Below are positions 1 through 64,000 of a DNA stretch of 64,000 nt, piece by piece. The notes beneath the pieces are model-generated. The model had not been told where the DNA came from. It was given only the letters and a program-made list of their open reading frames with translations, and did not search any database. The position numbers and the translations under genes were made by a program. Origin of the DNA: Tremella fuciformis (lineage: Eukaryota > Basidiomycota > Tremellomycetes > Tremellales > Tremellaceae); assembly GCA_032768795.1 (NCBI GenBank), contig CP136492.1:2294001-2358000 (forward strand). Reading direction: 5' to 3'. Numbering within the stretch: position 1 is the first letter of the stretch; each line of letters starts with the position of its first letter.

Positions 1-1419
1 GAGGTCATTGGAGCGGGTGGTGGTGGTGTTGGCGGCGGTAGCTGCATCATGGGCGGGGGTGGAGACCAGTGAGAAGTCCTTGACGGTCCGGCTTGAGGTA
101 CAGGATCGAGTCCGCCATCCCCTAGCCAACCCGTGCCAGCGTCGCCCATCGGTTCCGGAGCAGGGGGAGGGAGCGGGCTCAGCCTACTCGTCGAGGTAGG
201 ATGCCCCGAACGGAGCCTCTTGTGTGCCAACGGTGACGAGATGGGCGAGGACGAAGAGCGAGCCCGACGTTTCTCTCTTCCCTTTCCCTTCCCTTTCTTC
301 CCAGAAGCCTTGACCGTGCCCGCTAGGTCGATGTTGGCGAGGCCAGCAGCCAAGGTCGTCGACGTGGACCGGGCTGCAGCGAGTCGGCCGGAGCGTCGGG
401 CGCCGGGCGTGACGGGCGAGGGAGACGTGCCGCGGGCGAAGGACACCTGACGGCGCCGTGCCGATGACGAGGGGCCAGGAGTTACCGTGCCGAACGAGCA
501 GGCCAGGGTGCCGCACGTTAAGCACTTCACTTTCTTGCCTTCCTCGACGATGCGACACGGGAGGTCGTCCGCGACACATGCCTCGCATCGCTCATCTCCC
601 TCCAGGACCCGGATTGGCCGTGAACCCGCTTGTTGCTGAATGTCAGAGGATACTAAACAGCTGACAATACTCACCCGGGCCCATGTCAGAGATCTGTTGT
701 ATCCCCGCTGTCCTCGGTCGGGGTAGTGGGAGCCTACTGATCAGTTTGGGCGAAGCTTGCAGACTTTACTCACCAAAGAATGAACGGTCCAATGGCTCTG
801 ACTCTGGGACCGGCAGTCCCCATCCTTTCTTCACATAGTATGCCTCCTCGGAGGCATTACGCGGGTCAAATCGCCGGCTAGGAGAAATCTCCTCCTCGGA
901 CAAGCTCGACGATGCCGGAGTGTCGGGCGCTAGCTCGTCCACATCAGCCTCTACATCCAACTCCTCCTCCCCCTCTTCCTGTGGGACATCTGCGGCGGGT
1001 GCCGCATCGCTGGGTAGCTCCGCAGCTTGTTCGTCGGGCGGTGGGATGACTCCGGCGGCGGGGAGTGGAACAGCCTCGTCGACTGTTGGGACGTCGGCAG
1101 TCGTGGCGGCTTGTGTGGGGGATGGGAAGGGGGTACCTTCGGGTTGGGCGGTGCCGGCACGAGATGGGGATGGGTTGGACATCGAGTCGACACTGACAGT
1201 CTCAAATCGAGAATCGGTTTCTGTGCAGAGTGTTACTGACCCGTCTGAGTCAGAAGATGCCTCGTCTATAGTTGCCGTAGGGGTTGTAGAAGAAGGATAG
1301 GACAGCGCGTTGTCTAGAGAACTGCTGTCGAAGAGGATGTAGGGAGATGGAGGGGGCGAGCTTGTGGTAAAGGTGGATGCGTCGAGTGTTCTTGGCCTCG
1401 AGAGGTGTAGCCAGGACAT
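1..1419 (-). CDS. Antisense six-cysteine protein gene of Ty3-I copy B (3' end outside window)
   Basis: This is a near-identical copy of the complete gene at 51032-52628, at a constant offset of 51209. Start ATG 1419-1417; exon 1 774-1419, intron 737-773 (37 nt), exon 2 675-736, intron 636-674 (39 nt), exon 3 from 635 leftwards beyond position 1. The visible part encodes the acidic Ser/Pro/Asp-rich N-terminal half and the Cys module. Only about the last 60 codons are missing. No inactivating change was found in the visible part. Just upstream (minus-strand sense) of its start, at 1445/1446, a copia element is inserted, which cuts the gene off from the 3'-LTR side where its promoter should lie. 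Function unknown; see the copy at 51032-52628. Confidence 0.75.
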
Positions 1420-1445
1420 AAGGCGTGAGTTGAGGTTGATGGTGG
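1..1445 (+). mobile_element. Ty3-I copy B, internal 3' region (left part of a split element)
   Basis: Collinear with 51210-52653 of the complete Ty3-I element. The remaining 3' internal region and 3' LTR of the same copy lie at 8493-9252 in opposite orientation. The pieces share the 5-bp sequence CCACC (reverse complement at 1441-1445, direct at 9248-9252), the target duplication made when a copia element jumped into this copy. The 5' part lies left of the window. Confidence 0.8.
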
Positions 1446-1485
1446 CGACGGAATCTTAGCTCTGAGGCAATGGGATTCCGGTCAC

Positions 1486-1577
1486 CTGTTGCCCGCTCAG
1501 CACTTGCTATGAGTGATGCATTCGGACTTACCTGTTGCCCGCTCAGCACTTGCTATGAGTGATGCATTTGGACTTAC
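1486..1577 (-). repeat. Two extra 46-bp intron-like units in copia LTR end
   Basis: On the minus strand, two consecutive 46-bp units (1532-1577 and 1486-1531), each beginning GTAAGT and ending CAACAG, precede the common GTGACCGG sequence. Other copies of this LTR have one unit (9485-9530, 10822-10867, 2869-2914) or none (15317-15588). Confidence 0.9.
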
Positions 1578-1588
1578 CTGTTGCCCGC

Positions 1589-2731
1589 TCAGCACTTGCT
1601 ATGAGTGATGAGGAGGGCAACCTGGATCTTGACGGCCTTGTCGAGTTTGGTGAGATGTGAGAGAAGGTGCTTGTCCTTGATGAATGGACTGGTGGCACCG
1701 CTGTCGATGATGATGGAGGTGGATGGGAGGTTGTCGTTGGCGTGTAGTGCAATCTCCGTCGCATAATAGCCTTCCTCCTTTGTCTCCCTCGACGAGCCTC
1801 TCTTGTTCTCACTCGATGAGTCGTCCCCTGACTCCATCTGCTCTCTTGCCTTCTTCGCTTGTCCTCCCTGCTTCCTTCCCTTGGCTGCTTCCCTGGCCGA
1901 CCTTTGCTCCTGGATGTGCTTCGGCACTCCAATCACTTTCCAGCACTCATCTGTGGAGTGCCTCCCCTGATCCGGATGGTGGATGCATCTCTTGCTTGCC
2001 GGTTTCTGCAGAGATTTGCTGAGCATCCCCATCTCGTTTACGCTCTCGCCCTTTTGTTGACGTCTGCGATGTTCATCGGCGACCCTATCGATAACCTCGT
2101 CGAGGTGGATCTTGTTCGACGAGGTCCCTGAGTAGAAGGTCGATGCGAGGAGGCCGTATGAGGACGGTAGGCGACGGATGGCGGCGTATGCGCCAATCTG
2201 GTTGGCGAATTGCTCAAGGGTGAGCTTGGAAGTGATGGCGGAGGAGGTGATTTCGGCCAGTTGCGACCGGATAGCTGTGAGATGAGGTTCGGGGTCCTCA
2301 TTCTCTGGGATGGTCTCGCCAAATATCGATGACCATAATTCGGCTAGGCGAGATCCGTTGTCGGCCCCATATGTGGTGACCAGATGATCGTAGAGCCCCT
2401 TCGGTTGAGGATTCTCGAAGTCGATCAGGTTCGAGGGAAGCTTGTTTTGGACAGTCTCTGTCAGACTGCCGTAGAGAGTGGAGAGGGCGGTGGACTGCTC
2501 CTTCTCATGCTCGTATAGAGCAACTGCTCTCTTTGATGTCTCGGCTGCTGTCGCCGGACTTGACACTGGATATCGAGCCTCGACGAGTGCCCGAATCGCT
2601 GACGCGTCCTTGGTGATGTGGGGTACGAGACCGGCGGATCCGAGGACGACTCGAATCTCGCGCACCCACTGGGCGTAGTTGTCGCGCCCGTTGAGCTTGC
2701 GCTCCTCTTTCACCGTCTGCACAGATGGCAT
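1589..2731 (-). pseudogene. Truncated copia gag-protease ORF
   Basis: 380-codon open frame corresponding to the first about 370 residues of the intact Gag-Pol at 11005-15297. It includes the Gag region, the Cys/His segment and the aspartic protease D-S-G motif, then runs into LTR sequence and stops there. It could make Gag and part of the protease but no replication enzymes. ATG context and leader are the same as in the intact copy. Confidence 0.8.
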
Positions 2732-2828
2732 GACGGAGGACCACTTTGAGGCTGGCGGTGCGTAGGCAAGGTCGACGAGTTTGTTGACGCGTTCTATCTA
2801 CCGCGACTTGTCGAACGAGACGTTACCA

Positions 2829-3146
2829 CGACGGAATCTTAGCTCTGAGGCAATGGGATTCCGGTCACCTGTTGCCCGCTCAGCACTTGCTATGAGTGAT
2901 GCATTTGGACTTACCTGTTGCCCGCTCAGCACTTGCTATGAGTGATGAGGAGGGCAACAGGCGGCGGCATTCTACAAGGTCGTCGAGGGTGTCGGCGTTA
3001 TATGCGGAGTTATCGTTGTGGCAGCTTCCCCTGCCTCGTCGAGGATGAACCTCGTCGAGGCACAACCTCGTCGAGGATGTGTGTGCCTCGACGAGGCTAC
3101 TCGAGGCTGAGTCAAGCTCATGTGAGCGTACTACCTATTTCCGTCG
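2829..3146 (-). repeat. Ty1-I copia LTR (5' LTR of the truncated copy)
   Basis: 318 bp, ends CGACGGAA / TTCCGTCG in inverted repeat. It is followed on the minus strand by TGGTAACG, a plausible primer-binding site beginning TGG. At two diagnostic places it matches the 15317-15588 LTR rather than the 9253-9570 LTR, which supports exchange of flanks. Confidence 0.88.
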
Positions 3147-3308
3147 AGAACAACAATTGGGAGAACACTACGGAACATATCGCGCGCCCAGTCTTCCTAA
3201 GTATCCGTCGTCCCTCGGTGAGCTCGGCGAGTGATGCGTTGAATCAACGAGTCCGAGCTCCGTCTCCCCATGTGGCTTCCATGTGCTCTCACCACGTCCG
3301 TCGTGACA
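3147..3308 (-). repeat. LTR-Y fragment (left half, split by inversion)
   Basis: Matches the inner-to-outer part of the solo LTR at 16653-17156 and ends TGTCACGACG at its outer edge (minus-strand sense). The missing half is at 15589-15955. The adjacent CCAAG (3309-3313) is the reverse complement of CTTGG at 15956-15960, the target duplication of this LTR. Confidence 0.8.
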
Positions 3309-3665
3309 CCAAGCCATCTTGTAGTCATTTCTTAAAGCCTTAAGCCCACAGACTACGCTCAGTCTGGCATGGTCAAAGCTTGCATACCTGCTTGTCCACC
3401 TGTGTTCAGGCTATGCTCTGAGAGGTTTTATGGGGGTGGAATCCTGACACCACATGATGTTGATATCTTAAGAATATGCATGCTGATCAGTTGCAGATTT
3501 GCCTAGCAACAAACTGTGGTCAAATAATTTTAGAATGTGAAAATTCAGGAAACGGATTTCTTGGTATTGGTAGTCCAGACTCTTCAGTGGCAACCAAGAG
3601 AATTGGCTTTGACAATGCGACTATTTTGCCACTTCATCCTGTTCTTAGAAGACACTGAGTAGGAG
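3309..3665. other. CpG-poor intergenic stretch
   Basis: No gene, RNA or repeat recognised. The base composition changes at 3308 from GC-rich LTR sequence to AT-richer, CpG-poor sequence, which continues through the orphan gene that follows. The short ORF at 3476-3658 has no recognisable features. Confidence 0.5.
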
Positions 3666-3666
3666 C

Positions 3667-3673
3667 TATAAAA
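3667..3673 (+). promoter_or_regulatory. TATA box of orphan gene A
   Basis: TATAAAA about 55 nt upstream of the ATG at 3728, a normal distance for a TATA-driven fungal promoter with a short leader. Similar boxes precede the other two orphan ORFs. Confidence 0.55.
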
Positions 3674-3727
3674 TCAGACTGGGACATACTTGGACAGTTC
3701 TCCTGCAACAACAATTGTCTATCCTCA

Positions 3728-4699
3728 ATGACAGACATGTCAAGACCACCAAGCAGAGAAGCAGCAGAGGAGTTGGCCAACATAGCCATGGGTGGTACAT
3801 CACTCATAGAGCAGAATCAAGCCAATCCTCATGACACTCAGGAGTGGAAGCAGAGATTGTTGGGCTACACAAACACATGTGATGTAGCGAGTGCAGAACA
3901 AGATGATCAGGGGCATCAAGCAGAAAATACTTTGCATTCTGATCCTAAGGCATTCAGTTTTCCTCAAGAGTCACAAGAAAGGCAAGATGAGTTGCGTTGG
4001 GAAGATTTTGTTCTCAATACCCAGCTAAGCTTCACAGTGAATTTGGCAATGAACCCCCACACTGAGGATATGAAAAGAATGCTGAGAAATGGAAGCCAAT
4101 CAGCAAACCGCCAACTGCGTGGGTTGTGTGAAAAGCTTTTTGCCATTACTGGACTCAATATACATGTTCCTGGCCCAATCATAAGGGGCTCTCTCACCAC
4201 GATGTCCAGTGCAGAACTTCCCTCTTTGTCGTATGCTGAGGTGGGACTGGATGGTCTAAAAAGCCATTGTCAAGACCTTGATACCCGCTTTTCTATCATC
4301 TCCGGCCAGCACTTTGTGCTCCCAACAGGTGATTACCGCACCACAGATGTGAACATTGAGAGAGACTCCACCTGTCCATCGTCCAAGATTGTCAGGACCT
4401 CTAGCAGTCAATGGGTTTACTCGCTGGGTGATGCATCAGGACCCTACCCGCTGATTGCAGAAGTTGCAAGAGAACAGGGCCTCGGCACATGTGACATAAT
4501 AGGAGATGCAATGGCTGTATTCATGGTCTTTGCCGGGCACTGCAAAGCTGTCCATGGCTGCTGCCCCAACAATTATCTTAAGATTTCAGGAGAGCCGGAA
4601 ATGACCTTTCTCAACTGTAGTAATCTAAGAACGACTCTAGTAGTAGAGACACAGCCACAGCATCAAGATGATTCTCAAGATCATTGTCGTCCCTCGTGA
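3728..4699 (+). CDS. Orphan protein A, 323 aa, function unknown
   Basis: Single open frame from ATG 3728 to TGA 4697-4699. I do not recognise the protein. It is polar, rich in Ser, Gln, Asp and Thr in the first 100 residues, with a better-ordered, Cys-containing second half (a Cys-Cys pair around residue 277) and a Gln/Asp/His-rich tail. No signal peptide or membrane helix is evident. Its CpG-poor composition contrasts with the GC-rich host genes. A possible small terminal intron cannot be excluded: another frame near 4670-4767 reads in a protein-like way before stopping. The gene lies inside the segment inferred to have been inverted (3147-9252). Orphan genes B (28494-29393) and C (55842-56531) share its style (single exon, TATA box, CpG-poor) but no clear sequence similarity. 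Confidence 0.55.
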   Translation: MTDMSRPPSREAAEELANIAMGGTSLIEQNQANPHDTQEWKQRLLGYTNTCDVASAEQDDQGHQAENTLHSDPKAFSFPQESQERQDELRWEDFVLNTQLSFTVNLAMNPHTEDMKRMLRNGSQSANRQLRGLCEKLFAITGLNIHVPGPIIRGSLTTMSSAELPSLSYAEVGLDGLKSHCQDLDTRFSIISGQHFVLPTGDYRTTDVNIERDSTCPSSKIVRTSSSQWVYSLGDASGPYPLIAEVAREQGLGTCDIIGDAMAVFMVFAGHCKAVHGCCPNNYLKISGEPEMTFLNCSNLRTTLVVETQPQHQDDSQDHCRPS

Positions 4700-5069
4700 C
4701 ACATATGACAAGTATGGTCTCCATGCCAGCATTGCGAATCCAGCGCTGTCACCAGGGGTATCGAAGTGACAATATGGAGGACAAACTGGAAGGGCGTGGT
4801 GTGAACCACCAAGACAAAAGATGATTACAGCTTTGTTCTGCTTACTAGAACATGCAACTCAGCCATATAAGTAATTCACTTGTGACATTCACACAAAACA
4901 CCTGCCTGCTCTGTTTATGTTTCTGCCACATGATATTCAATCCTTTTTGAACCCATGCCTCACACTACCTCATACAAAACGCAACCGCATCGGTGATTGA
5001 CACCACGAAGTTGCCAACTGGTTTGCCGGGGAGGCTAAGGTTGAGGAGCCTGGATGATGCAAGCCGTAG
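4700..5069. other. Intergenic, nothing recognised
   Basis: AT-rich, CpG-poor sequence after orphan gene A. No coding frame, tRNA or repeat could be supported. Confidence 0.45.
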
Positions 5070-5235
5070 AAGACCTGTTGCCTGCTCAGCACTTGCAATG
5101 AGTGACAAGGAGCAACAGAAGGCGACATTCTATAAGGCCACTGAGAGACGGTGTTATGTGCCAAGTTTTACAGAGCTGAGCTTGTGGCATTGTTGTGGTT
5201 TTGTAAACTTGTTGTGGTAGCTTGCTGCAAGTTGA
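5070..5235 (-). repeat. Decayed Ty1-I copia LTR fragment
   Basis: Contains a diverged version of the LTR palindrome region (CCTGTTGCC ... GAGCAACAG, 5078-5125) followed by a diverged copy of the stretch that in intact LTRs reads from the CATTCTACAAGG segment to the GTTGTGGCAGCTT segment. Many differences are C to T or G to A. Ends not defined. Confidence 0.55.
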
Positions 5236-5351
5236 GGTTGCCCAGAGATGTGAGCATATCCTCCTAAGCCCAACGTAAACCCAACAGAAAGAGCACTGAA
5301 GCATGATCTCCAATCAATGTCTGGCCTGTTGACCGTAAAAACATGGTCTGA

Positions 5352-6603
5352 CAAAATCTGGAGCTATTTAGCTCTATAGATCCGGTCACCTGTTGTCCAC
5401 TCAGCACTTGTGAGTGCTGAAGAGGGCAACAGGCAAGCGGCATTTGATAAGGTCGTCAAGAGTGTTGGAGTCATAGACAGAGGTAATGTTGGTGGCTGTT
5501 ACGATCCGGCCACCGTTGCTACCCATACAGGCCCCCGACCGTCCGCCACCCGGATCGCAACACCCCAAGCTGGAATACCGGAAGGGTTCACTCTCCAAGC
5601 TGGAATACCGGAAGGGTTTGCTCTCCAAGCTGGAACACTGGAAGGGTTTACCGCCAGGTGACGCCAGGTGGAATCAGGGAATGCCAGGTGACGCCAGGTG
5701 AAGTCAGGTGACGCCAGGTGACCCCGAGTGGAACTAGGAACCCAGGCCGGCCCGTACTGGCGCCAAGGTGGCACCAGCCCGGAGTCAGGTGGAGTGAGTG
5801 GCAACTCCAGGTGAAGGAGTTGCGCACACGGATTTGCCACCCAGCCCGTAGATTGGACGGTCACGTGATGCAGGAAAGTGACTTGAGGGCTCCGAGCGAG
5901 GTTGAGACACCCTCTCAACCGTCACTGTTCGCAGCCACCAGCACCGCCGTCGTCACAAGCCGTTGCCCGTCGTCGATCGCCTGGAGAAACAGGATGAGAG
6001 AGAGAAGGAGGGAGGCAGAGGAGAACAGGACATTCGAGATAGAGATACGGACTCTACATACACTAGTATCTCAGACTGCCCGCCCGCCCACGGCAGGCCG
6101 GAATGCAGTCTTGCCCCAAACCTACGCAACAACAGCAACGGCGAGAGACGAAGAGAGGGGCCATATATAAGGAGCCTACTTCTTGATCCTTCTCCCCAAG
6201 GATCAATCTATCGCAAGTTACACCTAGTCTTAGAGCCTTGCACCAAGCCCCTCTTCGCTCGCTTCGTCTTTACCTTCGCTCGCCACGACGCCTATCTCCG
6301 TGGGATCCTTCGAGCACTTCGACCATCGACATCCACACCGTGGCCTTCGTGTATTGTCGACTCTACTACCCCGTCCGACCAAGCCACAGGTTCAGTGGTT
6401 GTACCCCCTTCGCCTTCGGTGCAACCCGAGCTTGCCACATTACGACTACCGCCGTCTACTCGTCGCCGGACCTCAAGGCTGCCGGGTTCGAGTCGTAACA
6501 GTGGCAGCTTCTCTGACTCATCAAGGATAACCCTCATCAAGGGTGTGTTTCTTGACAGAATGACCTGAGGATGGCTCAAGCTTGTGTGAGTGCACCTCCT
6601 ATG
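5352..6603 (-). repeat. Decayed Ty1-I copia LTR, split by a solo LTR
   Basis: 5352-5496 and 6506-6603 together align with one copia LTR (palindrome segment, GGTCGTCAAG segment, then GTGGC | AGCTTCTCTGACTCATCAAGG). The break at GTGGC is exactly where the LTR-X solo LTR sits, and GTGGC is duplicated. The copy has many CpG to TpG/CpA changes, for example CCTCGTCGAGG-type motifs reduced to CTCATCAAGG. It is therefore much older than the copia copies at 1446 and 9253. Confidence 0.75.
5497..6500 (+). repeat. Solo LTR-X, 1004 bp, with GTGGC target duplication
   Basis: Begins TGTTACGA and ends TCGTAACA (perfect 8-bp terminal inverted repeat) and is flanked by GTGGC at 5492-5496 and 6501-6505. It contains tandem short repeats near its start (AGCTGGAATACCGGAAGGGTT-like units 5570-5650; GCCAGGTGA-like units 5655-5725) and a TATATAA box at 6163-6169. 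No internal coding region is present, so it arose by LTR-LTR recombination. A second, partly deleted copy spans 45176-45362 plus 53415-53922. Confidence 0.9.
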
Positions 6604-6906
6604 TCCTTTGAGATGTGGTAGCGTATTCAAGGACATCTCCCCCTATCCTGCTGAGATTATAAGAGGTGTTGGTTGATGCTGAGACAAGAGAGCAATGTGC
6701 TGGGTGGCTTGGGCTTAGAACAAATTTTCATTGTGATCAAGAATCACCCTTCATGGAATTAACAACCCAAGTTTGCAGGTCTGAGGAGTTGGGTTGAGCT
6801 GCTTGCCTGGGATCTCACAGTTTGATCTGTTCTGTTGCCTGCTGTTGCCTTCCATGCTTTGCTGTGACACAACAGAGGGTGGTGTCAGAGCCCAGACATG
6901 CCCTTG
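6604..6906. other. Intergenic, CpG-poor
   Basis: No gene recognised between the decayed copia LTR and the Ty3-I LTR at 6907. Composition is TG/CA-rich, as in other old repeat remnants here. Confidence 0.45.
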
Positions 6907-7341
6907 TGTCACGATGCTGCGCTCTCCCGTTGGCAGAGGCCCTCTCGCACAATATCAGAGTCAAGGATAAAGGATAAAGGGGTAGAAACGAGGTTGTCGA
7001 GGTAGGATCCTCGTCGAGGTTGGATCCTCGTCGAGGTTACAAGGTCGTCGAGGTAACAAGGTCGTCGAGGATACAGCGTGAGTGCGACTCAGCCACGCTG
7101 CGTGCCACGGAGAGAGTGAGATCGTCAATGATGATCCATGAGACTCAATCAGAGAGTGCTGAAGAACTACGACGGGCGCCCGGGGCATCCTATATGACTC
7201 TGCGCCTGCTTCCCGTCGTCGCGCGTTCATCCAACGTCTACTCCCTCGTCGAGGTTCTCCAGCCCGAGGTAGGTCACGTGTCGGGCACGTGAGAGGTGTC
7301 GGTCACGTGCGTAGGTCGTTGAGGGCGTGGCCGTCGTGACA
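6907..7341 (-). repeat. Ty3-I LTR (copy C)
   Basis: 435 bp, same ends and length as the LTRs at 45363-45797 and 52975-53409, with a few substitutions. Contains the CCTCGACGAGG-type repeats and CACGTG boxes of this family. Confidence 0.88.
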
Positions 7342-7675
7342 CTCTGCCCACCTTTGAAGTCGAGCTCCTGCGAGACACGCGCTATCTCCATCCACTCCAG
7401 CCTTCTCCCTCGTCCTCGTCGAACACACCCGCATTGCCGATCCAAGAGTCGAGACAGCAGTCGAATGACGTCGCCTGTAACGGAAGCGAAACTCTGGCGA
7501 CAAGTCGTCGAGCGGTCGTCAAGGAAACGGAGAAAGGACTGCCAATCCGTCGTCGAGGTAGCCTCGTGTTGCTCGAGGGCGTCGCCATGTCGCGGGGTGC
7601 TCGAAAACGACATAAACAGAGGGGGGAGAGGGCGTCAGCGCTCTCATCCCCACCATCAACCTCAACTCACGCCTC

Positions 7676-8492
7676 ATGCCCTGGCTACACCTCTCAAGCC
7701 CAAGAACACTCGACGCATCCACCTTTACCACAAGCTCGCCCCGTCCATCTCCTTACATCCTCTTCGACAGCAGTTCTCTAGACAACGCGCTGTCCTATCC
7801 GTCTTCTACAACCCCTACGGCAACTATAGACGAGGCATCTTCTGACTCAGACGGGTCAGTAACACTCTGCACAGAAACCGATTCTCGATTTGAGACTGTC
7901 AGTGTCGACTCGATGTCCAACCCATCCTCATCTCGTGCCGGCACCGCCCAACCCGAAGGCACCCCCTTCCCATCCCCCACGCAAGCCGCCTCGACTGCCG
8001 ACATCCCAACAGTCGACGAGGCTGTTCCACTCCCCGCCGTCGGAGCCATCCCACCGCCCGACGAACAAGCTGCGGAGCTACTCAGCGATGCGCCTGCCGC
8101 GGCTGTCCCACAGGAAGAGGGGGAGGAGGAGTTGGATGTAGAGGCTGGTGTGGACGAGCTAGCGCCCGACACTCCAGCATCGTCGAGCTTGTCCGAGGAG
8201 GAGATTCCTCCTAGCCGGCGATTTGACCCGCGTAATGCCTCCGAGGAGGCATACTATGTGAAGGAAGGATGGGGACTGCCGGTCCCAGAGTCAGAGCCAT
8301 TGGACCGTTCGTTCTTTGGTGAGTCAAGTCTGCAAGTTTCGCCCAAACTGATCAGTAGGCTCCCACTACCCCGACCGAGGACAGCGGGGATACAACTGAT
8401 CTCTGACATGGGCCCGGGTGAGTATTGTCAGCTGTTTAGTATCCTCTGACATTCAGCAACAAGCGGGTTCACGGCCAATCCGGGTCCTGGAG
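7676..8492 (+). pseudogene. Antisense six-cysteine gene of Ty3-I copy C, broken
   Basis: Same gene as 51032-52628: exon 1 7676-8318, intron 8319-8355, exon 2 8356-8417, intron 8418-8456, start of exon 3 8457-8492. Two lesions inactivate it. Exon 2 carries an in-frame TGA at 8397-8399 where the intact copy has AGA, and exon 3 is cut off before the Cys module by insertion of Ty3-I copy B at 8493. Splice sites and splice phases are conserved, which supports the exon model of the intact copy. Confidence 0.8.
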
Positions 8493-9252
8493 TGTCACGA
8501 TGCTGCGCTCTCCCGTTGGCAGAGGCCCTCTCGCACAATATCAGAGTCAAGAATAAAGGATAAAGGGGTAGAAACGAGGATGTCGAGGTAGGATCCTCGT
8601 CGAGGTTGGATCCTCGTCGAGGTTACAAGGTCGTCGAGGTAACAAGGTCGTCGAGGATACAGCGTGAGTGCGACTCAGCCACGCTGCGTGCCACGGAGAG
8701 AGTGAGATCGTCAATGGTGATCCATGAGACTCAATCAGAGAGTGCTGAAGAACTACGACGGGCGCCCGGGGCATCCTATATGACTCTGCGCCTGCTTCCC
8801 GTTGTCGCGCGTTCATCCAACGTCTACTCCCTCGTCGAGGTTCTCCGGCCCGAGGTAGGTCACGTGTCGGCCACGTGAGAGGTGTCGGTCACGTGCGTAG
8901 GTCGTCGAGGGCGTGGCCGTCGTGACACTCTGCCCACCTTTGAAGTCAAGCTCCTGCGAGACACGCGCTATCTCCATCCACTCCAGCCTTCATCCTCGTC
9001 CTCGTCCTCGTCCTCGTCGAGCACACCCGCATTGCCGATCCATGAGTCGAGATAGCAGTCGAATGACGTCGCTTGTAACGGGAGCGAAACTCTGGCGACA
9101 AGTCGTCGAGCGGTCGTCAAGGAAACGGTGAAAGGACTGCCAATCCGTCGTCGAGGTAGCCTCGTGTTGCTCGAGGGCGTCGCCATGTCGCGGGATGCTC
9201 GAAAACGACATAAACAGAGGGGGGAGAGGGCGTCAGCGCTCTCATCCCCACC
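8493..9252 (-). mobile_element. Ty3-I copy B, 3' LTR and adjacent internal region
   Basis: LTR 8493-8927 (435 bp) followed by the internal segment that matches 52649-52974 in reverse, broken at 9252 by the copia element. Its continuation is 1-1445 in the opposite orientation. It carries a short CTCGTC-type triplet expansion near 8995-9017. Confidence 0.82.
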
Positions 9253-9570
9253 CGACGGAAATAGGTAGTACGCTCACATGAGCTTGACTCAGCCTCGAGT
9301 AGCCTCGTCGAGGCACACACATCCTCGACGAGGTTGTGCCTCGACGAGTCTCATCCTCGACGAGGCAGGGGAAGCTGCCACAACGATAACTCCGCATATA
9401 ACGCCGACTCCCTCGACGACCTTGTAGAATGCCGCCGCCTGTTGCCCTCCTCATCACTCATAGCAAGTGCTGAGCGGGCAACAGGTAAGTCCGAATGCAT
9501 CACTCATAGCAAGTGCTGAGCGGGCAACAGGTGACCGGAATCCCATTGCCTCAGAGCTAAGATTCCGTCG
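9253..9570 (+). repeat. Ty1-I 5' LTR
   Basis: 318 bp, ends CGACGGAA / TTCCGTCG instead of the usual TG / CA. Contains CCTCGACGAGG-type palindromes, a CATATAA box near 9400, a 10-bp inverted repeat CCTGTTGCCC / GGGCAACAGG around a loop, and one 46-bp intron-like unit at 9485-9530. Confidence 0.88.
9485..9530 (+). repeat. 46-bp intron-like LTR unit
   Basis: Begins GTAAGT and ends CAACAG. The preceding bases are also CAACAG, so removal by splicing or by slippage gives exactly the sequence found in the 3' LTR. The size is within the range of host introns in this window. Confidence 0.85.
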
Positions 9571-9585
9571 TGGTAACGTCTCGTT
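9571..9585 (+). other. Putative primer-binding site of Ty1-I
   Basis: TGGTAACGTCTCG lies immediately after the LTR. TGG at this position is what pairing with a tRNA 3' CCA requires. The tRNA was not identified. Confidence 0.5.
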
Positions 9586-9667
9586 CGACAAGTCGCGGTA
9601 GATAGAACGCGTCAACAAACTCGTCGACCTTGCCTACGCACCGCCAGCCTCAAAGTGGTCCTCCGTC

Positions 9668-10810
9668 ATGCCATCTGTGCAGACGGTGAAAGAGGAGCGC
9701 AAGCTCAACGGGCGCGACAACTACGCCCAGTGGGTGCGCGAGATTCGAGTCGTCCTCGGATCCGCCGGTCTCGTACCCCACATCACCAAGGACGCGTCAG
9801 CGATTCGGGCACTCGTCGAGGCTCGATATCCAGTGTCAAGTCCGGCGACAGCAGCCGAGACATCAAAGAGAGCAGTTGCTCTATACGAGCATGAGAAGGA
9901 GCAGTCCACCGCCCTCTCCACTCTCTACGGCAGTCTGACAGAGACTGTCCAAAACAAGCTTCCCTCGAACCTGATCGACTTCGAGAATCCTCAACCGAAG
10001 GGGCTCTACGATCATCTGGTCACCACATATGGGGCCGACAACGGATCTCGCCTAGCCGAATTATGGTCATCGATATTTGGCGAGACCATCCCAGAGAATG
10101 AGGACCCCGAACCTCATCTCACAGCTATCCGGTCGCAACTGGCCGAAATCACCTCCTCCGCCATCACTTCCAAGCTCACCCTTGAGCAATTCGCCAACCA
10201 GATTGGCGCATACGCCGCCATCCGTCGCCTACCGTCCTCATACGGCCTCCTCGCATCGACCTTCTACTCAGGGACCTCGTCGAACAAGATCCACCTCGAC
10301 GAGGTTATCGATAGGGTCGCCGATGAACATCGCAGACGTCAACAAAAGGGCGAGAGCGTAAACGAGATGGGGATGCTCAGCAAATCTCTGCAGAAACCGG
10401 CAAGCAAGAGATGCATCCACCATCCGGATCAGGGGAGGCACTCCACAGATGAGTGCTGGAAAGTGATTGGAGTGCCGAAGCACATCCAGGAGCAAAGGTC
10501 GGCCAGGGAAGCAGCCAAGGGAAGGAAGCAGGGAGGACAAGCGAAGAAGGCAAGAGAGCAGATGGAGTCAGGGGACGACTCATCGAGTGAGAACAAGAGA
10601 GGCTCGTCGAGGGAGACAAAGGAGGAAGGCTATTATGCGACGGAGATTGCACTACACGCCAACGACAACCTCCCATCCACCTCCATCATCATCGACAGCG
10701 GTGCCACCAGTCCATTCATCAAGGACAAGCACCTTCTCTCACATCTCACCAAACTCGACAAGGCCGTCAAGATCCAGGTTGCCCTCCTCATCACTCATAG
10801 CAAGTGCTGA
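9668..10810 (+). pseudogene. Duplicated truncated copia gag-protease ORF
   Basis: 380 codons, same as the first part of the intact ORF at 11005. It joins LTR sequence near 10780 and stops there. It is one half of the 1337-bp tandem duplication and could supply extra Gag. Confidence 0.8.
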
Positions 10811-11004
10811 GCGGGCAACAGGTAAGTCCAAATGCATCACTCATAGCAAGTGCTGAGCGGGCAACAGGTGACCGGAATCCCATTGCCTCAGAGCTAAGAT
10901 TCCGTCGTGGTAACGTCTCGTTCGACAAGTCGCGGTAGATAGAACGCGTCAACAAACTCGTCGACCTTGCCTACGCACCGCCAGCCTCAAAGTGGTCCTC
11001 CGTC

Positions 11005-14000
11005 ATGCCATCTGTGCAGACGGTGAAAGAGGAGCGCAAGCTCAACGGGCGCGACAACTACGCCCAGTGGGTGCGCGAGATTCGAGTCGTCCTCGGATCC
11101 GCCGGTCTCGTACCCCACATCACCAAGGACGCGTCAGCGATTCGGGCACTCGTCGAGGCTCGATATCCAGTGTCAAGTCCGGCGACAGCAGCCGAGACAT
11201 CAAAGAGAGCAGTTGCTCTATACGAGCATGAGAAGGAGCAGTCCACCGCCCTCTCCACTCTCTACGGCAGTCTGACAGAGACTGTCCAAAACAAGCTTCC
11301 CTCGAACCTGATCGACTTCGAGAATCCTCAACCGAAGGGGCTCTACGATCATCTGGTCACCACATATGGGGCCGACAACGGATCTCGCCTAGCCGAATTA
11401 TGGTCATCGATATTTGGCGAGACCATCCCAGAGAATGAGGACCCCGAACCTCATCTCACAGCTATCCGGTCGCAACTGGCCGAAATCACCTCCTCCGCCA
11501 TCACTTCCAAGCTCACCCTTGAGCAATTCGCCAACCAGATTGGCGCATACGCCGCCATCCGTCGCCTACCGTCCTCATACGGCCTCCTCGCATCGACCTT
11601 CTACTCAGGGACCTCGTCGAACAAGATCCACCTCGACGAGGTTATCGATAGGGTCGCCGATGAACATCGCAGACGTCAACAAAAGGGCGAGAGCGTAAAC
11701 GAGATGGGGATGCTCAGCAAATCTCTGCAGAAACCGGCAAGCAAGAGATGCATCCACCATCCGGATCAGGGGAGGCACTCCACAGATGAGTGCTGGAAAG
11801 TGATTGGAGTGCCGAAGCACATCCAGGAGCAAAGGTCGGCCAGGGAAGCAGCCAAGGGAAGGAAGCAGGGAGGACAAGCGAAGAAGGCAAGAGAGCAGAT
11901 GGAGTCAGGGGACGACTCATCGAGTGAGAACAAGAGAGGCTCGTCGAGGGAGACAAAGGAGGAAGGCTATTATGCGACGGAGATTGCACTACACGCCAAC
12001 GACAACCTCCCATCCACCTCCATCATCATCGACAGCGGTGCCACCAGTCCATTCATCAAGGACAAGCACCTTCTCTCACATCTCACCAAACTCGACAAGG
12101 CCGTCAAGATCCAAATTGGAGACGGATCGATTGTCGAAGCTACACACTCCGGCCGCCTCACCTTCAACAACGTATGGTACAACAACGCCCTCTACGTTCC
12201 ATCATTCTCGCACAACCTCCTCTCAACACAGCGCCTCGGTCCGTACACAGGGACACACTGGCGCTTCTCGAAGGACTCGGCTACATTGGTCGAGAAAGGG
12301 AAGGTCATCCTCCGGGGAAAGAAACTTGGCAACCTATGGGTTGTAGACGACACACCGGTACGCACCACCTCGCGCATTCACCGAGCACTTCAGGCAATAG
12401 AAAACACTGAAGCCGAAGACACTCGCCTCCTCACCTGGCACAAACGTCTAGGTCACTCGAACATGAGGAAGGTGTGGGAGCTTGGGATAGAGGGGAAGCT
12501 AGGCGCAAAGTGGACAGGGTCATTTCGGAGAGTCGAATGCATGGATTGCCTGAAAGGGAAGGCAACGCGCTCGGCATCTCTACCTAACCCTCGTCGAGCC
12601 AGCAAGCCCCTCGTCGAGGTATCAGTCGATCTATGGGGACCAGCGACCGTCCAGTCGAGAGAAGGCTTCCAATACTTCCTCACCTGCTATGACGACCACA
12701 GCAAATACGTGCAGGCCATACCACTCAAGAAGAAGTCGGATGCAGCCGAAGCACTGCAAGACTATATCAAGTTGGCAGAGAATCAGCTTGATCGAACAGT
12801 CAAGACCATCCGCTCAGACCAAGGAGGCGAATTCACGAGCAAGGAATTCAGCCACTGGTGCAAAAGCAAGGGAATTGAGCACACCCTTACGCCGACCGAC
12901 GCACACAACCAAAACAGTCGAGTCGAGCGCGTCCATCTCACCATCCTCAATGACATCCGGACATGTCTTGCCGACTCGAACTTGCCAACCCAGTTCTGGG
13001 TAGATGCACTGCGATATGTAGTCTTCACTCGGAACAGGCTACCAGGCTCCCACGCGAAAATCCCGATGACGCTCTTCCGACCAAACCACGACATCGACCT
13101 GCAGTACCAGGGGATGCAGCCATTCGGCCATCACTGCATCTATCGAGTTGTGAACCCCGCATCGAAGCTCGACGAGCGGGGACAATGCGGTCGACTGCTG
13201 GGGTACACAGAAGGGAGCTGGGGCTACAAGGTGCTGACCCAATCCAACAGGGTCATCGCAAGCCGAGACGTCACATTCATCACGGGCAGGAAGACAACGC
13301 CCAGTTCAGATGAACCACGACAGATCCTGGAGCCGCCTCAACCTGGACCTCGACAACCATCGACGAGCCTCGACGAGGATGACGATACATCCATCGAGCT
13401 GAACGAGATAGTCGAGGCAGGGGAGGCACCAGAAGAAGAGGAACAAGGGGAAGAGATGGACGACATACCTCCCCAAGCCGTACCCAGGCAAGGAAGAGGC
13501 TGGGTCAATGAGTACATCCGAGAGGATGCACCGAGCCCGGAACCGAATCCCGACGACGGACCAGAGGATCCCGATCGTCGACTAAACGAGCTCACAGCGG
13601 CCGATGCAGATGAGCCAAGACGGTCGGGGAGACTAGCGGGCCAAGAACCTAGTCATCACCCTCTGCACGACATCGACATGGACTATAACCGAGTAGCCAT
13701 AGAGCACGCGTTATCAGCCCAGTCACTCAACAACCCCCAGTCGTACACCGAAGCTCGTCGAGCCGCAGACTGGGAGGATTGGAAATCGGCCATGGACGAG
13801 GAGATGGGAAAGATGGAGAAGTACGGAGTGTGGGAGATGGTTCCCAAGGAGAATCACCGCACTCTTACAGGCAAATGGGTATTCACCCGCAAGATCGACG
13901 GGGACACGGGCAAAGCGAGTCAGCACAAGGCCAGATTCGTTGTGAGAGGATTTCAACAAGTCTCAGGACGAGACTTCGACGAACTCTTTGCTTCGGTCAC

Positions 14001-15297
14001 CCACAAGTCATCATTCCGCCTGTTCCTCTCCATCGTCAACTACCTCGACTGGGAATGCGACCAAATAGATATCATTGGAGCATTCCTCAAGGCCAACATC
14101 GACAAGGACATCTTCATCGAGCCACCAGAAGGCAGCGACATCGCCGCCGGACACGTTCTGCACCTCCGGAAATCACTATACGGTCTCCGACAATCACCGC
14201 ACTTGTTCAACAAGCGCCTCGACGAGTTCCTACGGGAGCTAGGCTTCAAACCGACCCTAGCGGATCCATGCATCTACTCGCTGCGACAAGGACACAAGCG
14301 GTGCATGATCTCAGTCCACGTTGACGACATGCTCATAGCCGGCAACGATCGATCAACAATTGACGAGATCAAACGGAAGATCAACAAGGAACTCGAGTGC
14401 AAGGACCAAGGACCGGTCTCTTACTTCCTCGGTATCAACATCTACCGAGATAGGTCAAACAAGAAGATGTACCTGTCACAAGAGCACTACATCGAGGCAG
14501 TTCTTCAACGCTTCGGTGAACCCGGCAAAGCCTGCAAGACAATCTTGCCTGACGCAAAGCTCGTCGAGGCTACGCCAAAGGAGGTCGACGAGGCTCGAGA
14601 TAAACCATTTCCAGCACTCGCCGGGTCAATCCTCTATATTGCCACGATCACCCGACCCGACATCGCCTACGCAGCATCACTGCTCTGTCGCTTCATCAGC
14701 AAATGGTCACTCGCACATTGGAGGGCCGCAAAGCACCTATTAAGGTACCTGCGAGGAACATCAGATCTCGCACTCACCTTTGACGCACATGCAGGAAGAA
14801 GAGCACTGCTAGGCTGGGCAGACGCAGACTGGGGTGGATGTCTCGACACACGTCGATCTACAACTGGCTACGTCTTCAATACATACGGGGGCATTGTGTC
14901 ATGGAAAAGCAGGCGACAACCGACAGTCGCACTCTCGACAACACAGGCCGAACTCCTAGCATCAACAGAAGCGGGCAAAGAGGCAATATGGCTCAGGCAA
15001 TTATTGAACGACCTCGACCTCGGTATAGATGGGGCAGTGCCCATCTACAACGACAACAATGGAGCCATTCAACTGGCCAAACATCAACACGGGTTCAAGC
15101 TGAACAAAGCATTCGACATGCGAGCCCAGTGGATACGAGAGCATCAAGCTGGTGGACTGCTTGAGCTCAAATACACACCAACGGACAGCAACCGAGCCGA
15201 CATCCTGACCAAGAACCTTTCGGCCGAGAAGACGAGACAGCTTCGGCAGCTACTGGGCTTGGGAAGACAAGGAGAAGCAGAGCAGCAGAGTCAATAG
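11005..15297 (+). CDS. Ty1/copia Gag-Pol polyprotein, intact, 1430 aa
   Basis: One uninterrupted frame. In order: Gag; a Cys/His segment (CIHH ... H..CW, residues about 250-270); aspartic protease with D-S-G near 12030; integrase zinc module (HKRLGHSN ... C..C near 12440-12560) and catalytic core with D near 12630, D near 12815 and E near 12925; reverse transcriptase with V-D-D at about 14320-14328; RNase H with the DADW motif near 14823. The copia order (integrase before reverse transcriptase) is clear. Gag and Pol are in one frame, so the Gag:Pol ratio is not set by frameshifting as in yeast Ty1. No stop or frame break was seen. ATG 11005 is 98 nt after the internal LTR end. Confidence 0.93.
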   Translation: MPSVQTVKEERKLNGRDNYAQWVREIRVVLGSAGLVPHITKDASAIRALVEARYPVSSPATAAETSKRAVALYEHEKEQSTALSTLYGSLTETVQNKLPSNLIDFENPQPKGLYDHLVTTYGADNGSRLAELWSSIFGETIPENEDPEPHLTAIRSQLAEITSSAITSKLTLEQFANQIGAYAAIRRLPSSYGLLASTFYSGTSSNKIHLDEVIDRVADEHRRRQQKGESVNEMGMLSKSLQKPASKRCIHHPDQGRHSTDECWKVIGVPKHIQEQRSAREAAKGRKQGGQAKKAREQMESGDDSSSENKRGSSRETKEEGYYATEIALHANDNLPSTSIIIDSGATSPFIKDKHLLSHLTKLDKAVKIQIGDGSIVEATHSGRLTFNNVWYNNALYVPSFSHNLLSTQRLGPYTGTHWRFSKDSATLVEKGKVILRGKKLGNLWVVDDTPVRTTSRIHRALQAIENTEAEDTRLLTWHKRLGHSNMRKVWELGIEGKLGAKWTGSFRRVECMDCLKGKATRSASLPNPRRASKPLVEVSVDLWGPATVQSREGFQYFLTCYDDHSKYVQAIPLKKKSDAAEALQDYIKLAENQLDRTVKTIRSDQGGEFTSKEFSHWCKSKGIEHTLTPTDAHNQNSRVERVHLTILNDIRTCLADSNLPTQFWVDALRYVVFTRNRLPGSHAKIPMTLFRPNHDIDLQYQGMQPFGHHCIYRVVNPASKLDERGQCGRLLGYTEGSWGYKVLTQSNRVIASRDVTFITGRKTTPSSDEPRQILEPPQPGPRQPSTSLDEDDDTSIELNEIVEAGEAPEEEEQGEEMDDIPPQAVPRQGRGWVNEYIREDAPSPEPNPDDGPEDPDRRLNELTAADADEPRRSGRLAGQEPSHHPLHDIDMDYNRVAIEHALSAQSLNNPQSYTEARRAADWEDWKSAMDEEMGKMEKYGVWEMVPKENHRTLTGKWVFTRKIDGDTGKASQHKARFVVRGFQQVSGRDFDELFASVTHKSSFRLFLSIVNYLDWECDQIDIIGAFLKANIDKDIFIEPPEGSDIAAGHVLHLRKSLYGLRQSPHLFNKRLDEFLRELGFKPTLADPCIYSLRQGHKRCMISVHVDDMLIAGNDRSTIDEIKRKINKELECKDQGPVSYFLGINIYRDRSNKKMYLSQEHYIEAVLQRFGEPGKACKTILPDAKLVEATPKEVDEARDKPFPALAGSILYIATITRPDIAYAASLLCRFISKWSLAHWRAAKHLLRYLRGTSDLALTFDAHAGRRALLGWADADWGGCLDTRRSTTGYVFNTYGGIVSWKSRRQPTVALSTTQAELLASTEAGKEAIWLRQLLNDLDLGIDGAVPIYNDNNGAIQLAKHQHGFKLNKAFDMRAQWIREHQAGGLLELKYTPTDSNRADILTKNLSAEKTRQLRQLLGLGRQGEAEQQSQ

Positions 15298-15307
15298 ACA
15301 TGCTCGC

Positions 15308-15316
15308 GAGGGGAGG
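15308..15316 (+). other. Polypurine tract of Ty1-I
   Basis: GAGGGGAGG directly abuts the CGACGG start of the 3' LTR. This fixes the LTR boundary and supports the non-TG terminus. Confidence 0.7.
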
Positions 15317-15588
15317 CGACGGAAATAGGTAGTACGCTCACATGAGCTTGACTCAGCCTTGAGTAGCCTCGTCGAGGCACACACATCCTCGACGAGGTTG
15401 TGCCTCGACGAGGTTCATCCTCGACGAGGCAGGGGAAGCTGCCACAACGATAACTCCGCATATAACGCCGACACCCTCGACGACCTTGTAGAATGCCGCC
15501 GCCTGTTGCCCTCCTCATCACTCATAGCAAGTGCTGAGCGGGCAACAGGTGACCGGAATCCCATTGCCTCAGAGCTAAGATTCCGTCG
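15317..15588 (+). repeat. Ty1-I 3' LTR, 272 bp
   Basis: Lacks the 46-bp unit present in the 5' LTR (318 - 46 = 272). Four CCTCGTCGAGG/CCTCGACGAGG motifs lie at 15367, 15387, 15403 and 15419. Followed by GTTCT, whose partner is the reverse complement at 3147-3151. Confidence 0.9.
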
Positions 15589-15955
15589 GTTCTCTGCAGA
15601 CATGTAGACTGCCTGCTCCGTCCCGTCGTTTGGCTTGCCAGCGACACCGAGTCCCCCCCGCCAAGTTCCTCGTCCACCTCCCTCAACTCGCTCCCGCTCG
15701 TCGAGTTCACCCTCCCACTCGCCGAGTCCAGCAAGTCCCTCGCCGCACTCCTCGCTCAACCCATTCGACTCCTCGAGCTCAGCGAGTCCCTCGCCGAGTT
15801 TCTCGCCCACCTCGTTCATCTCTTCGAGCTCAGCGAGTCCCTCGCTGAGCCCTTCGCTCAACTTGCCCACATCTGTCGACGTCAACGAGCCCCACGCCGA
15901 CCGTTCGGTGTACGTGCCCGCCGGGCCCTGGACAGAGAAGGCGGTCGTCGTGACA
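15589..15955 (-). repeat. LTR-Y fragment (right half, split by inversion)
   Basis: Matches, in reverse, the part of the 16653-17156 solo LTR from its centre to its TGTCACGACG end, including degenerate GAGGGACTCGCTGAGCTCGA-like tandem repeats that create spurious Glu/Leu-rich ORFs. The outer end CGTCGTGACA is followed by CTTGG (15956-15960). The other half is at 3147-3308. Confidence 0.8.
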
Positions 15956-16652
15956 CTTGGAGGATCAGATAAGGTGGAGTGAGAGGTGTGATGAGGTCTG
16001 AGGCAAAAATACTATTCATATCTTCATCTTAGGGAAAAGAAGGCAATGGCAAGTAAATTATGGGTGTCAAAAGACAAGATCAACAAAAGAGTCATTGTGA
16101 TGGACGCAAGCAGGGAATCAGGGGCCTGAAGATATGACTATGGAGGAATCCATCACTATTGATTGTTCTTCTAGCATCATCTTCCATGCATTGTTCCATC
16201 GTCCCCCTTGTCACTTCTACTGGTTCCCAATAGTCTCTAGTGTTCTCTTGTCGTGTATCTTATCTTCTATCGTCTTCTCTCCATGTTGGCTTGCATCTAA
16301 TCTTTTTGCATGCCCATTGTCATTGTTATCCCTCTTGGTCTCTGTCCCATAGCCCTGACTGTGAGATGACTCTATCCTCCATTATTGTGGACCTGGTTCT
16401 TCTCCTTATGTGCGTTCCTGTCCTGGCTCGGCCAATAGAAGACTGAGATGCATCCCTCTGTTGCTCTTGTTGGTGAACCGGATTGTTCCTGTATCTTCCA
16501 GAGCAAGTTGTTGCTATTTGTGACTGATAGTGATGGTTCCGTCATGTTCATATTCCTCAATTTGTAGGATCCTTTGGTTGTTTCTGTTGGAAGTTGCCTT
16601 GTGGTAGTCTTGTGATCAGGATGCCATGTCGGTTTCCTGAGACATGCAATAA
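15956..16652. other. Intergenic between LTR-Y copies
   Basis: AT-rich sequence without a convincing coding frame, tRNA or repeat. Before the inferred inversion the sequence to its left would have been the reverse of 3309 onward. Confidence 0.5.
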
Positions 16653-17156
16653 TGTCACGACGACCGCCTTCTCTGTCCAGGGCCCGGCGGCACGTACACC
16701 AAACGGTCGGCGTGGGGCTCGTTGACGTCGACAGATGTGGGCGAGTTGAGCGAAGGGCTCAGCAAGGGACTCGCTGAGCTCGAAGAGATGAACGAGGTGG
16801 GCGAGAAACTCGGCGAGGGACTCGCTGAGCTCGAGGAGTCGAATGGGTTGAGCGAGGAGTGCGGCGAGGGACTCGCTGGACTCGGCGAGCGGGAGCGAGT
16901 TGAGGGAGATAGGCGAGGAACTCGGCGGCGTGGGGACTCGGTGTCGCTGGCAAGCCAAGCGACGGGACGGAGCAGGCAGTCTACGTGTCTGCAGAGAACA
17001 ACAATTGGGAGAAGACTACGGAACGTATCGTGCACCCAGTCTCCCTAAGTATCCGTCGTCCCTCGGTGAGCTCGGCGAGTGATGCGTTGAATCAACGAGT
17101 CCGAGCTCCGTCTCCCCACGTGGCTTCCATGTGCTCTCACCACGCCCGTCGTGACA
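16653..17156 (+). repeat. Solo LTR-Y, 504 bp, with AATAA target duplication
   Basis: Begins TGTCACGACG and ends CGTCGTGACA (10-bp inverted ends), flanked by AATAA at 16648-16652 and 17157-17161. Contains degenerate tandem repeats of about 36 bp between 16740 and 16900. No internal coding region. Confidence 0.88.
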
Positions 17157-17161
17157 AATAA

Positions 17162-17563
17162 CTCCTCTAACGAGGTCCTTTGTGTACGGGTACCGAACAC
17201 ATCGACTACTGCAAAGTCTGTAACAAGGCTGCTGGACTTGCACACAAAGGCTGTCACAGGGCCAGGCCGGTCGTTGACTGATGGGCCCTCTCACATGTGC
17301 TCTCCGTCAATCTATCTCTGTTCTCCACAAGACGGTGTACCCTACAGCCTCTCGTGCATTGACAACACGGCTGCGCCATTACTTTTTATTCATGAGACTC
17401 AATACCACGGTGCTAAGGACGGTCTATGGGTGAGAGCTTCTGAATATACCACCTGTGCTCCTCTGCACCGCCTTGGGGCTTTCTCCTTGAAATACCATTG
17501 ACAAGGCTCAAGCTCTAGAATCGTCAAAGCTACTCCACGCTCGTCAAAGCTACTCGAGGATTG
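17162..17563 (-). repeat. Decayed LTR-Z fragment
   Basis: The reverse complement of about 17200-17520 is similar to 56790-57060 (GAGCCTTGTCAA ... GGCTGTAGGGTACACC ... GAGAGGGCC ... CAACGACCGGCCTGGCCC) and partly to 55200-55350. Internal parts of the element are absent. It is interrupted at its left-sense end by Ty3-II. Confidence 0.5.
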
Positions 17564-18198
17564 TGTCACGATCCAGCAAATACACACGACGGAATCATAC
17601 TGAGCCAACCATTGCCTATTTGATCGTCCCATTTTAAAAGACAATAATTGACTGACACCTGTCAATATACTGACCGACACCCGTCTACGACCCCTAGTTG
17701 ATAGGTGTGCCTTATGTCGGACACAACGGAGGACACTTGTCCACCGTGGCTTAGAGACATTGATTGATAGGAGATGGACAGAGACTGGACAGTGAAAAGA
17801 CAAGTGTCGGACAGAGTTACCACAAATATTGGACGACCCCCTTTGTCTATATAAACCCCCTTCTTCCCGTAGTTCGTTTGATTCTTCCCAAGGATCAAAA
17901 ATATCCATAGCTTGATATCGTACCCTCCCTCCTCCCTTTTCCTCACACAGCTTACAGCTGGTGGGATCTTATATAGTCCTTGCACTACTCTTGACATACC
18001 CTATCAAGCTCTCGTCACTTCACCACAGACCTACCCATCTTGGATAGCTTGCCCTCGATCCTTCCAAGCTATCACTTGCCGTCCAACTGATCAACACCCA
18101 GGACTCATCTCTTCTGGTAAGTCCCTCCTGCTAAACCGTCTTATTCGCCCCTGTCTCCATTTGTATAGTCTAGGTCTGGTGGGGACAGGCCCGTGACA
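17564..18198 (+). repeat. Ty3-II 5' LTR
   Basis: Starts TGTCACGATCC and ends CCCGTGACA. Contains a TATATAA box at about 17846 with a downstream leader, consistent with a promoter in the LTR. Confidence 0.92.
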
Positions 18199-18374
18199 GT
18201 ATATTTTTGATCCTTCACACTAGTGTTTGATCAGTGTATGCTTGTCTACCTTTGGACATTGACACTTTGGTACGTCACCTCCTCTTTCATCCTCCTTCTC
18301 ATCATCTATTGCTTTGCCCTTCGCATTGCACTCCTCCTCTCCCCTAGCAGACTAATCTAGGTCACTTCTTCATC

Positions 18375-19484
18375 ATGGCACCAGCCATTACTCGATCACA
18401 AGACACCCATGAGGGCTCAGGCTCCTCACCTGTTGTCCCTTCTACCCAGGACCTTCCGTCTCAACCTGAAACTTCAATTCTCAGCACTCCGCCTGCAGCC
18501 CACACTCCTGGGTTGCCTACCACTCAGACTGAGGCTGTTGCAGCACTCAGACAGCCATCTGCGGCGCCTACAATGGCCACAGCCACTTCCCATGGTACCA
18601 AGCTTGGCGAGCCAAAGGTTGCAACACCTGAATACTACAGTGGGCAGCGGAGCAAGCTGAACCCATTCATCACTCAGGTCACTATGGTTATCCTACTTCA
18701 GCCAAGTCGATTTCCAAGTGAGGAGTCCAAAATACTTTTTGCTGGCTCCTATTTGCGAGACACCGCATTCCTATGGTTCCAGCCTTTTGTGACCGCTCAC
18801 CCCAAGCCTTTATTCATGTCTAGCTTTGCAGAGTTCTGCAAGGAGCTTAGGCAGACCTTTGGGGATCCTGATGAGGTTGCCACTGCAGAGCGACAGCTCT
18901 ACAACCTCAAGCAGAAGGGCTCTGTCACATCTTACCTGGCTGAGTTCAACCGCTACGCGGTGATGGTAAAGTGGAATGATGAGGCCAAGGCTGCTCAATT
19001 CTACCGAGGCCTCAAAGATGGAATCAAGGATGAGCTAAGCAGGGCTGGCCGCCCTCATGAGCTCAAGGATATACAGGACACTGCTGTCCGCATTGACAGC
19101 AGGTTCTTTGAGCGCAGAATTGAGAAGGGTGAGCAGACTCCTGTACAGACTAATACTTTTAGCACATCTCGCTTCACCCCACGCTCTGCAACAACCACCT
19201 TCACCAAAACGCAGAGTACTTACACCAAGCCATCATACCAGGAGAATCTTCGATTGATCTCACCACCCACCAAGGACAGGCTTACTCGAGCAGGAAAGCT
19301 CAGCCCTGCAGAGTATCAAAGGCGTAAGGACAACAAACTCTGCCTTTACTGCGGAGACAAAGGACATCAAGTATCCCAATGCCCCATTGCGCCCGCCAAG
19401 CCTGCTCCACAGCTACGGGCTATGAGCAGTGGTGTGGAGAAGGTAAAGCCCGCAAAGGCCTCTTCCCCAGCGGGGAAAGCCTAA
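18375..19484 (+). CDS. Ty3-II Gag, 369 aa
   Basis: ATG 18375 is 177 nt after the LTR. The central part (about residues 95-215) resembles the retrotransposon Gag (PF03732-type) helical domain, with a W-F-x-P-F region. Near the C-terminus is one zinc knuckle of the form C-x2-C-x4-H-x4-C ([14 protein letters not shown], about residues 325-338). The Ser/Thr/Pro-rich N-terminus is typical. The stop TAA 19482-19484 overlaps the pol frame, which is at -1 relative to gag, so Pol needs -1 frameshifting. Unlike in Ty3-I, no canonical slippery heptamer is obvious near the stop. Confidence 0.9.
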
Positions 19485-21076
19485 GCCTCCAACCTCCCTC
19501 TACTGGGAATCTGGGGTTGGAACCACAGGCTCAACAGGTTCCCATGTTCTTTGGATTTACTGACTGTACTAATTTTGGACTAGATACCGACCAAAACACC
19601 CAAGACCAAAAACAATTGACACTGTCCTTTCATGTGCCAAACCGAACTGAGTCATTTCAGGCTCTTATTGACAGCGGAGCCACCAACAACTTTATCGACA
19701 AGAGCTTTGCCCAGTACTACCGTTTCCCTATTCAACAGATTCAAGACCAAGCTTTCATGCTGTTTGACGCTTCTGGCCACAAGAGCAAGGTTACTCAAGA
19801 AGTGGTTGTTTGCTTGAATTTTGACCCACCATTCGGACCCACCTGGATCCGCCTTTATGTCACCAAGGTGCACAAGATTCCAGTTGTGCTTGGCATTCCC
19901 TGGTTGCGCCAGCATGATCCTTTCATCAGCTGGTCAAGAATGAGCATTACACCTAGTGCCCACTGGCCAACCAACTGCACCATTGGCCCTATGAGGCTGA
20001 ATGCCTTACAAGCTACCTCTTCTGAAGACCTACTCAATGTACCATCAGAGTATCATGAGTTTGCTGATGTGTTTAGCAAAAGCAAGGCAGATACCTTGCC
20101 CCCACATCGACCATTTGATCACCATATTCCTCTGGAGGACGGCCAACAACCTCCATTTGGCCCCATTTACTCCTTATCCGAAGTGGAACTCTCCACATTA
20201 CGCGACTACCTCTCTGAAAATCTCAGCAAAGGATTCATACGCCCCTCAGAGTCACCAGCAGCATCGCCAATACTATTTGTCAAAAAGAAGGACCTAAGTC
20301 TGCGCCTTTGTGTGGACTACCGAGGTCTCAACAAGATCACCATCAAAAACCGCTACCCTCTACCTCTGATCTCAGAGCTTCTTGACCGCCTCAGGTCAGC
20401 AAAGATGTTCAGCAAGATTGATCTCAGAGGTGCTTACAACCTCCTTCGAATCAAAGAGGGTGAAGAGTGGAAAACTGCCTTTCGCACTCGATATGGACTC
20501 TTCGAATATTTGGTAATGCCCTTTGGCCTTACCAATGCACCCGCTTCTTTCCAACACCTCATGAACCATCACTTCCGAGACATGCTGGATCACTTTGTCA
20601 TTTGCTACCTTGATGACATCCTCATCTTCAGCACTGATGAGCCAACTCACCGCCAGCATGTAAAACAAGTTCTTCAACGTTTGCGTGAGACCGGCCTCTA
20701 CGCAAAACCTGAGAAGTGTGAATTTCACACAACCACCGTAGAGTTCCTAGGGTTTGTCATCAGCCCAGAAGGAATTGCCATGGACCTCAAGAAGGTAAAA
20801 ACAATACTTGACTGGCCTACACCTCATAATCTCACAGAGGTGCGATCATTCCTTGGGTTCTGCAACTTCTACCGGCGTTTCATCAAGAACTACTCAAAGA
20901 TGGCTACACCATTGACCTCCCTCACCAAGAAGGATCTAACATTCCAGTGGGGTGAATTGCAACAGCTTGCATTTGACTCCCTCAAACACGCCTTCACCTC
21001 TGCAGACTTGCTTAAACACTTTGACCCAGACAAGCAGCTTGTGCTGGAAACCGACGCATCGGATACTGCTATAGCA

Positions 21077-21231
21077 TGTTACACAACGATGAGAGCGATG
21101 CATTCATCCATCTCTGCAGCTCTCCGTATATGAGCTGTCGCTCTGCTCAAGCTATCTACATAAGGTTACTCATTTGGCCGCAAGAGGCAATTCTGACCCT
21201 ATGAGGCGTTCACGGTGCTTATTGTTCAACA
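21077..21231 (-). repeat. Ty1-II LTR (3' LTR in element sense)
   Basis: 155-bp direct repeat of 23866-24020. Confidence 0.92.
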
Positions 21232-23688
21232 CTCCCCCTCGAAGTCGGCGGGCTGCAGCTCGTTGAGCGTCTCTGCGACGGTGTTGAGCGTCTCCGGGAC
21301 AGCGTCGAGCGCCTCTAGGCCACCCTGCAGCCTGTCGATCTTCGCACCATGACAATCGAGCCCGGGAACGACTGATGCGGACGTCGCACGGATCACTGCT
21401 CCTCTTCTAGGCAGCTCGGAAGCGATCCTTTCGTTCTCCGTCATTTCTGCACCAATCTCGATGATCTTGGTGTCCTCCGGTAGCTCTGCTCTTCCTTGAT
21501 GCTCTGCAGCTCCCCCTGCATGCATGCAGTCTCTGATACCCCGTGCACATGCAGCGAAGCGTTGCTGATGATGCGCAAGCTGATGGGTCGGCTGACCAGC
21601 GGCGTTTCGGCGATTCGGCTCAGACACGTGATGTGGCTCCACGTCGTCCCCGTCTGCAGGACGACTTGTCATCGTCTCTCTCTCGCCGTCGTCTTTCAGC
21701 TCGTCATTGGTGGCCGACATACGCATGCAGCCGTCCTCCTGCGCTGCGAAATGACTCTCCTGACGTAGGGCTTCAAGATGGTGCGCGGCAACGGCGGTGG
21801 CGGGCGACTTGGTGAGCGGAACTTCAGTCGGGCTGATCCCCAGCTCTGCAGCCGTGCCGGTGTCGATGGTGTTGACGGTGTCGACGCTTCTCTGGCCCGT
21901 ATCCGCGGTCTTCCTCTCATCACCGGCTCCCCCTGCTCCCCTCTGATCACCAAACGACGCCGCCTTGCCCTCATCATCGTCCTGCGAGTCCTCAAAGCGA
22001 TCAGCGACGATTTCGGCCTTGACGTCTCTCGCGGCGGCGGTGTAGCCCAGGGCGGTCGGGCTGGTGGCTGTCTTGAGAGCAACGGTCCACAGGGACCCTC
22101 TCTTCCTCATGGTGAGCGTCTCGTCTTCTCTCTGCAGCGTCCCGCCGCCGTCTCTGATCTCTGCTTCCCAGCCGCGGGCAAGCAGCCTCGACAACGAGCA
22201 CACGCTGACTCGAGCAGTCGGCACGAGATACACGTCTTGCAGCGTGAGGCGTCGTCCCGAGAGGACAACGTCAACCTCGCCTACCTCGATGGCCTCGACG
22301 GTACCTCCACTAGCGAGCCCAAAGGCGACGGGCGTCTCGAGCGCTCGCACGCTCTTGAGGATCGAGCGGTGCGGGGTCAAATGATGGGTGGCTCCGCTGT
22401 CAATCACCCAGTCCGTCTCGACGACGCTCTCGGCGGTCTCGACGACATTCTCCATGTCCTCGGCGGCCTCGCTGTTCTCGGCAACGGCCTCACAGGTGGT
22501 CTCACTGGCCTCTGCGACCTCGACGGTCTCTGCGACCTCGACGATCCTCTCGGCGGCGACGACGGACTTGCTCTCAGCCCATGGGTTGCCGAGCAGGTCG
22601 GCCCACTCATTCGCAGCAACAGTCAGACCGATCCACTCCATGCCGGCGGCGAGCAGCCCCGTGCTTGCCTTGGCCGGGATGGTGACGCGCTTCTCCTTGG
22701 TAGGTCGTTTGTCCTTATCTGCGACCGAGTGCTCATCGTCAGAGCTCTCCTCGCTATCACTGTCATCGTCATCCTCGGTGTCGCTCTGCTCGTCGCGATG
22801 ACGTCTCTGTCGGTCCCTGCGGTCCCCATGGGTCTTACGCTGACGTGCAGCCTTGCAGTCCCGTTCCCAATGACCCGTCTCACCGCATCGCCAACATTCG
22901 TCATCCTTCTTAGCCTTGTTGCGACGACGCTCCGCCACCATGACGGCGTCTCCGTGATTCCTCTCTGTCAGGCCGTTCTGGTCAAATCGGCCATATCGTC
23001 CGAGCGACGGCCTAGCCCGTCGTCGAGCGATTTCTGCGGTGTATTTGGAGAGCACGACAGACCAGGTCTGCTCACTCTTGGCGATGGGGGCTAGCTCAGC
23101 CCGGACGATGTTGAAGGCGGGATCTAAGATCGTCGACAGAAACCTCTGCGCGCGCTCGCCATCGCTCAGGACGATCCCGACGCGCTTGCCGTCCGCGATC
23201 GCCTTCGAGAACGTCTCTACGTGCGCGCTCATGTTGTCCGCCGACGCATCACCTTTGAGATCCATCGTCCACAGCCTGGACTGCACGATGCGCTGGTTCT
23301 CGAGCAGATCCACTTCGTGCATCTTGTCGCAGTATTTCCACATGTCGACGGCGGCGAACAGGTCTTCGATGTCGAGCCGAACAGCCTCTGAAGCTGTGCC
23401 CTTCAAAATCGCCTGCGCCCTGCTCTCTCGGGCTTGCCACCGTTCCCAGTCTCTCTTGTCATCCCAACTGAGCCCGCCAGCCTCTGATCCTGTCGGCATG
23501 ACAGATCCAGCTCGGACTCGGCGCTCGGCGGTGACGGCCTGCCCTGGCTCGATATCGAGCCCCAAGGCAGCATTCCAGCAGTCTGACAGCTGCAGGGCGA
23601 TCTCGACAGCTGCTCGCCACGGCGCGTATGACGACGGGTCGTGCGATAGCTTCGGGATCGCGTCAATGTTGATTCTAGCGCTCGACAT
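21226..23688 (-). CDS. Ty1-II Gag-protease, about 820 aa
   Basis: ATG 23688-23686 (the first ATG of the frame). Gag with a W-x-x-W-x-R/A-rich N-terminal part; zinc knuckle CWRCGETGHWERDC near 22870-22910; a very acidic Asp/Ser/Glu stretch near 22730-22790; Ala/Glu/Val-rich repeats near 22430-22560; then aspartic protease with D-S-G-A-T-H-H near 22395 and a GAG-pre-integrase-like segment. The long acidic tail replaces integrase and reverse transcriptase. The stop codon (21226-21228) lies inside the 3' LTR. This resembles known non-autonomous copia groups that encode only Gag, with protease in addition. Confidence 0.85.
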   Translation of the reverse strand: MSSARINIDAIPKLSHDPSSYAPWRAAVEIALQLSDCWNAALGLDIEPGQAVTAERRVRAGSVMPTGSEAGGLSWDDKRDWERWQARESRAQAILKGTASEAVRLDIEDLFAAVDMWKYCDKMHEVDLLENQRIVQSRLWTMDLKGDASADNMSAHVETFSKAIADGKRVGIVLSDGERAQRFLSTILDPAFNIVRAELAPIAKSEQTWSVVLSKYTAEIARRRARPSLGRYGRFDQNGLTERNHGDAVMVAERRRNKAKKDDECWRCGETGHWERDCKAARQRKTHGDRRDRQRRHRDEQSDTEDDDDSDSEESSDDEHSVADKDKRPTKEKRVTIPAKASTGLLAAGMEWIGLTVAANEWADLLGNPWAESKSVVAAERIVEVAETVEVAEASETTCEAVAENSEAAEDMENVVETAESVVETDWVIDSGATHHLTPHRSILKSVRALETPVAFGLASGGTVEAIEVGEVDVVLSGRRLTLQDVYLVPTARVSVCSLSRLLARGWEAEIRDGGGTLQREDETLTMRKRGSLWTVALKTATSPTALGYTAAARDVKAEIVADRFEDSQDDDEGKAASFGDQRGAGGAGDERKTADTGQRSVDTVNTIDTGTAAELGISPTEVPLTKSPATAVAAHHLEALRQESHFAAQEDGCMRMSATNDELKDDGERETMTSRPADGDDVEPHHVSEPNRRNAAGQPTHQLAHHQQRFAACARGIRDCMHAGGAAEHQGRAELPEDTKIIEIGAEMTENERIASELPRRGAVIRATSASVVPGLDCHGAKIDRLQGGLEALDAVPETLNTVAETLNELQPADFEGEC

Positions 23689-23865
23689 CTTGCGATAGAG
23701 GGGTATCCAAGACTGTCGACGGGGTCTGTGCACACGCGGGGGTGCTGCAACGATTGTCGGTTACAAGAGTGGCGGCTTCCAGAGCGTCCCGGCTGACGGC
23801 GACGGCTCGAGCGATCCTGAAGCGAGCTCTCGGTAGCTCAGAGCTGAGTCTTGGGACTTTTAATC

Positions 23866-24020
23866 TGTTACACAACGATGAGAGCGATGCATTCATCCAT
23901 CTCTGCAGCTCTCCGTATATGAGCTGTCGCTCTGCTCAAGCTATCTACATAAGGTTACTCATTTGGCCGCAAGAGGCAATTCTGACCCTATGAGGCGTTC
24001 ACGGTGCTTATTGTTCAACA
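23866..24020 (-). repeat. Ty1-II LTR (5' LTR in element sense)
   Basis: 155-bp direct repeat of 21077-21231; promoter side of the element. Confidence 0.92.
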
Positions 24021-25927
24021 TAGCAGGTATCCTTTCTCTCGAGGATGCAGGGAAGTTGTGCCCCCTGGCATTCATGTCCCGCAAGATGCTCCCTGCAGAG
24101 CTGAATTATGAGATCCATGACAAGGAGATGCTTGCCATTATAGACTCCTTCAAGGAATGGCGACACTACTGCGAGGGATCTAAATCTCCCATCAAGGTCT
24201 ATACCGATCACCGGAGCCTGGAATATTTCACTACTTCCAAGCAGCTCAACCGGCGTCAAGCTCGATGGTCTGAATTCCTTGCAGACTTCCATTTCCAGAT
24301 TATCTACCGCCCAGGCTTACAAGGGACAAAGCCTGATGCTCTCACGCGGAGACGTGATGTGCATACTAGTCAACGAGGATCAAGTCTCAAGACTGAGGAA
24401 AACCCTCAGAACTTCCAGCAACTCATCAAGAGCGACCAATACCTTGGTGCTCTTGGCACTTCCTTGGACATTACCTTTCCACTCAAGCTGCAACTGAAAA
24501 CCAGCCTTCTGGCTGATGTATCAGCCAAAACGCTTCTGGAAAAGGCAAAGTCACCGACCGAACAGCATCCGTTCTCAATCGACGATGAAGGATGTCTCCG
24601 TTACCATTCTAGGTATTATGTTCCAGCCGTACAGGACTTGCGCCTCAAGATCGTACGACTCTCTCACGACTCGCTCCTTGCGGGGCATCCTGGCCGCCGC
24701 AAAACACTACAGCTAGTGCGTGATCAATTTTGGTGGCCACAGATGAAGACGTTCATCAACCACTATGTGGACACATGTGATATGTGCTGTCGTACCAAGG
24801 CAAGGCGACATGCACCCTATGGGGAACTCAAATCTTTACCGGTACCACCCTTTCCCTGGTCATCAATATCGATGGACCTTATTGAGTTCCTACCTGTTTC
24901 AGAGGATCACAATGCCATTCTGGTCATTGTTGACCGGTTGACAAAGATGGCAATCTTTGTGCCAACCACGACCAGCCTCACTGCGCGTGAGCTGGCCTCC
25001 ATCTACTTGCGGCATGTTTTCTCCAAACATGGTCTCCCAAACAATATTGTGTCTGATCGAGGATCAGAATTCACCTCCGACTTTTGGCAGTGTTTCACCA
25101 AACTGCTTGGGATTGAGTCCCACCTCAGCACTGCCTTCCACCCCGAGACAGACGGTCAAACGGAACGAGTTAACCAAGCACTTATTCAGTACCTCCGCCT
25201 GTACTGCGACTACCAGCAGAAGGACTGGGTCCAACTGCTACCTCTGGCAGAATTTGCGTACAACAATACTCCGCACTCTTCAACAACAGTATCACCATTT
25301 GTTGCTAACAAGGGCTATGCACCTCGCACTGCCACCACACTGCAGTCAAGCCCCACTACTAGCTCTGATGCACAGAGCTTCACCGCAGATCTTGCAGAGC
25401 TGCATGAGTATCTCAAAACAGAGGTTGTGAAAGCCAACCTCTCTGCAGCAAAGCATTTTGACAAGTCCCGATTGCCAGCACCAGATTTCCAAGTTGGTGA
25501 CAAAGTATGGCTTTCAACAGAATACATCAAGACCTACCGTCCATCAAAGAAGCTGGACCATCGATTCATTGGCCCCTTCAAGATCACTGAAAAGATTTCA
25601 AGTCACGCATACCGTCTGAAGCTCAAACCAGGCATGAGGATACACGATGTGTTCCATGTCCACCTCCTTGAGCCGTACCTTACCAATACAATACCACACC
25701 GTCATCAGCCACCCCCTCCTCCTGTCAGAATAGAAGGTGAAACGGAATATGAGGTGGAAGCCATCCTTGACAGCAGGATTGATAAACGATTTGCAGACTC
25801 CCGCCGTTACCTTGTCAAGTGGCTTGGCTACAACGAGACAACCTGGGAAGGTTCTGAAAATCTCAAGCATTGTCAATCACTACTCAACAGGTTCAACCGG
25901 GAGAATTACATTCAGCCTGGACAGTAA

Positions 25928-26443
25928 AACAAGACTCTTGTCTTCGACTATCTGCAGATCTCACTACTCTGATACTGGCCCAACTTTATCTCCAAGACTT
26001 CCACATTGCTTACTGACTTAGTGGTAACATCAGTGGTCTCGGATTCCAACAGGTGGTTGTGAGTTCAAAACCCAGCTGATGCGAAGCTTTTTGCTTTAAG
26101 CCCTCGGATACATGATCCCCGAAGTACCTGTGTAGGAGCCCTGGCAGAATGCACCGCCGCTGGCACGCTGGCAGGTACGGAAAGGATTATGCCACCGGCT
26201 AAAGGGCTGAGCAAACGAGCTACGTGTCAGCCAGTAGGGGGGTTTTGCTCCCCCATCAAATTTTTGACCTATGGGCGGTATCATCGGTCAACAGCTTGCA
26301 CGTCTAGGGGCATGCCAAAGCCTTTAGACATGCATCCACGTAACAAGAACTTTACAGCCAACTTTACCTACAGCCTCAGCGGCAATGGTGCATCCCTGCA
26401 CCCCTTTTGACGAACAGAGGACAGGAAACAACAGTCACGACGT
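25928..26443. other. Ty3-II internal non-coding stretch between pol and antisense gene
   Basis: No convincing coding frame. Both genes converge on this roughly 0.5-kb stretch, which should contain the 3' end of the antisense transcript. Confidence 0.5.
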
Positions 26444-27300
26444 TCAGATTGGCCCTCCCTGCAACATCTCACCAATGCCTTGGAACAGTCGGAGCATCAT
26501 CTGCTGCCTCGCTTGCTCGACTTGCTGCCACTCCTCTGCCAGCTGCCGAGCATAACCTACAGCCAAGCGTAGGCCAGGTACTTCCTGAGCGAGATGCTGC
26601 CTGTAAGCAATCACCCCCGCATGCTACAGACTTACTTCCTGGTTATGTACCCCCCTCCGAGGCATCCTTGGTCGGCCAACTCCCATCCTTGCTCGATCTG
26701 CCGCAGCCTCCATGGAAAATGAGCAGCCTCTTCCAGTGCGGATGCAGCGTAGGCAAGGTCGATCCTTCTCCAGCTGCATACAGGGAAAACGAGGATGGAT
26801 GCTTTCTCGACAACACTTGCACCGATGGTGTCCCTCGTGGATAGTCCTTAGAGTAGGGTGGGCATTCTCTATGCGACGAGCTTGCACAAGCCTGTCTTGT
26901 TGCTGCACATCAGCTCCCCTCTCCGCAAGGACTTACCCTTCGAGACAACAGGAACTCGTGCATGGCAGCCAGACCATCCTGTTCAGGCATAGCCTCGTCA
27001 ACGACAGCCGCCTATTCTCAGCTGTCCGTGCTTAATCAACAGCTCACCAGGACAGGAGAACGCAATCTCATCTGTCCTAGATGTTCCTCGGGATGCTCTT
27101 GCTCGTCTGCCTCTTGAACGGGGCCATACTCAAAGTTGCTCCCCAAATCTGCTTGAGTCGGAGCAGCTCGACGAGTCTGGAGTTAGATTGGCACACCTCC
27201 ACATGTCACCTACCGTGGCCAAAATAGCATCGAGTCCACCAGCCTCGCCAATTGCCTCAAAGATGTCCTCCCAAGACTGCTCGTTCGGGCTCAAAGTCAT
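26444..27300 (-). CDS. Antisense zinc-cluster-like gene of Ty3-II, 236 aa, five exons
   Basis: Exons 27214-27300, 27048-27176, 26937-27011, 26636-26902, 26444-26596; introns of 37, 36, 34 and 39 nt, all GT-AG, all in phase 0. Intron 1 has a perfect CTAAC branch site just before CCAG. Only this splice pattern keeps one frame from ATG 27300 to TGA 26444-26446. N-terminus: acidic helix (SPNEQSWEDIFEAIGEAGG). Centre (exon 4): C-x2-C-x9-C-x8-C-x2-C-x6-C followed by SF, close to GAL4-type Zn2Cys6 spacing, then a basic R/P/G segment. C-terminus: amphipathic helix rich in Q/E/R. It lies between pol and the 3' LTR, antisense to the element. Role unknown; DNA or chromatin binding is an inference. The module is shared with the gene at 51032-52628. 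Confidence 0.85.
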
Positions 27301-27343
27301 GTTGCAAAGATGTAGAGTCACGAAGAACGAGCATCCCGCTCCA

Positions 27344-27351
27344 CTTATATA
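27344..27351 (-). promoter_or_regulatory. TATA box of the Ty3-II antisense gene
   Basis: TATATAAG on the minus strand, about 44-51 nt upstream of ATG 27300 and outside the LTR. The antisense gene therefore has its own promoter. Confidence 0.7.
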
Positions 27352-27564
27352 CACTTGCTCATAGACAAGCGACAAGCCTTCTTTCCGCAGACACCTGTCA
27401 ATTTTGGACAACGCCAAGGTGCGGAAAGCTCGACACCTGTCCATCAATGGAAGACATGGACACCCTGCGGGAAGAACGACAACGACTTACCTACGTCAGC
27501 TCCAGATTTGCCAGAACTCTGAATTCAGGGGTTCGAGGGACCTCACCCGTCAGTGGGGGGATAC

Positions 27565-28199
27565 TGTCACGATCCAGCAAATACACACGACGGAATCATA
27601 CTGAGCCAACCATTGCCTATTTGATCGTCCCATTTTAAAAGACAATAATTGACTGACACCTGTCAATATACTGACCGACACCCGTCTACGACCCCTAGTT
27701 GATAGGTGTGCCTTATGTCGGACACAACGGAGGACACTTGTCCACCGTGGCTTAGAGACATTGATTGATAGGAGATGGACAGAGACTGGACAGTGAAAAG
27801 ACAAGTGTCGGACAGAGTTACCACAAATATTGGACGACCCCCTTTGTCTATATAAACCCCCTTCTTCCCGTAGTTCGTTTGATTCTTCCCAAGGATCAAA
27901 AATATCCATAGCTTGATATCGTACCCTCCCTCCTCCCTTTTCCTCACACAGCTTACAGCTGGTGGGATCTTATATAGTCCTTGCACTACTCTTGACATAC
28001 CCTATCAAGCTCTCGTCACTTCACCACAGACCTACCCATCTTGGATAGCTTGCCCTCGATCCTTCCAAGCTATCACTTGCCGTCCAACTGATCAACACCC
28101 AGGACTCATCTCTTCTGGTAAGTCCCTCCTGCTAAACCGTCTTATTCGCCCCTGTCTCCATTTGTATAGTCTAGGTCTGGTGGGGACAGGCCCGTGACA
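27565..28199 (+). repeat. Ty3-II 3' LTR
   Basis: 635 bp, visually identical to 17564-18198. Preceded by a purine-rich tract (27552-27560) and followed by GATTG. Confidence 0.92.
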
Positions 28200-28204
28200 G
28201 ATTG

Positions 28205-28493
28205 ACAATATGCTCACATGTCTGACAGGCGTGCTGGACTGGGACAAAGGTTGTAGGCATGTGTTGGTGATCATGGAGGCATGGCCGATGTGACAGAGGC
28301 TGACATGATTGTATGGGAGGAAGAAGGTAGACTGTCTCCATACATGGTTATCCTGAATAACTGAATGCTTACAAAACCGTCACATTCACAAGACTCTCAC
28401 ATTTCAAAAGGGCCTTTCACACAGCTGATAAACAAAATGGGAGCCATGAAAGATAAACAAATGAAAGCCACATCAGTCCCATCAACCCTCAGA
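28205..28493. other. Intergenic; weak decayed LTR trace
   Basis: 28250-28296 resembles a CpG-decayed end of the Ty3-I LTR (TAGGCATGTGTTGG ... GGCCGATGTGACA). Nothing else recognised. Confidence 0.35.
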
Positions 28494-29393
28494 TCAACTG
28501 ATCAAGACAGGTTGAAGACACTCAGTGGAGTCTGGTGTAATAGTTCCCCATTCCTTGGTTGGCATCTGAGCCACCACGGTGAAATATCCGTTTGAGAAAT
28601 TGACCCAGGCCCTCTGTTTTCTGTTCAATACGGTGGGGAGAAAGCAAGAGGCCTCAGATCCTGTCACTGCCTTGGTATGCATTGCAAAAGTCACACTTGC
28701 AGCCAAAGCGTGTCTGAGCAGCCCAAAACGGTGTGGAGTGACCCATGGAGAAGGCATGGGGTCTCTTTTAGCAGCAATCCACCCCTTATGCCACATAAAT
28801 TGGGGCTTGTCTGTTGCGGCTGTATTGTTAGATACTGTGTCCACTATTGGTCCAGGCACAGTGTAGAAATCATGAGCATACTGCTCATCAAAGTCAAGTA
28901 TGTCAAATGTGCCTGGCATCTTATGCGTGGCTTCAACCCCCAGGTCTGCTTTATGGCGCTCTTTGGCGTAGCCTGGGAAGGGGAGAGTGACTTGCATGAA
29001 CGAGTCGTCAATATGCTTGGTGTGCAGCAACCTTTGCATGGTGCCACTCTCATCAGTTCCAAATCCTCCATAGGTGAATTTAGTAAGTTTTCCAGGCTGG
29101 GTATCACCTGTTGGGGGGATCCATGAAGGGGGATAGCCAACAGATGCAGCAATGTCCCCGCTTGGGTCAGTCATTGAGTGGACATTGGTGCGCACTGCCA
29201 CGTCCATCCATTTTCTTACAACAGCCCCTAATTCTTCTGGGTTTGTGATCTCTGGGATTGCGTGATCGGGATAACCAACAATGCTGATATCTTGAGAAGG
29301 ATCCGTGAAGATTGTAGAGTTCATATTCAGAGCCTTGAGGGAAACAGACAGAAGAATAACCTTCGGAGAGGCAGAAGTTGCTGGGGAGTTCAT
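28494..29393 (-). CDS. Orphan protein B, 276-299 aa, function unknown
   Basis: Single frame, stop at 28494-28496. The first ATG (29393) lies only 16 nt after a TATAAA box (29409-29414), so the in-frame ATG at 29324 (MNSTIFTDP...) is the more likely start, giving 276 aa. I do not recognise the protein. It is neutral to acidic with many His, Asp, Pro and aromatic residues, without a signal peptide or membrane helix. The C-terminal half has a compact Trp/Phe-rich pattern (FMWHKGW, AWVNFSNGYFTVVAQM), suggesting a folded globular domain. Composition is CpG-poor. It sits between Ty3-II and the mitochondrial carrier gene. Confidence 0.6.
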   Translation of the reverse strand: MNSPATSASPKVILLSVSLKALNMNSTIFTDPSQDISIVGYPDHAIPEITNPEELGAVVRKWMDVAVRTNVHSMTDPSGDIAASVGYPPSWIPPTGDTQPGKLTKFTYGGFGTDESGTMQRLLHTKHIDDSFMQVTLPFPGYAKERHKADLGVEATHKMPGTFDILDFDEQYAHDFYTVPGPIVDTVSNNTAATDKPQFMWHKGWIAAKRDPMPSPWVTPHRFGLLRHALAASVTFAMHTKAVTGSEASCFLPTVLNRKQRAWVNFSNGYFTVVAQMPTKEWGTITPDSTECLQPVLIS

Positions 29394-29408
29394 GGCTTGA
29401 AACTCCCC

Positions 29409-29414
29409 TTTATA
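29409..29414 (-). promoter_or_regulatory. TATA box of orphan gene B
   Basis: TATAAA on the minus strand. Its position argues for the downstream ATG at 29324 as the start. Confidence 0.5.
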
Positions 29415-29851
29415 TCGACGAGACCAGCCTTGTCACTTGCTCGTGGGATTCCCATTAACTGGAACGATTCCAGATATCCTTCCCCATAAACTCACATCTC
29501 TGCCTCGATTCCAGATCGCAATGTGCGAATTGCTGGTATGCATGACACATCTTCTGAGGGTGACACATGCTGCGCGCGCAAAGACAGATCTACGGCGCTC
29601 TTTCGCCAATCAGGTTGGCAATCATGCGTCAGGCCATCGACAAGGAAGGCGGTCTTTACCAACACGTCTGTAATACATCCCTTCATTCGCAGGTTTGCAA
29701 TGTCCACCACGACATCACTGATGCAAAGAGGGAATACGAAAAGTCAAATGATGATGGGGTCATGTGCTATGTGGCTATGGTCTTTTGTGCGCTCGTCCGT
29801 TCGTCTGTCCGTATGTCTGTCGACTGCTTGCTTGTCCGTGTGAAATGGATC
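29415..29851. other. Intergenic with short tandem repeat
   Basis: Contains a degenerate TCCGT/TCTGT tandem repeat at about 29787-29836. Downstream region of the carrier gene and upstream region of orphan gene B. Confidence 0.5.
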
Positions 29852-32189
29852 CTAGACCCCCAACTTGCGTTTCGCCTCCTCGTACACGATCCAACTTACA
29901 CCCACTGCGGGTCCGACCTTGAGGGTGGACGGCAGGAGGCCCTTGTACAGCCCTCGCCAGCCTTCGTGGGCGAGGGTATGATGCAACACGTCTCTGAATC
30001 CGGTATAGGCGTGTCGGTGGCCGGACGATCCGCTCGCTTGTAGTCGCGTGCGCAACAGGTTCACCGCTGCACCCATCAGCTCTAATCACTTGTGGAGTAT
30101 AAGTCGACTTACGATATACGCTGGCGGCACCTATCGAGCCGGACAAAGCCCCGAATGACAGTGTGGCAAATACGGACGGCTCATCTTTCCCGGTCGACTT
30201 GCAATATGCTCGCTTGAGCGTCTCATACGTCCCCATGTCGATGGCGGAATATGGAAAGACACCAACCAGACCAAGCTGAGCGTAAGCTTTATCGATGCAA
30301 ACACTTCTCCAAGCTTACTGTTAGACCCCGGTAGTACGCCCTGATGCCGCCTGATCGCCACATGTCTGCTGCGGTCCTGACCACCGCTCGCATACCCTGA
30401 GCTGGTCCAACATCACTTTGTATTCTCGTCTTGAGGGTCTCCAGACCGTAAATGGCGAATTGGGAAGTGATACCACCTATACCACCGGCGAGGAAACGGG
30501 ATGAGGATGAAAGTTCCGAGGCGTCCGCACATCGATCCCAATATTGCGCCAAGAACTTCTTGGATTGCTCGTACGAGACGAATTTGATGGCTGATTCCTA
30601 GACTATCAGCAACTTTGGGACACACACGGATGGCCCACCGGAAATATCTTCATCACGTTGAGGCCGTTGCCGACCCAGAAAGCCTTCAAGCCTCCTCCAT
30701 CCGCGTAGATTCGGACCACTGCTCCCCATAGATTGGTGACAGCAGTAGAGCCGACTTTGAAAGGATTCCGAAGACCTTTTGCACTGATAGCGGACGCGTT
30801 GACGTACGTGACGTCGGTAGTAATGAGATACACCTTGAGCCGATCAAAAGGAGCCGTGACCGTACGCGATACTACCAGTCAGCCAGAACGACGATCTATG
30901 GAGAGGTCCGGCGCACCTGCACCGGCAATACCGCCCGCGAGGAGAAAGCGCCAAGCTTCATGTCGATCTTCCTGTACACCCTCGACATCATCACCGAAGT
31001 CATCATCGCCACTGACCGCCCCGGTCGTAGAAGCCTGCTTCTCACGCGACGCCGGGAAGAGGGTCGCCTGGTCCGCGCCCTTCTGCTCCGCATGTGTTTT
31101 GGGGAACGACCCGCTGAAATCGCCTTCTTTATCTACGCGAGCGGCACCGCGGCCGTCCACAAAGCGCTTCTTGACCTGGTAGTCTGGATCTGAGCCACGA
31201 TCCTCACAACGCTCCCGAGGGGTGTACCCACACTTGTAGATCTCAAACGGCGTGGCTTTTCTCGGCAACATGATCAAGAAATCGCGAAACTCCCTGAATG
31301 TGACATACATGTCCTCTTTCGAGTGGACGCCCGATGTCCAGCGACCTTTGGGGTCCGTACCAGGGGACGCATGGGCGAGAAAACGAACGAGGTCGTTGAC
31401 GGTTGCCGGGGTGATATCGATCCCGGACCGCGAGAGGGCTGCGCGCATTTCAGAGGCATCAAGACGGCCATCGCCATTCTTGTCGAGCTGATTGAAGATG
31501 TCCCACAACTCGCGCTCTTGGTCCCACAGGAAGCGCCTAGACTCACTCAGCAAGCCCCAGGCGCGCGTGGTGAAAGTAAATTACCTGAACTGCCACCAGC
31601 TGATACCCTTCTCCCGTACTCCCCACACACTCCCATCCTCCGTCGCACCGTCCGGCGATTGCCCATCACCCTCAGGCGACTGACCCGGCTGCACATCGTC
31701 CGCGCCGCCCCATAAACGCGCCTGCGGCCTCTCCTCCGCACACCGTCGCACCAGCTCCTCCTCATACAAGCGCCGGAGCCGCTCGGCCCGCTCAGGACTG
31801 AGCGCCGTACGCGTATCCTGCCCCGGCAGGCGCATACGCTGTGTGGGCGTAGGACCCGGACCGACATGCGGTAACGAGGGGAGGGAGTGCCATAGCTCGC
31901 GCAGTTTCGCGGCGCGCGCTTCGGGGCCTTCGGCGGCGCGGAACTGCGCGAGGGTGGGCCGTTCGTTGGGCAGGATGTCGGGGGCGGGTGGTTCGCGCAG
32001 GGAGGGGCCGGCGGAGGGGTCGTCAGGCGGGGGAGGGGGCAGCTGGGGTTCTTGTGGCGAGGGGATAAAGGTGGGGTCGGTATGCGGTGGACGGGGCTGG
32101 AAGGAGTAATACGGTGTCCGGGAGGACGACGGTTGGGGCTGGTCGGACGGAGCGGAAGAGGACGAAGAGGAAGGGGAAGGGTTGGACAT
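29852..32189 (-). CDS. SAL1: Calcium-binding mitochondrial carrier (SCaMC / yeast Sal1 type), 704 aa
   Basis: Exons 31585-32189, 30917-31536, 30639-30871, 30319-30597, 30113-30275, 29852-30066; introns of 48, 45, 41, 43 and 46 nt. The family exchanges ATP-Mg (or ADP) for phosphate across the inner mitochondrial membrane and is activated by cytosolic calcium. Seen: a Pro/Ser-rich N-terminus; a canonical EF-hand loop DKNGDGRLDASE; an acidic linker; then three carrier repeats with signatures PFDRLK (repeat 1), YGLETLKTR (repeat 2) and YPVNLLRTR (repeat 3). The joins give an unbroken frame and restore carrier motifs across every intron. The N-terminal 200 residues, with SPERAERLRRLYEEEL, may hold a degenerate first EF-hand. 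Longer than yeast Sal1 because of this extension. Assignment secure; substrate inferred from the family. Confidence 0.93.
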
Positions 32190-32848
32190 GGTGGTGGTGG
32201 TGGTGGACGGTGGTGGTGGTGGATGATCGACTGGGGTGTCGCTATACCTACGCGATCAGTCTGAGCATTTGAGATGGCACATCGACCGAGGGGGCTACTG
32301 ACAAATTCTCGCGTCGTCGTCATCCGCGGCTTGGGCAATCTCGCTAAAATTTCAAACGACACAGCATACACCGCCGCCGTCGGTAGCGAGTCCGACGACG
32401 CTGAAGAACGAGATGGAGACGAGATCGAAGAAGGGGACGCGATGGGGGGAGACGCGACGAATCCCGAGGTATCCGAGTTGATTGTGGTCGTGAACAAGGG
32501 GAAGGGTGGAGATGCCTCAGTTGGGATAGTGGTGGTCGGGTGTCTCAGTCAGCCTCAGAATCGGTCGTTCGCGTTCGTGATGGTGTGCGGCCGTACGCGG
32601 TGCAAGTCGGCCTTCGTCCCCGGACACAGGGGATGCTGTACAAGACACAATTCTATGCAATAGAGTAAGTAAGATGGAGGAGCGAGAAGACTCTAATGTA
32701 GTTCGCGCGTGACAAAGATCCGTCCGCTGGATGTCGGACATCGCCGCTTATAGCCGACCACTATGACTACCAATACCAATCGTCATAATGTCAATGGTAA
32801 TGGAACCCAAGTATGCATGCAGATTGACGTGATGATGACAATGAGAGT
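32190..32848. other. Intergenic: promoter of the carrier gene, 3' region of D-lactate dehydrogenase
   Basis: Begins with a GGT/ACC triplet run (32189-32222) directly upstream of the carrier ATG. An ORF at 32274-32663 (+) is low-complexity and lacks any recognisable domain, so I do not call it. Confidence 0.5.
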
Positions 32849-34915
32849 CTAGTGCTGCGGTTGAATGTTGGGATACAACTTGCCCGGGTTCATCAGGTTG
32901 AGCGGGTCGACTACAGCTCAGCTCAATCTCAGAATGATGAGTGGTACGGCCACTCACTCGTCCGCTTGATCGTCTCCATTAGTCCTACAGTGCCGACGCC
33001 CAGCTCCTTCTCCAGGTACTCTATCTTGCCAATACCCACGCCGTGCTCGCCGGTACATGTGCCTTCGAGGCGGATAGCCCGCTCGACCATCTCGTGTACG
33101 CCATCGCGGATCCGCTCGAGCTCTGCGTCATTGCTGAACAGGGCGAGCGAGTGGACGTTGCCATCGCCGACATGGCCAAAGTGGCAAGCGACGATATCGC
33201 GTGCCTCAAAGTCCTCGGAGGTCTCCCTAACCAGTGTGGGGAGTTTAGAGATCGGCACACTGTGAATCAGCTAGAAGCATACGACAATCAGCATCTGGTC
33301 TCACCAGACATCGGTCGTCCACACTCTCGCGCCGTCTACGAGCGCCATGACACTCCACAGCGCCGCTTTGCGCCCTTGCCACAAGTCGGCGGCCTCCTTG
33401 TCCGTCTTGGAGAACTCGAAATTGGCTCCACCATGCTTCTTGCAAACAGCCAGGGCGCTCTTTGACACTTCTGCCATCTGCGCGTCGGACCTGCTTGTCA
33501 GAAACACACAAACGCAGCCCTTGAAATGACCCACCCCTGGAATTTGAAGAACAGCGAGTCGACCTCTTTGTACTGCTTGCCGGCCAGACCTCCCTGGTTG
33601 ATGGCCTTCATCGTGCGAGCATCTAGGAACTCGACGCATTCTGTCATAAGCACATGGTTCCCATGGGGTCAGCGTGCAGACTCACGGACTGGGAAGCCAG
33701 AGTTGACGCTGGGCTGTGAGCAATGAACACGCACTTGCTGTCGTAGACTCACCACTCCGTGGCTGCACTGACGGCCTGCTCCACTCCGTCAAAGGTGACG
33801 ACGGCACATTTCGTCGGCAACAGCGGGGCCAGACGGAGCGTAGCCTCGGTGACAATGCCCAAAGTACCTTCAGCACCAATGAACAATTTGGTTGTGTCGA
33901 ACCCAGCTGCCGACTTGCGCGCCCGTTGCCGTGTCTTGATAATCTCTCCGCTCGGCAGGACGACGGTCTGAAATGAGCCCCTACTCAGCGGTATCCCAGC
34001 GGACGTACCAAGTTGAGAAACCACTCAGCCTTGGCGGTACCGTACCGCACGGCGTTGGTCCCACTGCAGCCCGTGCCGGCCATGCCGCCAATGGTCGCAC
34101 CCGGTCCCGGGTCAAGGGGGAAGAAGAGCGGGATGCCCTTCTCCGCAAGATGGGCATTGATGTCCTCCCACTTGACTCCCGACTGGACCGTCACATCGCC
34201 ATCTTGCTCAGAAACCCGTAGAATCTGGTTCATATTGCTCAGATCAAGCGAGATGCCGCCGTACGGCTATCCATAAGCCCAGCATCTTTGGAGGCAGTTG
34301 AGGGCTCACGCTGGAAAAGTGCCCCTCGAGACTCGTGCCGCCGCTATAGGGCGTGATGGGCACTCGCCACCTGCGGGAGATATCCACGACCTCCTTGACC
34401 TCCTCGGTGCTGTCGGCCCACACGACCACCGTCGGCCGCTTGGCCTCGTGGTAGCTCCACTCGCTGATGCCGTGCGTCTCGAGGTCGGACGCGTCGACGC
34501 TCACGCGCTCGGCGCCGCCATTGGGCCGATTGGCAAAGTACGCCCGGAGCTCCGCGATGGCCTTGAGGTAGTCGTCGTGCGAGCCGTACCGCGGTTGGTG
34601 GGCGCTCTGCAGTTCCTTGGCCTTGGCCGAGTGGATGAGGTACGGCGGCGGGGGCGGCGAGGGCGAGAGTAGGGAGAGGGAGTAGCCCATGCCCGCCGCC
34701 CCGAGCAGGGAGAGGAACATGAGGATCGAGGTGTAGGACGAGGAGCGCACACCGGCTGGGCCGCTCGCTGAAGGTGGAGGGGGCGGGGGCTGGCGCGGGG
34801 GAGGAGGGGGAGGAGGGATGGGCCGTCTGTCCCCGGTTGCGGTGGAAGCGAAGCGTCTTGGAGCGAGACGCGCGCCCGGGCGGCGGAGAGCCAGGAGTGC
34901 CCGTGACGAGGACAT
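32849..34915 (-). CDS. DLD1: D-lactate dehydrogenase (cytochrome), mitochondrial, 586 aa
   Basis: Exons 34310-34915, 34009-34266, 33753-33967, 33686-33708, 33535-33640, 33305-33493, 32958-33259, 32849-32910; introns of 43, 41, 44, 45, 41, 45 and 47 nt. Oxidises D-lactate to pyruvate and passes electrons to cytochrome c. Seen: Arg-rich mitochondrial presequence ([21 protein letters not shown]), Pro-rich linker, one membrane helix (about residues 58-80), FAD-binding type 4 domain ([27 protein letters not shown]), C-terminal oxidase domain with [12 protein letters not shown] and GEHGVGIGK. Length matches yeast Dld1. Exon 4 is a 23-nt micro-exon, required to join VNSGFPVQ to the flanking frames. 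Located head-to-tail with the carrier gene. Confidence 0.94.
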
Positions 34916-35202
34916 GGCTATGCACAGTCACAGTGTAGATGGAATGTATCAACTTGCTGAGCAATATAAAAGTTATGGACCAGAAGAGATGAGAAGAGAT
35001 GTCGCCATCGCGTCGGCGAGATTGCCGGTCTTGTCCGACTTATTTTTTGGTAACTAGTTGTAGATCATGTATGCATAGTTACACTGGGTCTATAGTCATG
35101 ACAGCGGGGAGAGAGCCGAGGCGAGATGAGGCGTGGCAGTAGATAGTCTATACAGCTGTACGGTACGGCGCTTGATGAATCTCCAAGCTGAAGGTCGACG
35201 CT
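34916..35202. other. Intergenic
   Basis: Short promoter region for D-lactate dehydrogenase, with ATATAAA-like sequence near 34964 in the appropriate orientation region. No gene. Confidence 0.4.
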
Positions 35203-36302
35203 CTAGAGAGACTTCCACGAGGCCGGGCGAGGGAGGAGGAAGGCCGGGTTGAGGATGTTGAAGATGCCCACGGCAATGACCATCGGGACGGCGTCGAGGC
35301 CAATGGTGAAGCCCTCGGTCGTGGCGAGGTGCGAGGACCATCCTTCGGACAGCTCGATGGATCGGAAGAAGCCCCGGAGGAGGATCATGACAGACGAGAT
35401 GACGACGGCGATCATGAGGATCCACCAGCTGCGGAGGTTCTTGCGCTCCTCCTCGAGCTCCTCGGGGGTGCGCTCGCCAGCGTCGCGGGCGAGCTGGGAG
35501 CGGTTGGCCTTTTCTGCATCGGCGAGCTTGGGCACGCCCGCGTTGGACGACGTGACGATGGTGGTCTGCGAGTCGGCGCCGAGGTCGGGGCCGGGGCGGC
35601 CGGTGCCGGTGCCCGCCTCGGCATTCTTCTCGACTGCCAACTGGGCCTTGCGCTCGAGGCGGCGCACCTGAAAGGCGTACGGGCGGCGGGACGACGCGCG
35701 GAGGATAAAGTCGAGGGCGAGCGCGACAAAGACGAGCATGGCGACCATCTGGATGATGATGCCGACGACCATGATGTTGGTGGCGGACTGGGTCGGTACG
35801 CCCGAGGCGGCCGAGGCGGAAGCCTTGCCGCCGCCGATCGCCTGCAGGACGAGCGAGAGGACGTCGATGCAGAGGAAGAGGATGAGGTAGTAGCGGGGGC
35901 GGAGGATCGAGTACTGCGGACCGAGCTTGCGGATGGCGACGCCGAGCAGGGTGTAGTCCCACGCCGAGAAGAAGACGGGGGCCATGATGAGCGTCGAGAT
36001 CTGCATGAGGAACGGCGTGAGGAGGAGCACGTTCTGGCTCGACCACAGGCGGCCGGACCACCCCATCACCTCGACGAGCGCGCCGAGCACGAGCGTCGGA
36101 TAGACGATCCACAGCTTGGACCGGACGGCCTGGACAGAGTGGATGACTGCGCGGGTCAGCGCACGGGCTTCTGCAACAAGAAGGACGAGGACGTACTGGC
36201 GCTGACGGTGAAGAGGACCACAAAGGCGATGCAGACGCCTTCGTTGGGCGTGTATCCATAGTTGCTGCTGTCCGAGTACTTGTTGCTGTTGCTGTCGCTC
36301 AT
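35203..36302 (-). CDS. RTA1-like seven-helix membrane protein, 349 aa
   Basis: Exon 1 36197-36302, intron of 50 nt (36147-36196), exon 2 35203-36146. The RTA1 family (PF04479) comprises fungal membrane proteins linked to lipid translocation and resistance to toxic compounds. Seen: N-terminal SDSSNYGYTPNEG typical of the family, then seven hydrophobic segments, with conserved E-x-x-G-W-x-G-R (VEVMGWSGRLW) and an aromatic S-A-W-D-Y-T-L-L region. A charged Arg/Glu/Asp-rich loop of about 80 residues (about residues 205-285) separates helices 5 and 6, longer than usual. A TATAAA box at 36368-36373 lies 66 nt upstream of the ATG. Substrate unknown. Confidence 0.88.
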
Positions 36303-36367
36303 CGTGGAATGCGGGTTTGGCAGGTGGTGGTGGTAAGAGTGGGTGTTGTTCAGGCGAGGCCCGGGTG

Positions 36368-36373
36368 TTTATA
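36368..36373 (-). promoter_or_regulatory. TATA box of the RTA1-like gene
   Basis: TATAAA on the minus strand, 66 nt from the ATG at 36302. Confidence 0.55.
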
Positions 36374-37619
36374 GGCAGTGCTCGGAGGCTCTGGCGTCTG
36401 GTGAAGGCAAGGCCGGATGGTCCTTTCAAGGCGGGTCCGGCGTAGACGGGGTAGATCGAGTAGATGGCTAAAGCTTTGTTCGCTGTCGCTGGAAAGGCAC
36501 TAAGCTGGGTTGGCTGGGCTGTCGCGTGCTATTCCGGTGCTCGGGTTGTTGCTGTGGATGGGACAAACGAGCCCCCTCCGTGTGTCTTTAAGTACGTATC
36601 AGGCGTTCCAGTGCCGGGGGGAGATCACCATCAGCACGACGGACGGACGGTCTCGTCTGGCCACACCCACTCGGTGGTGCGGTGTAGTGTGAGGACGTGT
36701 GGATCTGGTCGAGCGAAAGCGGGCATCATGGCCATGCCCCCTAGACCGGGGCTTAGTTACCACCGCGATGACCCGACGCCGAGCCTAAGCCATATTCTGA
36801 CCGCTGGGCAGGGGGGGAAGGGGGAGAGGCTAATTGCTGCTGGACCAGTAGGAAAAAAGAGGCTTCGGCGTGCCTGAAGCGATGGCTTCATCTTCGAACC
36901 AGCCAAGCCCAAGCCCCGGGCAGGGGGAGAACCAGGACGGGGGCGGTCTCGTATGCCCGCTGAATCGCGGTCAGGGCTGAGTTGTAGAGAGACGGTCAGA
37001 GAGGTCCTGGGTCGATGACGCAGACTCGCACGCGCATCGAGGCGGCAGCGATGTGGGCTTGTATGGCCGCTTGTTATCGCTCTACCTTGAGTTGCTACTC
37101 GTCATGAGGGTCGGATTGGGATCGCATCGGCGTCCAGTACGTACTTCGGACTGCGCTCTTCGGCGTGCATCGAAGCTACGTCACACGTCATATCACGCCG
37201 AGAGCCAGTTCCAGAATCCAAGATCCAGAGATTCAGCGGTAACGGCAGCGGGCGGGCATCCATGTTGAACCAAGGAGCGGCATGCACCGCCTCGTAATCG
37301 TCAGTCAAAGCAACACGAGGAGTGACCAAGGAGGGTGATCAGCTGGTCCGACGTCGCTCGCCCCGATGAAGTGATGCAGTAGCATGGCATACGGTGACAT
37401 GGCGGGAGACAAAGGAGCGTCTGTTGACGGGGCGGAGCACAGCGGAGGGCGCCCGCCAGCGCGCAGAATCCATAAGCAAATCTCAAGGGGAAGGAGGGGA
37501 CAAAGGAGGCTGGCGAGCTGGACGTGGGCGCGAGCTCGCCGCCTCGACTGAAAAGTTGATGATCCCAACGCTTCACCGGCGTTCAGACACCCCTGACCGC
37601 TCGTGAGCGACTTGGCAAG
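36374..37619. other. Long intergenic region
   Basis: About 1.25 kb between divergent genes. ORFs present (for example 36464-36877) have no domain-like features, and their frames read as shadow or low-complexity. Nothing supported. Confidence 0.5.
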
Positions 37620-38090
37620 ATGCCGGACGACGAGAAGGCCTGGAACAAGGGCAAGGAGCTGTACAAGGAGCGCACTGCCAAGCGCATGGCAACTGAGGAA
37701 TTCCTCAAGGACAAGTCCGACGATGACAAGGCTGCGTTCAAGTTCTTTTATGCCAACAAGAACGGGTTCCCAGGTTCGGCACCGGCCACGCCAAGCACTG
37801 CAAAGACAGACACGTCAGCCGCTCCGTCTTCGGCCCCATCGACGCCAGCACCTTCGACCGCACCGGCCACAGCGACCACGGCAACGGGGACGTCCGACCC
37901 CGCGACGCCATCGACGGCCAAAACAGACACGACAGCCAAGACAGATACAACGGCGACAACTGCTGGTGGTGGTGGGGGAGGAGGCGGCGGAGGCGGGAGT
38001 GGTGGTGCCAATTTCTGGGACGGCTTGTTCTGCGGAGGCATGTGTGCGTCTTGTTTGTTCTGCTGCTGCTGCCCTTGGTGGTGCAGTTGA
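37620..38090 (+). CDS. Small Gly-run, Cys-tail protein, 156 aa
   Basis: Single exon, ATG 37620 to TGA 38088-38090. N-terminus charged and helical (EKAWNKGKELYKER ...), middle about 75 residues Ala/Thr/Pro/Ser low complexity with a repeated TPSTAKTDT motif, then about 11 Gly, then a short hydrophobic Cys-rich end with nine Cys in the last 20 residues, ending CCCCPWWCS. Such tails are typical of palmitoylated or CYSTM-like membrane-attached small proteins; membrane association is an inference. The coding pattern (long frame, biased codons, repeated peptide) supports it being real. Function unknown. Confidence 0.65.
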   Translation: MPDDEKAWNKGKELYKERTAKRMATEEFLKDKSDDDKAAFKFFYANKNGFPGSAPATPSTAKTDTSAAPSSAPSTPAPSTAPATATTATGTSDPATPSTAKTDTTAKTDTTATTAGGGGGGGGGGGSGGANFWDGLFCGGMCASCLFCCCCPWWCS

Positions 38091-38226
38091 TATGCCCCAT
38101 GTGGGTATGGCGCGAAGACGGGGTCAGGCTGACGCGCAGGCCGGCCAAGGTGAACGTGTGTCGAGTGATCCGGGCAGGGATGGATAGAGGGACCATTGTG
38201 CGTATGCATGGGCTATATGCTACGGG

Positions 38227-39516
38227 TCACAAGATCGCCTGGGCGTTGGGCGGGCTGGCGATGCCGCCCCGGATGTTCAGCGGCATGCTGGTGAACATGA
38301 ACGACCACCGCCCGAGGCGCTCGCACTCGGCTCCCAGGCGCCGCAGGTCAAACAGCTCGCCAATGGGCATTCCCCAGCCGGCCAGGAAGACCTCGTGGCA
38401 TGTCAAGGCTGCACCTGGACGGGACGTAAATGCTTCGTACGCGGGGCTACACCTCAGCCTTCCGACCTCTCCTTGCAAGCCCAATAGTATCCTGAGAAGG
38501 ACTCACTTGTCCCCGACCACCGCGGCGATGCCTTTATCCCAATGCCACCTGAAAACCTCCTCGCTCGCCTGCAGACCCAGATGTCCCGCGTTATGTCGGC
38601 GTCGCCACGTCAGGTGCTCTTCGACGGTCGTGGTCGCACACAGCTGCTCGTACGACTCTGTAAAGCCCGTGCGGACGAGGAGCACGTCACCAGGGAAGAA
38701 CTCGACTCGTTGATCTGCCACCACGGCATCCAGCAACTCCAATCCGAAAGGCGTACTGAAGTCGTGATATGCTATACCGTTAGGGAAGTATCTTCGCATG
38801 GCCTCGGGGTGCCGCCGTAAGAAGAGCGGGACGTCAAGTAACACGCCGCGGGAGGTGATGGGGTGCTCGGCGTAGTCTGACTTCAGCCCCAACCCCTGTT
38901 TGGTGATCTCAGTAAGACTCGCTGTGTATACCGTAGGGCTCGTATGTCGGGTCGCATGACTGCGCCTTCGTCATGCCCTGGTAAAATCTGTCTTGAACCG
39001 TCTACTTCCTGGAGGTAAAGAGAGGGCTCACGCTCGCTGGCCCGAGCCCTTTGGAAAGTCGGCATAGGCAAAATGGCGGAACCCGTCCCACTGTGTACTG
39101 CTCTGGGTGTTGAAGTGCACAATGTCGTCGTTCGAGTACCAGTCGCCAGGCGTGTCGCGCACGAGGCTGCCGGTCATCCCCTCCCTCCTGTTACATGGTC
39201 ACCAGCTGATCTCACACCTCTCGCTCGAACAGGATCCGATCTTTGCCGAGGGGACGGTGGGTCATCGGCATACTGCCAAGCGACATCAGCCACTCGCTCG
39301 AGGCAGACAAGACGGTGGGGCTCACTTCAAGTTGATGGCGAGGCCATGCTTGATCTCATCCCGGCCCCGCTTGACAGCCGCCTCGTCGATCAGGTTGAGC
39401 CGGCCCAGCTCGTCGTCTGGGCCCCAGATGCCCCATGCGTTATACGGAGGACCGGCCTTGTCCACGGGGAGCTGGTCGAACGGGCACGGCCTGATCATGT
39501 TTGGTGTGTCCCTCAC
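38227..39516 (-). CDS. Cyclase-family (PF04199) metal hydrolase, multi-exon
   Basis: Fungal relative of bacterial cyclases and kynurenine formamidase; substrate unknown. Start ATG 39516 or 39498. Seen along the minus strand: PYNAWGIWGPDDELGRLNL (typical N-terminus); the metal-binding region HFNTQSSTQWDGFRHF (about 39075-39125); the SRGVLLDVPLF region; FFPGDVLLVRTGF; and C-terminal PIGELFDLR. Clear introns include one of 50 nt after the first exon, one of about 30-37 nt near 39190, one of 44 nt before FYQGM, and one of 60 nt at 38447-38506. Around 38908-38920 the frame is broken: GIHS and ITKQG are separated by 13 nt that no GT-AG intron removes. This is an undetected unusual intron, a sequencing error or a real frameshift. 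Divergent from the sugar transporter. Confidence 0.8.
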
Positions 39517-40190
39517 AGCTGCAGCAGTTCAACCTTGTAGAATGAAGTCAGCCAGACCAGATGTGGGACTTCACGACGACAAGACGCGCTTAGTATTCGG
39601 CTGCTGGACAGAATACCCGCTGAGGTTAGTGAGACCCGGAAGAACGCTTCAACAAGGCTTTACCGCTGCTTGGCATCGCTCGCCGAGACTGATCTTCGTG
39701 TTGCGGATTTCCCGGAAGGGCGGTGGATCAGCCGACGCCGCGCCGCCTCACTGCGCCGCGTTTTCGGCGATGGGCGTATCCCTTGGTCCAGGCCAGGCAT
39801 GCAAGAGCTATTCAAGGCTGACAAGGCAGGAGCCGAGTCGGAGTGGAGAAAGAGCTAGTGCGCGATGTCGGTCCCGACGCTGCGGCTAGCCCGTGCGTAC
39901 GGACAAGCGGACGGAGCCCTTTCGGGAGAGCCGTGGGGTCTCACCAGTGGAATCAGCGAACCATACACGGAGGGCTCTCTGCTTGTGCAGTTTGAATTTC
40001 TGCTCGGCCACAAAGGATGGTATGCGGATAACCCGACGACCTCGGACTGGGGCTCACCACTTGACGCGAGCGCACGGACAGGATAAAGAGGCACAGCTAA
40101 GAGAAAGACAGAGACTGCGAGTCCTGCTCCTTTCGTCACGCCCAGATCTGACCTCGCCTGACCAACGTATTAATAGAGCGTATTAGAGAC
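39517..40190. other. Divergent promoter region between cyclase and transporter genes
   Basis: 674 bp shared upstream region. The head-to-head arrangement could allow co-regulation (inference). ORFs here read as shadows. No clear regulatory site. Confidence 0.5.
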
Positions 40191-42165
40191 ATGTCGACGG
40201 ATGAGACGAAAGCCGCCATGGCTCACCTGGAAAAGGCCGAACAAGCCCAGCAAGAGCATGTCGACCGTGCCGCCGACGTCGACGCCGACGCCGAGCCAGG
40301 CGTCAAAGGCGTCGAGGCAGTGATGGAATCGGCAATGGTGACTCTGACGAAATACCAAGCCATCCGGAAATTCTGGCGGCCCGTCCTCGTCTGCTGCCTC
40401 GCCGCAGTCGGCGCACTTTCAGACGGCTTCCAGTGGTCGCTGCCGGGTGGGATCGTCTCCAACGCCGGGTTCATCAAGCAGATGGGCACCGTACACAACG
40501 CCGCCACTGGCGCCGTGTCGCTGGACCCGCGTCACATTGCCGCATGGTCCGGGGGCACGTCGACGCTTCAGTTCCTCGGTGCGCACGCCGCTGGTGCGCT
40601 GGCCGATCGGACGGGCAGGAGGGTCGCCTTTTGGGTCATGACGGTGTGCTTTTGGTGCGGCACGATCACGGAGGGCGTGGCGGATAATTGGAAAGTCTGG
40701 CTTGTGGGCAAGATGCTGATGGGCCTGGCGACTGGTATGCTGCAGAGCGTGTGCATCACTGTGAGCCCAAAGTCCTGGGGATCTATAGGTTGACATGGCA
40801 GTATATGTCAGAGATGGCGCCGGCGCAGATTCGCGGCACGCTCATCAGTCTGTGAGCGCTTTGTATACTCAGGCATAGATTCAGTGAAGTCTGACTCCAG
40901 CTACGCGCTCTTCTACGCCTTCGGTCAACTTACAGCCGCAATCTCGCTCCAAGTGGTCAACGTCACTAACAAATACGCCTGGAGACGCGCAGTATACTCG
41001 GAGTGGGCGCTGCACGGCTGCTGGCTCCTTTCCCTCCTCCTGTTGCCGGAGTCGCCATGGTACTATGCGCGCAAGGGCAGAGCCGACGACGCCAAGCGCG
41101 TCCTCACCAGGCTGTACGGAGCGGTCGAAGGCTACGACGTCGAGTACGAGTACCTGGCGATGGCAGGGGAGATTGAGCGAGAACAGCTAGCTCGTGCCGA
41201 AGCAGCTCAAGTGCCGTACTTCGAGATCTTCAAAGGGAGCAACTTGGTAAGTCTTACACTTCGTCCCGACCTAGTCCAGATTCATGGTCAGAAACGCCTG
41301 GTCGCCTCGACAATTGGGATCACCTCGCAGTCGTGGGCCGGGGCTCAGGTGACATTTACTTACTCTGTCTATTTCTTCCAGCAAGCAGGCATCAAGCAGC
41401 CCTTCCAGGCAAATCTCATCGTTTAGTAAGTGATGAGACTCTCACACCCGCCCAAAGGGTGTTGTGTGGCATGAGTACATACATCGTATACAGATCCGGT
41501 GCTGAGTAGGCCCAGCTGCATCCTCATCTTCGCCGTCGTCTTGTCATTCTGGACGATCGAAGTATTCGGCCGGCGCACACTCATCCTCACTGGCGGATGC
41601 GGCCTGACACTATTCAACCTCCTCATCGGGATCCTGGGCTTGCTCAAGCAGACCAACGCGGTGCTCAATGCGCTCTTGGCACTCGTCGCCATTTGGGTCT
41701 TCATCTACGCATCCACCTTCGCCTCAGTCGGCTGGGCGCTCGCGGGCGAAGTGGCCACTCCACGCCTCAGGTCAAAGACCACTTCCACAGCAGTCGGATT
41801 CAACATCCTTCTCATCGTGTGCTTTGCCACTTCAGTAAGTCATTCGCCTCAGGTGCTTCGACCCGCGCTGATCTTCGGGTCCCATTTATGCTGGCGTCGA
41901 GCGGACCGGGGGCTCGCAACTGGGGCGTGAAGACCTTGTTCCTTTTCGCCATCACCATCTGCTTGTCGACTGTCGCCGCGTACTTTTACGTGCCCGAGGC
42001 GAGTTGATGCAGAGCTGAATGGGCGGATTGGCTGAGCTGCAGACTAAGGGCCGTACTTTCAACGAGCTCGACGAGATGTACGAGGCCAAGATTGCCCCAA
42101 GGAAGATGAAGGCGTACAAGACTCAGGTCGAGCAGCTCGGCTTGAAGGCGCACCGAGCGTTGTAG
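40191..42165 (+). CDS. Sugar transporter, major facilitator superfamily (maltose-type)
   Basis: Exons 40191-40760, 40802-40851, 40901-41246, 41292-41425, 41507 to about 41835, about 41880-41998, 42043-42165. Moves sugars, probably with protons, through the plasma membrane. Seen: first helix region after an acidic N-terminus, loop 2-3 motif ADRTGRR, PESPWYYARKGR after helix 6, DRFGRR-like EVFGRR in the second half, and the C-terminal PETKGRTFNELDE signature. The last intron (41999-42042) is a GC-AG intron (GAG|GCGAGT ... GCAG), needed to create the PETKGRT motif. The join between 41835 and 41880 could not be solved with GT-AG rules; it may be an unusual intron or a frame error. The 3' end is 87 bp from ROK1 (convergent). 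Confidence 0.85.
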
Positions 42166-42252
42166 GGTGCACTTTTAGGACATCAGTAGTCAGATGGAAG
42201 TCAGGGGCAGGAGAAAGGAAAGGACATTATGCAGGCCCAAGCCCAGTTAATA

Positions 42253-44152
42253 TTACTTGCTCTGCTCCTCCCGCCGGCGCCTGCTGCCCTCCTTCATCTG
42301 CTTCTTCCTCATCCTCTGTTCCTTGCCCACGTCCCGTCCGCCCCCTCCGACAGCTTTGCGTTTCAAGGGCGCCTTGGCCAGGTGTCGCTTGGCATTCTTG
42401 GTCGGCGGTGCCAAGTCGAGCATGTATTGGGGCACGGGACAGCCGGACGCCCGTAGGACATTCGCAATCCTTGCTATCAGCTTCGCCTCACTCGATCAAC
42501 AAAGCGGCTCACGTGCGGAGATAAGGTCCGTCTTCAGTGCTGAAGAACGTGATGGCCTTGCCTGGCCTACCTGCGCGACCTGTCCGTCCGATGCGGTGGA
42601 TATAGCTCTGCACCGTCTGAGGAAAGTCGTAGTTGATCACCACTTTGACCCCGCGGAAATCCATGCCTCTCGCGAGGACCTCGGTGACGACCAGGACCCA
42701 CACGAGGCCTTTGCGGAACTTCACGACAGCTTCTTCCCGCTTCGTCTTGCTCCGACCCCCATGCACCATGTCAACCTTGACGTCATCCAGCGCGAGCTGC
42801 TTGTACAGCTGCTCCGCGCGGTCGATCGACTGGACAAAGATCAATGACGGGTAGGGGAGCTCGCCCTTGGCGATGAGGTTTCGTAGGGCGTGGATTTTGC
42901 CTGATTCGGACGACGTGAACAGTAGGGACTGTGAGACGGTCGTGACGGCCGAATCCTTGACGCCGACTACGACGCGCACACCGCCCTCCCGAAGCCAAGT
43001 GCGAGCAAGCTCCTCGTCGCCGGCAGGAATAGTGGCGCTCAACAGGCATTTTTGGACAGATGGGTAGGTGCAGGCGTCTACTATTGGCTCGACCTGGGGA
43101 AGGAAATCGGGCGAGAGCAGCCGGTCTGCTTCGTCCAGTATGAGATGGCGGGTATGGGCGAGCGAGAGCCGATTCTCGTTGATGAGGTGGTGGAGGCGTT
43201 CCGGAGTAGCTATGAGGATGTCGATGCCCAACCCTCCCTCGGGCGGCGGTCCAGTCGGGGCGAACTCGTTGACGCTGCCAGTAGACTCATCGTCGCTGAA
43301 GCTGTCGTCCTCGTCAAGCTGTCCGTCTTCCTCCTCCTCTCCTGATCCCTCCTCCTTTTCTGACCCGTCGTCCGCTTTCCCTTTCCTAGGAGTTACTGAG
43401 TGTATGCCGGGTGCACTCTCGCAAACCGCCACCTCTGTCGCTTTGCTCAAGACTAGACACCGCCAGTGCCTGCCTTTCGTGATTGCTCGCAACACGCCAT
43501 GTATTTGTACAGCCAGGTCGTGTGTCGGTACCAGCACCAAGGCCCTTATGCCCTTGCCCTCTTTTTCCTCCTTGTTGATTGCCCGGGCAGGATCTCTGAG
43601 TCTGACGAGGGTTGGCAAGAGGTACGACAGAGTTTTGCCCGATCCCGTGGGTGCGATGCAGAGAGTGTCTTGACCCGAGAGTAGCGAGCCCGCGACGGCA
43701 CACTGCACTCCCCAGAGCGAGTGTATGTTCGACCTCTGGAGCGCCGAGAGAAGAGGTTGCCCTTGCTCGGAGGTCAGAAGGGCAGCGGGATGCGAGACCA
43801 GAGAAGGTAGATTGGAGTGAAGGGATTTGGGTAGAGGCGACGGTCCAGTGACTGTGATCTTCTGCTTTGGAGGTTCGAGCGCAGCTGCCGGAGGCTCAAT
43901 GTCCTCGTCCACATCTCCATCGATGGAGCTCTGTTCCTGCCGCGGCTTCGAGGTGTGCGGATGATCGTGAAAGATGTCAAGCTGTCCAGGGAGTCCGTCA
44001 CTCGCAATAGCTTTGCCTTTGCCTTTCCGGTCGCTCCGTGAGGACGAGCGGTTGGAAGATCCGGCGAACAGGTCAAAGTCGGCGCCAAAGCGACTCTTGT
44101 CGAAGCGTGCGCCTCCTGCCGTGAGGAGGGAGAATGCAGAGGTGGACGCCAT
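42253..44152 (-). CDS. ROK1: DEAD-box RNA helicase ROK1 (DDX52)
   Basis: Nucleolar helicase for 40S ribosomal subunit assembly (18S rRNA processing). Start chosen at ATG 44152 ([18 protein letters not shown]), the family-like N-terminus; an upstream in-frame ATG at 44281 would add 43 atypical residues. Seen: Q-motif region (SLWGVQCAV), Walker [25 protein letters not shown]-type box DEADR, SAT, then helicase C motifs ([30 protein letters not shown]). A 70-residue acidic insertion lies between motifs I and II. The C-terminal exon ([13 protein letters not shown] ... Lys/Arg-rich tail, stop 42253-42255) is family-like, but the junction near 42490-42510 is unclear: GT-AG options are either 22 nt or out of frame. 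Confidence 0.9.
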
Positions 44153-44438
44153 GGCGAACAGGTAGAAGAATTGAGCGAGAAACCAACTTTTTTGACTGTG
44201 ACGACAGACGTCGTTGAACAACCGTGAGAAACCCACAGTTGGTGCAGACCGCATGAGTGTTGATAGGTGCCCCGCCACCACTACGGCATTATAGGCTAGA
44301 GAAACTCCGTGGTGAAAAGGTAGAAAGCCGTTCCAAAGCTAGGTAGACCTTTTGAACGCGACCTCCGACATCGTATCAACAGATTTGGAATCAGAAGCTA
44401 TCTGTTTGTTGTCCTATTAGCCCAAACTATCACGCACA

Positions 44439-45175
44439 ATGTCCGACAAGCACCAACGCTTTGAGTACGCCAACGGCCGAGTCAAACCGGCACTCAGTGG
44501 TGATAACTTCTTTGGTTGGCACCAGGCAATCCTTGATGCTGCCTACGCCGGGGGATATGTGGATATCCTCCTAGGCACATTCACCAGGCCTGTCGACCCA
44601 TCCCAGAAACCCCACGTCCAAGTCAAGCAGGAGATAGCAATTGGGCTAGTCCCTGGAGTCCAAGAGACGGACAGAGAGGACGGAAGAGAGGGTGAGGAGG
44701 GTGACGGAGCAGAAGGAACAAGTCATGGCACGGATGAAGGAGACATTGTGGAGGTGGATAGGTTTGGAAAGGAGGTCAGCGCGGACCAGCGCAGACGTGA
44801 AGTGCTGGACTGGGAGAAAGACGGATAGGGAGGCTCTGTCTCTCCTTCTACGCTCAGTGGACCAGCAGTTTCACTGGCAAGTGGTACGAGAGAAGCATGC
44901 AGCAGACGCTTGGAAGCTCATCTGCGATGCTCACCACTTCAAGCAGGAGTCATCGGTCAACAAGCTTCGAGCAGAAATCACAGCATTCTATCTCCTCGAC
45001 AATGGTGACATGCAAGAACACTTGCGCAAGTTTGGCTCTCTGGTAGAGCGCGGCACAAAGTCAGGTCTGTCAGAATTTCAGACTGATGCCGGTATTTGCA
45101 ACCTCTTCCTTCAGTCACTGCCACACTCGCTTAAGGATATACGACGCGACTTTGAACGGCAGCCCAAAGACAAGC
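44439..45175 (+). pseudogene. Copia gag remnant, frameshifted and truncated
   Basis: From ATG 44439 the frame reads like the N-terminus of a copia Gag (GRVKPALSGDNFFGWHQAI). The similarity continues in the +1 frame from about 44692 (KLICDAHHFKQESSVNKLRAEI ... LFLQSLPHSLKDI), so a frameshift lies near 44690. It is cut at 45176 by the LTR-X copy. No protease or LTR of this element is recognised nearby. Confidence 0.7.
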
Positions 45176-45362
45176 TGTTACAATCCGGTCACCGTTGCCA
45201 CCCATACAGGCCCCCGACCGTCTGCCACCCGGATCGCAACACCCCAAGCTGGAATTCCGGAAGGGTTCACTCTCCAAGCTGGAATCCCGGAAGGGTTCAC
45301 TCTCCAAGATGGAACACTGGAAGGGTCTACCACCAGGTGACGCCAGGTGGAATCAGGGAATG
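45176..45362 (+). repeat. LTR-X copy 2, first part
   Basis: Matches 5497-5684 (starts TGTTACAATCC). Split by Ty3-I at GAATG; continues at 53415. Its outer flanks (CAAGC at 45171-45175, CTCTT at 53923-53927) do not match, so one end may have changed since insertion. Confidence 0.8.
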
Positions 45363-45797
45363 TGTCACGACGGCCACGCCCTCGACGACCTACGCACGTG
45401 ACCGACACCTCTCACGTGGCCGACACGTGACCTACCTCGGGCTGGAGAACCTCGACGAGGGAGTAGACGTTGGATGAACGCGCGACGACGGGAAGCAGGC
45501 GCAGAGTCATATAGGATGCCCCGGGCGCCCGTCGTAGTTCTTCAGCACTCTCTGATTGAGTCTCATGGATCACCATTGACGATCTCACTCTCTCCGTGGC
45601 ACGCAGCGTGGCTGAGTCGCACTCACGCTGTATCCTCGACGACCTTGTTACCTCGACGACCTTGTAACCTCGACGAGGATCCAACCTCGACGAGGATCCT
45701 ACCTCGACATCCTCGTTTCTACCCCTTTATCCTTTATTCTTGACTCTGATATTGTGCGAGAGGGCCTCTGCCAACGGGAGAGCGCAGCATCGTGACA
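45363..45797 (+). repeat. Ty3-I 5' LTR
   Basis: TGTCACGACGG ... CATCGTGACA. Carries three CACGTG boxes at 45395, 45413 and 45424, CCTCGACGAGG at 45450, 45668 and 45685, and related half-motifs in a 17-bp-spaced array near 45630-45710. GTATCAGAG follows the LTR and may be part of the primer-binding site. Confidence 0.93.
45395..45429 (+). promoter_or_regulatory. Cluster of three CACGTG E-boxes in the Ty3-I LTR
   Basis: CACGTG at 45395-45400, 45413-45418 and 45424-45429, within the first 70 bp of the LTR. CACGTG is the standard core for fungal bHLH regulators (Cbf1/Pho4-like). Repeated in the 3' LTR. A role is inferred. Confidence 0.5.
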
Positions 45798-45959
45798 GTA
45801 TCAGAGAGTGCTATTACCTCTTCGCACAACCACGCACACCCGGGGCATATGCCCATCGAGACTCGACGTTCGACATCACTCAACCCGAACCACGAGCACC
45901 AAGCTTTACCACAGTCCCTTCGTCTTCCTCCTGCTAGCCGGTCTAGCACACCCAACAAC

Positions 45960-46928
45960 ATGGCGGATCAGGCTTCCCTCGCTCAGATCCTGCAACAGCT
46001 CGTTGCCATCGAGGCTCGACGAGCCAACTCCCCCGCTCCCTCGACCAACGCATCATCGAGCGAGCCAAAGGCCAACCCGCCCGACACTTTCGATGGCTCA
46101 AAGCCGGAGAAACTCGAAGGATTCCTCATGCAATGTAACATCGTCTTTCGGCTACAGCCTTCGAAGTTCACAGAGGAGTCCAAGGTCATTTACGCCATCT
46201 CCTTTCTCAGAGGATTCGTTCAGGACGCTATCCAACCTCTCGCGTCGGGAGACGAGCTCGACGAGAAGATCAGTAGCTTCCAGAGGCTGTCGAAATACTT
46301 GAGGGACAACTTCGGAGACCCCGACATCAAGGGGACCGCTCAGAGGCGATACTTCGACTTGAAGCAGACCGGATCAGCGGCAGAGTACTTCGCGAAGCTT
46401 AGGGAGTACCTGGCGGTCTTGGGATGGGAAGCCAACGAGCAAGCTAGAGCTAGGGCGCTCGAGGGCCTCTCAGACAATCTTCGAGACGAGGTTGCTCGGA
46501 CCACAGTGGAGCTGGAGACCTTCGGAGAGCTTCAGTCCTATGTCATCAAGTTGGACAACAGGCTCAGAGCAAGGGAGGCTGAGAAGAAGGCAGAGGTCAA
46601 GCGGTACGAAGAAGCTCGACGACGACCAGCCCCGACTACCCAGCAGCAAGCTGCTCTCCCTGCCTCGTCGACCTACCGACCTCTCCCGCCGATCCCGTCG
46701 ACGCGTCCATCGCCAGCCCCTAGTGGCCCGCCTGGTTTCAGGTCAACGCCTCCTGGAGGTCTCGACCCTGCCGAACGTCAGAGGAGGAACGAGCAGCGCC
46801 TCTGTTTCCGATGCGGCGGAGTCGGTCATTTCGCCAACGCCTGTGTTCCCGGGCAACGACCTCCCGTTCCTCGAGGCAGCCCTGCACCCGGCCGACCTAT
46901 CGTCAAGCAGGAGGACCCAAAAGCTTGA
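45960..46928 (+). CDS. Ty3-I Gag, 322 aa
   Basis: The likely start is ATG 45960 (MADQASLAQIL), 163 nt after the LTR; no in-frame ATG occurs before it outside the LTR junction. Central retrotransposon Gag domain (FDGSKPEKLEGFLMQCN ... ), basic Arg/Glu-rich segment, Pro-rich linker, then one zinc knuckle C-x2-C-x4-H-x4-C (CFRCGGVGHFANAC) near 46804-46845. Ends TGA 46926-46928, six nt after a CCCAAAA slippery heptamer. Confidence 0.92.
   Translation: MADQASLAQILQQLVAIEARRANSPAPSTNASSSEPKANPPDTFDGSKPEKLEGFLMQCNIVFRLQPSKFTEESKVIYAISFLRGFVQDAIQPLASGDELDEKISSFQRLSKYLRDNFGDPDIKGTAQRRYFDLKQTGSAAEYFAKLREYLAVLGWEANEQARARALEGLSDNLRDEVARTTVELETFGELQSYVIKLDNRLRAREAEKKAEVKRYEEARRRPAPTTQQQAALPASSTYRPLPPIPSTRPSPAPSGPPGFRSTPPGGLDPAERQRRNEQRLCFRCGGVGHFANACVPGQRPPVPRGSPAPGRPIVKQEDPKA
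46916..46922 (+). promoter_or_regulatory. -1 ribosomal frameshift site C CCA AAA
   Basis: A canonical X XXY YYZ heptamer in the gag frame immediately before the gag stop. Slipping back one base continues into the pol frame (KSLRDAENIREVQ ...), which has no stop in the overlap. Confidence 0.75.
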
Positions 46929-49900
46929 GGGACGCTGAGAACATACGAGAGGTCCAGCGGCCCCATCAAGACATCCTCTCGGCCACCTCCCCTCCCCATT
47001 CACCTCCCAACCCCCCTGTATCACAATCACCTTTAATCCCGAACCTCGACGAAGAAGCGAAAGATGAGAAGGCACTGGTTGCCACGGACGGAATAGCTAG
47101 TGATGAGGAGGCATGCATTTGTGGTGAGGTTTGCTGTTTAGGCAGAGAGCAGGCTGTCGTGTCAGGAAGCGTCAATCAAGTCGACGGGGTGAAGGTGCTG
47201 CTCGACACCGGGGCCACTGGTAACTTCGTCGACTCTGTGTTCGTTGAACGGCATCACATCCCCTGTTACCCACTCCCTCGACCCCGGCAACTCCTCCTCT
47301 TTGACGGCAAACCAAGCTCAGCAGGACAAGTAGAAAAGGGAGTGACGGGAACAGTAAAAGTCCTAGGCGGTGAAGGAAAGGAAGAGTTAGGTGTGACAAC
47401 ATTGGCAGGAGCGGACGTGGTGTTGGGATATGACTGGATGAAGGAGAACGGTGTGATATTGGATGCTGGAAGGAAGAAGGCGACAAGGAAGAGGACAGGC
47501 GGGAAAGAGACGAACCAGGAGAACGGACCACAGAACCTCGACGAGGTCTCTCGACTATCAGGAACATTGGAGACCAAGGCGGAAAGGCGACAAGGTAGAC
47601 GAAGGAGCAGGCGATCGAAGGCGAACAGCATTGAGCTCCCATTCAATCGATGGGAGCAGAACCAGGGAAATACAGTCGAGCTATGCGGCACAGTGACCGA
47701 GGAGTTGAGCGAGAAGGAGGCATATATCGACGTCCTACCCGACTATGACGAGTACGAACTCAGCCCAGAAGAGGAAGCAGCCGTGCAACATCTTGTCCCG
47801 GAGCGATATCACGAATACCTCGAGGTCTTCCATCCTCGACGAGGGGTAGAGACGCTTGCTCCAAGTAGAGAATACGACCTACGCATCACGCTTAAACCTG
47901 GAGCCGACCTACGAGTGGCCCCGCTGTATAGCCTGAACCCAGATCAGATGGATGCGCTCGACAAGTTGCTGGATCGAGAGAGAAAGGCTGGAAGGATTCG
48001 ACCCTCGAACTCGCCCTATGGGTCACCAAGCTTCTTCGTACCAAAGAAGGCCCAAGGAGAACTGAGAATGGTTGTCGACTATCGCAAGCTCAACGAGATG
48101 ACGGTGCCAGACGCGTATCCGCTACCCCTGATATCCCAAGTGACCGACGACCTAGCCAAGTCAAGATACTACACGAAGCTCGACTTGCCGGGAGCATACC
48201 AGCTGCTCCGGATGGCTCCTGGACATGAGAAGTTCACAGCATTCCGTACCCCTCGAGGAATGTTCGAGTCACTGGTGGTGCGAGACGGACTTCGGAACGC
48301 GCCGAGCGTGTTCCAACACTTCTTGAACGAAGTCCTGCACGAATTCCTGGGAAAAGGGGTCATCATCTACATCGACGACATTCTCATCCATGCGGAGAAC
48401 CTCGAGGAACTTAGGAGATTGACTAAGGCGGTGCTGGAGGCGTTGCGGAAGGCTGGACTGTTTGTGAAGGCGTCTAAGTCGGAGTTCGAGCAGACTAAGG
48501 TGAAGTTCTTGGGCTTCATCATCTCGCACAAGGGCGTCGAGGCTGACAGTGGGTATGTCGAGGGTGTTCGCAATTTCCCTACCCCTCGAAACCTACACGA
48601 AACTCGACGGTTCCTCGGTCTTGCGAGCTATTACCGACGCTTCGTACCGCAATTCTCCAAGCTCGCTGGGCCTCTCTCGCACCTCACAAGGAAGGATATC
48701 GACTTCCATTGGGGAGATGGACAGCAGTGGGCGTTCGAGGAGATCAAGAGGCGAATGAGCGAAGCACCAGTGATCGCTCACTTCAACCCGACGTTCGAGA
48801 CTATCATCCAGACAGACGCCTCGGTCTATGGATGGGGGTTCATCATCTCGCAGGTGAACTCCTCAACAGGACAAGAACACCCTGTTGCTGTCGAGTCGGG
48901 AGCCTTCTCAGGAGCGGAGCTCAACTACACCACCACGGAGAAAGAGTTCCTCGCGATCGTTATGGCCTTTAAGCGGCGTCGACACCTCCTTCTGCAGGTT
49001 ACCTCGACGATCTTGACCGACCATCTCAACCTCACATACTGGATGGAGCCACAGAAACTCAGCCCTCGAGTTGCGAGATGGGTGGATACCCTGGCTGGCT
49101 TCTCATACAAGATCGTCTATCGACCAGGAACCAAGGCAGCCTACCCGGATGCATTATCGAGGAGGGCCGACTACATCCCACAGGGCAAGGACGCAGAACC
49201 AGAGTTAGTTCAAGCCCTGCCAAGCTTCGACGAGGAGAGTACGGTCACATCCAGTCTGGGCTACATGTTGCGAGCGTTGGTGGAAGACGAAGAAGGAGGA
49301 GAAGACGAAGAAGGAGGAGAAGACGAAGAAGAAGGAGAAGACGAGGAAGGAGAATTGAGGGGACTGTCTCGAGGAGAATTGAAGGAAGGGCAGAGCGGAG
49401 ATGAGGACTTGAAGGATACATTGGAGGAGCTTGGGGAGCTAAGAGAGGAGAAGAGGATTACGAAGGAGGAGAACCCAAGGGCATGGTCATTGGCAAAAAG
49501 ACTGGGCCTCGACGAGGCAAGCAAGATCAAGTTCGACGAGGATGGCCTACTCAGGATCAACGGGCGACTCTACATCCCGGACATCAAACAGGCAAGAGTA
49601 AAGGTCATGCGAGATCACCACGAGGGGCAGTTGGCTGGACATCCTGGAGTTGCGAAGATGCTGGAGCTGGTTAGGAGGGAGTACTGTTGGTTGGGACTAA
49701 GACGGGATGTGGAGAAGTATGTGAGAGGGTGTGCAGTGTGTCAGCGGTGCAAACCGGTGCGTCAGCGTCCCCATGGACTGTTACACAGCCTGGAGATTGC
49801 TGACAGGCCATGGTCCTCGATATCCATGGACTTCATCGAGGAGCTTCCCGCCAGCTCGGGCTTCAACTCGATCCTTGTCGTCGTCGACCGGCTCACCAAA

Positions 49901-50908
49901 TGGGCTATCTTCATCCCTACGACAACTCGGCTCAACACGGCAGGCTTGGTCGACCTTGTCCTCGACAATGTGGTAGCGCAGCATGGGCTACCCACGAGCA
50001 TCATTTCGGATAGAGGAAGCAAGTTCACCAGCAAGCTTTGGGGTGCAATGTGCAGCACCCTCGGCATCAAGGTCAGCCTTTCGACGGCCTTCCACCCTCA
50101 GACGGATGGGCAGACAGAGAGGACAAATCAAGCCCTCGAACAATACCTGAGGATCTTCTGCGACTACAAGCAGGACAACTGGGCTACTCTCCTCCAGCGA
50201 GCGGCGTTCGCGTACAACAACTCAATGCATTCGGCAATCATGATGACGCCCTTTGAAGCAAACTTCGGCTATGCCCCAAGGTGGGCAGAATCCATCGTCG
50301 TCGAGGGAGAAGCTCGAGAGATCCCATCAGTCGTTGAGAAATTTGCCTCGCTCGAGGAGGTGCACGCCTTGTGCAAGAAGAACATCGAGCTCGCCAATGA
50401 GGCATACGCAAGAGGGTACAACGCCAAGCATCAGGAGGCCCCCGAGATGAAGGTAGGGGACCAAGTGATGCTGTCGATGGAGAACATACAAACTCGACGA
50501 CCTTCGAAGAAGCTCGACTTGAAATGGTGTGGACCCTATAGGATCATCGCAAAGGCGGGCAGCGCGTACAAGCTTGAGTTGCCCGACACAATGAAGGTCA
50601 ATCCAGTCTTTTCGGTGGACCGACTCAAGGTATTCGAGCCACCAACGCTCCCAGGACAAACATACGATCCGCCAGGGCCTGTGGAAGTCGACGAGGAAGG
50701 GGAATCATTCGAGGTGAAGAGGATCATCGACTCGAGGAAAAGGAGAGGGCGATTGGAGTACAAGGTGGAGTGGCTCGGGTATGAGGGAACGGATGAGGCG
50801 ACGACATGGGAACCGGCAGGGAACATTGATGGAGCCTGGGCGAGCATTGAGAAGTTCCACAAGGAGAACCCGGAGAAACCAGGAGGCCAAGCAGCAACCA
50901 GGGCCTAA
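46916..50908 (+). CDS. Ty3-I Pol polyprotein (read by -1 frameshift)
   Basis: Protease D-T-G-A-T near 47204; reverse transcriptase with Y-I-D-D at 48367-48378; RNase H (QTDASVYGWG near 48811); an unusual Asp/Glu/Gly repeat linker encoded by GAAGAAGGAGGA repeats at about 49285-49365; integrase zinc module H-x3-H...C-x2-C near 49617-49755; core D near 49829, D near 50010 and E near 50113; C-terminal chromodomain (YKVEWLGYEGTDEATTWEP near 50758-50815). The reverse transcriptase block usually read MPFGL(T)NAP is VVRDGLRNAP here; whether it still works is unknown. No stop or frameshift to 50908. The chromodomain places it among chromoviruses. Confidence 0.93.
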   Translation, partial: PKSLRDAENIREVQRPHQDILSATSPPHSPPNPPVSQSPLIPNLDEEAKDEKALVATDGIASDEEACICGEVCCLGREQAVVSGSVNQVDGVKVLLDTGATGNFVDSVFVERHHIPCYPLPRPRQLLLFDGKPSSAGQVEKGVTGTVKVLGGEGKEELGVTTLAGADVVLGYDWMKENGVILDAGRKKATRKRTGGKETNQENGPQNLDEVSRLSGTLETKAERRQGRRRSRRSKANSIELPFNRWEQNQGNTVELCGTVTEELSEKEAYIDVLPDYDEYELSPEEEAAVQHLVPERYHEYLEVFHPRRGVETLAPSREYDLRITLKPGADLRVAPLYSLNPDQMDALDKLLDRERKAGRIRPSNSPYGSPSFFVPKKAQGELRMVVDYRKLNEMTVPDAYPLPLISQVTDDLAKSRYYTKLDLPGAYQLLRMAPGHEKFTAFRTPRGMFESLVVRDGLRNAPSVFQHFLNEVLHEFLGKGVIIYIDDILIHAENLEELRRLTKAVLEALRKAGLFVKASKSEFEQTKVKFLGFIISHKGVEADSGYVEGVRNFPTPRNLHETRRFLGLASYYRRFVPQFSKLAGPLSHLTRKDIDFHWGDGQQWAFEEIKRRMSEAPVIAHFNPTFETIIQTDASVYGWGFIISQVNSSTGQEHPVAVESGAFSGAELNYTTTEKEFLAIVMAFKRRRHLLLQVTSTILTDHLNLTYWMEPQKLSPRVARWVDTLAGFSYKIVYRPGTKAAYPDALSRRADYIPQGKDAEPELVQALPSFDEESTVTSSLGYMLRALVEDEEGGEDEEGGEDEEEGEDEEGELRGLSRGELKEGQSGDEDLKDTLEELGELREEKRITKEENPRAWSLAKRLGLDEASKIKFDEDGLLRINGRLYIPDIKQARVKVMRDHHEGQLAGHPGVAKMLELVRREYCWLGLRRDVEKYVRGCAVCQRCKPVRQRPHGLLHSLEIADRPWSSISMDFIEELPASSGFNSILVVVDRLTKWAIFIPTTTRLNTAGLVDLVLDNVVAQHGLPTSIISDRGSKFTSKLWGAMCSTLGIKVSLSTAFHPQTDGQTERTNQALEQYLRIFCDYKQDNWATLLQRAAFAYNNSMHSAIMMTPFEANFGYAPRWAESIVVEGEAREIPSVVEKFASLEEVHALCKKNIELANEAYARGYNAKHQEAPEMKVGDQVMLSMENIQTRRPSKKLDLKWCGPYRIIAKAGSAYKLELPDTMKVNPVFSVDRLKVFEPPTLPGQTYDPPGPVEVDEEGESFEVKRIIDSRKRRGRLEYKVEWLGYEGTDEATTWEPAGNIDGAWASIEKFHKENPEKPGGQAATRA

Positions 50909-51031
50909 GTGAAGCAGCGACAGAGCATAGGCTGAGAAGCAGTGAGCGGTGAGAGACATACATGCGGCAAGATACAAGAGTCAAGACGGCAAAAGCAAGA
51001 AGCAAGAAGTAAGAGACAAGACAAGCTACGG

Positions 51032-52628
51032 TCAAGATGTTCCCTCGAGAAACTCCCCAAGTGTCAACTCGTCGAAGTTAACACCCAAGTCACCTGCGAT
51101 GTCTCGCGCCCGTGAGATAAAGTAGGTACGCATCGGTGCTTGAGTCTCTCGGCGAGCGAAGTGACTCAATTGAAATAACTCTTGCCACCGGCGGTCTGGG
51201 GCAGAGGTCGAGGTCATTGGAGCGGGTGGTGGTGGTGTTGGCGGCGGTAGCTGCATCATGGGAGGGGGTGGAGACCAGTGAGAAGTCCTTGATGGTCCGG
51301 CTTGAGGTACAGGATCGAGTCCGCCATCCCCTAGCCAACCCGTGCCAGCGTCATCCATCGGTTCCGGAGCAGGGGGAGGGAGCGGGCTCAGCCTACTCGT
51401 CGAGGTAGGATGCCCCGAGCGGAGCCTCTTGTGTGACAACGGTGACGAAATGGGCGAGGACGAAGAGCGAGCCCGACGTTTCTCTCTTCCCTTTCCCTTC
51501 CCTTTCTTCCCAGAAGCCTTGACCGTGCCCGCTAGGTCGATGTTGGCGAGGCCAGCAGCCAAGGTCGTCGACGTGGACCGGGCTGCAGCGAGTCGGCCGG
51601 AGCGTCGGGCGCCGGGCGTGACGGGCGAGGGAGACGTGCCGCGGGCGAAGGACACCTGACGACGCCGTGCCGATGACGAGGGGCCAGGAGTTACCGTGCC
51701 GAACGAGCAGGCCAGGGTGCCGCACGTTAGGCACTTCACTTTCTTGCCTTCCTCGACGATGCGACACGGGAGGTCGTCCGCGACACATGCCTCGCATCGC
51801 TCATCTCCCTCCAGGACTCGGATCGGCCGTGAACCCGCTTGTTGCTGAATGTCAGAGGATACCAAGTAGCTAACAATACTCACCCGGGCCCATGTCAGAG
51901 ATCTGTTGTATCCCCGCTGTCCTCGGTCGGGGTAGTGGGAGCCTACTGATCAGTTTGGGCGAAGCTTGCAGACTTTACTCACCAAAGAATGAACGGTCCA
52001 ATGGCTCTGACTCTGGGACCGGCAGTCCCCATCCTTTCTTCACATAGTATGCCTCCTCGGAGGCATTACGCGGGTCAAATCGCCGGCTAGGAGAAATCTC
52101 CTCCTCGGACAAGCTCGACGATGCCGGAGTGTCGGGCGCTAGCTCGTCCACATCAGCCTCTACATCCAACTCCTCCTCCCCCTCTTCCTGTGGGACATCC
52201 GCGGCGGGTGCCGCATCGCTGGGTAGCTCCGCAGCTTGTTCGTCGGGCGGTGGGATGACTCCGGCGGCGGGGAGTGGAACAGCCTCGTCGACTGTTGGGA
52301 TGTCGGCAGTCGTGGCGGCTTGTGTGGGGGATGGGAAGGGGGTACCTTCGGGTTGGGCGGTGCCGGCACGAGATGGGGATGGGTTGGACATCGAGTCGAC
52401 ACTGACAGTCTCAAATCGAGAATCGGTTTCTGTGCAGAGTGTTACTGACCCGTCTGAGTCAGAAGATGCCTCGTCTATAGTTGCCGTAGGGGTTGTAGAA
52501 GAAGGATAGGACAGCGCGTTGTCTAGAGAACTGCTGTCGAAGAGGATGTAGGGAGATGGAGGGGGCGAGCTTGTGGTAAAGGTGGATGCGTCGAGTGTTC
52601 TTGGCCTCGAGAGGTGTAGCCAGGACAT
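51032..52628 (-). CDS. Antisense six-cysteine gene of Ty3-I, 506 aa, three exons
   Basis: Exon 1 51983-52628, intron 51946-51982 (37 nt), exon 2 51884-51945, intron 51845-51883 (39 nt), exon 3 51032-51844; both introns GT-AG, and only this pattern gives one frame from ATG 52628 to the stop at 51032-51034. N-terminal 215 residues: Ser/Pro/Thr- and Asp/Glu-rich, disordered, very acidic near the end (activation-domain-like). Then EGDERCEAC starts the module C-x2-C-x6-C-x10-C-x2-C-x4-C-S-F. Then a basic Lys/Arg segment that could be a nuclear signal (KASGKKGKGKGREKRRARS), a Pro-rich region and a helical C-terminus. The gene lies 124 bp after pol, on the opposite strand. Two further copies (1-1419 and 7676-8492) keep the same splice sites. 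Function unknown; a regulator is inferred. Confidence 0.85.
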
Positions 52629-52974
52629 AAGGCGTGAGTTGAGGTTGATGGTGGGGATGAGAGCGCTGACGCCCTCTCCCCCCTCTGTTTATGTCGTTTT
52701 CGAGCATCCCGCGACATGGCGACGCCCTCGAGCAACACGAGGCTACCTCGACGACGGATTGGCAGTCCTTTCACCGTTTCCTTGACGACCGCTCGACGAC
52801 TTGTCGCCAGAGTTTCGCTCCCGTTACAAGCGACGTCATTCGACTGCTATCTCGACTCATGGATCGGCAATGCGGGTGTGCTCGACGAGGACGAGGACGA
52901 GGACGAGGATGAAGGCTGGAGTGGATGGAGATAGCGCGTGTCTCGCAGGAGCTCGACTTCAAAGGTGGGCAGAG

Positions 52975-53409
52975 TGTCACGACGGCCACGCCCTCGACGA
53001 CCTACGCACGTGACCGACACCTCTCACGTGGCCGACACGTGACCTACCTCGGGCTGGAGAACCTCGACGAGGGAGTAGACGTTGGATGAACGCGCGACGA
53101 CGGGAAGCAGGCGCAGAGTCATATAGGATGCCCCGGGCGCCCGTCGTAGTTCTTCAGCACTCTCTGATTGAGTCTCATGGATCACCATTGACGATCTCAC
53201 TCTCTCCGTGGCACGCAGCGTGGCTGAGTCGCACTCACGCTGTATCCTCGACGACCTTGTTACCTCGACGACCTTGTAACCTCGACGAGGATCCAACCTC
53301 GACGAGGATCCTACCTCGACATCCTCGTTTCTACCCCTTTATCCTTTATTCTTGACTCTGATATTGTGCGAGAGGGCCTCTGCCAACGGGAGAGCGCAGC
53401 ATCGTGACA
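52975..53409 (+). repeat. Ty3-I 3' LTR
   Basis: 435 bp, visually identical to the 5' LTR; followed by GAATG. Confidence 0.93.
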
Positions 53410-53414
53410 GAATG

Positions 53415-53922
53415 CCAGGTGACGCCAGGTGAAGTCAGGTGACGCCAGGTGACCCCGAGTGGAACTAGGAACCCAGGCCGGCCCGTACTGGCGCCAAGGT
53501 GGCACCAGCCCGGAGTCAGGTGGAGTGAGTGGCAACTCCAGGTGAAGGAGTTGCACCCACGGATTTGCCACCCAGCCCGTAGACATATATAAAGAGCCTA
53601 CTTCTTGATCCTTCTCCCCAAGGATCAATCTATCGCAAGTTACACCTAGTCTTAGAGCCTTGCACCAAGCCTCCCTTCGCTCGCTTCGTCTTTACCTTCG
53701 CTTGCCACGACGCCTATCTCCGTGGGATCCTTCGAGCACTTCGACCATCGACATCCACACCATGGCCTTCGTGGATTGTCGACTCTACTACGCCGTCCGA
53801 CCAAGCCACAGGTTCAGTGGTTGTACCCCCTTCGCCTTTGGTGCAACCCGGGCTTGCCACATTACGACTACCGCCGTCTACTCGTCGCCAGACCTCAAGG
53901 CCGCCGGGTTCAAGTCGTAACA
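53415..53922 (+). repeat. LTR-X copy 2, second part (internally deleted)
   Basis: Continues the LTR-X copy begun at 45176. Relative to the 1004-bp copy about 310 bp are missing where CCCGTAGA joins CATATATAAAG. Keeps a TATATAAA box at about 53586 and the TCGTAACA end. Confidence 0.8.
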
Positions 53923-53947
53923 CTCTTGCACTGACTAGCCGCATACC

Positions 53948-54618
53948 ATGTCATACCGGCCAGAGCCCAACAACTTCGAATTTTATGATCTGGAAGAGTT
54001 GCTGGGAGCCGGGAGACCAGTCCCATTGCACAATTGCTGGGTGGCGTGGGACGCTTTTGTCCAGTTTGCCCGAATTTGCCAGGACCTGGGACTGGTCTGT
54101 CTGTGCCCTTCACGCAACAATGTATTACTGAAAGACAGCTTGAGACGGCCTGCCAAGGCTGCCAATTTTTACCAAACTCGGACAGAAAGCATGAGGTAGT
54201 TGGGCTCGAAGTTGCGAGTCACACAATTTGTTTATGTCTAGCGGTGGTGGGCCCAACAGTGGTTGAGGGCGTTCCAGTTGGGGCGTCTTCCCATACAGCA
54301 GTCAGCACCCTGCACGGCTGAGTTTCACGCAATCAACAAGGCAAGGGGCCCTCTTCAGCTCGTACACAAACCTGTACATGAGAAAAGCTCGACTGGAGCA
54401 AGCCGAGAGGGACTTCAAGCAGGGCCTGGGCATGTTTCACGGGCTGGTGCTGCTTTGCAATTGCCTTCTGGCACTCATTGACAACCATTGCTTCGTGTTG
54501 GAAGACGGCTTGGGCTGGTGGAGCTGGCCCGTCAAGTACCTCCATCTGGTGCTGGCAGAGGTTGACCATCGATTTGCAGGTGCGCTTCCGAACACATCCT
54601 CACGATTTGAGAGCCGCC
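53948..54618 (+). pseudogene. Possible gene fragment, unrecognised
   Basis: ATG 53948 opens 83 codons with protein-like composition (NNFEFYDLEELLGAG ... WVAWDAFVQFARICQDLG). Further protein-like frames follow (WWAQQWLRAFQLGRLP near 54242; ARLEQAERDFKQGLGMF near 54385) that cannot be joined without a frame break. Cut at 54619 by a decayed Ty3-I LTR. No family recognised. Confidence 0.35.
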
Positions 54619-55191
54619 TGTCACAATGCTGCGCTCTCCCGTTGGCAGAGGCCCTCTTGCACAATATCAGAGTCAGGAATAAAGGATAAAGGGGTAGAAA
54701 CGAGGATGTCAAGGTAGCATCCTTGTTGAGGTTGGATCCTTGTCAAGGTTGGATCCTCGTTGAGGTTACAAGGTTGTCAAGGAAACAAGGTCATTGATGA
54801 TACAGGGTGAGTGCAACTAGCCACGCTGTGTGCCACGGAGAGAGTGAGATTGTCAATGGTGATACATGGGACTCAATCAGAGAGTGCTGGAGAACTATGA
54901 CCGGCGCACAGGATATTACCTCTGTGTAACAATGGTCATGGTCAAGGTCTTTCAAGGTGAGGAATAATATCCCAAAAGGATATTTGCGCCCAAAGTTCTG
55001 GTTAATCCTGAACTCGGTTCATCAAGGGTACCTTGGACGTGTTATGCCCATCATGACACTCAGCGTCCAGCCACCCTCCGCTCCCTCAATATCTAGTCCC
55101 TCATCAAGGTTCTCCAGCCCAAGGTCGGTCATGTGTTGGCCATGTGAGACGTGTTGATCATGTGTGTGGTCAAGGGTGTGGCCGTTGGACA
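54619..55191 (-). repeat. Old Ty3-I solo LTR with CpG decay
   Basis: Aligns with the reverse complement of the 435-bp LTR at both ends, but CCTCGTCGAGG-type motifs read CCTTGTTGAGG, CCTTGTCAAGG and similar, and CACGTG reads CATGTG. Almost all differences at these sites are C to T or G to A in CpG. A stretch of about 160 bp near 54905-55065 is unrelated to the modern LTR. Confidence 0.75.
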
Positions 55192-55194
55192 GTG

Positions 55195-55370
55195 GTATAA
55201 GGTCCTGTGGATAGAGATAGAGAGAGCGGGCGCAGCCATCTGTTAACACATGGGAGGCTGTACACCTTGTGGAGCGCAGAGACAGATTGACAGAGGACAC
55301 ATGTAAGAGGACCCATCAGTCGACGACCGGTGTAGCCCTGTGACAGATGGCTGGCTGCATACCATTGAAC
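55195..55370 (+). repeat. LTR-Z fragment
   Basis: Similar to 17200-17520 (reverse) and 56900-57060 around GGCTGTACACCTTGTGGAG ... AGAGGACCCATCAGTCGACGACCGG. Ends not defined. Confidence 0.45.
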
Positions 55371-55707
55371 CAAAAGGGCACAATGATCCAACTCATGGCT
55401 ACCCATGCTCAGATCCCAGCTTTATAGGCATTGGTTGTCAGGTGTCATGCACCTATTTGTGACATCATGACACTTCGTTAACTCTGAGTGATCACCAAGC
55501 CATCAGGATGTTAATGTCAATGGTTTGGTAATTGGGTGAAAGCTGGCGGCATATTGCCAAACAGAAACATACATATTGCCAAACATGAGTATTACCAAAC
55601 ATCTTTCCAAGGCAATCAAGGCAATATCTTCATGTTGCAATGAAACTACAAATTGGATCCTTTGACACTCAAGGCCAGATGACAGATGTCCATGCCCAGA
55701 TTTGTTG
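55371..55707. other. CpG-poor intergenic stretch
   Basis: AT-rich, with repeats of the word ATTGCCAAACA near 55555-55600. Upstream region of orphan gene C. Confidence 0.45.
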
Positions 55708-55715
55708 TATAAATA
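55708..55715 (+). promoter_or_regulatory. TATA box of orphan gene C
   Basis: TATAAATA about 130 nt upstream of the first in-frame ATG (55842). Confidence 0.5.
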
Positions 55716-55841
55716 GCAAGTGCAGTGAGATCAGGACAAGCAATTCCCCTCATCATCCTAGCTAGCATCTCCCATCATAGCCAAGTTGGATCATCCACAG
55801 TCAGGTCAGTAGACTTTGTGACATCTTCACACTATGATTAC

Positions 55842-56531
55842 ATGGCTAAGGCTCCAGGTATCAGTGAGCTTGTTGTCTTGGGCTCTGAGGTAGACACTAG
55901 AAACCCTCAGACAAGCTTTGAGTGGCTTCAGGAGGTGCACAGTTGCTTTGCAGACGAGTTAACATGGCTCAGAGAAAACATCCGAGGCAACATGCCAAGT
56001 GAAATTCACCAATTGCTCCAAGGGAACTCCAAGTGGGAGCAATCATCCACCAGTGTTGGTACAAGCCCAACCTATGTGCCAACAGAGGACAATCTATCAG
56101 GTATCTATGTTCATTTTCAGTGCTCCTGCAGGGTAACAAGTACTGCCACCTTTAAGAACGGCTCAACGTTCATTGACTGGTCTGTGAATGTTTCAGTTCT
56201 TTCAGAGGAGGCTGATCTTGACCTGGGTAGGCTGGAACGTCTTGGAATGGCACGGATTAGATTCTCAAGGGACAATGGGAGGACCACCTACCGTGCAACT
56301 CTGTACCCAAGTGGTCAGATTCAGGTTGTCTGCAACCTCAATGGGGAACTTCACGGGAAAGGGTGTTTCTATGTTGTTCCAGGAGCAAAGGGGGATAGAT
56401 ACACTTTAAGCTTCCCTTCAAATCAGTTCAGTTTGGAATCACAACAAAGCAGAGGACATTCCAGATCTGAACTTTGCCAGACTGTGAGAAATGTGTGGGT
56501 AGCAATGACGAGGCCTCCTAAAAACAGCTAG
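55842..56531 (+). CDS. Orphan protein C, 229 aa, function unknown
   Basis: Single frame from ATG 55842 (MAKAPGISELVV) to TAG 56529-56531. The frame is open further upstream but without an ATG. First half helical and acidic (FEWLQEVHSCFADELTWLREN); second half rich in beta-type alternation (IYVHFQCSCRVTSTATFKNG, TYRATLYPSGQIQVVCNLNG, GCFYVVPGAKGDRYTL), suggesting a compact beta fold. No signal peptide, membrane helix or known motif. CpG-poor and TATA-driven like orphan genes A and B; flanked on both sides by old LTR-Z fragments, so it may have moved with, or been bracketed by, repeats. Confidence 0.55.
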   Translation: MAKAPGISELVVLGSEVDTRNPQTSFEWLQEVHSCFADELTWLRENIRGNMPSEIHQLLQGNSKWEQSSTSVGTSPTYVPTEDNLSGIYVHFQCSCRVTSTATFKNGSTFIDWSVNVSVLSEEADLDLGRLERLGMARIRFSRDNGRTTYRATLYPSGQIQVVCNLNGELHGKGCFYVVPGAKGDRYTLSFPSNQFSLESQQSRGHSRSELCQTVRNVWVAMTRPPKNS

Positions 56532-56769
56532 GATGTTGCGGGTACTGCATGCCACAAAATTCACTGGACTTGAGTGTTATTGGAGGGCAGTGATACAGAC
56601 ACCCCTTTGTTGGTGTAGAAATGTTGCTACCCTACCACATGGATTTTGCACTGTCCAGCTTGCGTGTCATGTTGGCTATGTGTCCGTGATCACAAGCGCA
56701 TGCTTACAAATCTCCGCCCTTATCCAGCACGCGTGTCATCCACATGAGAGCCTTATTGATGCTGGAGCG

Positions 56770-57080
56770 CCTGGATCATTCTCAAGGAGCCTTGACAACT
56801 CTAGGGCATGAGCCTTGTCAAAGATGTTTCAACTAGAAGCCCAAAGCGGTACAGAGGAGGGGACAGGGTGATACGCGAACAGGCTTGCACCTGTAGATTG
56901 TTCTTAGCACAAAGGTGCTAAGTCCCATGTATGGAGATCGAGAGCGCAGCTGTGTTTTCAGCGCACAAGGGCCTGTAGGGTACACCTTCTTCTGGAGGGC
57001 AACAACGGTTTGGCAGACAGCATGTGCGAGAGGGCCACGCAGTTGACAACCGGCCTGGCCCCATCACATGCATGGAGTGA
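56770..57080 (+). repeat. Decayed LTR-Z
   Basis: Best match to the reverse complement of 17200-17520, from GAGCCTTGTCAA to GACAACCGGCCTGGCCC. Diverged. Confidence 0.5.
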
Positions 57081-57517
57081 GCGGTTGGCAAAGATCTGCC
57101 CCATATGGGGGGTCCAAAACGGGGTTAGTTGACGTAAGTGCGGAAAAAGCGGTAACTGTGTGAGATGCCAGACCCATTTGTGGGTTGTGATTCGCTCAAC
57201 CCCATTGAAACAACATCCGCAATTCCCCGCTCTGAAGGGGGAAGAAAGAGCCTGGCCCCTGTGAGAGCTGGGCTCATTGTTCACACATCTTAGTCAGGTC
57301 TGAGCCATGTCCAAGCCTGCTGCTGTGGCAAATCCCTGCTACTCCTCAGACTCCAAAGCAGACCCCATTGAGGTGGAGGTGCGATGAGATAAGGTGCACC
57401 ATGTGATCACTTCAGAGCTTAATCGTCTAGCATGTGATAACTTAGTGATGAGCTGAGGCAACAGCATGTTCAGCGATTGCGAAGCGCGTAGTCGCTCTGT
57501 TGTATTTGTGCCCCATC
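57081..57517. other. Intergenic, promoter side of the FAD oxidase gene
   Basis: No gene or repeat recognised. Composition shifts to the GC-rich host type near 57480. Confidence 0.45.
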
Positions 57518-59294
57518 ATGTCCGGTTTTTTGAAGCCTCATCCGCCGTCCACAGTGTCACACTGGATCGCCTCGGTGAGAGCCGGCAGCAGTTGGGGATA
57601 CCAGAGCTGATCTCAGAATCGCGGTCCTGACAGCCTGCACAACTTCAAGAGCAGCGAGGTCTTGCCGGACAAGGCGGACATCGTCGTTGTCGGCGGTGAG
57701 CCGGCCACAAGTGGGTGAGGCGATGAGCTGATGGGCAGCGGGAATCGCTGGTGCTCTACTCGCGTATCATCTCACGCACCCGGAAGACAAGCAACATGCC
57801 CTTCCGAAGGGATCGAGTATTGTCATTCTCGAGGGTGGCGAGGTAGCGAGCTCCGCTAGTCCGTCGCTCTTCCGCGTGTGCGTGGATAGAATCTCGCTGA
57901 CTTGCAGCTGGGCGCAATGGAGGGCACCTCGCTCCGCTCACTTTCATGCCGTGGGCCAAGCTCACCCGGCCGTTCGAACAAGGAGGAGCAGGTGTGACGG
58001 AGGATGAAGCACTGCAGATTGTGACGGCCGAATGGGACAACTACCGCCGGAACTGCGCCGTCATACATAAACATGGCCTGGCGGACAAGGTGGACCTGTG
58101 GGAGGGCAAGGCCATGACAGTCTACACGAGCAAGGAGCAGCTCGACCACTGCCTCGAGGCGCATGCGAAGTGGGCCAGAGCCCGGGAGGCAGCGGGCATG
58201 GCGGACTACTCGGAGAACCAGTTCTGGACCGATGCCGAGGAGGCGAAGAAAGTGAGTGCGATGCGAACACCCGGGCGATCCTGATGGTAGGTGAGTCGGT
58301 GCAAGGACGCTGTAGGGTGCTCGGCCAGGAATGCGGGCTCGGTGCACCCTCACAAGCTCACCACAGAGCTGCTCAAGCTCGCCCTTGCCTCGACAGACTA
58401 TCGCGTCTCGCTCTACACCAACACGCCCGTCCTCAGCCTGGTCGAGGGCGGCGTTAAGACGCCCAGCGGCATGGTGGCAGCAGGCAAAGTAGCCCTGTGC
58501 ACCAACGCGCACACGCCCCACCTCTTCCCCGCCGACAGCCCATTGCGCAAGATGATATACCCCGTCCGGGCACAGATGGGTCTCATCACGCCTACCCTGC
58601 CGTACTCGGGCACCAAGTCGCCTGCCACGTCGTACGGGTTTGACCAAGGGTACTTCATGACGAGCAAGGGCGGTATTGTGCTGGGCGCAGGGGCGATGGA
58701 TTACCTCGGTGCTGGCGTGGGCAAGCCGGAGGAGTTTGTGTGTAATGTGAGAGACTGGGAGCTGCTGCCTCACTGCGAGAAATGTGGGTGTTTTCCCACT
58801 CGTACTGCAGAAAAGGAGAGTTGACGGTGAGACCTGCGGGAGTTCTTGCCGAACACGATGACTGGCTGGAGCGAGGAAGCGCCTGGAGAGGGGTTGACCC
58901 GTACATGGACGGGTGTCATGGGATACACCATCGATCGTCTGCCATATATTGGGCCTATGCCTGAGCAAGACAGCGTCTACCTCGCTGCGGGCTTCAATGT
59001 GAGTCCCGTACCGGGCCATCTTCTGCATTGGCTGATGTTCAGGGGCATGGCATGAGCAGTGAGACGGGTCAGAAGTAGAAGGAATTGTGAGACTGATATT
59101 CAGCGACACATACCTGCTGCCGGGCCCTTGCCCGACAGATGGTGTCTTCCCAGTGGGACGAAGACTTTCCCTCGCCATACATCCTGACGCAGAAACGGCT
59201 CGACCGCAAGCTGAAGGACGACGACTACGTGTGGCTCGTCACGGGAAAGAAGAAACGCGAGCGTGAAGGCCAGGCGACGTGCGTTGTGATGTAA
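57518..59294 (+). CDS. FAD-dependent amine/amino-acid oxidase family (DAO fold), 483 aa, C-terminal CaaX
   Basis: Exons 57518-57574, 57617-57695, 57739-57858, 57908-58251, 58306-58783, 58832-58998, 59043-59058, 59104-59294; introns of 42, 43, 49, 54, 48, 44 and 45 nt. Uses FAD to oxidise an unknown amine, amino acid or similar substrate. Seen: N-terminal SHWIASNRGPDSLHNF, dinucleotide-binding DIVVVGAGIAG, ILEGGEVASSATGRNGGHL (flavin contact region of this fungal family), GCSARNAGSVHPHK, MGYTIDRLPYIGPMP and GFNGHGM near the C-terminus. Exon 7 is only 16 nt. The protein ends in CVVM before TAA, a farnesylation-type CaaX box after a Lys/Arg-rich stretch, unusual for this family; membrane anchoring is inferred. 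Confidence 0.9.
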
Positions 59295-59473
59295 ACCACC
59301 TGTCGGGTGTGAGTGGCTGTAGCCGTTGGGTTGTACACGAAGCATGGGCACGTTGTAGTAGATAAACACGATGCATCTATATCTTGATAAGAAATATAGA
59401 AGGGAGAGATCACATACGAGTACACCTAGCTATACACAATACGAAGGGTAGGGGAATTCGGTCGTCCGCTCTT

Positions 59474-61050
59474 TTACACCTTGGCGTGCGCAACGAAGGA
59501 AGCATCATCGTTCTGGTCATAGTGATGCGACACCCTCCGATTGATGCCCAAGGGAATCGCATACTCGTCCACACGTTCGACCTGCTCTCAGCTTGCGAGC
59601 CCGTAAGTGCAGATTAGACTCACCTTGACGTGCGTCTCCATCTGCAGGAGTATCTCGGTCGGCATGGCTTTCCTGCGCGTCCACTGGTTCTGGCCTTTCT
59701 GCACAGTGGCCGAACCCATCTCGCTCAACGTCCCATTCTACCCTCAGCCCGACTCTCATAGCGAAAGCGAGAGACAGGTGGCCCACCCAAGAACCGCTGT
59801 TCCGGCTAGATGACTCTTGTTTGACTTTCCATCCATGTTTGGCATTGAGCGAGGCGATCAGGCAGACGGTGTACCATTTCGTAGCGAAGCTGCCCATCAG
59901 CTTCCCCTGGAACTGAGTAGAAGGGTTGACCTACATAAGTGAGGTGCAGACGAGATCGGTGGGCGCTGCGCCGTACATGACCAAATAGGTCACGGACAGT
60001 AGTACGGGAGGCGTCATAGTCTCATGCACCAGCCTGAGGTCAGCTTCTCCTGAGAGACTTTATGGGGGGACTGCAGACTCACAGGGTGATACGACTGCCA
60101 AGACGGTCGGTCGAAGCCCATAGCATACGCGAGCGGTAGAGCTGCCACCAGATGACGCTGGTCGTTAGAAGCTCTGACAAGAGGTCGCCCCCGAGCTACC
60201 CTCATCAGCACTACACGGCCTACACCGACCAAAAGACATACAAGGAGGAACCAAGCGATGCTAGAGCGCTGATCGTCAGCTTGCCTCTACTGTCGGTCGA
60301 TGTAGGACGACCGACGTTGATACGGGTGAGCGGGTCGTAGGAGAATATCTTGCCAGTGATCGTTCCAGCCACCGCGCCTCCGTACCCAATGGCAGTCAAG
60401 ACCATGTACGTCCACCCGAGGGCACCACCGCGCAATAGACGGAAAGCACGGGTGACGTAGAAGACCTGCCTTTAGTTCCATGACTGACAAGGGCAGCGGA
60501 CGTACAGTGGCGGGAATGCGGACGAGCTGGATAGGAATATACATCCACGTCCCGTCTGCTTGTCAGTCCCTTCTCAGACCAGTAGTCCAGACTCACATGA
60601 GGCGGTCAGAGATATGTAATTGGCATAGTTGCCGAAGCCATACACGAAAGCTTTCATGGCCCAAGCGACGATCCTCGACCGTCAGACCACGGGTTCTGAC
60701 CCCAAAGCAAGGCTTACCAGAAGGAGATGCCGGTGGTAACAAGCAAGAGGTACAGCTGCCCTCAGCCTCACTGTACGACACTTGTCAGCCCAAGGGAGAC
60801 TCACAATCAGGATTCGGATGTGTTTCGACTCGGCGATCCCGGCGCTCTTGTACCAGATCAACGCGACGTACCATGTGATACCGAGGAAGAGGGCATCCAG
60901 GAAGACGCTGCACATCAGCATGTCCAGGCTAGAGGAAGGAGGGACCACGTACCCGATCATCATGGGGAGTATGTACATCGTGGGATTGTCCATCATACCT
61001 TCGAGCGTCTGCTCGGCATACTGAGCCAAAGTCTGGTCGTCGGGTGGCAT
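59474..61050 (-). CDS. DUF6534-like seven-helix membrane protein, copy 1
   Basis: Function of the family (fungal seven-helix proteins, C-terminal domain DUF6534) is unknown. From ATG 61050: MPPDDQTLAQY, a helix MLMCSVFLDALFLGITWYVALIWY, then exons with IVAWAMKAFVYGFGNYANYISL, the GTWMYIPIQLVRIPAT segment, FYVTRAFRLLRGGALGWTYM, a long exon to SSLYVFWS, then DUF6534 core GDLLSELLTTSVIWWQLYRSR ... STDRLGSRI, MTPPVLLSVTYLVMY, LIASLNA, and a charged tail (HYDQNDDASFVAHAKV, stop 59474-59476). Introns are as short as 30 nt (before GGDLLSE). Two junctions (near 60780 and 59700-59830) are not resolved. Paralogue of the next gene and convergent with the FAD oxidase (179 bp apart). Confidence 0.8.
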
Positions 61051-61682
61051 GGCGTTCAAAACAAAGTCAGTGAATGGGCACCAGTGGGGAATAAGCAGAG
61101 CGGGCGACGTCGTCTTGCATATTATACTGCTCGCTGCAGTGCTGCCTCCGGCCGCAGAGGTGCAGGTGAGTGGCCATCCTCGGTATTGGAGGGATGGCGA
61201 GGAAAGGACAGAGAGCAGAAAGCACAGCGAAGGAATCCCTTTCTGCCCATCGGGCGTTCTGCGTGTATCGACTGCGACGTTCACGGATTCCCTTTGGTGA
61301 CCACCCTCGGGATCAGTGATCCCGCTTGTGGGAGGTGCGGATACTCACGAGGACCGAAAGCAGCTGACGGCCGACGCAATTGGCGTGTTAGAAGGACGGC
61401 CTGTCCCCCTTTGATTGGCTTTTTGATGCGTGATGGATGTTGTTGTCTGGTGTTCCTCGCTCCATGATTGCTGATGGGACCTATACTCGTTCTTCCGGGA
61501 GATGCTTGGAGGTTCCCCTCTCCTTCCAAGGTGTGCCGCGGGCTTCGAGCTGCGGTTGTCCGGCCCGATCTTCTGCTTCTGGACCGGCAGTCAACACCCA
61601 ATAAAAATGCATATACAAGTTCAACCACCCCGGAGCGTATATACTTCTGGAAATGCTATGTTGTGATCCCTTGTGTAGCGCC
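61051..61682. other. Intergenic between DUF6534-like genes
   Basis: 632 bp, no other gene supported. Contains the promoter of copy 1 and the 3' region of copy 2. Confidence 0.45.
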
Positions 61683-63290
61683 TTAGGCATGGCAGAGCAC
61701 GGAGACATCCTCATGCACGGCAGAGAACGTCGACTGCCCAGGCGGACAAACGGACTCGGGCATAGAAGTGGGCGGAGTATCGTGGCTTTTCGCTGGGTCA
61801 AGCTGCTCAGCAGAGCTCTTCCTTGACGGAGCTGGTGAAGCCACGCCCTGGGATCAGTCTCTACTTATTGAGGGTCATACGCGACTCACCGAGTGTAAGA
61901 CAGCAGCGACCGGATCAAACTTGACCATCTCGATGCCCTCTGGCACGGATGGGGGAGAGGCGCCTCCGGCACCCCGTTCGACGTCTCTCTGATGTCAATT
62001 CCGTGTAACATTTCAAGGACAGTAGCTCAAAGATGACTCACGCGACGCGCCTCTTCGTCCGAAACACGGTTGAGCGAGGCCATCTCCGCTCGCAAGCGCG
62101 TCTTGGCATTGAGCACAATCAGAAGGCAACACACGTAGACTTTGGGCGTGCAGCTTTGTCTCAGCCAGATCACCAAATGGTTAGGCAGCGACGGCTCACA
62201 TGAAGAACGCGATCAAGGTAGTTTGTGGGACGGCGATGTACAGTATAAGAAAGACGACCGCCCTTTTGTCAGGTCTGCCGAGCAGCACAAGTCAGGAAGC
62301 ACTGACATGATGGTGGGCGGGAGCTGCGTCTCCACTACAAGGAGCAAGAGTTTGGCAATGATCCGGTTGGTCGGCTGCCATGATCCTCGGCACCTGCTTT
62401 TCCAGAGATAGTATGCGATGACGCATGTGGTGAGAAGGTCGTTGATCGATTCGCACGCGATCTGCCATAAGCACAAAGTTCGGCCAGTCGAAAGGACCGA
62501 CCCAGCCAAAGACAAGGTAGGTGACGAGCTGGGGGATGGTCAGCTCAATCCCTAGTGTAGGTCGAGCGTACGTCGATCCTGTTCTGGTTTGGAGCCAGTA
62601 CTTTCGCAGCGATGGCGCTGCTGGTGCTTGCCAGCCTGTGGTCAGCTGGGACCTGTGACAGGAAGAGTCATACTCACGCCAGTGCGATAGTGAGCAATGC
62701 GTAAATCTTGGACTTGCCCGTCATGCGCCAAGCACGATCGGCGAAGAACATCTCCGCGTCAGCCTTGTTTCGAAAAATCGTTCCACAGACCTACCGAGAC
62801 AGGGGTCCGTGCGAAAGTCTCGAGCGTGAAGAACCAAGAGAACCCTTCAAATCAGCAGGTTCTTCGACGGAAGAGGTAAGTCGCATACATCCCGCACTGT
62901 TGGCATCTGAGAATACGGTGTAGTCGCCGAAGTTGAAGATGAAGAGATGCCACATGAACGCGATGATACTGCCTCTCAGCCGCATCACCTTGTCCATATG
63001 TTACGAGGAGACTCACAACAAGGAGATGGCCATGCTGAGGATGACGAGAAACCAGACGGTCCACCGCACGACACGGCGCTCTGCACCGCCATATCGGGCC
63101 CAGTAGTAGAAGAGGGTCAGGAGCACGCCGAGGAGGACGCCGTCGACGAAGAAGCTGCTGTTCAGCCGCCTGGGATGTAAAGGAAGTGAAGTGGAACGCA
63201 CCCCATCCAGTATGTCCCGAAGCCAAAGCTAGGGTGGGCATGGAGGAACTCGACGCGGTTCAGCGTTTCTTGGGTCGTGTTGGTGCCCAT
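61683..63290 (-). CDS. DUF6534-like seven-helix membrane protein, copy 2
   Basis: ATG 63290 (MGTNTTQETLNRVEFLHAH), then SFFVDGVLLGVLLTLFYYWARY (helix), VVRWTVWFLVILSMAISLL (helix), IIAFMWHLFIFNFGDYTV, GWFSWFFTLETFARTPVS, an exon with AWRMTGKSKIYALLTIALA (after a 31-nt intron), ASTSSAIAAKVLAPNQNRID, LVTYLVFGW, then DUF6534 core CESINDLLTTCVIAYYLWKSR ... TNRIIAKLLLLVVETQL, RAVVFLILYIAVPQTTLIAFF, CCLLIVLNAKTRLRAEM and a hydrophilic tail ending at TAA 61683-61685. Introns are mostly 31-55 nt, GT-AG. Same domain order as copy 1 and the partial copy 3, so a local tandem duplication. Ligand and role unknown; the fold resembles receptor-like membrane proteins. Confidence 0.82.
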
Positions 63291-63741
63291 GGTGAGGAGC
63301 GATAATGTTAACAACGTTGTGCGATAGTGCACTGAGGTAACTGGATGAAGAAGTCGTGCTCACGAGAGATTATACAACCAGTCTTGAGGGTGACCGATCA
63401 CCCGGGACAGTACGACTCGGCGAGGAGATCTGTATTCATTGATGGTCGTCCTGCTGCGTGCCGTCCGTTCGGTCAAGGAGGTCACACAACCCGTCAAGGG
63501 GCAGTGTACGATCAGAAGGGACAGATGCTCAATAGACTCCGGCGCACGGCAGATACGCTCGAAATAGGACGTGCAATCGCGCTGTCCGCGCACATACGAC
63601 ACGAGACGAAGGACAGATGTGCGTCCAGGAGGGGGGCACCAGCCGGTCAGCCGATATCGGGAGCAGTGCAGTGCTGTACTGATCCGCAAGAGTGTGCATG
63701 CCATCCTGTCGATCACACGACAGACATCTCGGGAGCGTCCA
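63291..63741. other. Intergenic
   Basis: 451 bp between two DUF6534-like genes; no other feature supported. The ORFs on both strands here look like chance frames. Confidence 0.45.
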
Positions 63742-64000
63742 TCAAGCCTCCTCGCCCATCCTGACACGCGTCAGACGCACTTCGGACCCCGTGCTCGCCC
63801 CGTAGTCCAGGGGATCCATAGCCGCCTCGCCCGTACTGGACAGATCGTCTTCGTCCTTGTCGAGCGAGTCGCGGCGCTTCCTCTGGCCCATGGGGACCGG
63901 GTCGGCGCGGGCCATGGTGGGTGGGTGCGGGTCGCGTTCGACCTGCGTATCAGCTTGGTGGTCAGTCAGTTCAAGGAAGGGGCACGCACGTCGACGGTGG
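63742..64000 (-). CDS. DUF6534-like membrane protein, copy 3, C-terminal end only
   Basis: Last exon 63742-63942 (VERDPHPPTMARADPVPMG ... MGEEA, stop 63742-63744), preceded by an intron of 47 nt (63943-63989) and the end of another exon (63990-64000, ...TVD). The ...VDVERD... junction matches the position of HVK|VERVDEY in copy 1 and DVERGAG in copy 2. The rest lies right of the window. Confidence 0.55.
   Translation of the reverse strand, partial: HRRRACPFLELTDHQADTQVERDPHPPTMARADPVPMGQRKRRDSLDKDEDDLSSTGEAAMDPLDYGASTGSEVRLTRVRMGEEA

What the first reader, a model, noticed from the sequence alone, without database searches (positions are those of the whole stretch)
26444..27300. Ty3-II retrotransposon carries an intact, intron-rich antisense gene with a zinc-cluster-like module
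Between pol and the 3' LTR, on the opposite strand, five exons separated by introns of 37, 36, 34 and 39 nt (all GT-AG, intron 1 with CTAAC branch site) splice into a single 236-residue frame with its own TATATAAG box. LTR elements normally carry no spliced antisense gene because introns would be lost if the antisense RNA were the replication template. Here the introns survive because the genomic (sense) RNA does not recognise antisense splice sites. The C-x2-C-x9-C-x8-C-x2-C-x6-C module suggests a DNA- or chromatin-binding protein. Antisense ORFs are known from some plant Ty3 elements; I know of no described fungal zinc-cluster example, but could not search.
Basis: partly seen in the sequence, partly recalled or inferred. 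Interest (0 to 1): 0.9.

Follow-up and report, generated by a model that had tools for sequence, protein, structure and literature searches.

The report
Spliced antisense zinc-cluster gene in retrotransposon
A fungal "jumping gene" carries an extra, intron-containing gene on its opposite strand, and relatives of that gene sit in the same place in many other jumping-gene copies of the same genome, which suggests a shared control protein much like the antisense regulator of a human retrovirus.

Summary
Five exons (introns 37, 36, 34, 39 nt, all phase 0) on the minus strand of a young Ty3 chromovirus (LTRs 635/635 identical) splice into 236 codons. A database protein from a 990-base contig equals residues 80-236 across the intron 3 and 4 junctions, best read as spliced antisense RNA. 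A second copy keeps all four intron positions, the cysteine spacing and the TATA distance; omega is about 0.09, though that copy has a frame break. The gene is not unique: the same window holds a second Ty3 family with an antisense six-cysteine gene, and 70 of 114 scored integrase copies have a related frame within 3 kb downstream, each antisense. Stretches of three other families showed none. In the second copy the gene and the adjoining U3 half of the LTR are diverged together while pol and the rest of the LTR are close: the 3' block was exchanged. Antisense accessory genes are known (plant elements, Botrytis brtn, HTLV HBZ); a six-cysteine, multi-intron one shared by fungal chromovirus families was not found in my searches. 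Regulation by DNA binding is inferred.

The parts
17564..18198 (+). 5' LTR of the Ty3-II element (TSD GATTG 17559-17563)
   Evidence: 635 bp, no difference from the 3' LTR
18375..19484 (+). gag (Retrotrans_gag, weak CCHC knuckle)
   Evidence: Pfam PF03732 E 5.6e-17
19379..21076 (+). protease and reverse transcriptase part of pol, up to the nested insertion
   Evidence: Pfam RVT_1 E 1.2e-36
21077..24020 (-). nested Copia-like element (835-aa gag-protease type frame, 155-bp identical terminal repeats) that interrupts pol
   Evidence: TSD TAGCA
24021..25927 (+). RNase H, integrase and chromodomain part of pol
   Evidence: Pfam RT_RNaseH, rve, Chromo
27344..27351 (-). TATATAAG, 51 nt upstream of the antisense ATG; the C9 copy has TATATAAAG 52 nt upstream
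27214..27300 (-). antisense gene exon 1 (ATG at 27300)
   Evidence: counterpart of 90 nt in L003
27177..27213 (-). intron 1, 37 nt, phase 0, CTAAC
27048..27176 (-). exon 2 (the most diverged of the exons compared)
27012..27047 (-). intron 2, 36 nt, phase 0; ends with an in-frame TAG, which would explain the start of P0001 at residue 80 if this intron is retained
26937..27011 (-). exon 3
26903..26936 (-). intron 3, 34 nt, phase 0; absent from P0001
26636..26902 (-). exon 4, with the six-cysteine module (26723-26821)
26597..26635 (-). intron 4, 39 nt, phase 0; absent from P0001
26444..26596 (-). exon 5, predicted long helix, stop codon included
27565..28199 (+). 3' LTR (TSD GATTG 28200-28204); positions 1-270 are the half that is diverged in the C9 copy
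51983..52628 (-). antisense gene of the second Ty3 family in the window (EL2), exon 1 from a chosen ATG (N-terminus uncertain)
51884..51942 (-). EL2 antisense gene, exon 2 (introns 51943-51982 and 51845-51883)
51032..51844 (-). EL2 antisense gene, exon 3 with C-x2-C-x6-C-x10-C-x2-C-x4-C
1..1419 (-). part of the antisense gene of a second EL2 copy, 98.8% identical over 1419 bases

Best explanation
It is a true accessory gene of the element, transcribed from its own TATA promoter just inside the 3' LTR, against gag-pol, and spliced. It makes a small protein: a six-cysteine, zinc-cluster-like module followed by a long helix suited to pairing. Shown: gene structure, selection on the protein, kinship across Ty3 families, exchange as a block with the U3 half of the LTR. 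Probable: splicing in the cell (one contig). Inferred: the protein binds DNA or chromatin, most likely the element's own U3 or antisense promoter, and tunes sense transcription or copy number, working like HTLV HBZ. Because the replicating RNA is the sense RNA, the introns are carried along at every round; and because the gene lies next to U3 at the 3' end of that RNA, one template switch behind pol passes regulator and presumed target on together.
For: Structure and frame. P0001 equals residues 80-236 with introns 3 and 4 gone. C9 copy: introns of 39, 40, 39, 40 nt at the same four places, with only 20, 23, 25 and 20 matching positions, same cysteine spacing, pN 0.225 against pS 0.734 over 174 codons. 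EL2 pair: exon 3 has 9 synonymous and 2 non-synonymous changes, binomial P 3e-4, exon 1 has 1 and 1. 70 of 114 integrase rows have an antisense relative downstream; over, 72 of 100 rows (some loci are in two of these calls) lie within 3 kb downstream of an integrase row, 72 of 72 antisense. C9 against window: LTR positions 271-630 match at 340 of 360 columns, positions 1-270 at 135 of 280. Foldseek listed two PDB chains below E 10, both Gal4.
Confidence: 0.5

Rival explanations
1. The gene is real and its protein matters to the element, but not as a transcription regulator: it could guide integration complexes to chromatin, help nuclear entry, or counter host silencing.
For: Same selection as the end of pol (omega 0.09 in both); position shared by several families. 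Some plant antisense proteins are nuclear and of unknown role (PMC7264820, passages).
Against: Pol already carries a chromodomain. The Gal4-like hint, though weak, points to DNA binding.
Confidence: 0.3
2. The product that counts is the antisense RNA, which pairs with the genomic RNA and limits copies; the protein is secondary.
For: Antisense transcription is likely; an antisense RNA role is discussed for LTR elements (PMC7264820, passages).
Against: Strong amino-acid conservation with near-saturated synonymous sites and unlike introns means that the protein is selected.
Confidence: 0.1
3. A host gene was captured by chance and is passive cargo, decaying in all copies.
For: One frame break in the C9 copy; near-neutral variants in the high-copy family.
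Against: Low omega between diverged copies; shared place and strand in at least six families; all 29 rows belong to the two Ty3-II copies or to the high-copy family, so no host parent gene appeared there.
Confidence: 0.05
4. The exons are a chance reading of non-coding DNA.
For: Introns are short, so that joins can be found by eye in many places; no Pfam match.
Against: P0001 identity over two junctions, conserved splice sites and omega of 0.09, 0.05 motif hits per shuffled window.
Confidence: 0.02

Closest known systems
Antisense aORF-3R of plant Ty3 elements (Grande, RIRE2, Retand with TRP28 domain)
   Same: Extra frame between pol and 3' LTR, antisense to gag-pol, own promoter in Grande, kept in most copies, DNA binding suspected for TRP28 (PMC7264820 abstract, section 5 and passages; PMC11963269 abstract and passages).
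   Different: Plant hosts; TRP28 or SMC domains; Retand is not a chromovirus; the term 'intron' has 0 occurrences in both main texts. Here a cysteine module, four conserved introns, fungal chromoviruses.
brtn of Boty elements in Botrytis cinerea
   Same: Antisense gene of a fungal retrotransposon (title of Zhao et al. 2011 in reference lists; named as an antisense aORF-3R in section 5 of PMC7264820; passages of PMC8365987).
   Different: The paper itself is not held, so its protein and splicing could not be compared; my negative statement on a zinc cluster does not cover it.
HBZ of HTLV-1 and APH-2 of HTLV-2
   Same: Spliced antisense gene starting at the 3' LTR, whose protein lowers sense transcription (PMC3185765, passages).
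   Different: bZIP type in HBZ; starts inside the 3' LTR with the ATG in an LTR exon; no sequence kinship claimed.
Zn2Cys6 binuclear cluster proteins (Gal4 type, PF00172)
   Same: Six cysteines with similar spacing and a following long helix; the only two Foldseek rows are Gal4, at E above 8.
   Different: No PF00172 match; first loop of 9 in Ty3-II instead of 6; basic stretch absent or thin.

Membership tests
Antisense accessory gene (aORF-3R) of LTR retrotransposons | Coding frame between pol and 3' LTR on the opposite strand | tested here: met
Antisense accessory gene (aORF-3R) of LTR retrotransposons | Kept in most copies of the family | tested here: inconclusive
   70 of 114 integrase rows over all Ty3 families; of the Ty3-II type itself only two copies with the gene are known
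Antisense accessory gene (aORF-3R) of LTR retrotransposons | Antisense transcription | tested here: inconclusive
   one protein from a 990-base contig that fits a spliced RNA; contig and library could not be seen
Zn2Cys6 fungal zinc cluster (PF00172) | Match to the family profile | tested here: not met
   no match up to E 1 or E 10, while PF00172 gives 143 rows at E up to 0.01 in this genome
Zn2Cys6 fungal zinc cluster (PF00172) | C-x2-C-x6-C-x5-12-C-x2-C-x6-8-C (recalled) | tested here: not met
   Ty3-II has 9 in the first loop; EL2 and the 53% family have 4, the high-copy family 5 in the last
Zn2Cys6 fungal zinc cluster (PF00172) | Binds two zinc ions and DNA | not testable with these tools
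   needs purified protein
Ty3 chromovirus | RT-RNase H-integrase order with C-terminal chromodomain, LTRs, 5-bp TSD | tested here: met
HBZ-like regulator (works like) | Represses or tunes sense transcription from the LTR | not testable with these tools
   no expression data at hand

The most novel reading that the evidence does not exclude
A spliced antisense zinc-cluster-type regulator is a standing, exchangeable module of a whole group of fungal chromoviruses: an HBZ-like trans-regulator that evolved apart from retroviruses, is handed between element families by template switching together with the U3 promoter half that it controls, and lets each family govern its own LTR.
Probability: 0.35. 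Interest if true: 0.78.

Novelty: new variant of a known kind. Interest (0 to 1): 0.63.

Why it matters
Antisense accessory genes of LTR elements are known, but the two plant reviews and papers seen here call their role unknown. A fungus with tens of related copies in several families, young elements with identical LTRs, and short introns that report strand and splicing makes the question testable: which RNA is made, what the protein binds, and whether families cross-regulate one another. It also shows that introns can persist in a retroelement if they lie on the strand that is not copied.

Tried and rejected
Protein database: the 236-aa query gave one hit (P0001) at E up to 1 among 927 candidates; the alignment of EL2 and high-copy proteins gave none at E up to 0.01 among 7981 scored; the EL2 core gave none at E up to 10 among 46. 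So no relative in another species is shown, and the host range of the gene is unknown.

PDB sequence searches gave only non-significant matches (best E 0.62, 0.76). A single-sequence fold of P0001 was poor in the cysteine module (mean pLDDT 63); with five more rows it rose to 72. VIA-align found nothing for either model.

Literature: 90 of an open-access library. No fungal zinc-cluster antisense gene was seen in those listings; most subscription papers are not held, Zhao et al. 2011 among them. Novikova et al. 2010 (PMC2864245, passages) mentions an additional frame of unknown function; 'antisense' and 'zinc' have 0 occurrences in it.

I considered that the C9 copy might only be an older relative. 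Rejected: the end of its pol (pS 0.237 over 193 codons) and LTR positions 271-630 (340 of 360) are far closer than its antisense gene (pS 0.734) and LTR positions 1-270 (135 of 280).

The first script of the downstream test for one search used 28 of the 114 integrase rows; one search repeated it with all 114, same result (12 of 27). In one search, columns with local identity below 85% were left out before the counts.

Full report
What is there. The window lies in an unnamed 28.1-Mb genome of 11 contigs. It is fungal by inference: 143 rows at E up to 0.01 for Zn_clus PF00172, a family that I recall as fungal, and none in the 14 control genomes. Positions 17564-28199 are a Ty3 element with identical LTRs of 635 bp, a GATTG target duplication and a purine-rich tract before the 3' LTR; gag, protease-RT, RNase H-integrase and a chromodomain are recognised by Pfam. 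A nested Copia-like element at 21077-24020 cuts pol.

The antisense gene. All structural details of the finding hold: five exons, introns of 37, 36, 34 and 39 nt, all phase 0, 236 residues, TATATAAG 51 nt before the ATG. A neighbouring host gene (a D-lactate dehydrogenase by my reading of its translation) has an intron of 41 nt, so such a size is not strange in this host.

Transcript. The protein database returned P0001, 157 residues from one 990-base contig of source 'lgn', identical to residues 80-236. Introns 3 and 4 are gone from it; unspliced, each of them brings a stop or a frame shift. It begins at the first ATG after intron 2, and intron 2 ends in an in-frame TAG, so that a contig with intron 2 retained and introns 3 and 4 removed would give just this protein. 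I infer that the contig is RNA-derived; I could not see the contig or the run, and a splice-aware gene caller on DNA is the alternative.

Second copy and selection. [quoted passage not shown] It has introns of 39, 40, 39 and 40 nt at the same places, while the intron letters hardly match (20, 23, 25 and 20 positions), and TATATAAAG 52 nt before its ATG. Exon 4 has a frame break. Compared as separate in-frame pieces, the two genes show pS 0.734 and pN 0.225 over 174 codons, omega about 0.09 with near-saturated synonymous sites. The end of pol in the same two copies has pS 0.237, dS 0.285 and omega 0.09 over 193 codons. So the antisense protein is held as tightly as that part of pol, but its DNA is far more diverged.

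Exchange as a block. In the 3' LTR of the C9 copy, positions 271-630 match the window at 340 of 360 columns, positions 1-270 at only 135 of 280, and the ATG-to-LTR stretch at 152 of 266; behind pol, 871 bases to window position 26211 are 92% identical. The diverged block thus runs from behind pol through the gene and its promoter to inside the LTR, and ends sharply. In the sense RNA that block is the 3' end, with U3 at its end; one template switch behind pol would hand over gene and U3 together. The switch is my inference; the pattern is shown.

Not one element. The six-frame search with the 236-aa protein also found 22 weak rows (E about 0.005 to 0.009), all of one high-copy Ty3 family. The window itself holds a further family, EL2 (pol 46724-50905), with an antisense gene of three exons from a chosen ATG (52628-51032) carrying CEACVADDLPCRIVEEGKKVKCLTCGTLAC, and part of a second copy at 1-1419. 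EL2 and the high-copy gene share both intron positions before the cysteine exon (phases 1 and 0) and the stretch FFG..YP...NR.L.WA. Stretches behind integrase of six more families were looked at, one copy each: the 75% family (L071), a 55% family (L072) and the 53% family (L075) have an antisense six-cysteine frame; the 65% (L073), 59% (L074) and 45% (L076) ones have none in 1.2-1.3 kb. Families are named by integrase identity to the window element.

Count over the genome. Of 114 integrase rows scored (384 candidates), 70 have a related antisense frame within 3 kb downstream, the two Ty3-II copies included. Rows within 3 kb: 54 of 65, 3 of 5, 3 of 3, 12 of 27; 72 of these 72 are antisense, none lies within 3 kb on the other side, and 1.2% would be expected downstream by chance. 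Some loci are in both. The other 28 rows have no listed integrase near; the integrase list is itself a lower bound. Weak rows up to E 10 or 1 are included.

Results against. In 22 high-copy copies the gene's 39 variants are 27 non-synonymous and 12 synonymous, near neutral (0.87), while integrase in the same copies has 8 and 10 (0.24); three copies have length changes in the gene. Nine of the 39 fall in the last exon (residues 362-556), 8 of them non-synonymous; one, synonymous, falls in the cysteine module itself (residues 378-409). The EL2 pair points the other way: 9 synonymous and 2 non-synonymous in exon 3 (P 3e-4), 1 and 1 in exon 1. The domain libraries searched do not recognise the protein. 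No relative outside this genome was found, P0001 being identical and so presumably of the same species.

Fold. With five further rows (two pieces of the C9 copy, L072, L071, EL2) AlphaFold gives mean pLDDT 72 and block means of 74-85 through the module, with short helices in it and a long helix at 114-153 of P0001. Foldseek lists only two PDB chains below E 10, both Gal4 (3coq, 1d66), at E 8.2 and 8.7, a hint and no more; VIA-align gives none.

How it most likely works. Shown: gene, selection, kinship, place, strand, block exchange. Probable: splicing in vivo. Inferred: a zinc-binding, dimer-forming DNA binder that acts on the element's own U3 region, as HBZ lowers LTR activity in HTLV-1 (through factors there, PMC3185765 passages). 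The introns are explained by the strand of the replicating RNA: the element has moved recently (identical LTRs) and still holds all four.

Novelty. [quoted passage not shown] PMC11963269 abstract, passages) and for Boty in Botrytis (brtn, by title and statements in PMC7264820 and PMC8365987); spliced antisense genes are described for HTLV (PMC3185765 passages). What I did not find in print (searches named in Tried and rejected) is a six-cysteine, multi-intron antisense gene shared by several fungal chromovirus families. I file it as a new variant of a known kind.

Noticed in passing
window 21077-24020: Nested Copia-like element with 155-bp identical terminal repeats and one 835-aa gag-protease type frame; no reverse transcriptase match in that frame, so it looks non-autonomous.
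   Followed up: partly
L003 7896-9629 and L004 653-1523: The C9 copy is a mosaic: pol end and LTR positions 271-630 close to the window element, antisense gene and U3 half far more diverged.
   Followed up: yes
window 8361-8504: A further fragment of the EL2 antisense gene (+ strand, row C3:2302361-2302504) in a stretch with many inverted repeats.
   Followed up: no
window 11005-15297: Copia-type open frame of 1430 aa (by eye).
   Followed up: no
L070 8123-8998: Frame resembling a MULE or FAR1-type transposase beside a Ty3 LTR piece (by eye, no search).
   Followed up: no
window 53314-53691 and L073 543-971: The same translated repeat (RRSERREA...) beside different Ty3 3' regions; in the 65% family copy it may be an insertion that removed or displaced an antisense gene.
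   Followed up: no
window 26407-26844: Sense-strand open frame of 145 aa opposite the antisense exons; no evidence for coding was sought.
   Followed up: no
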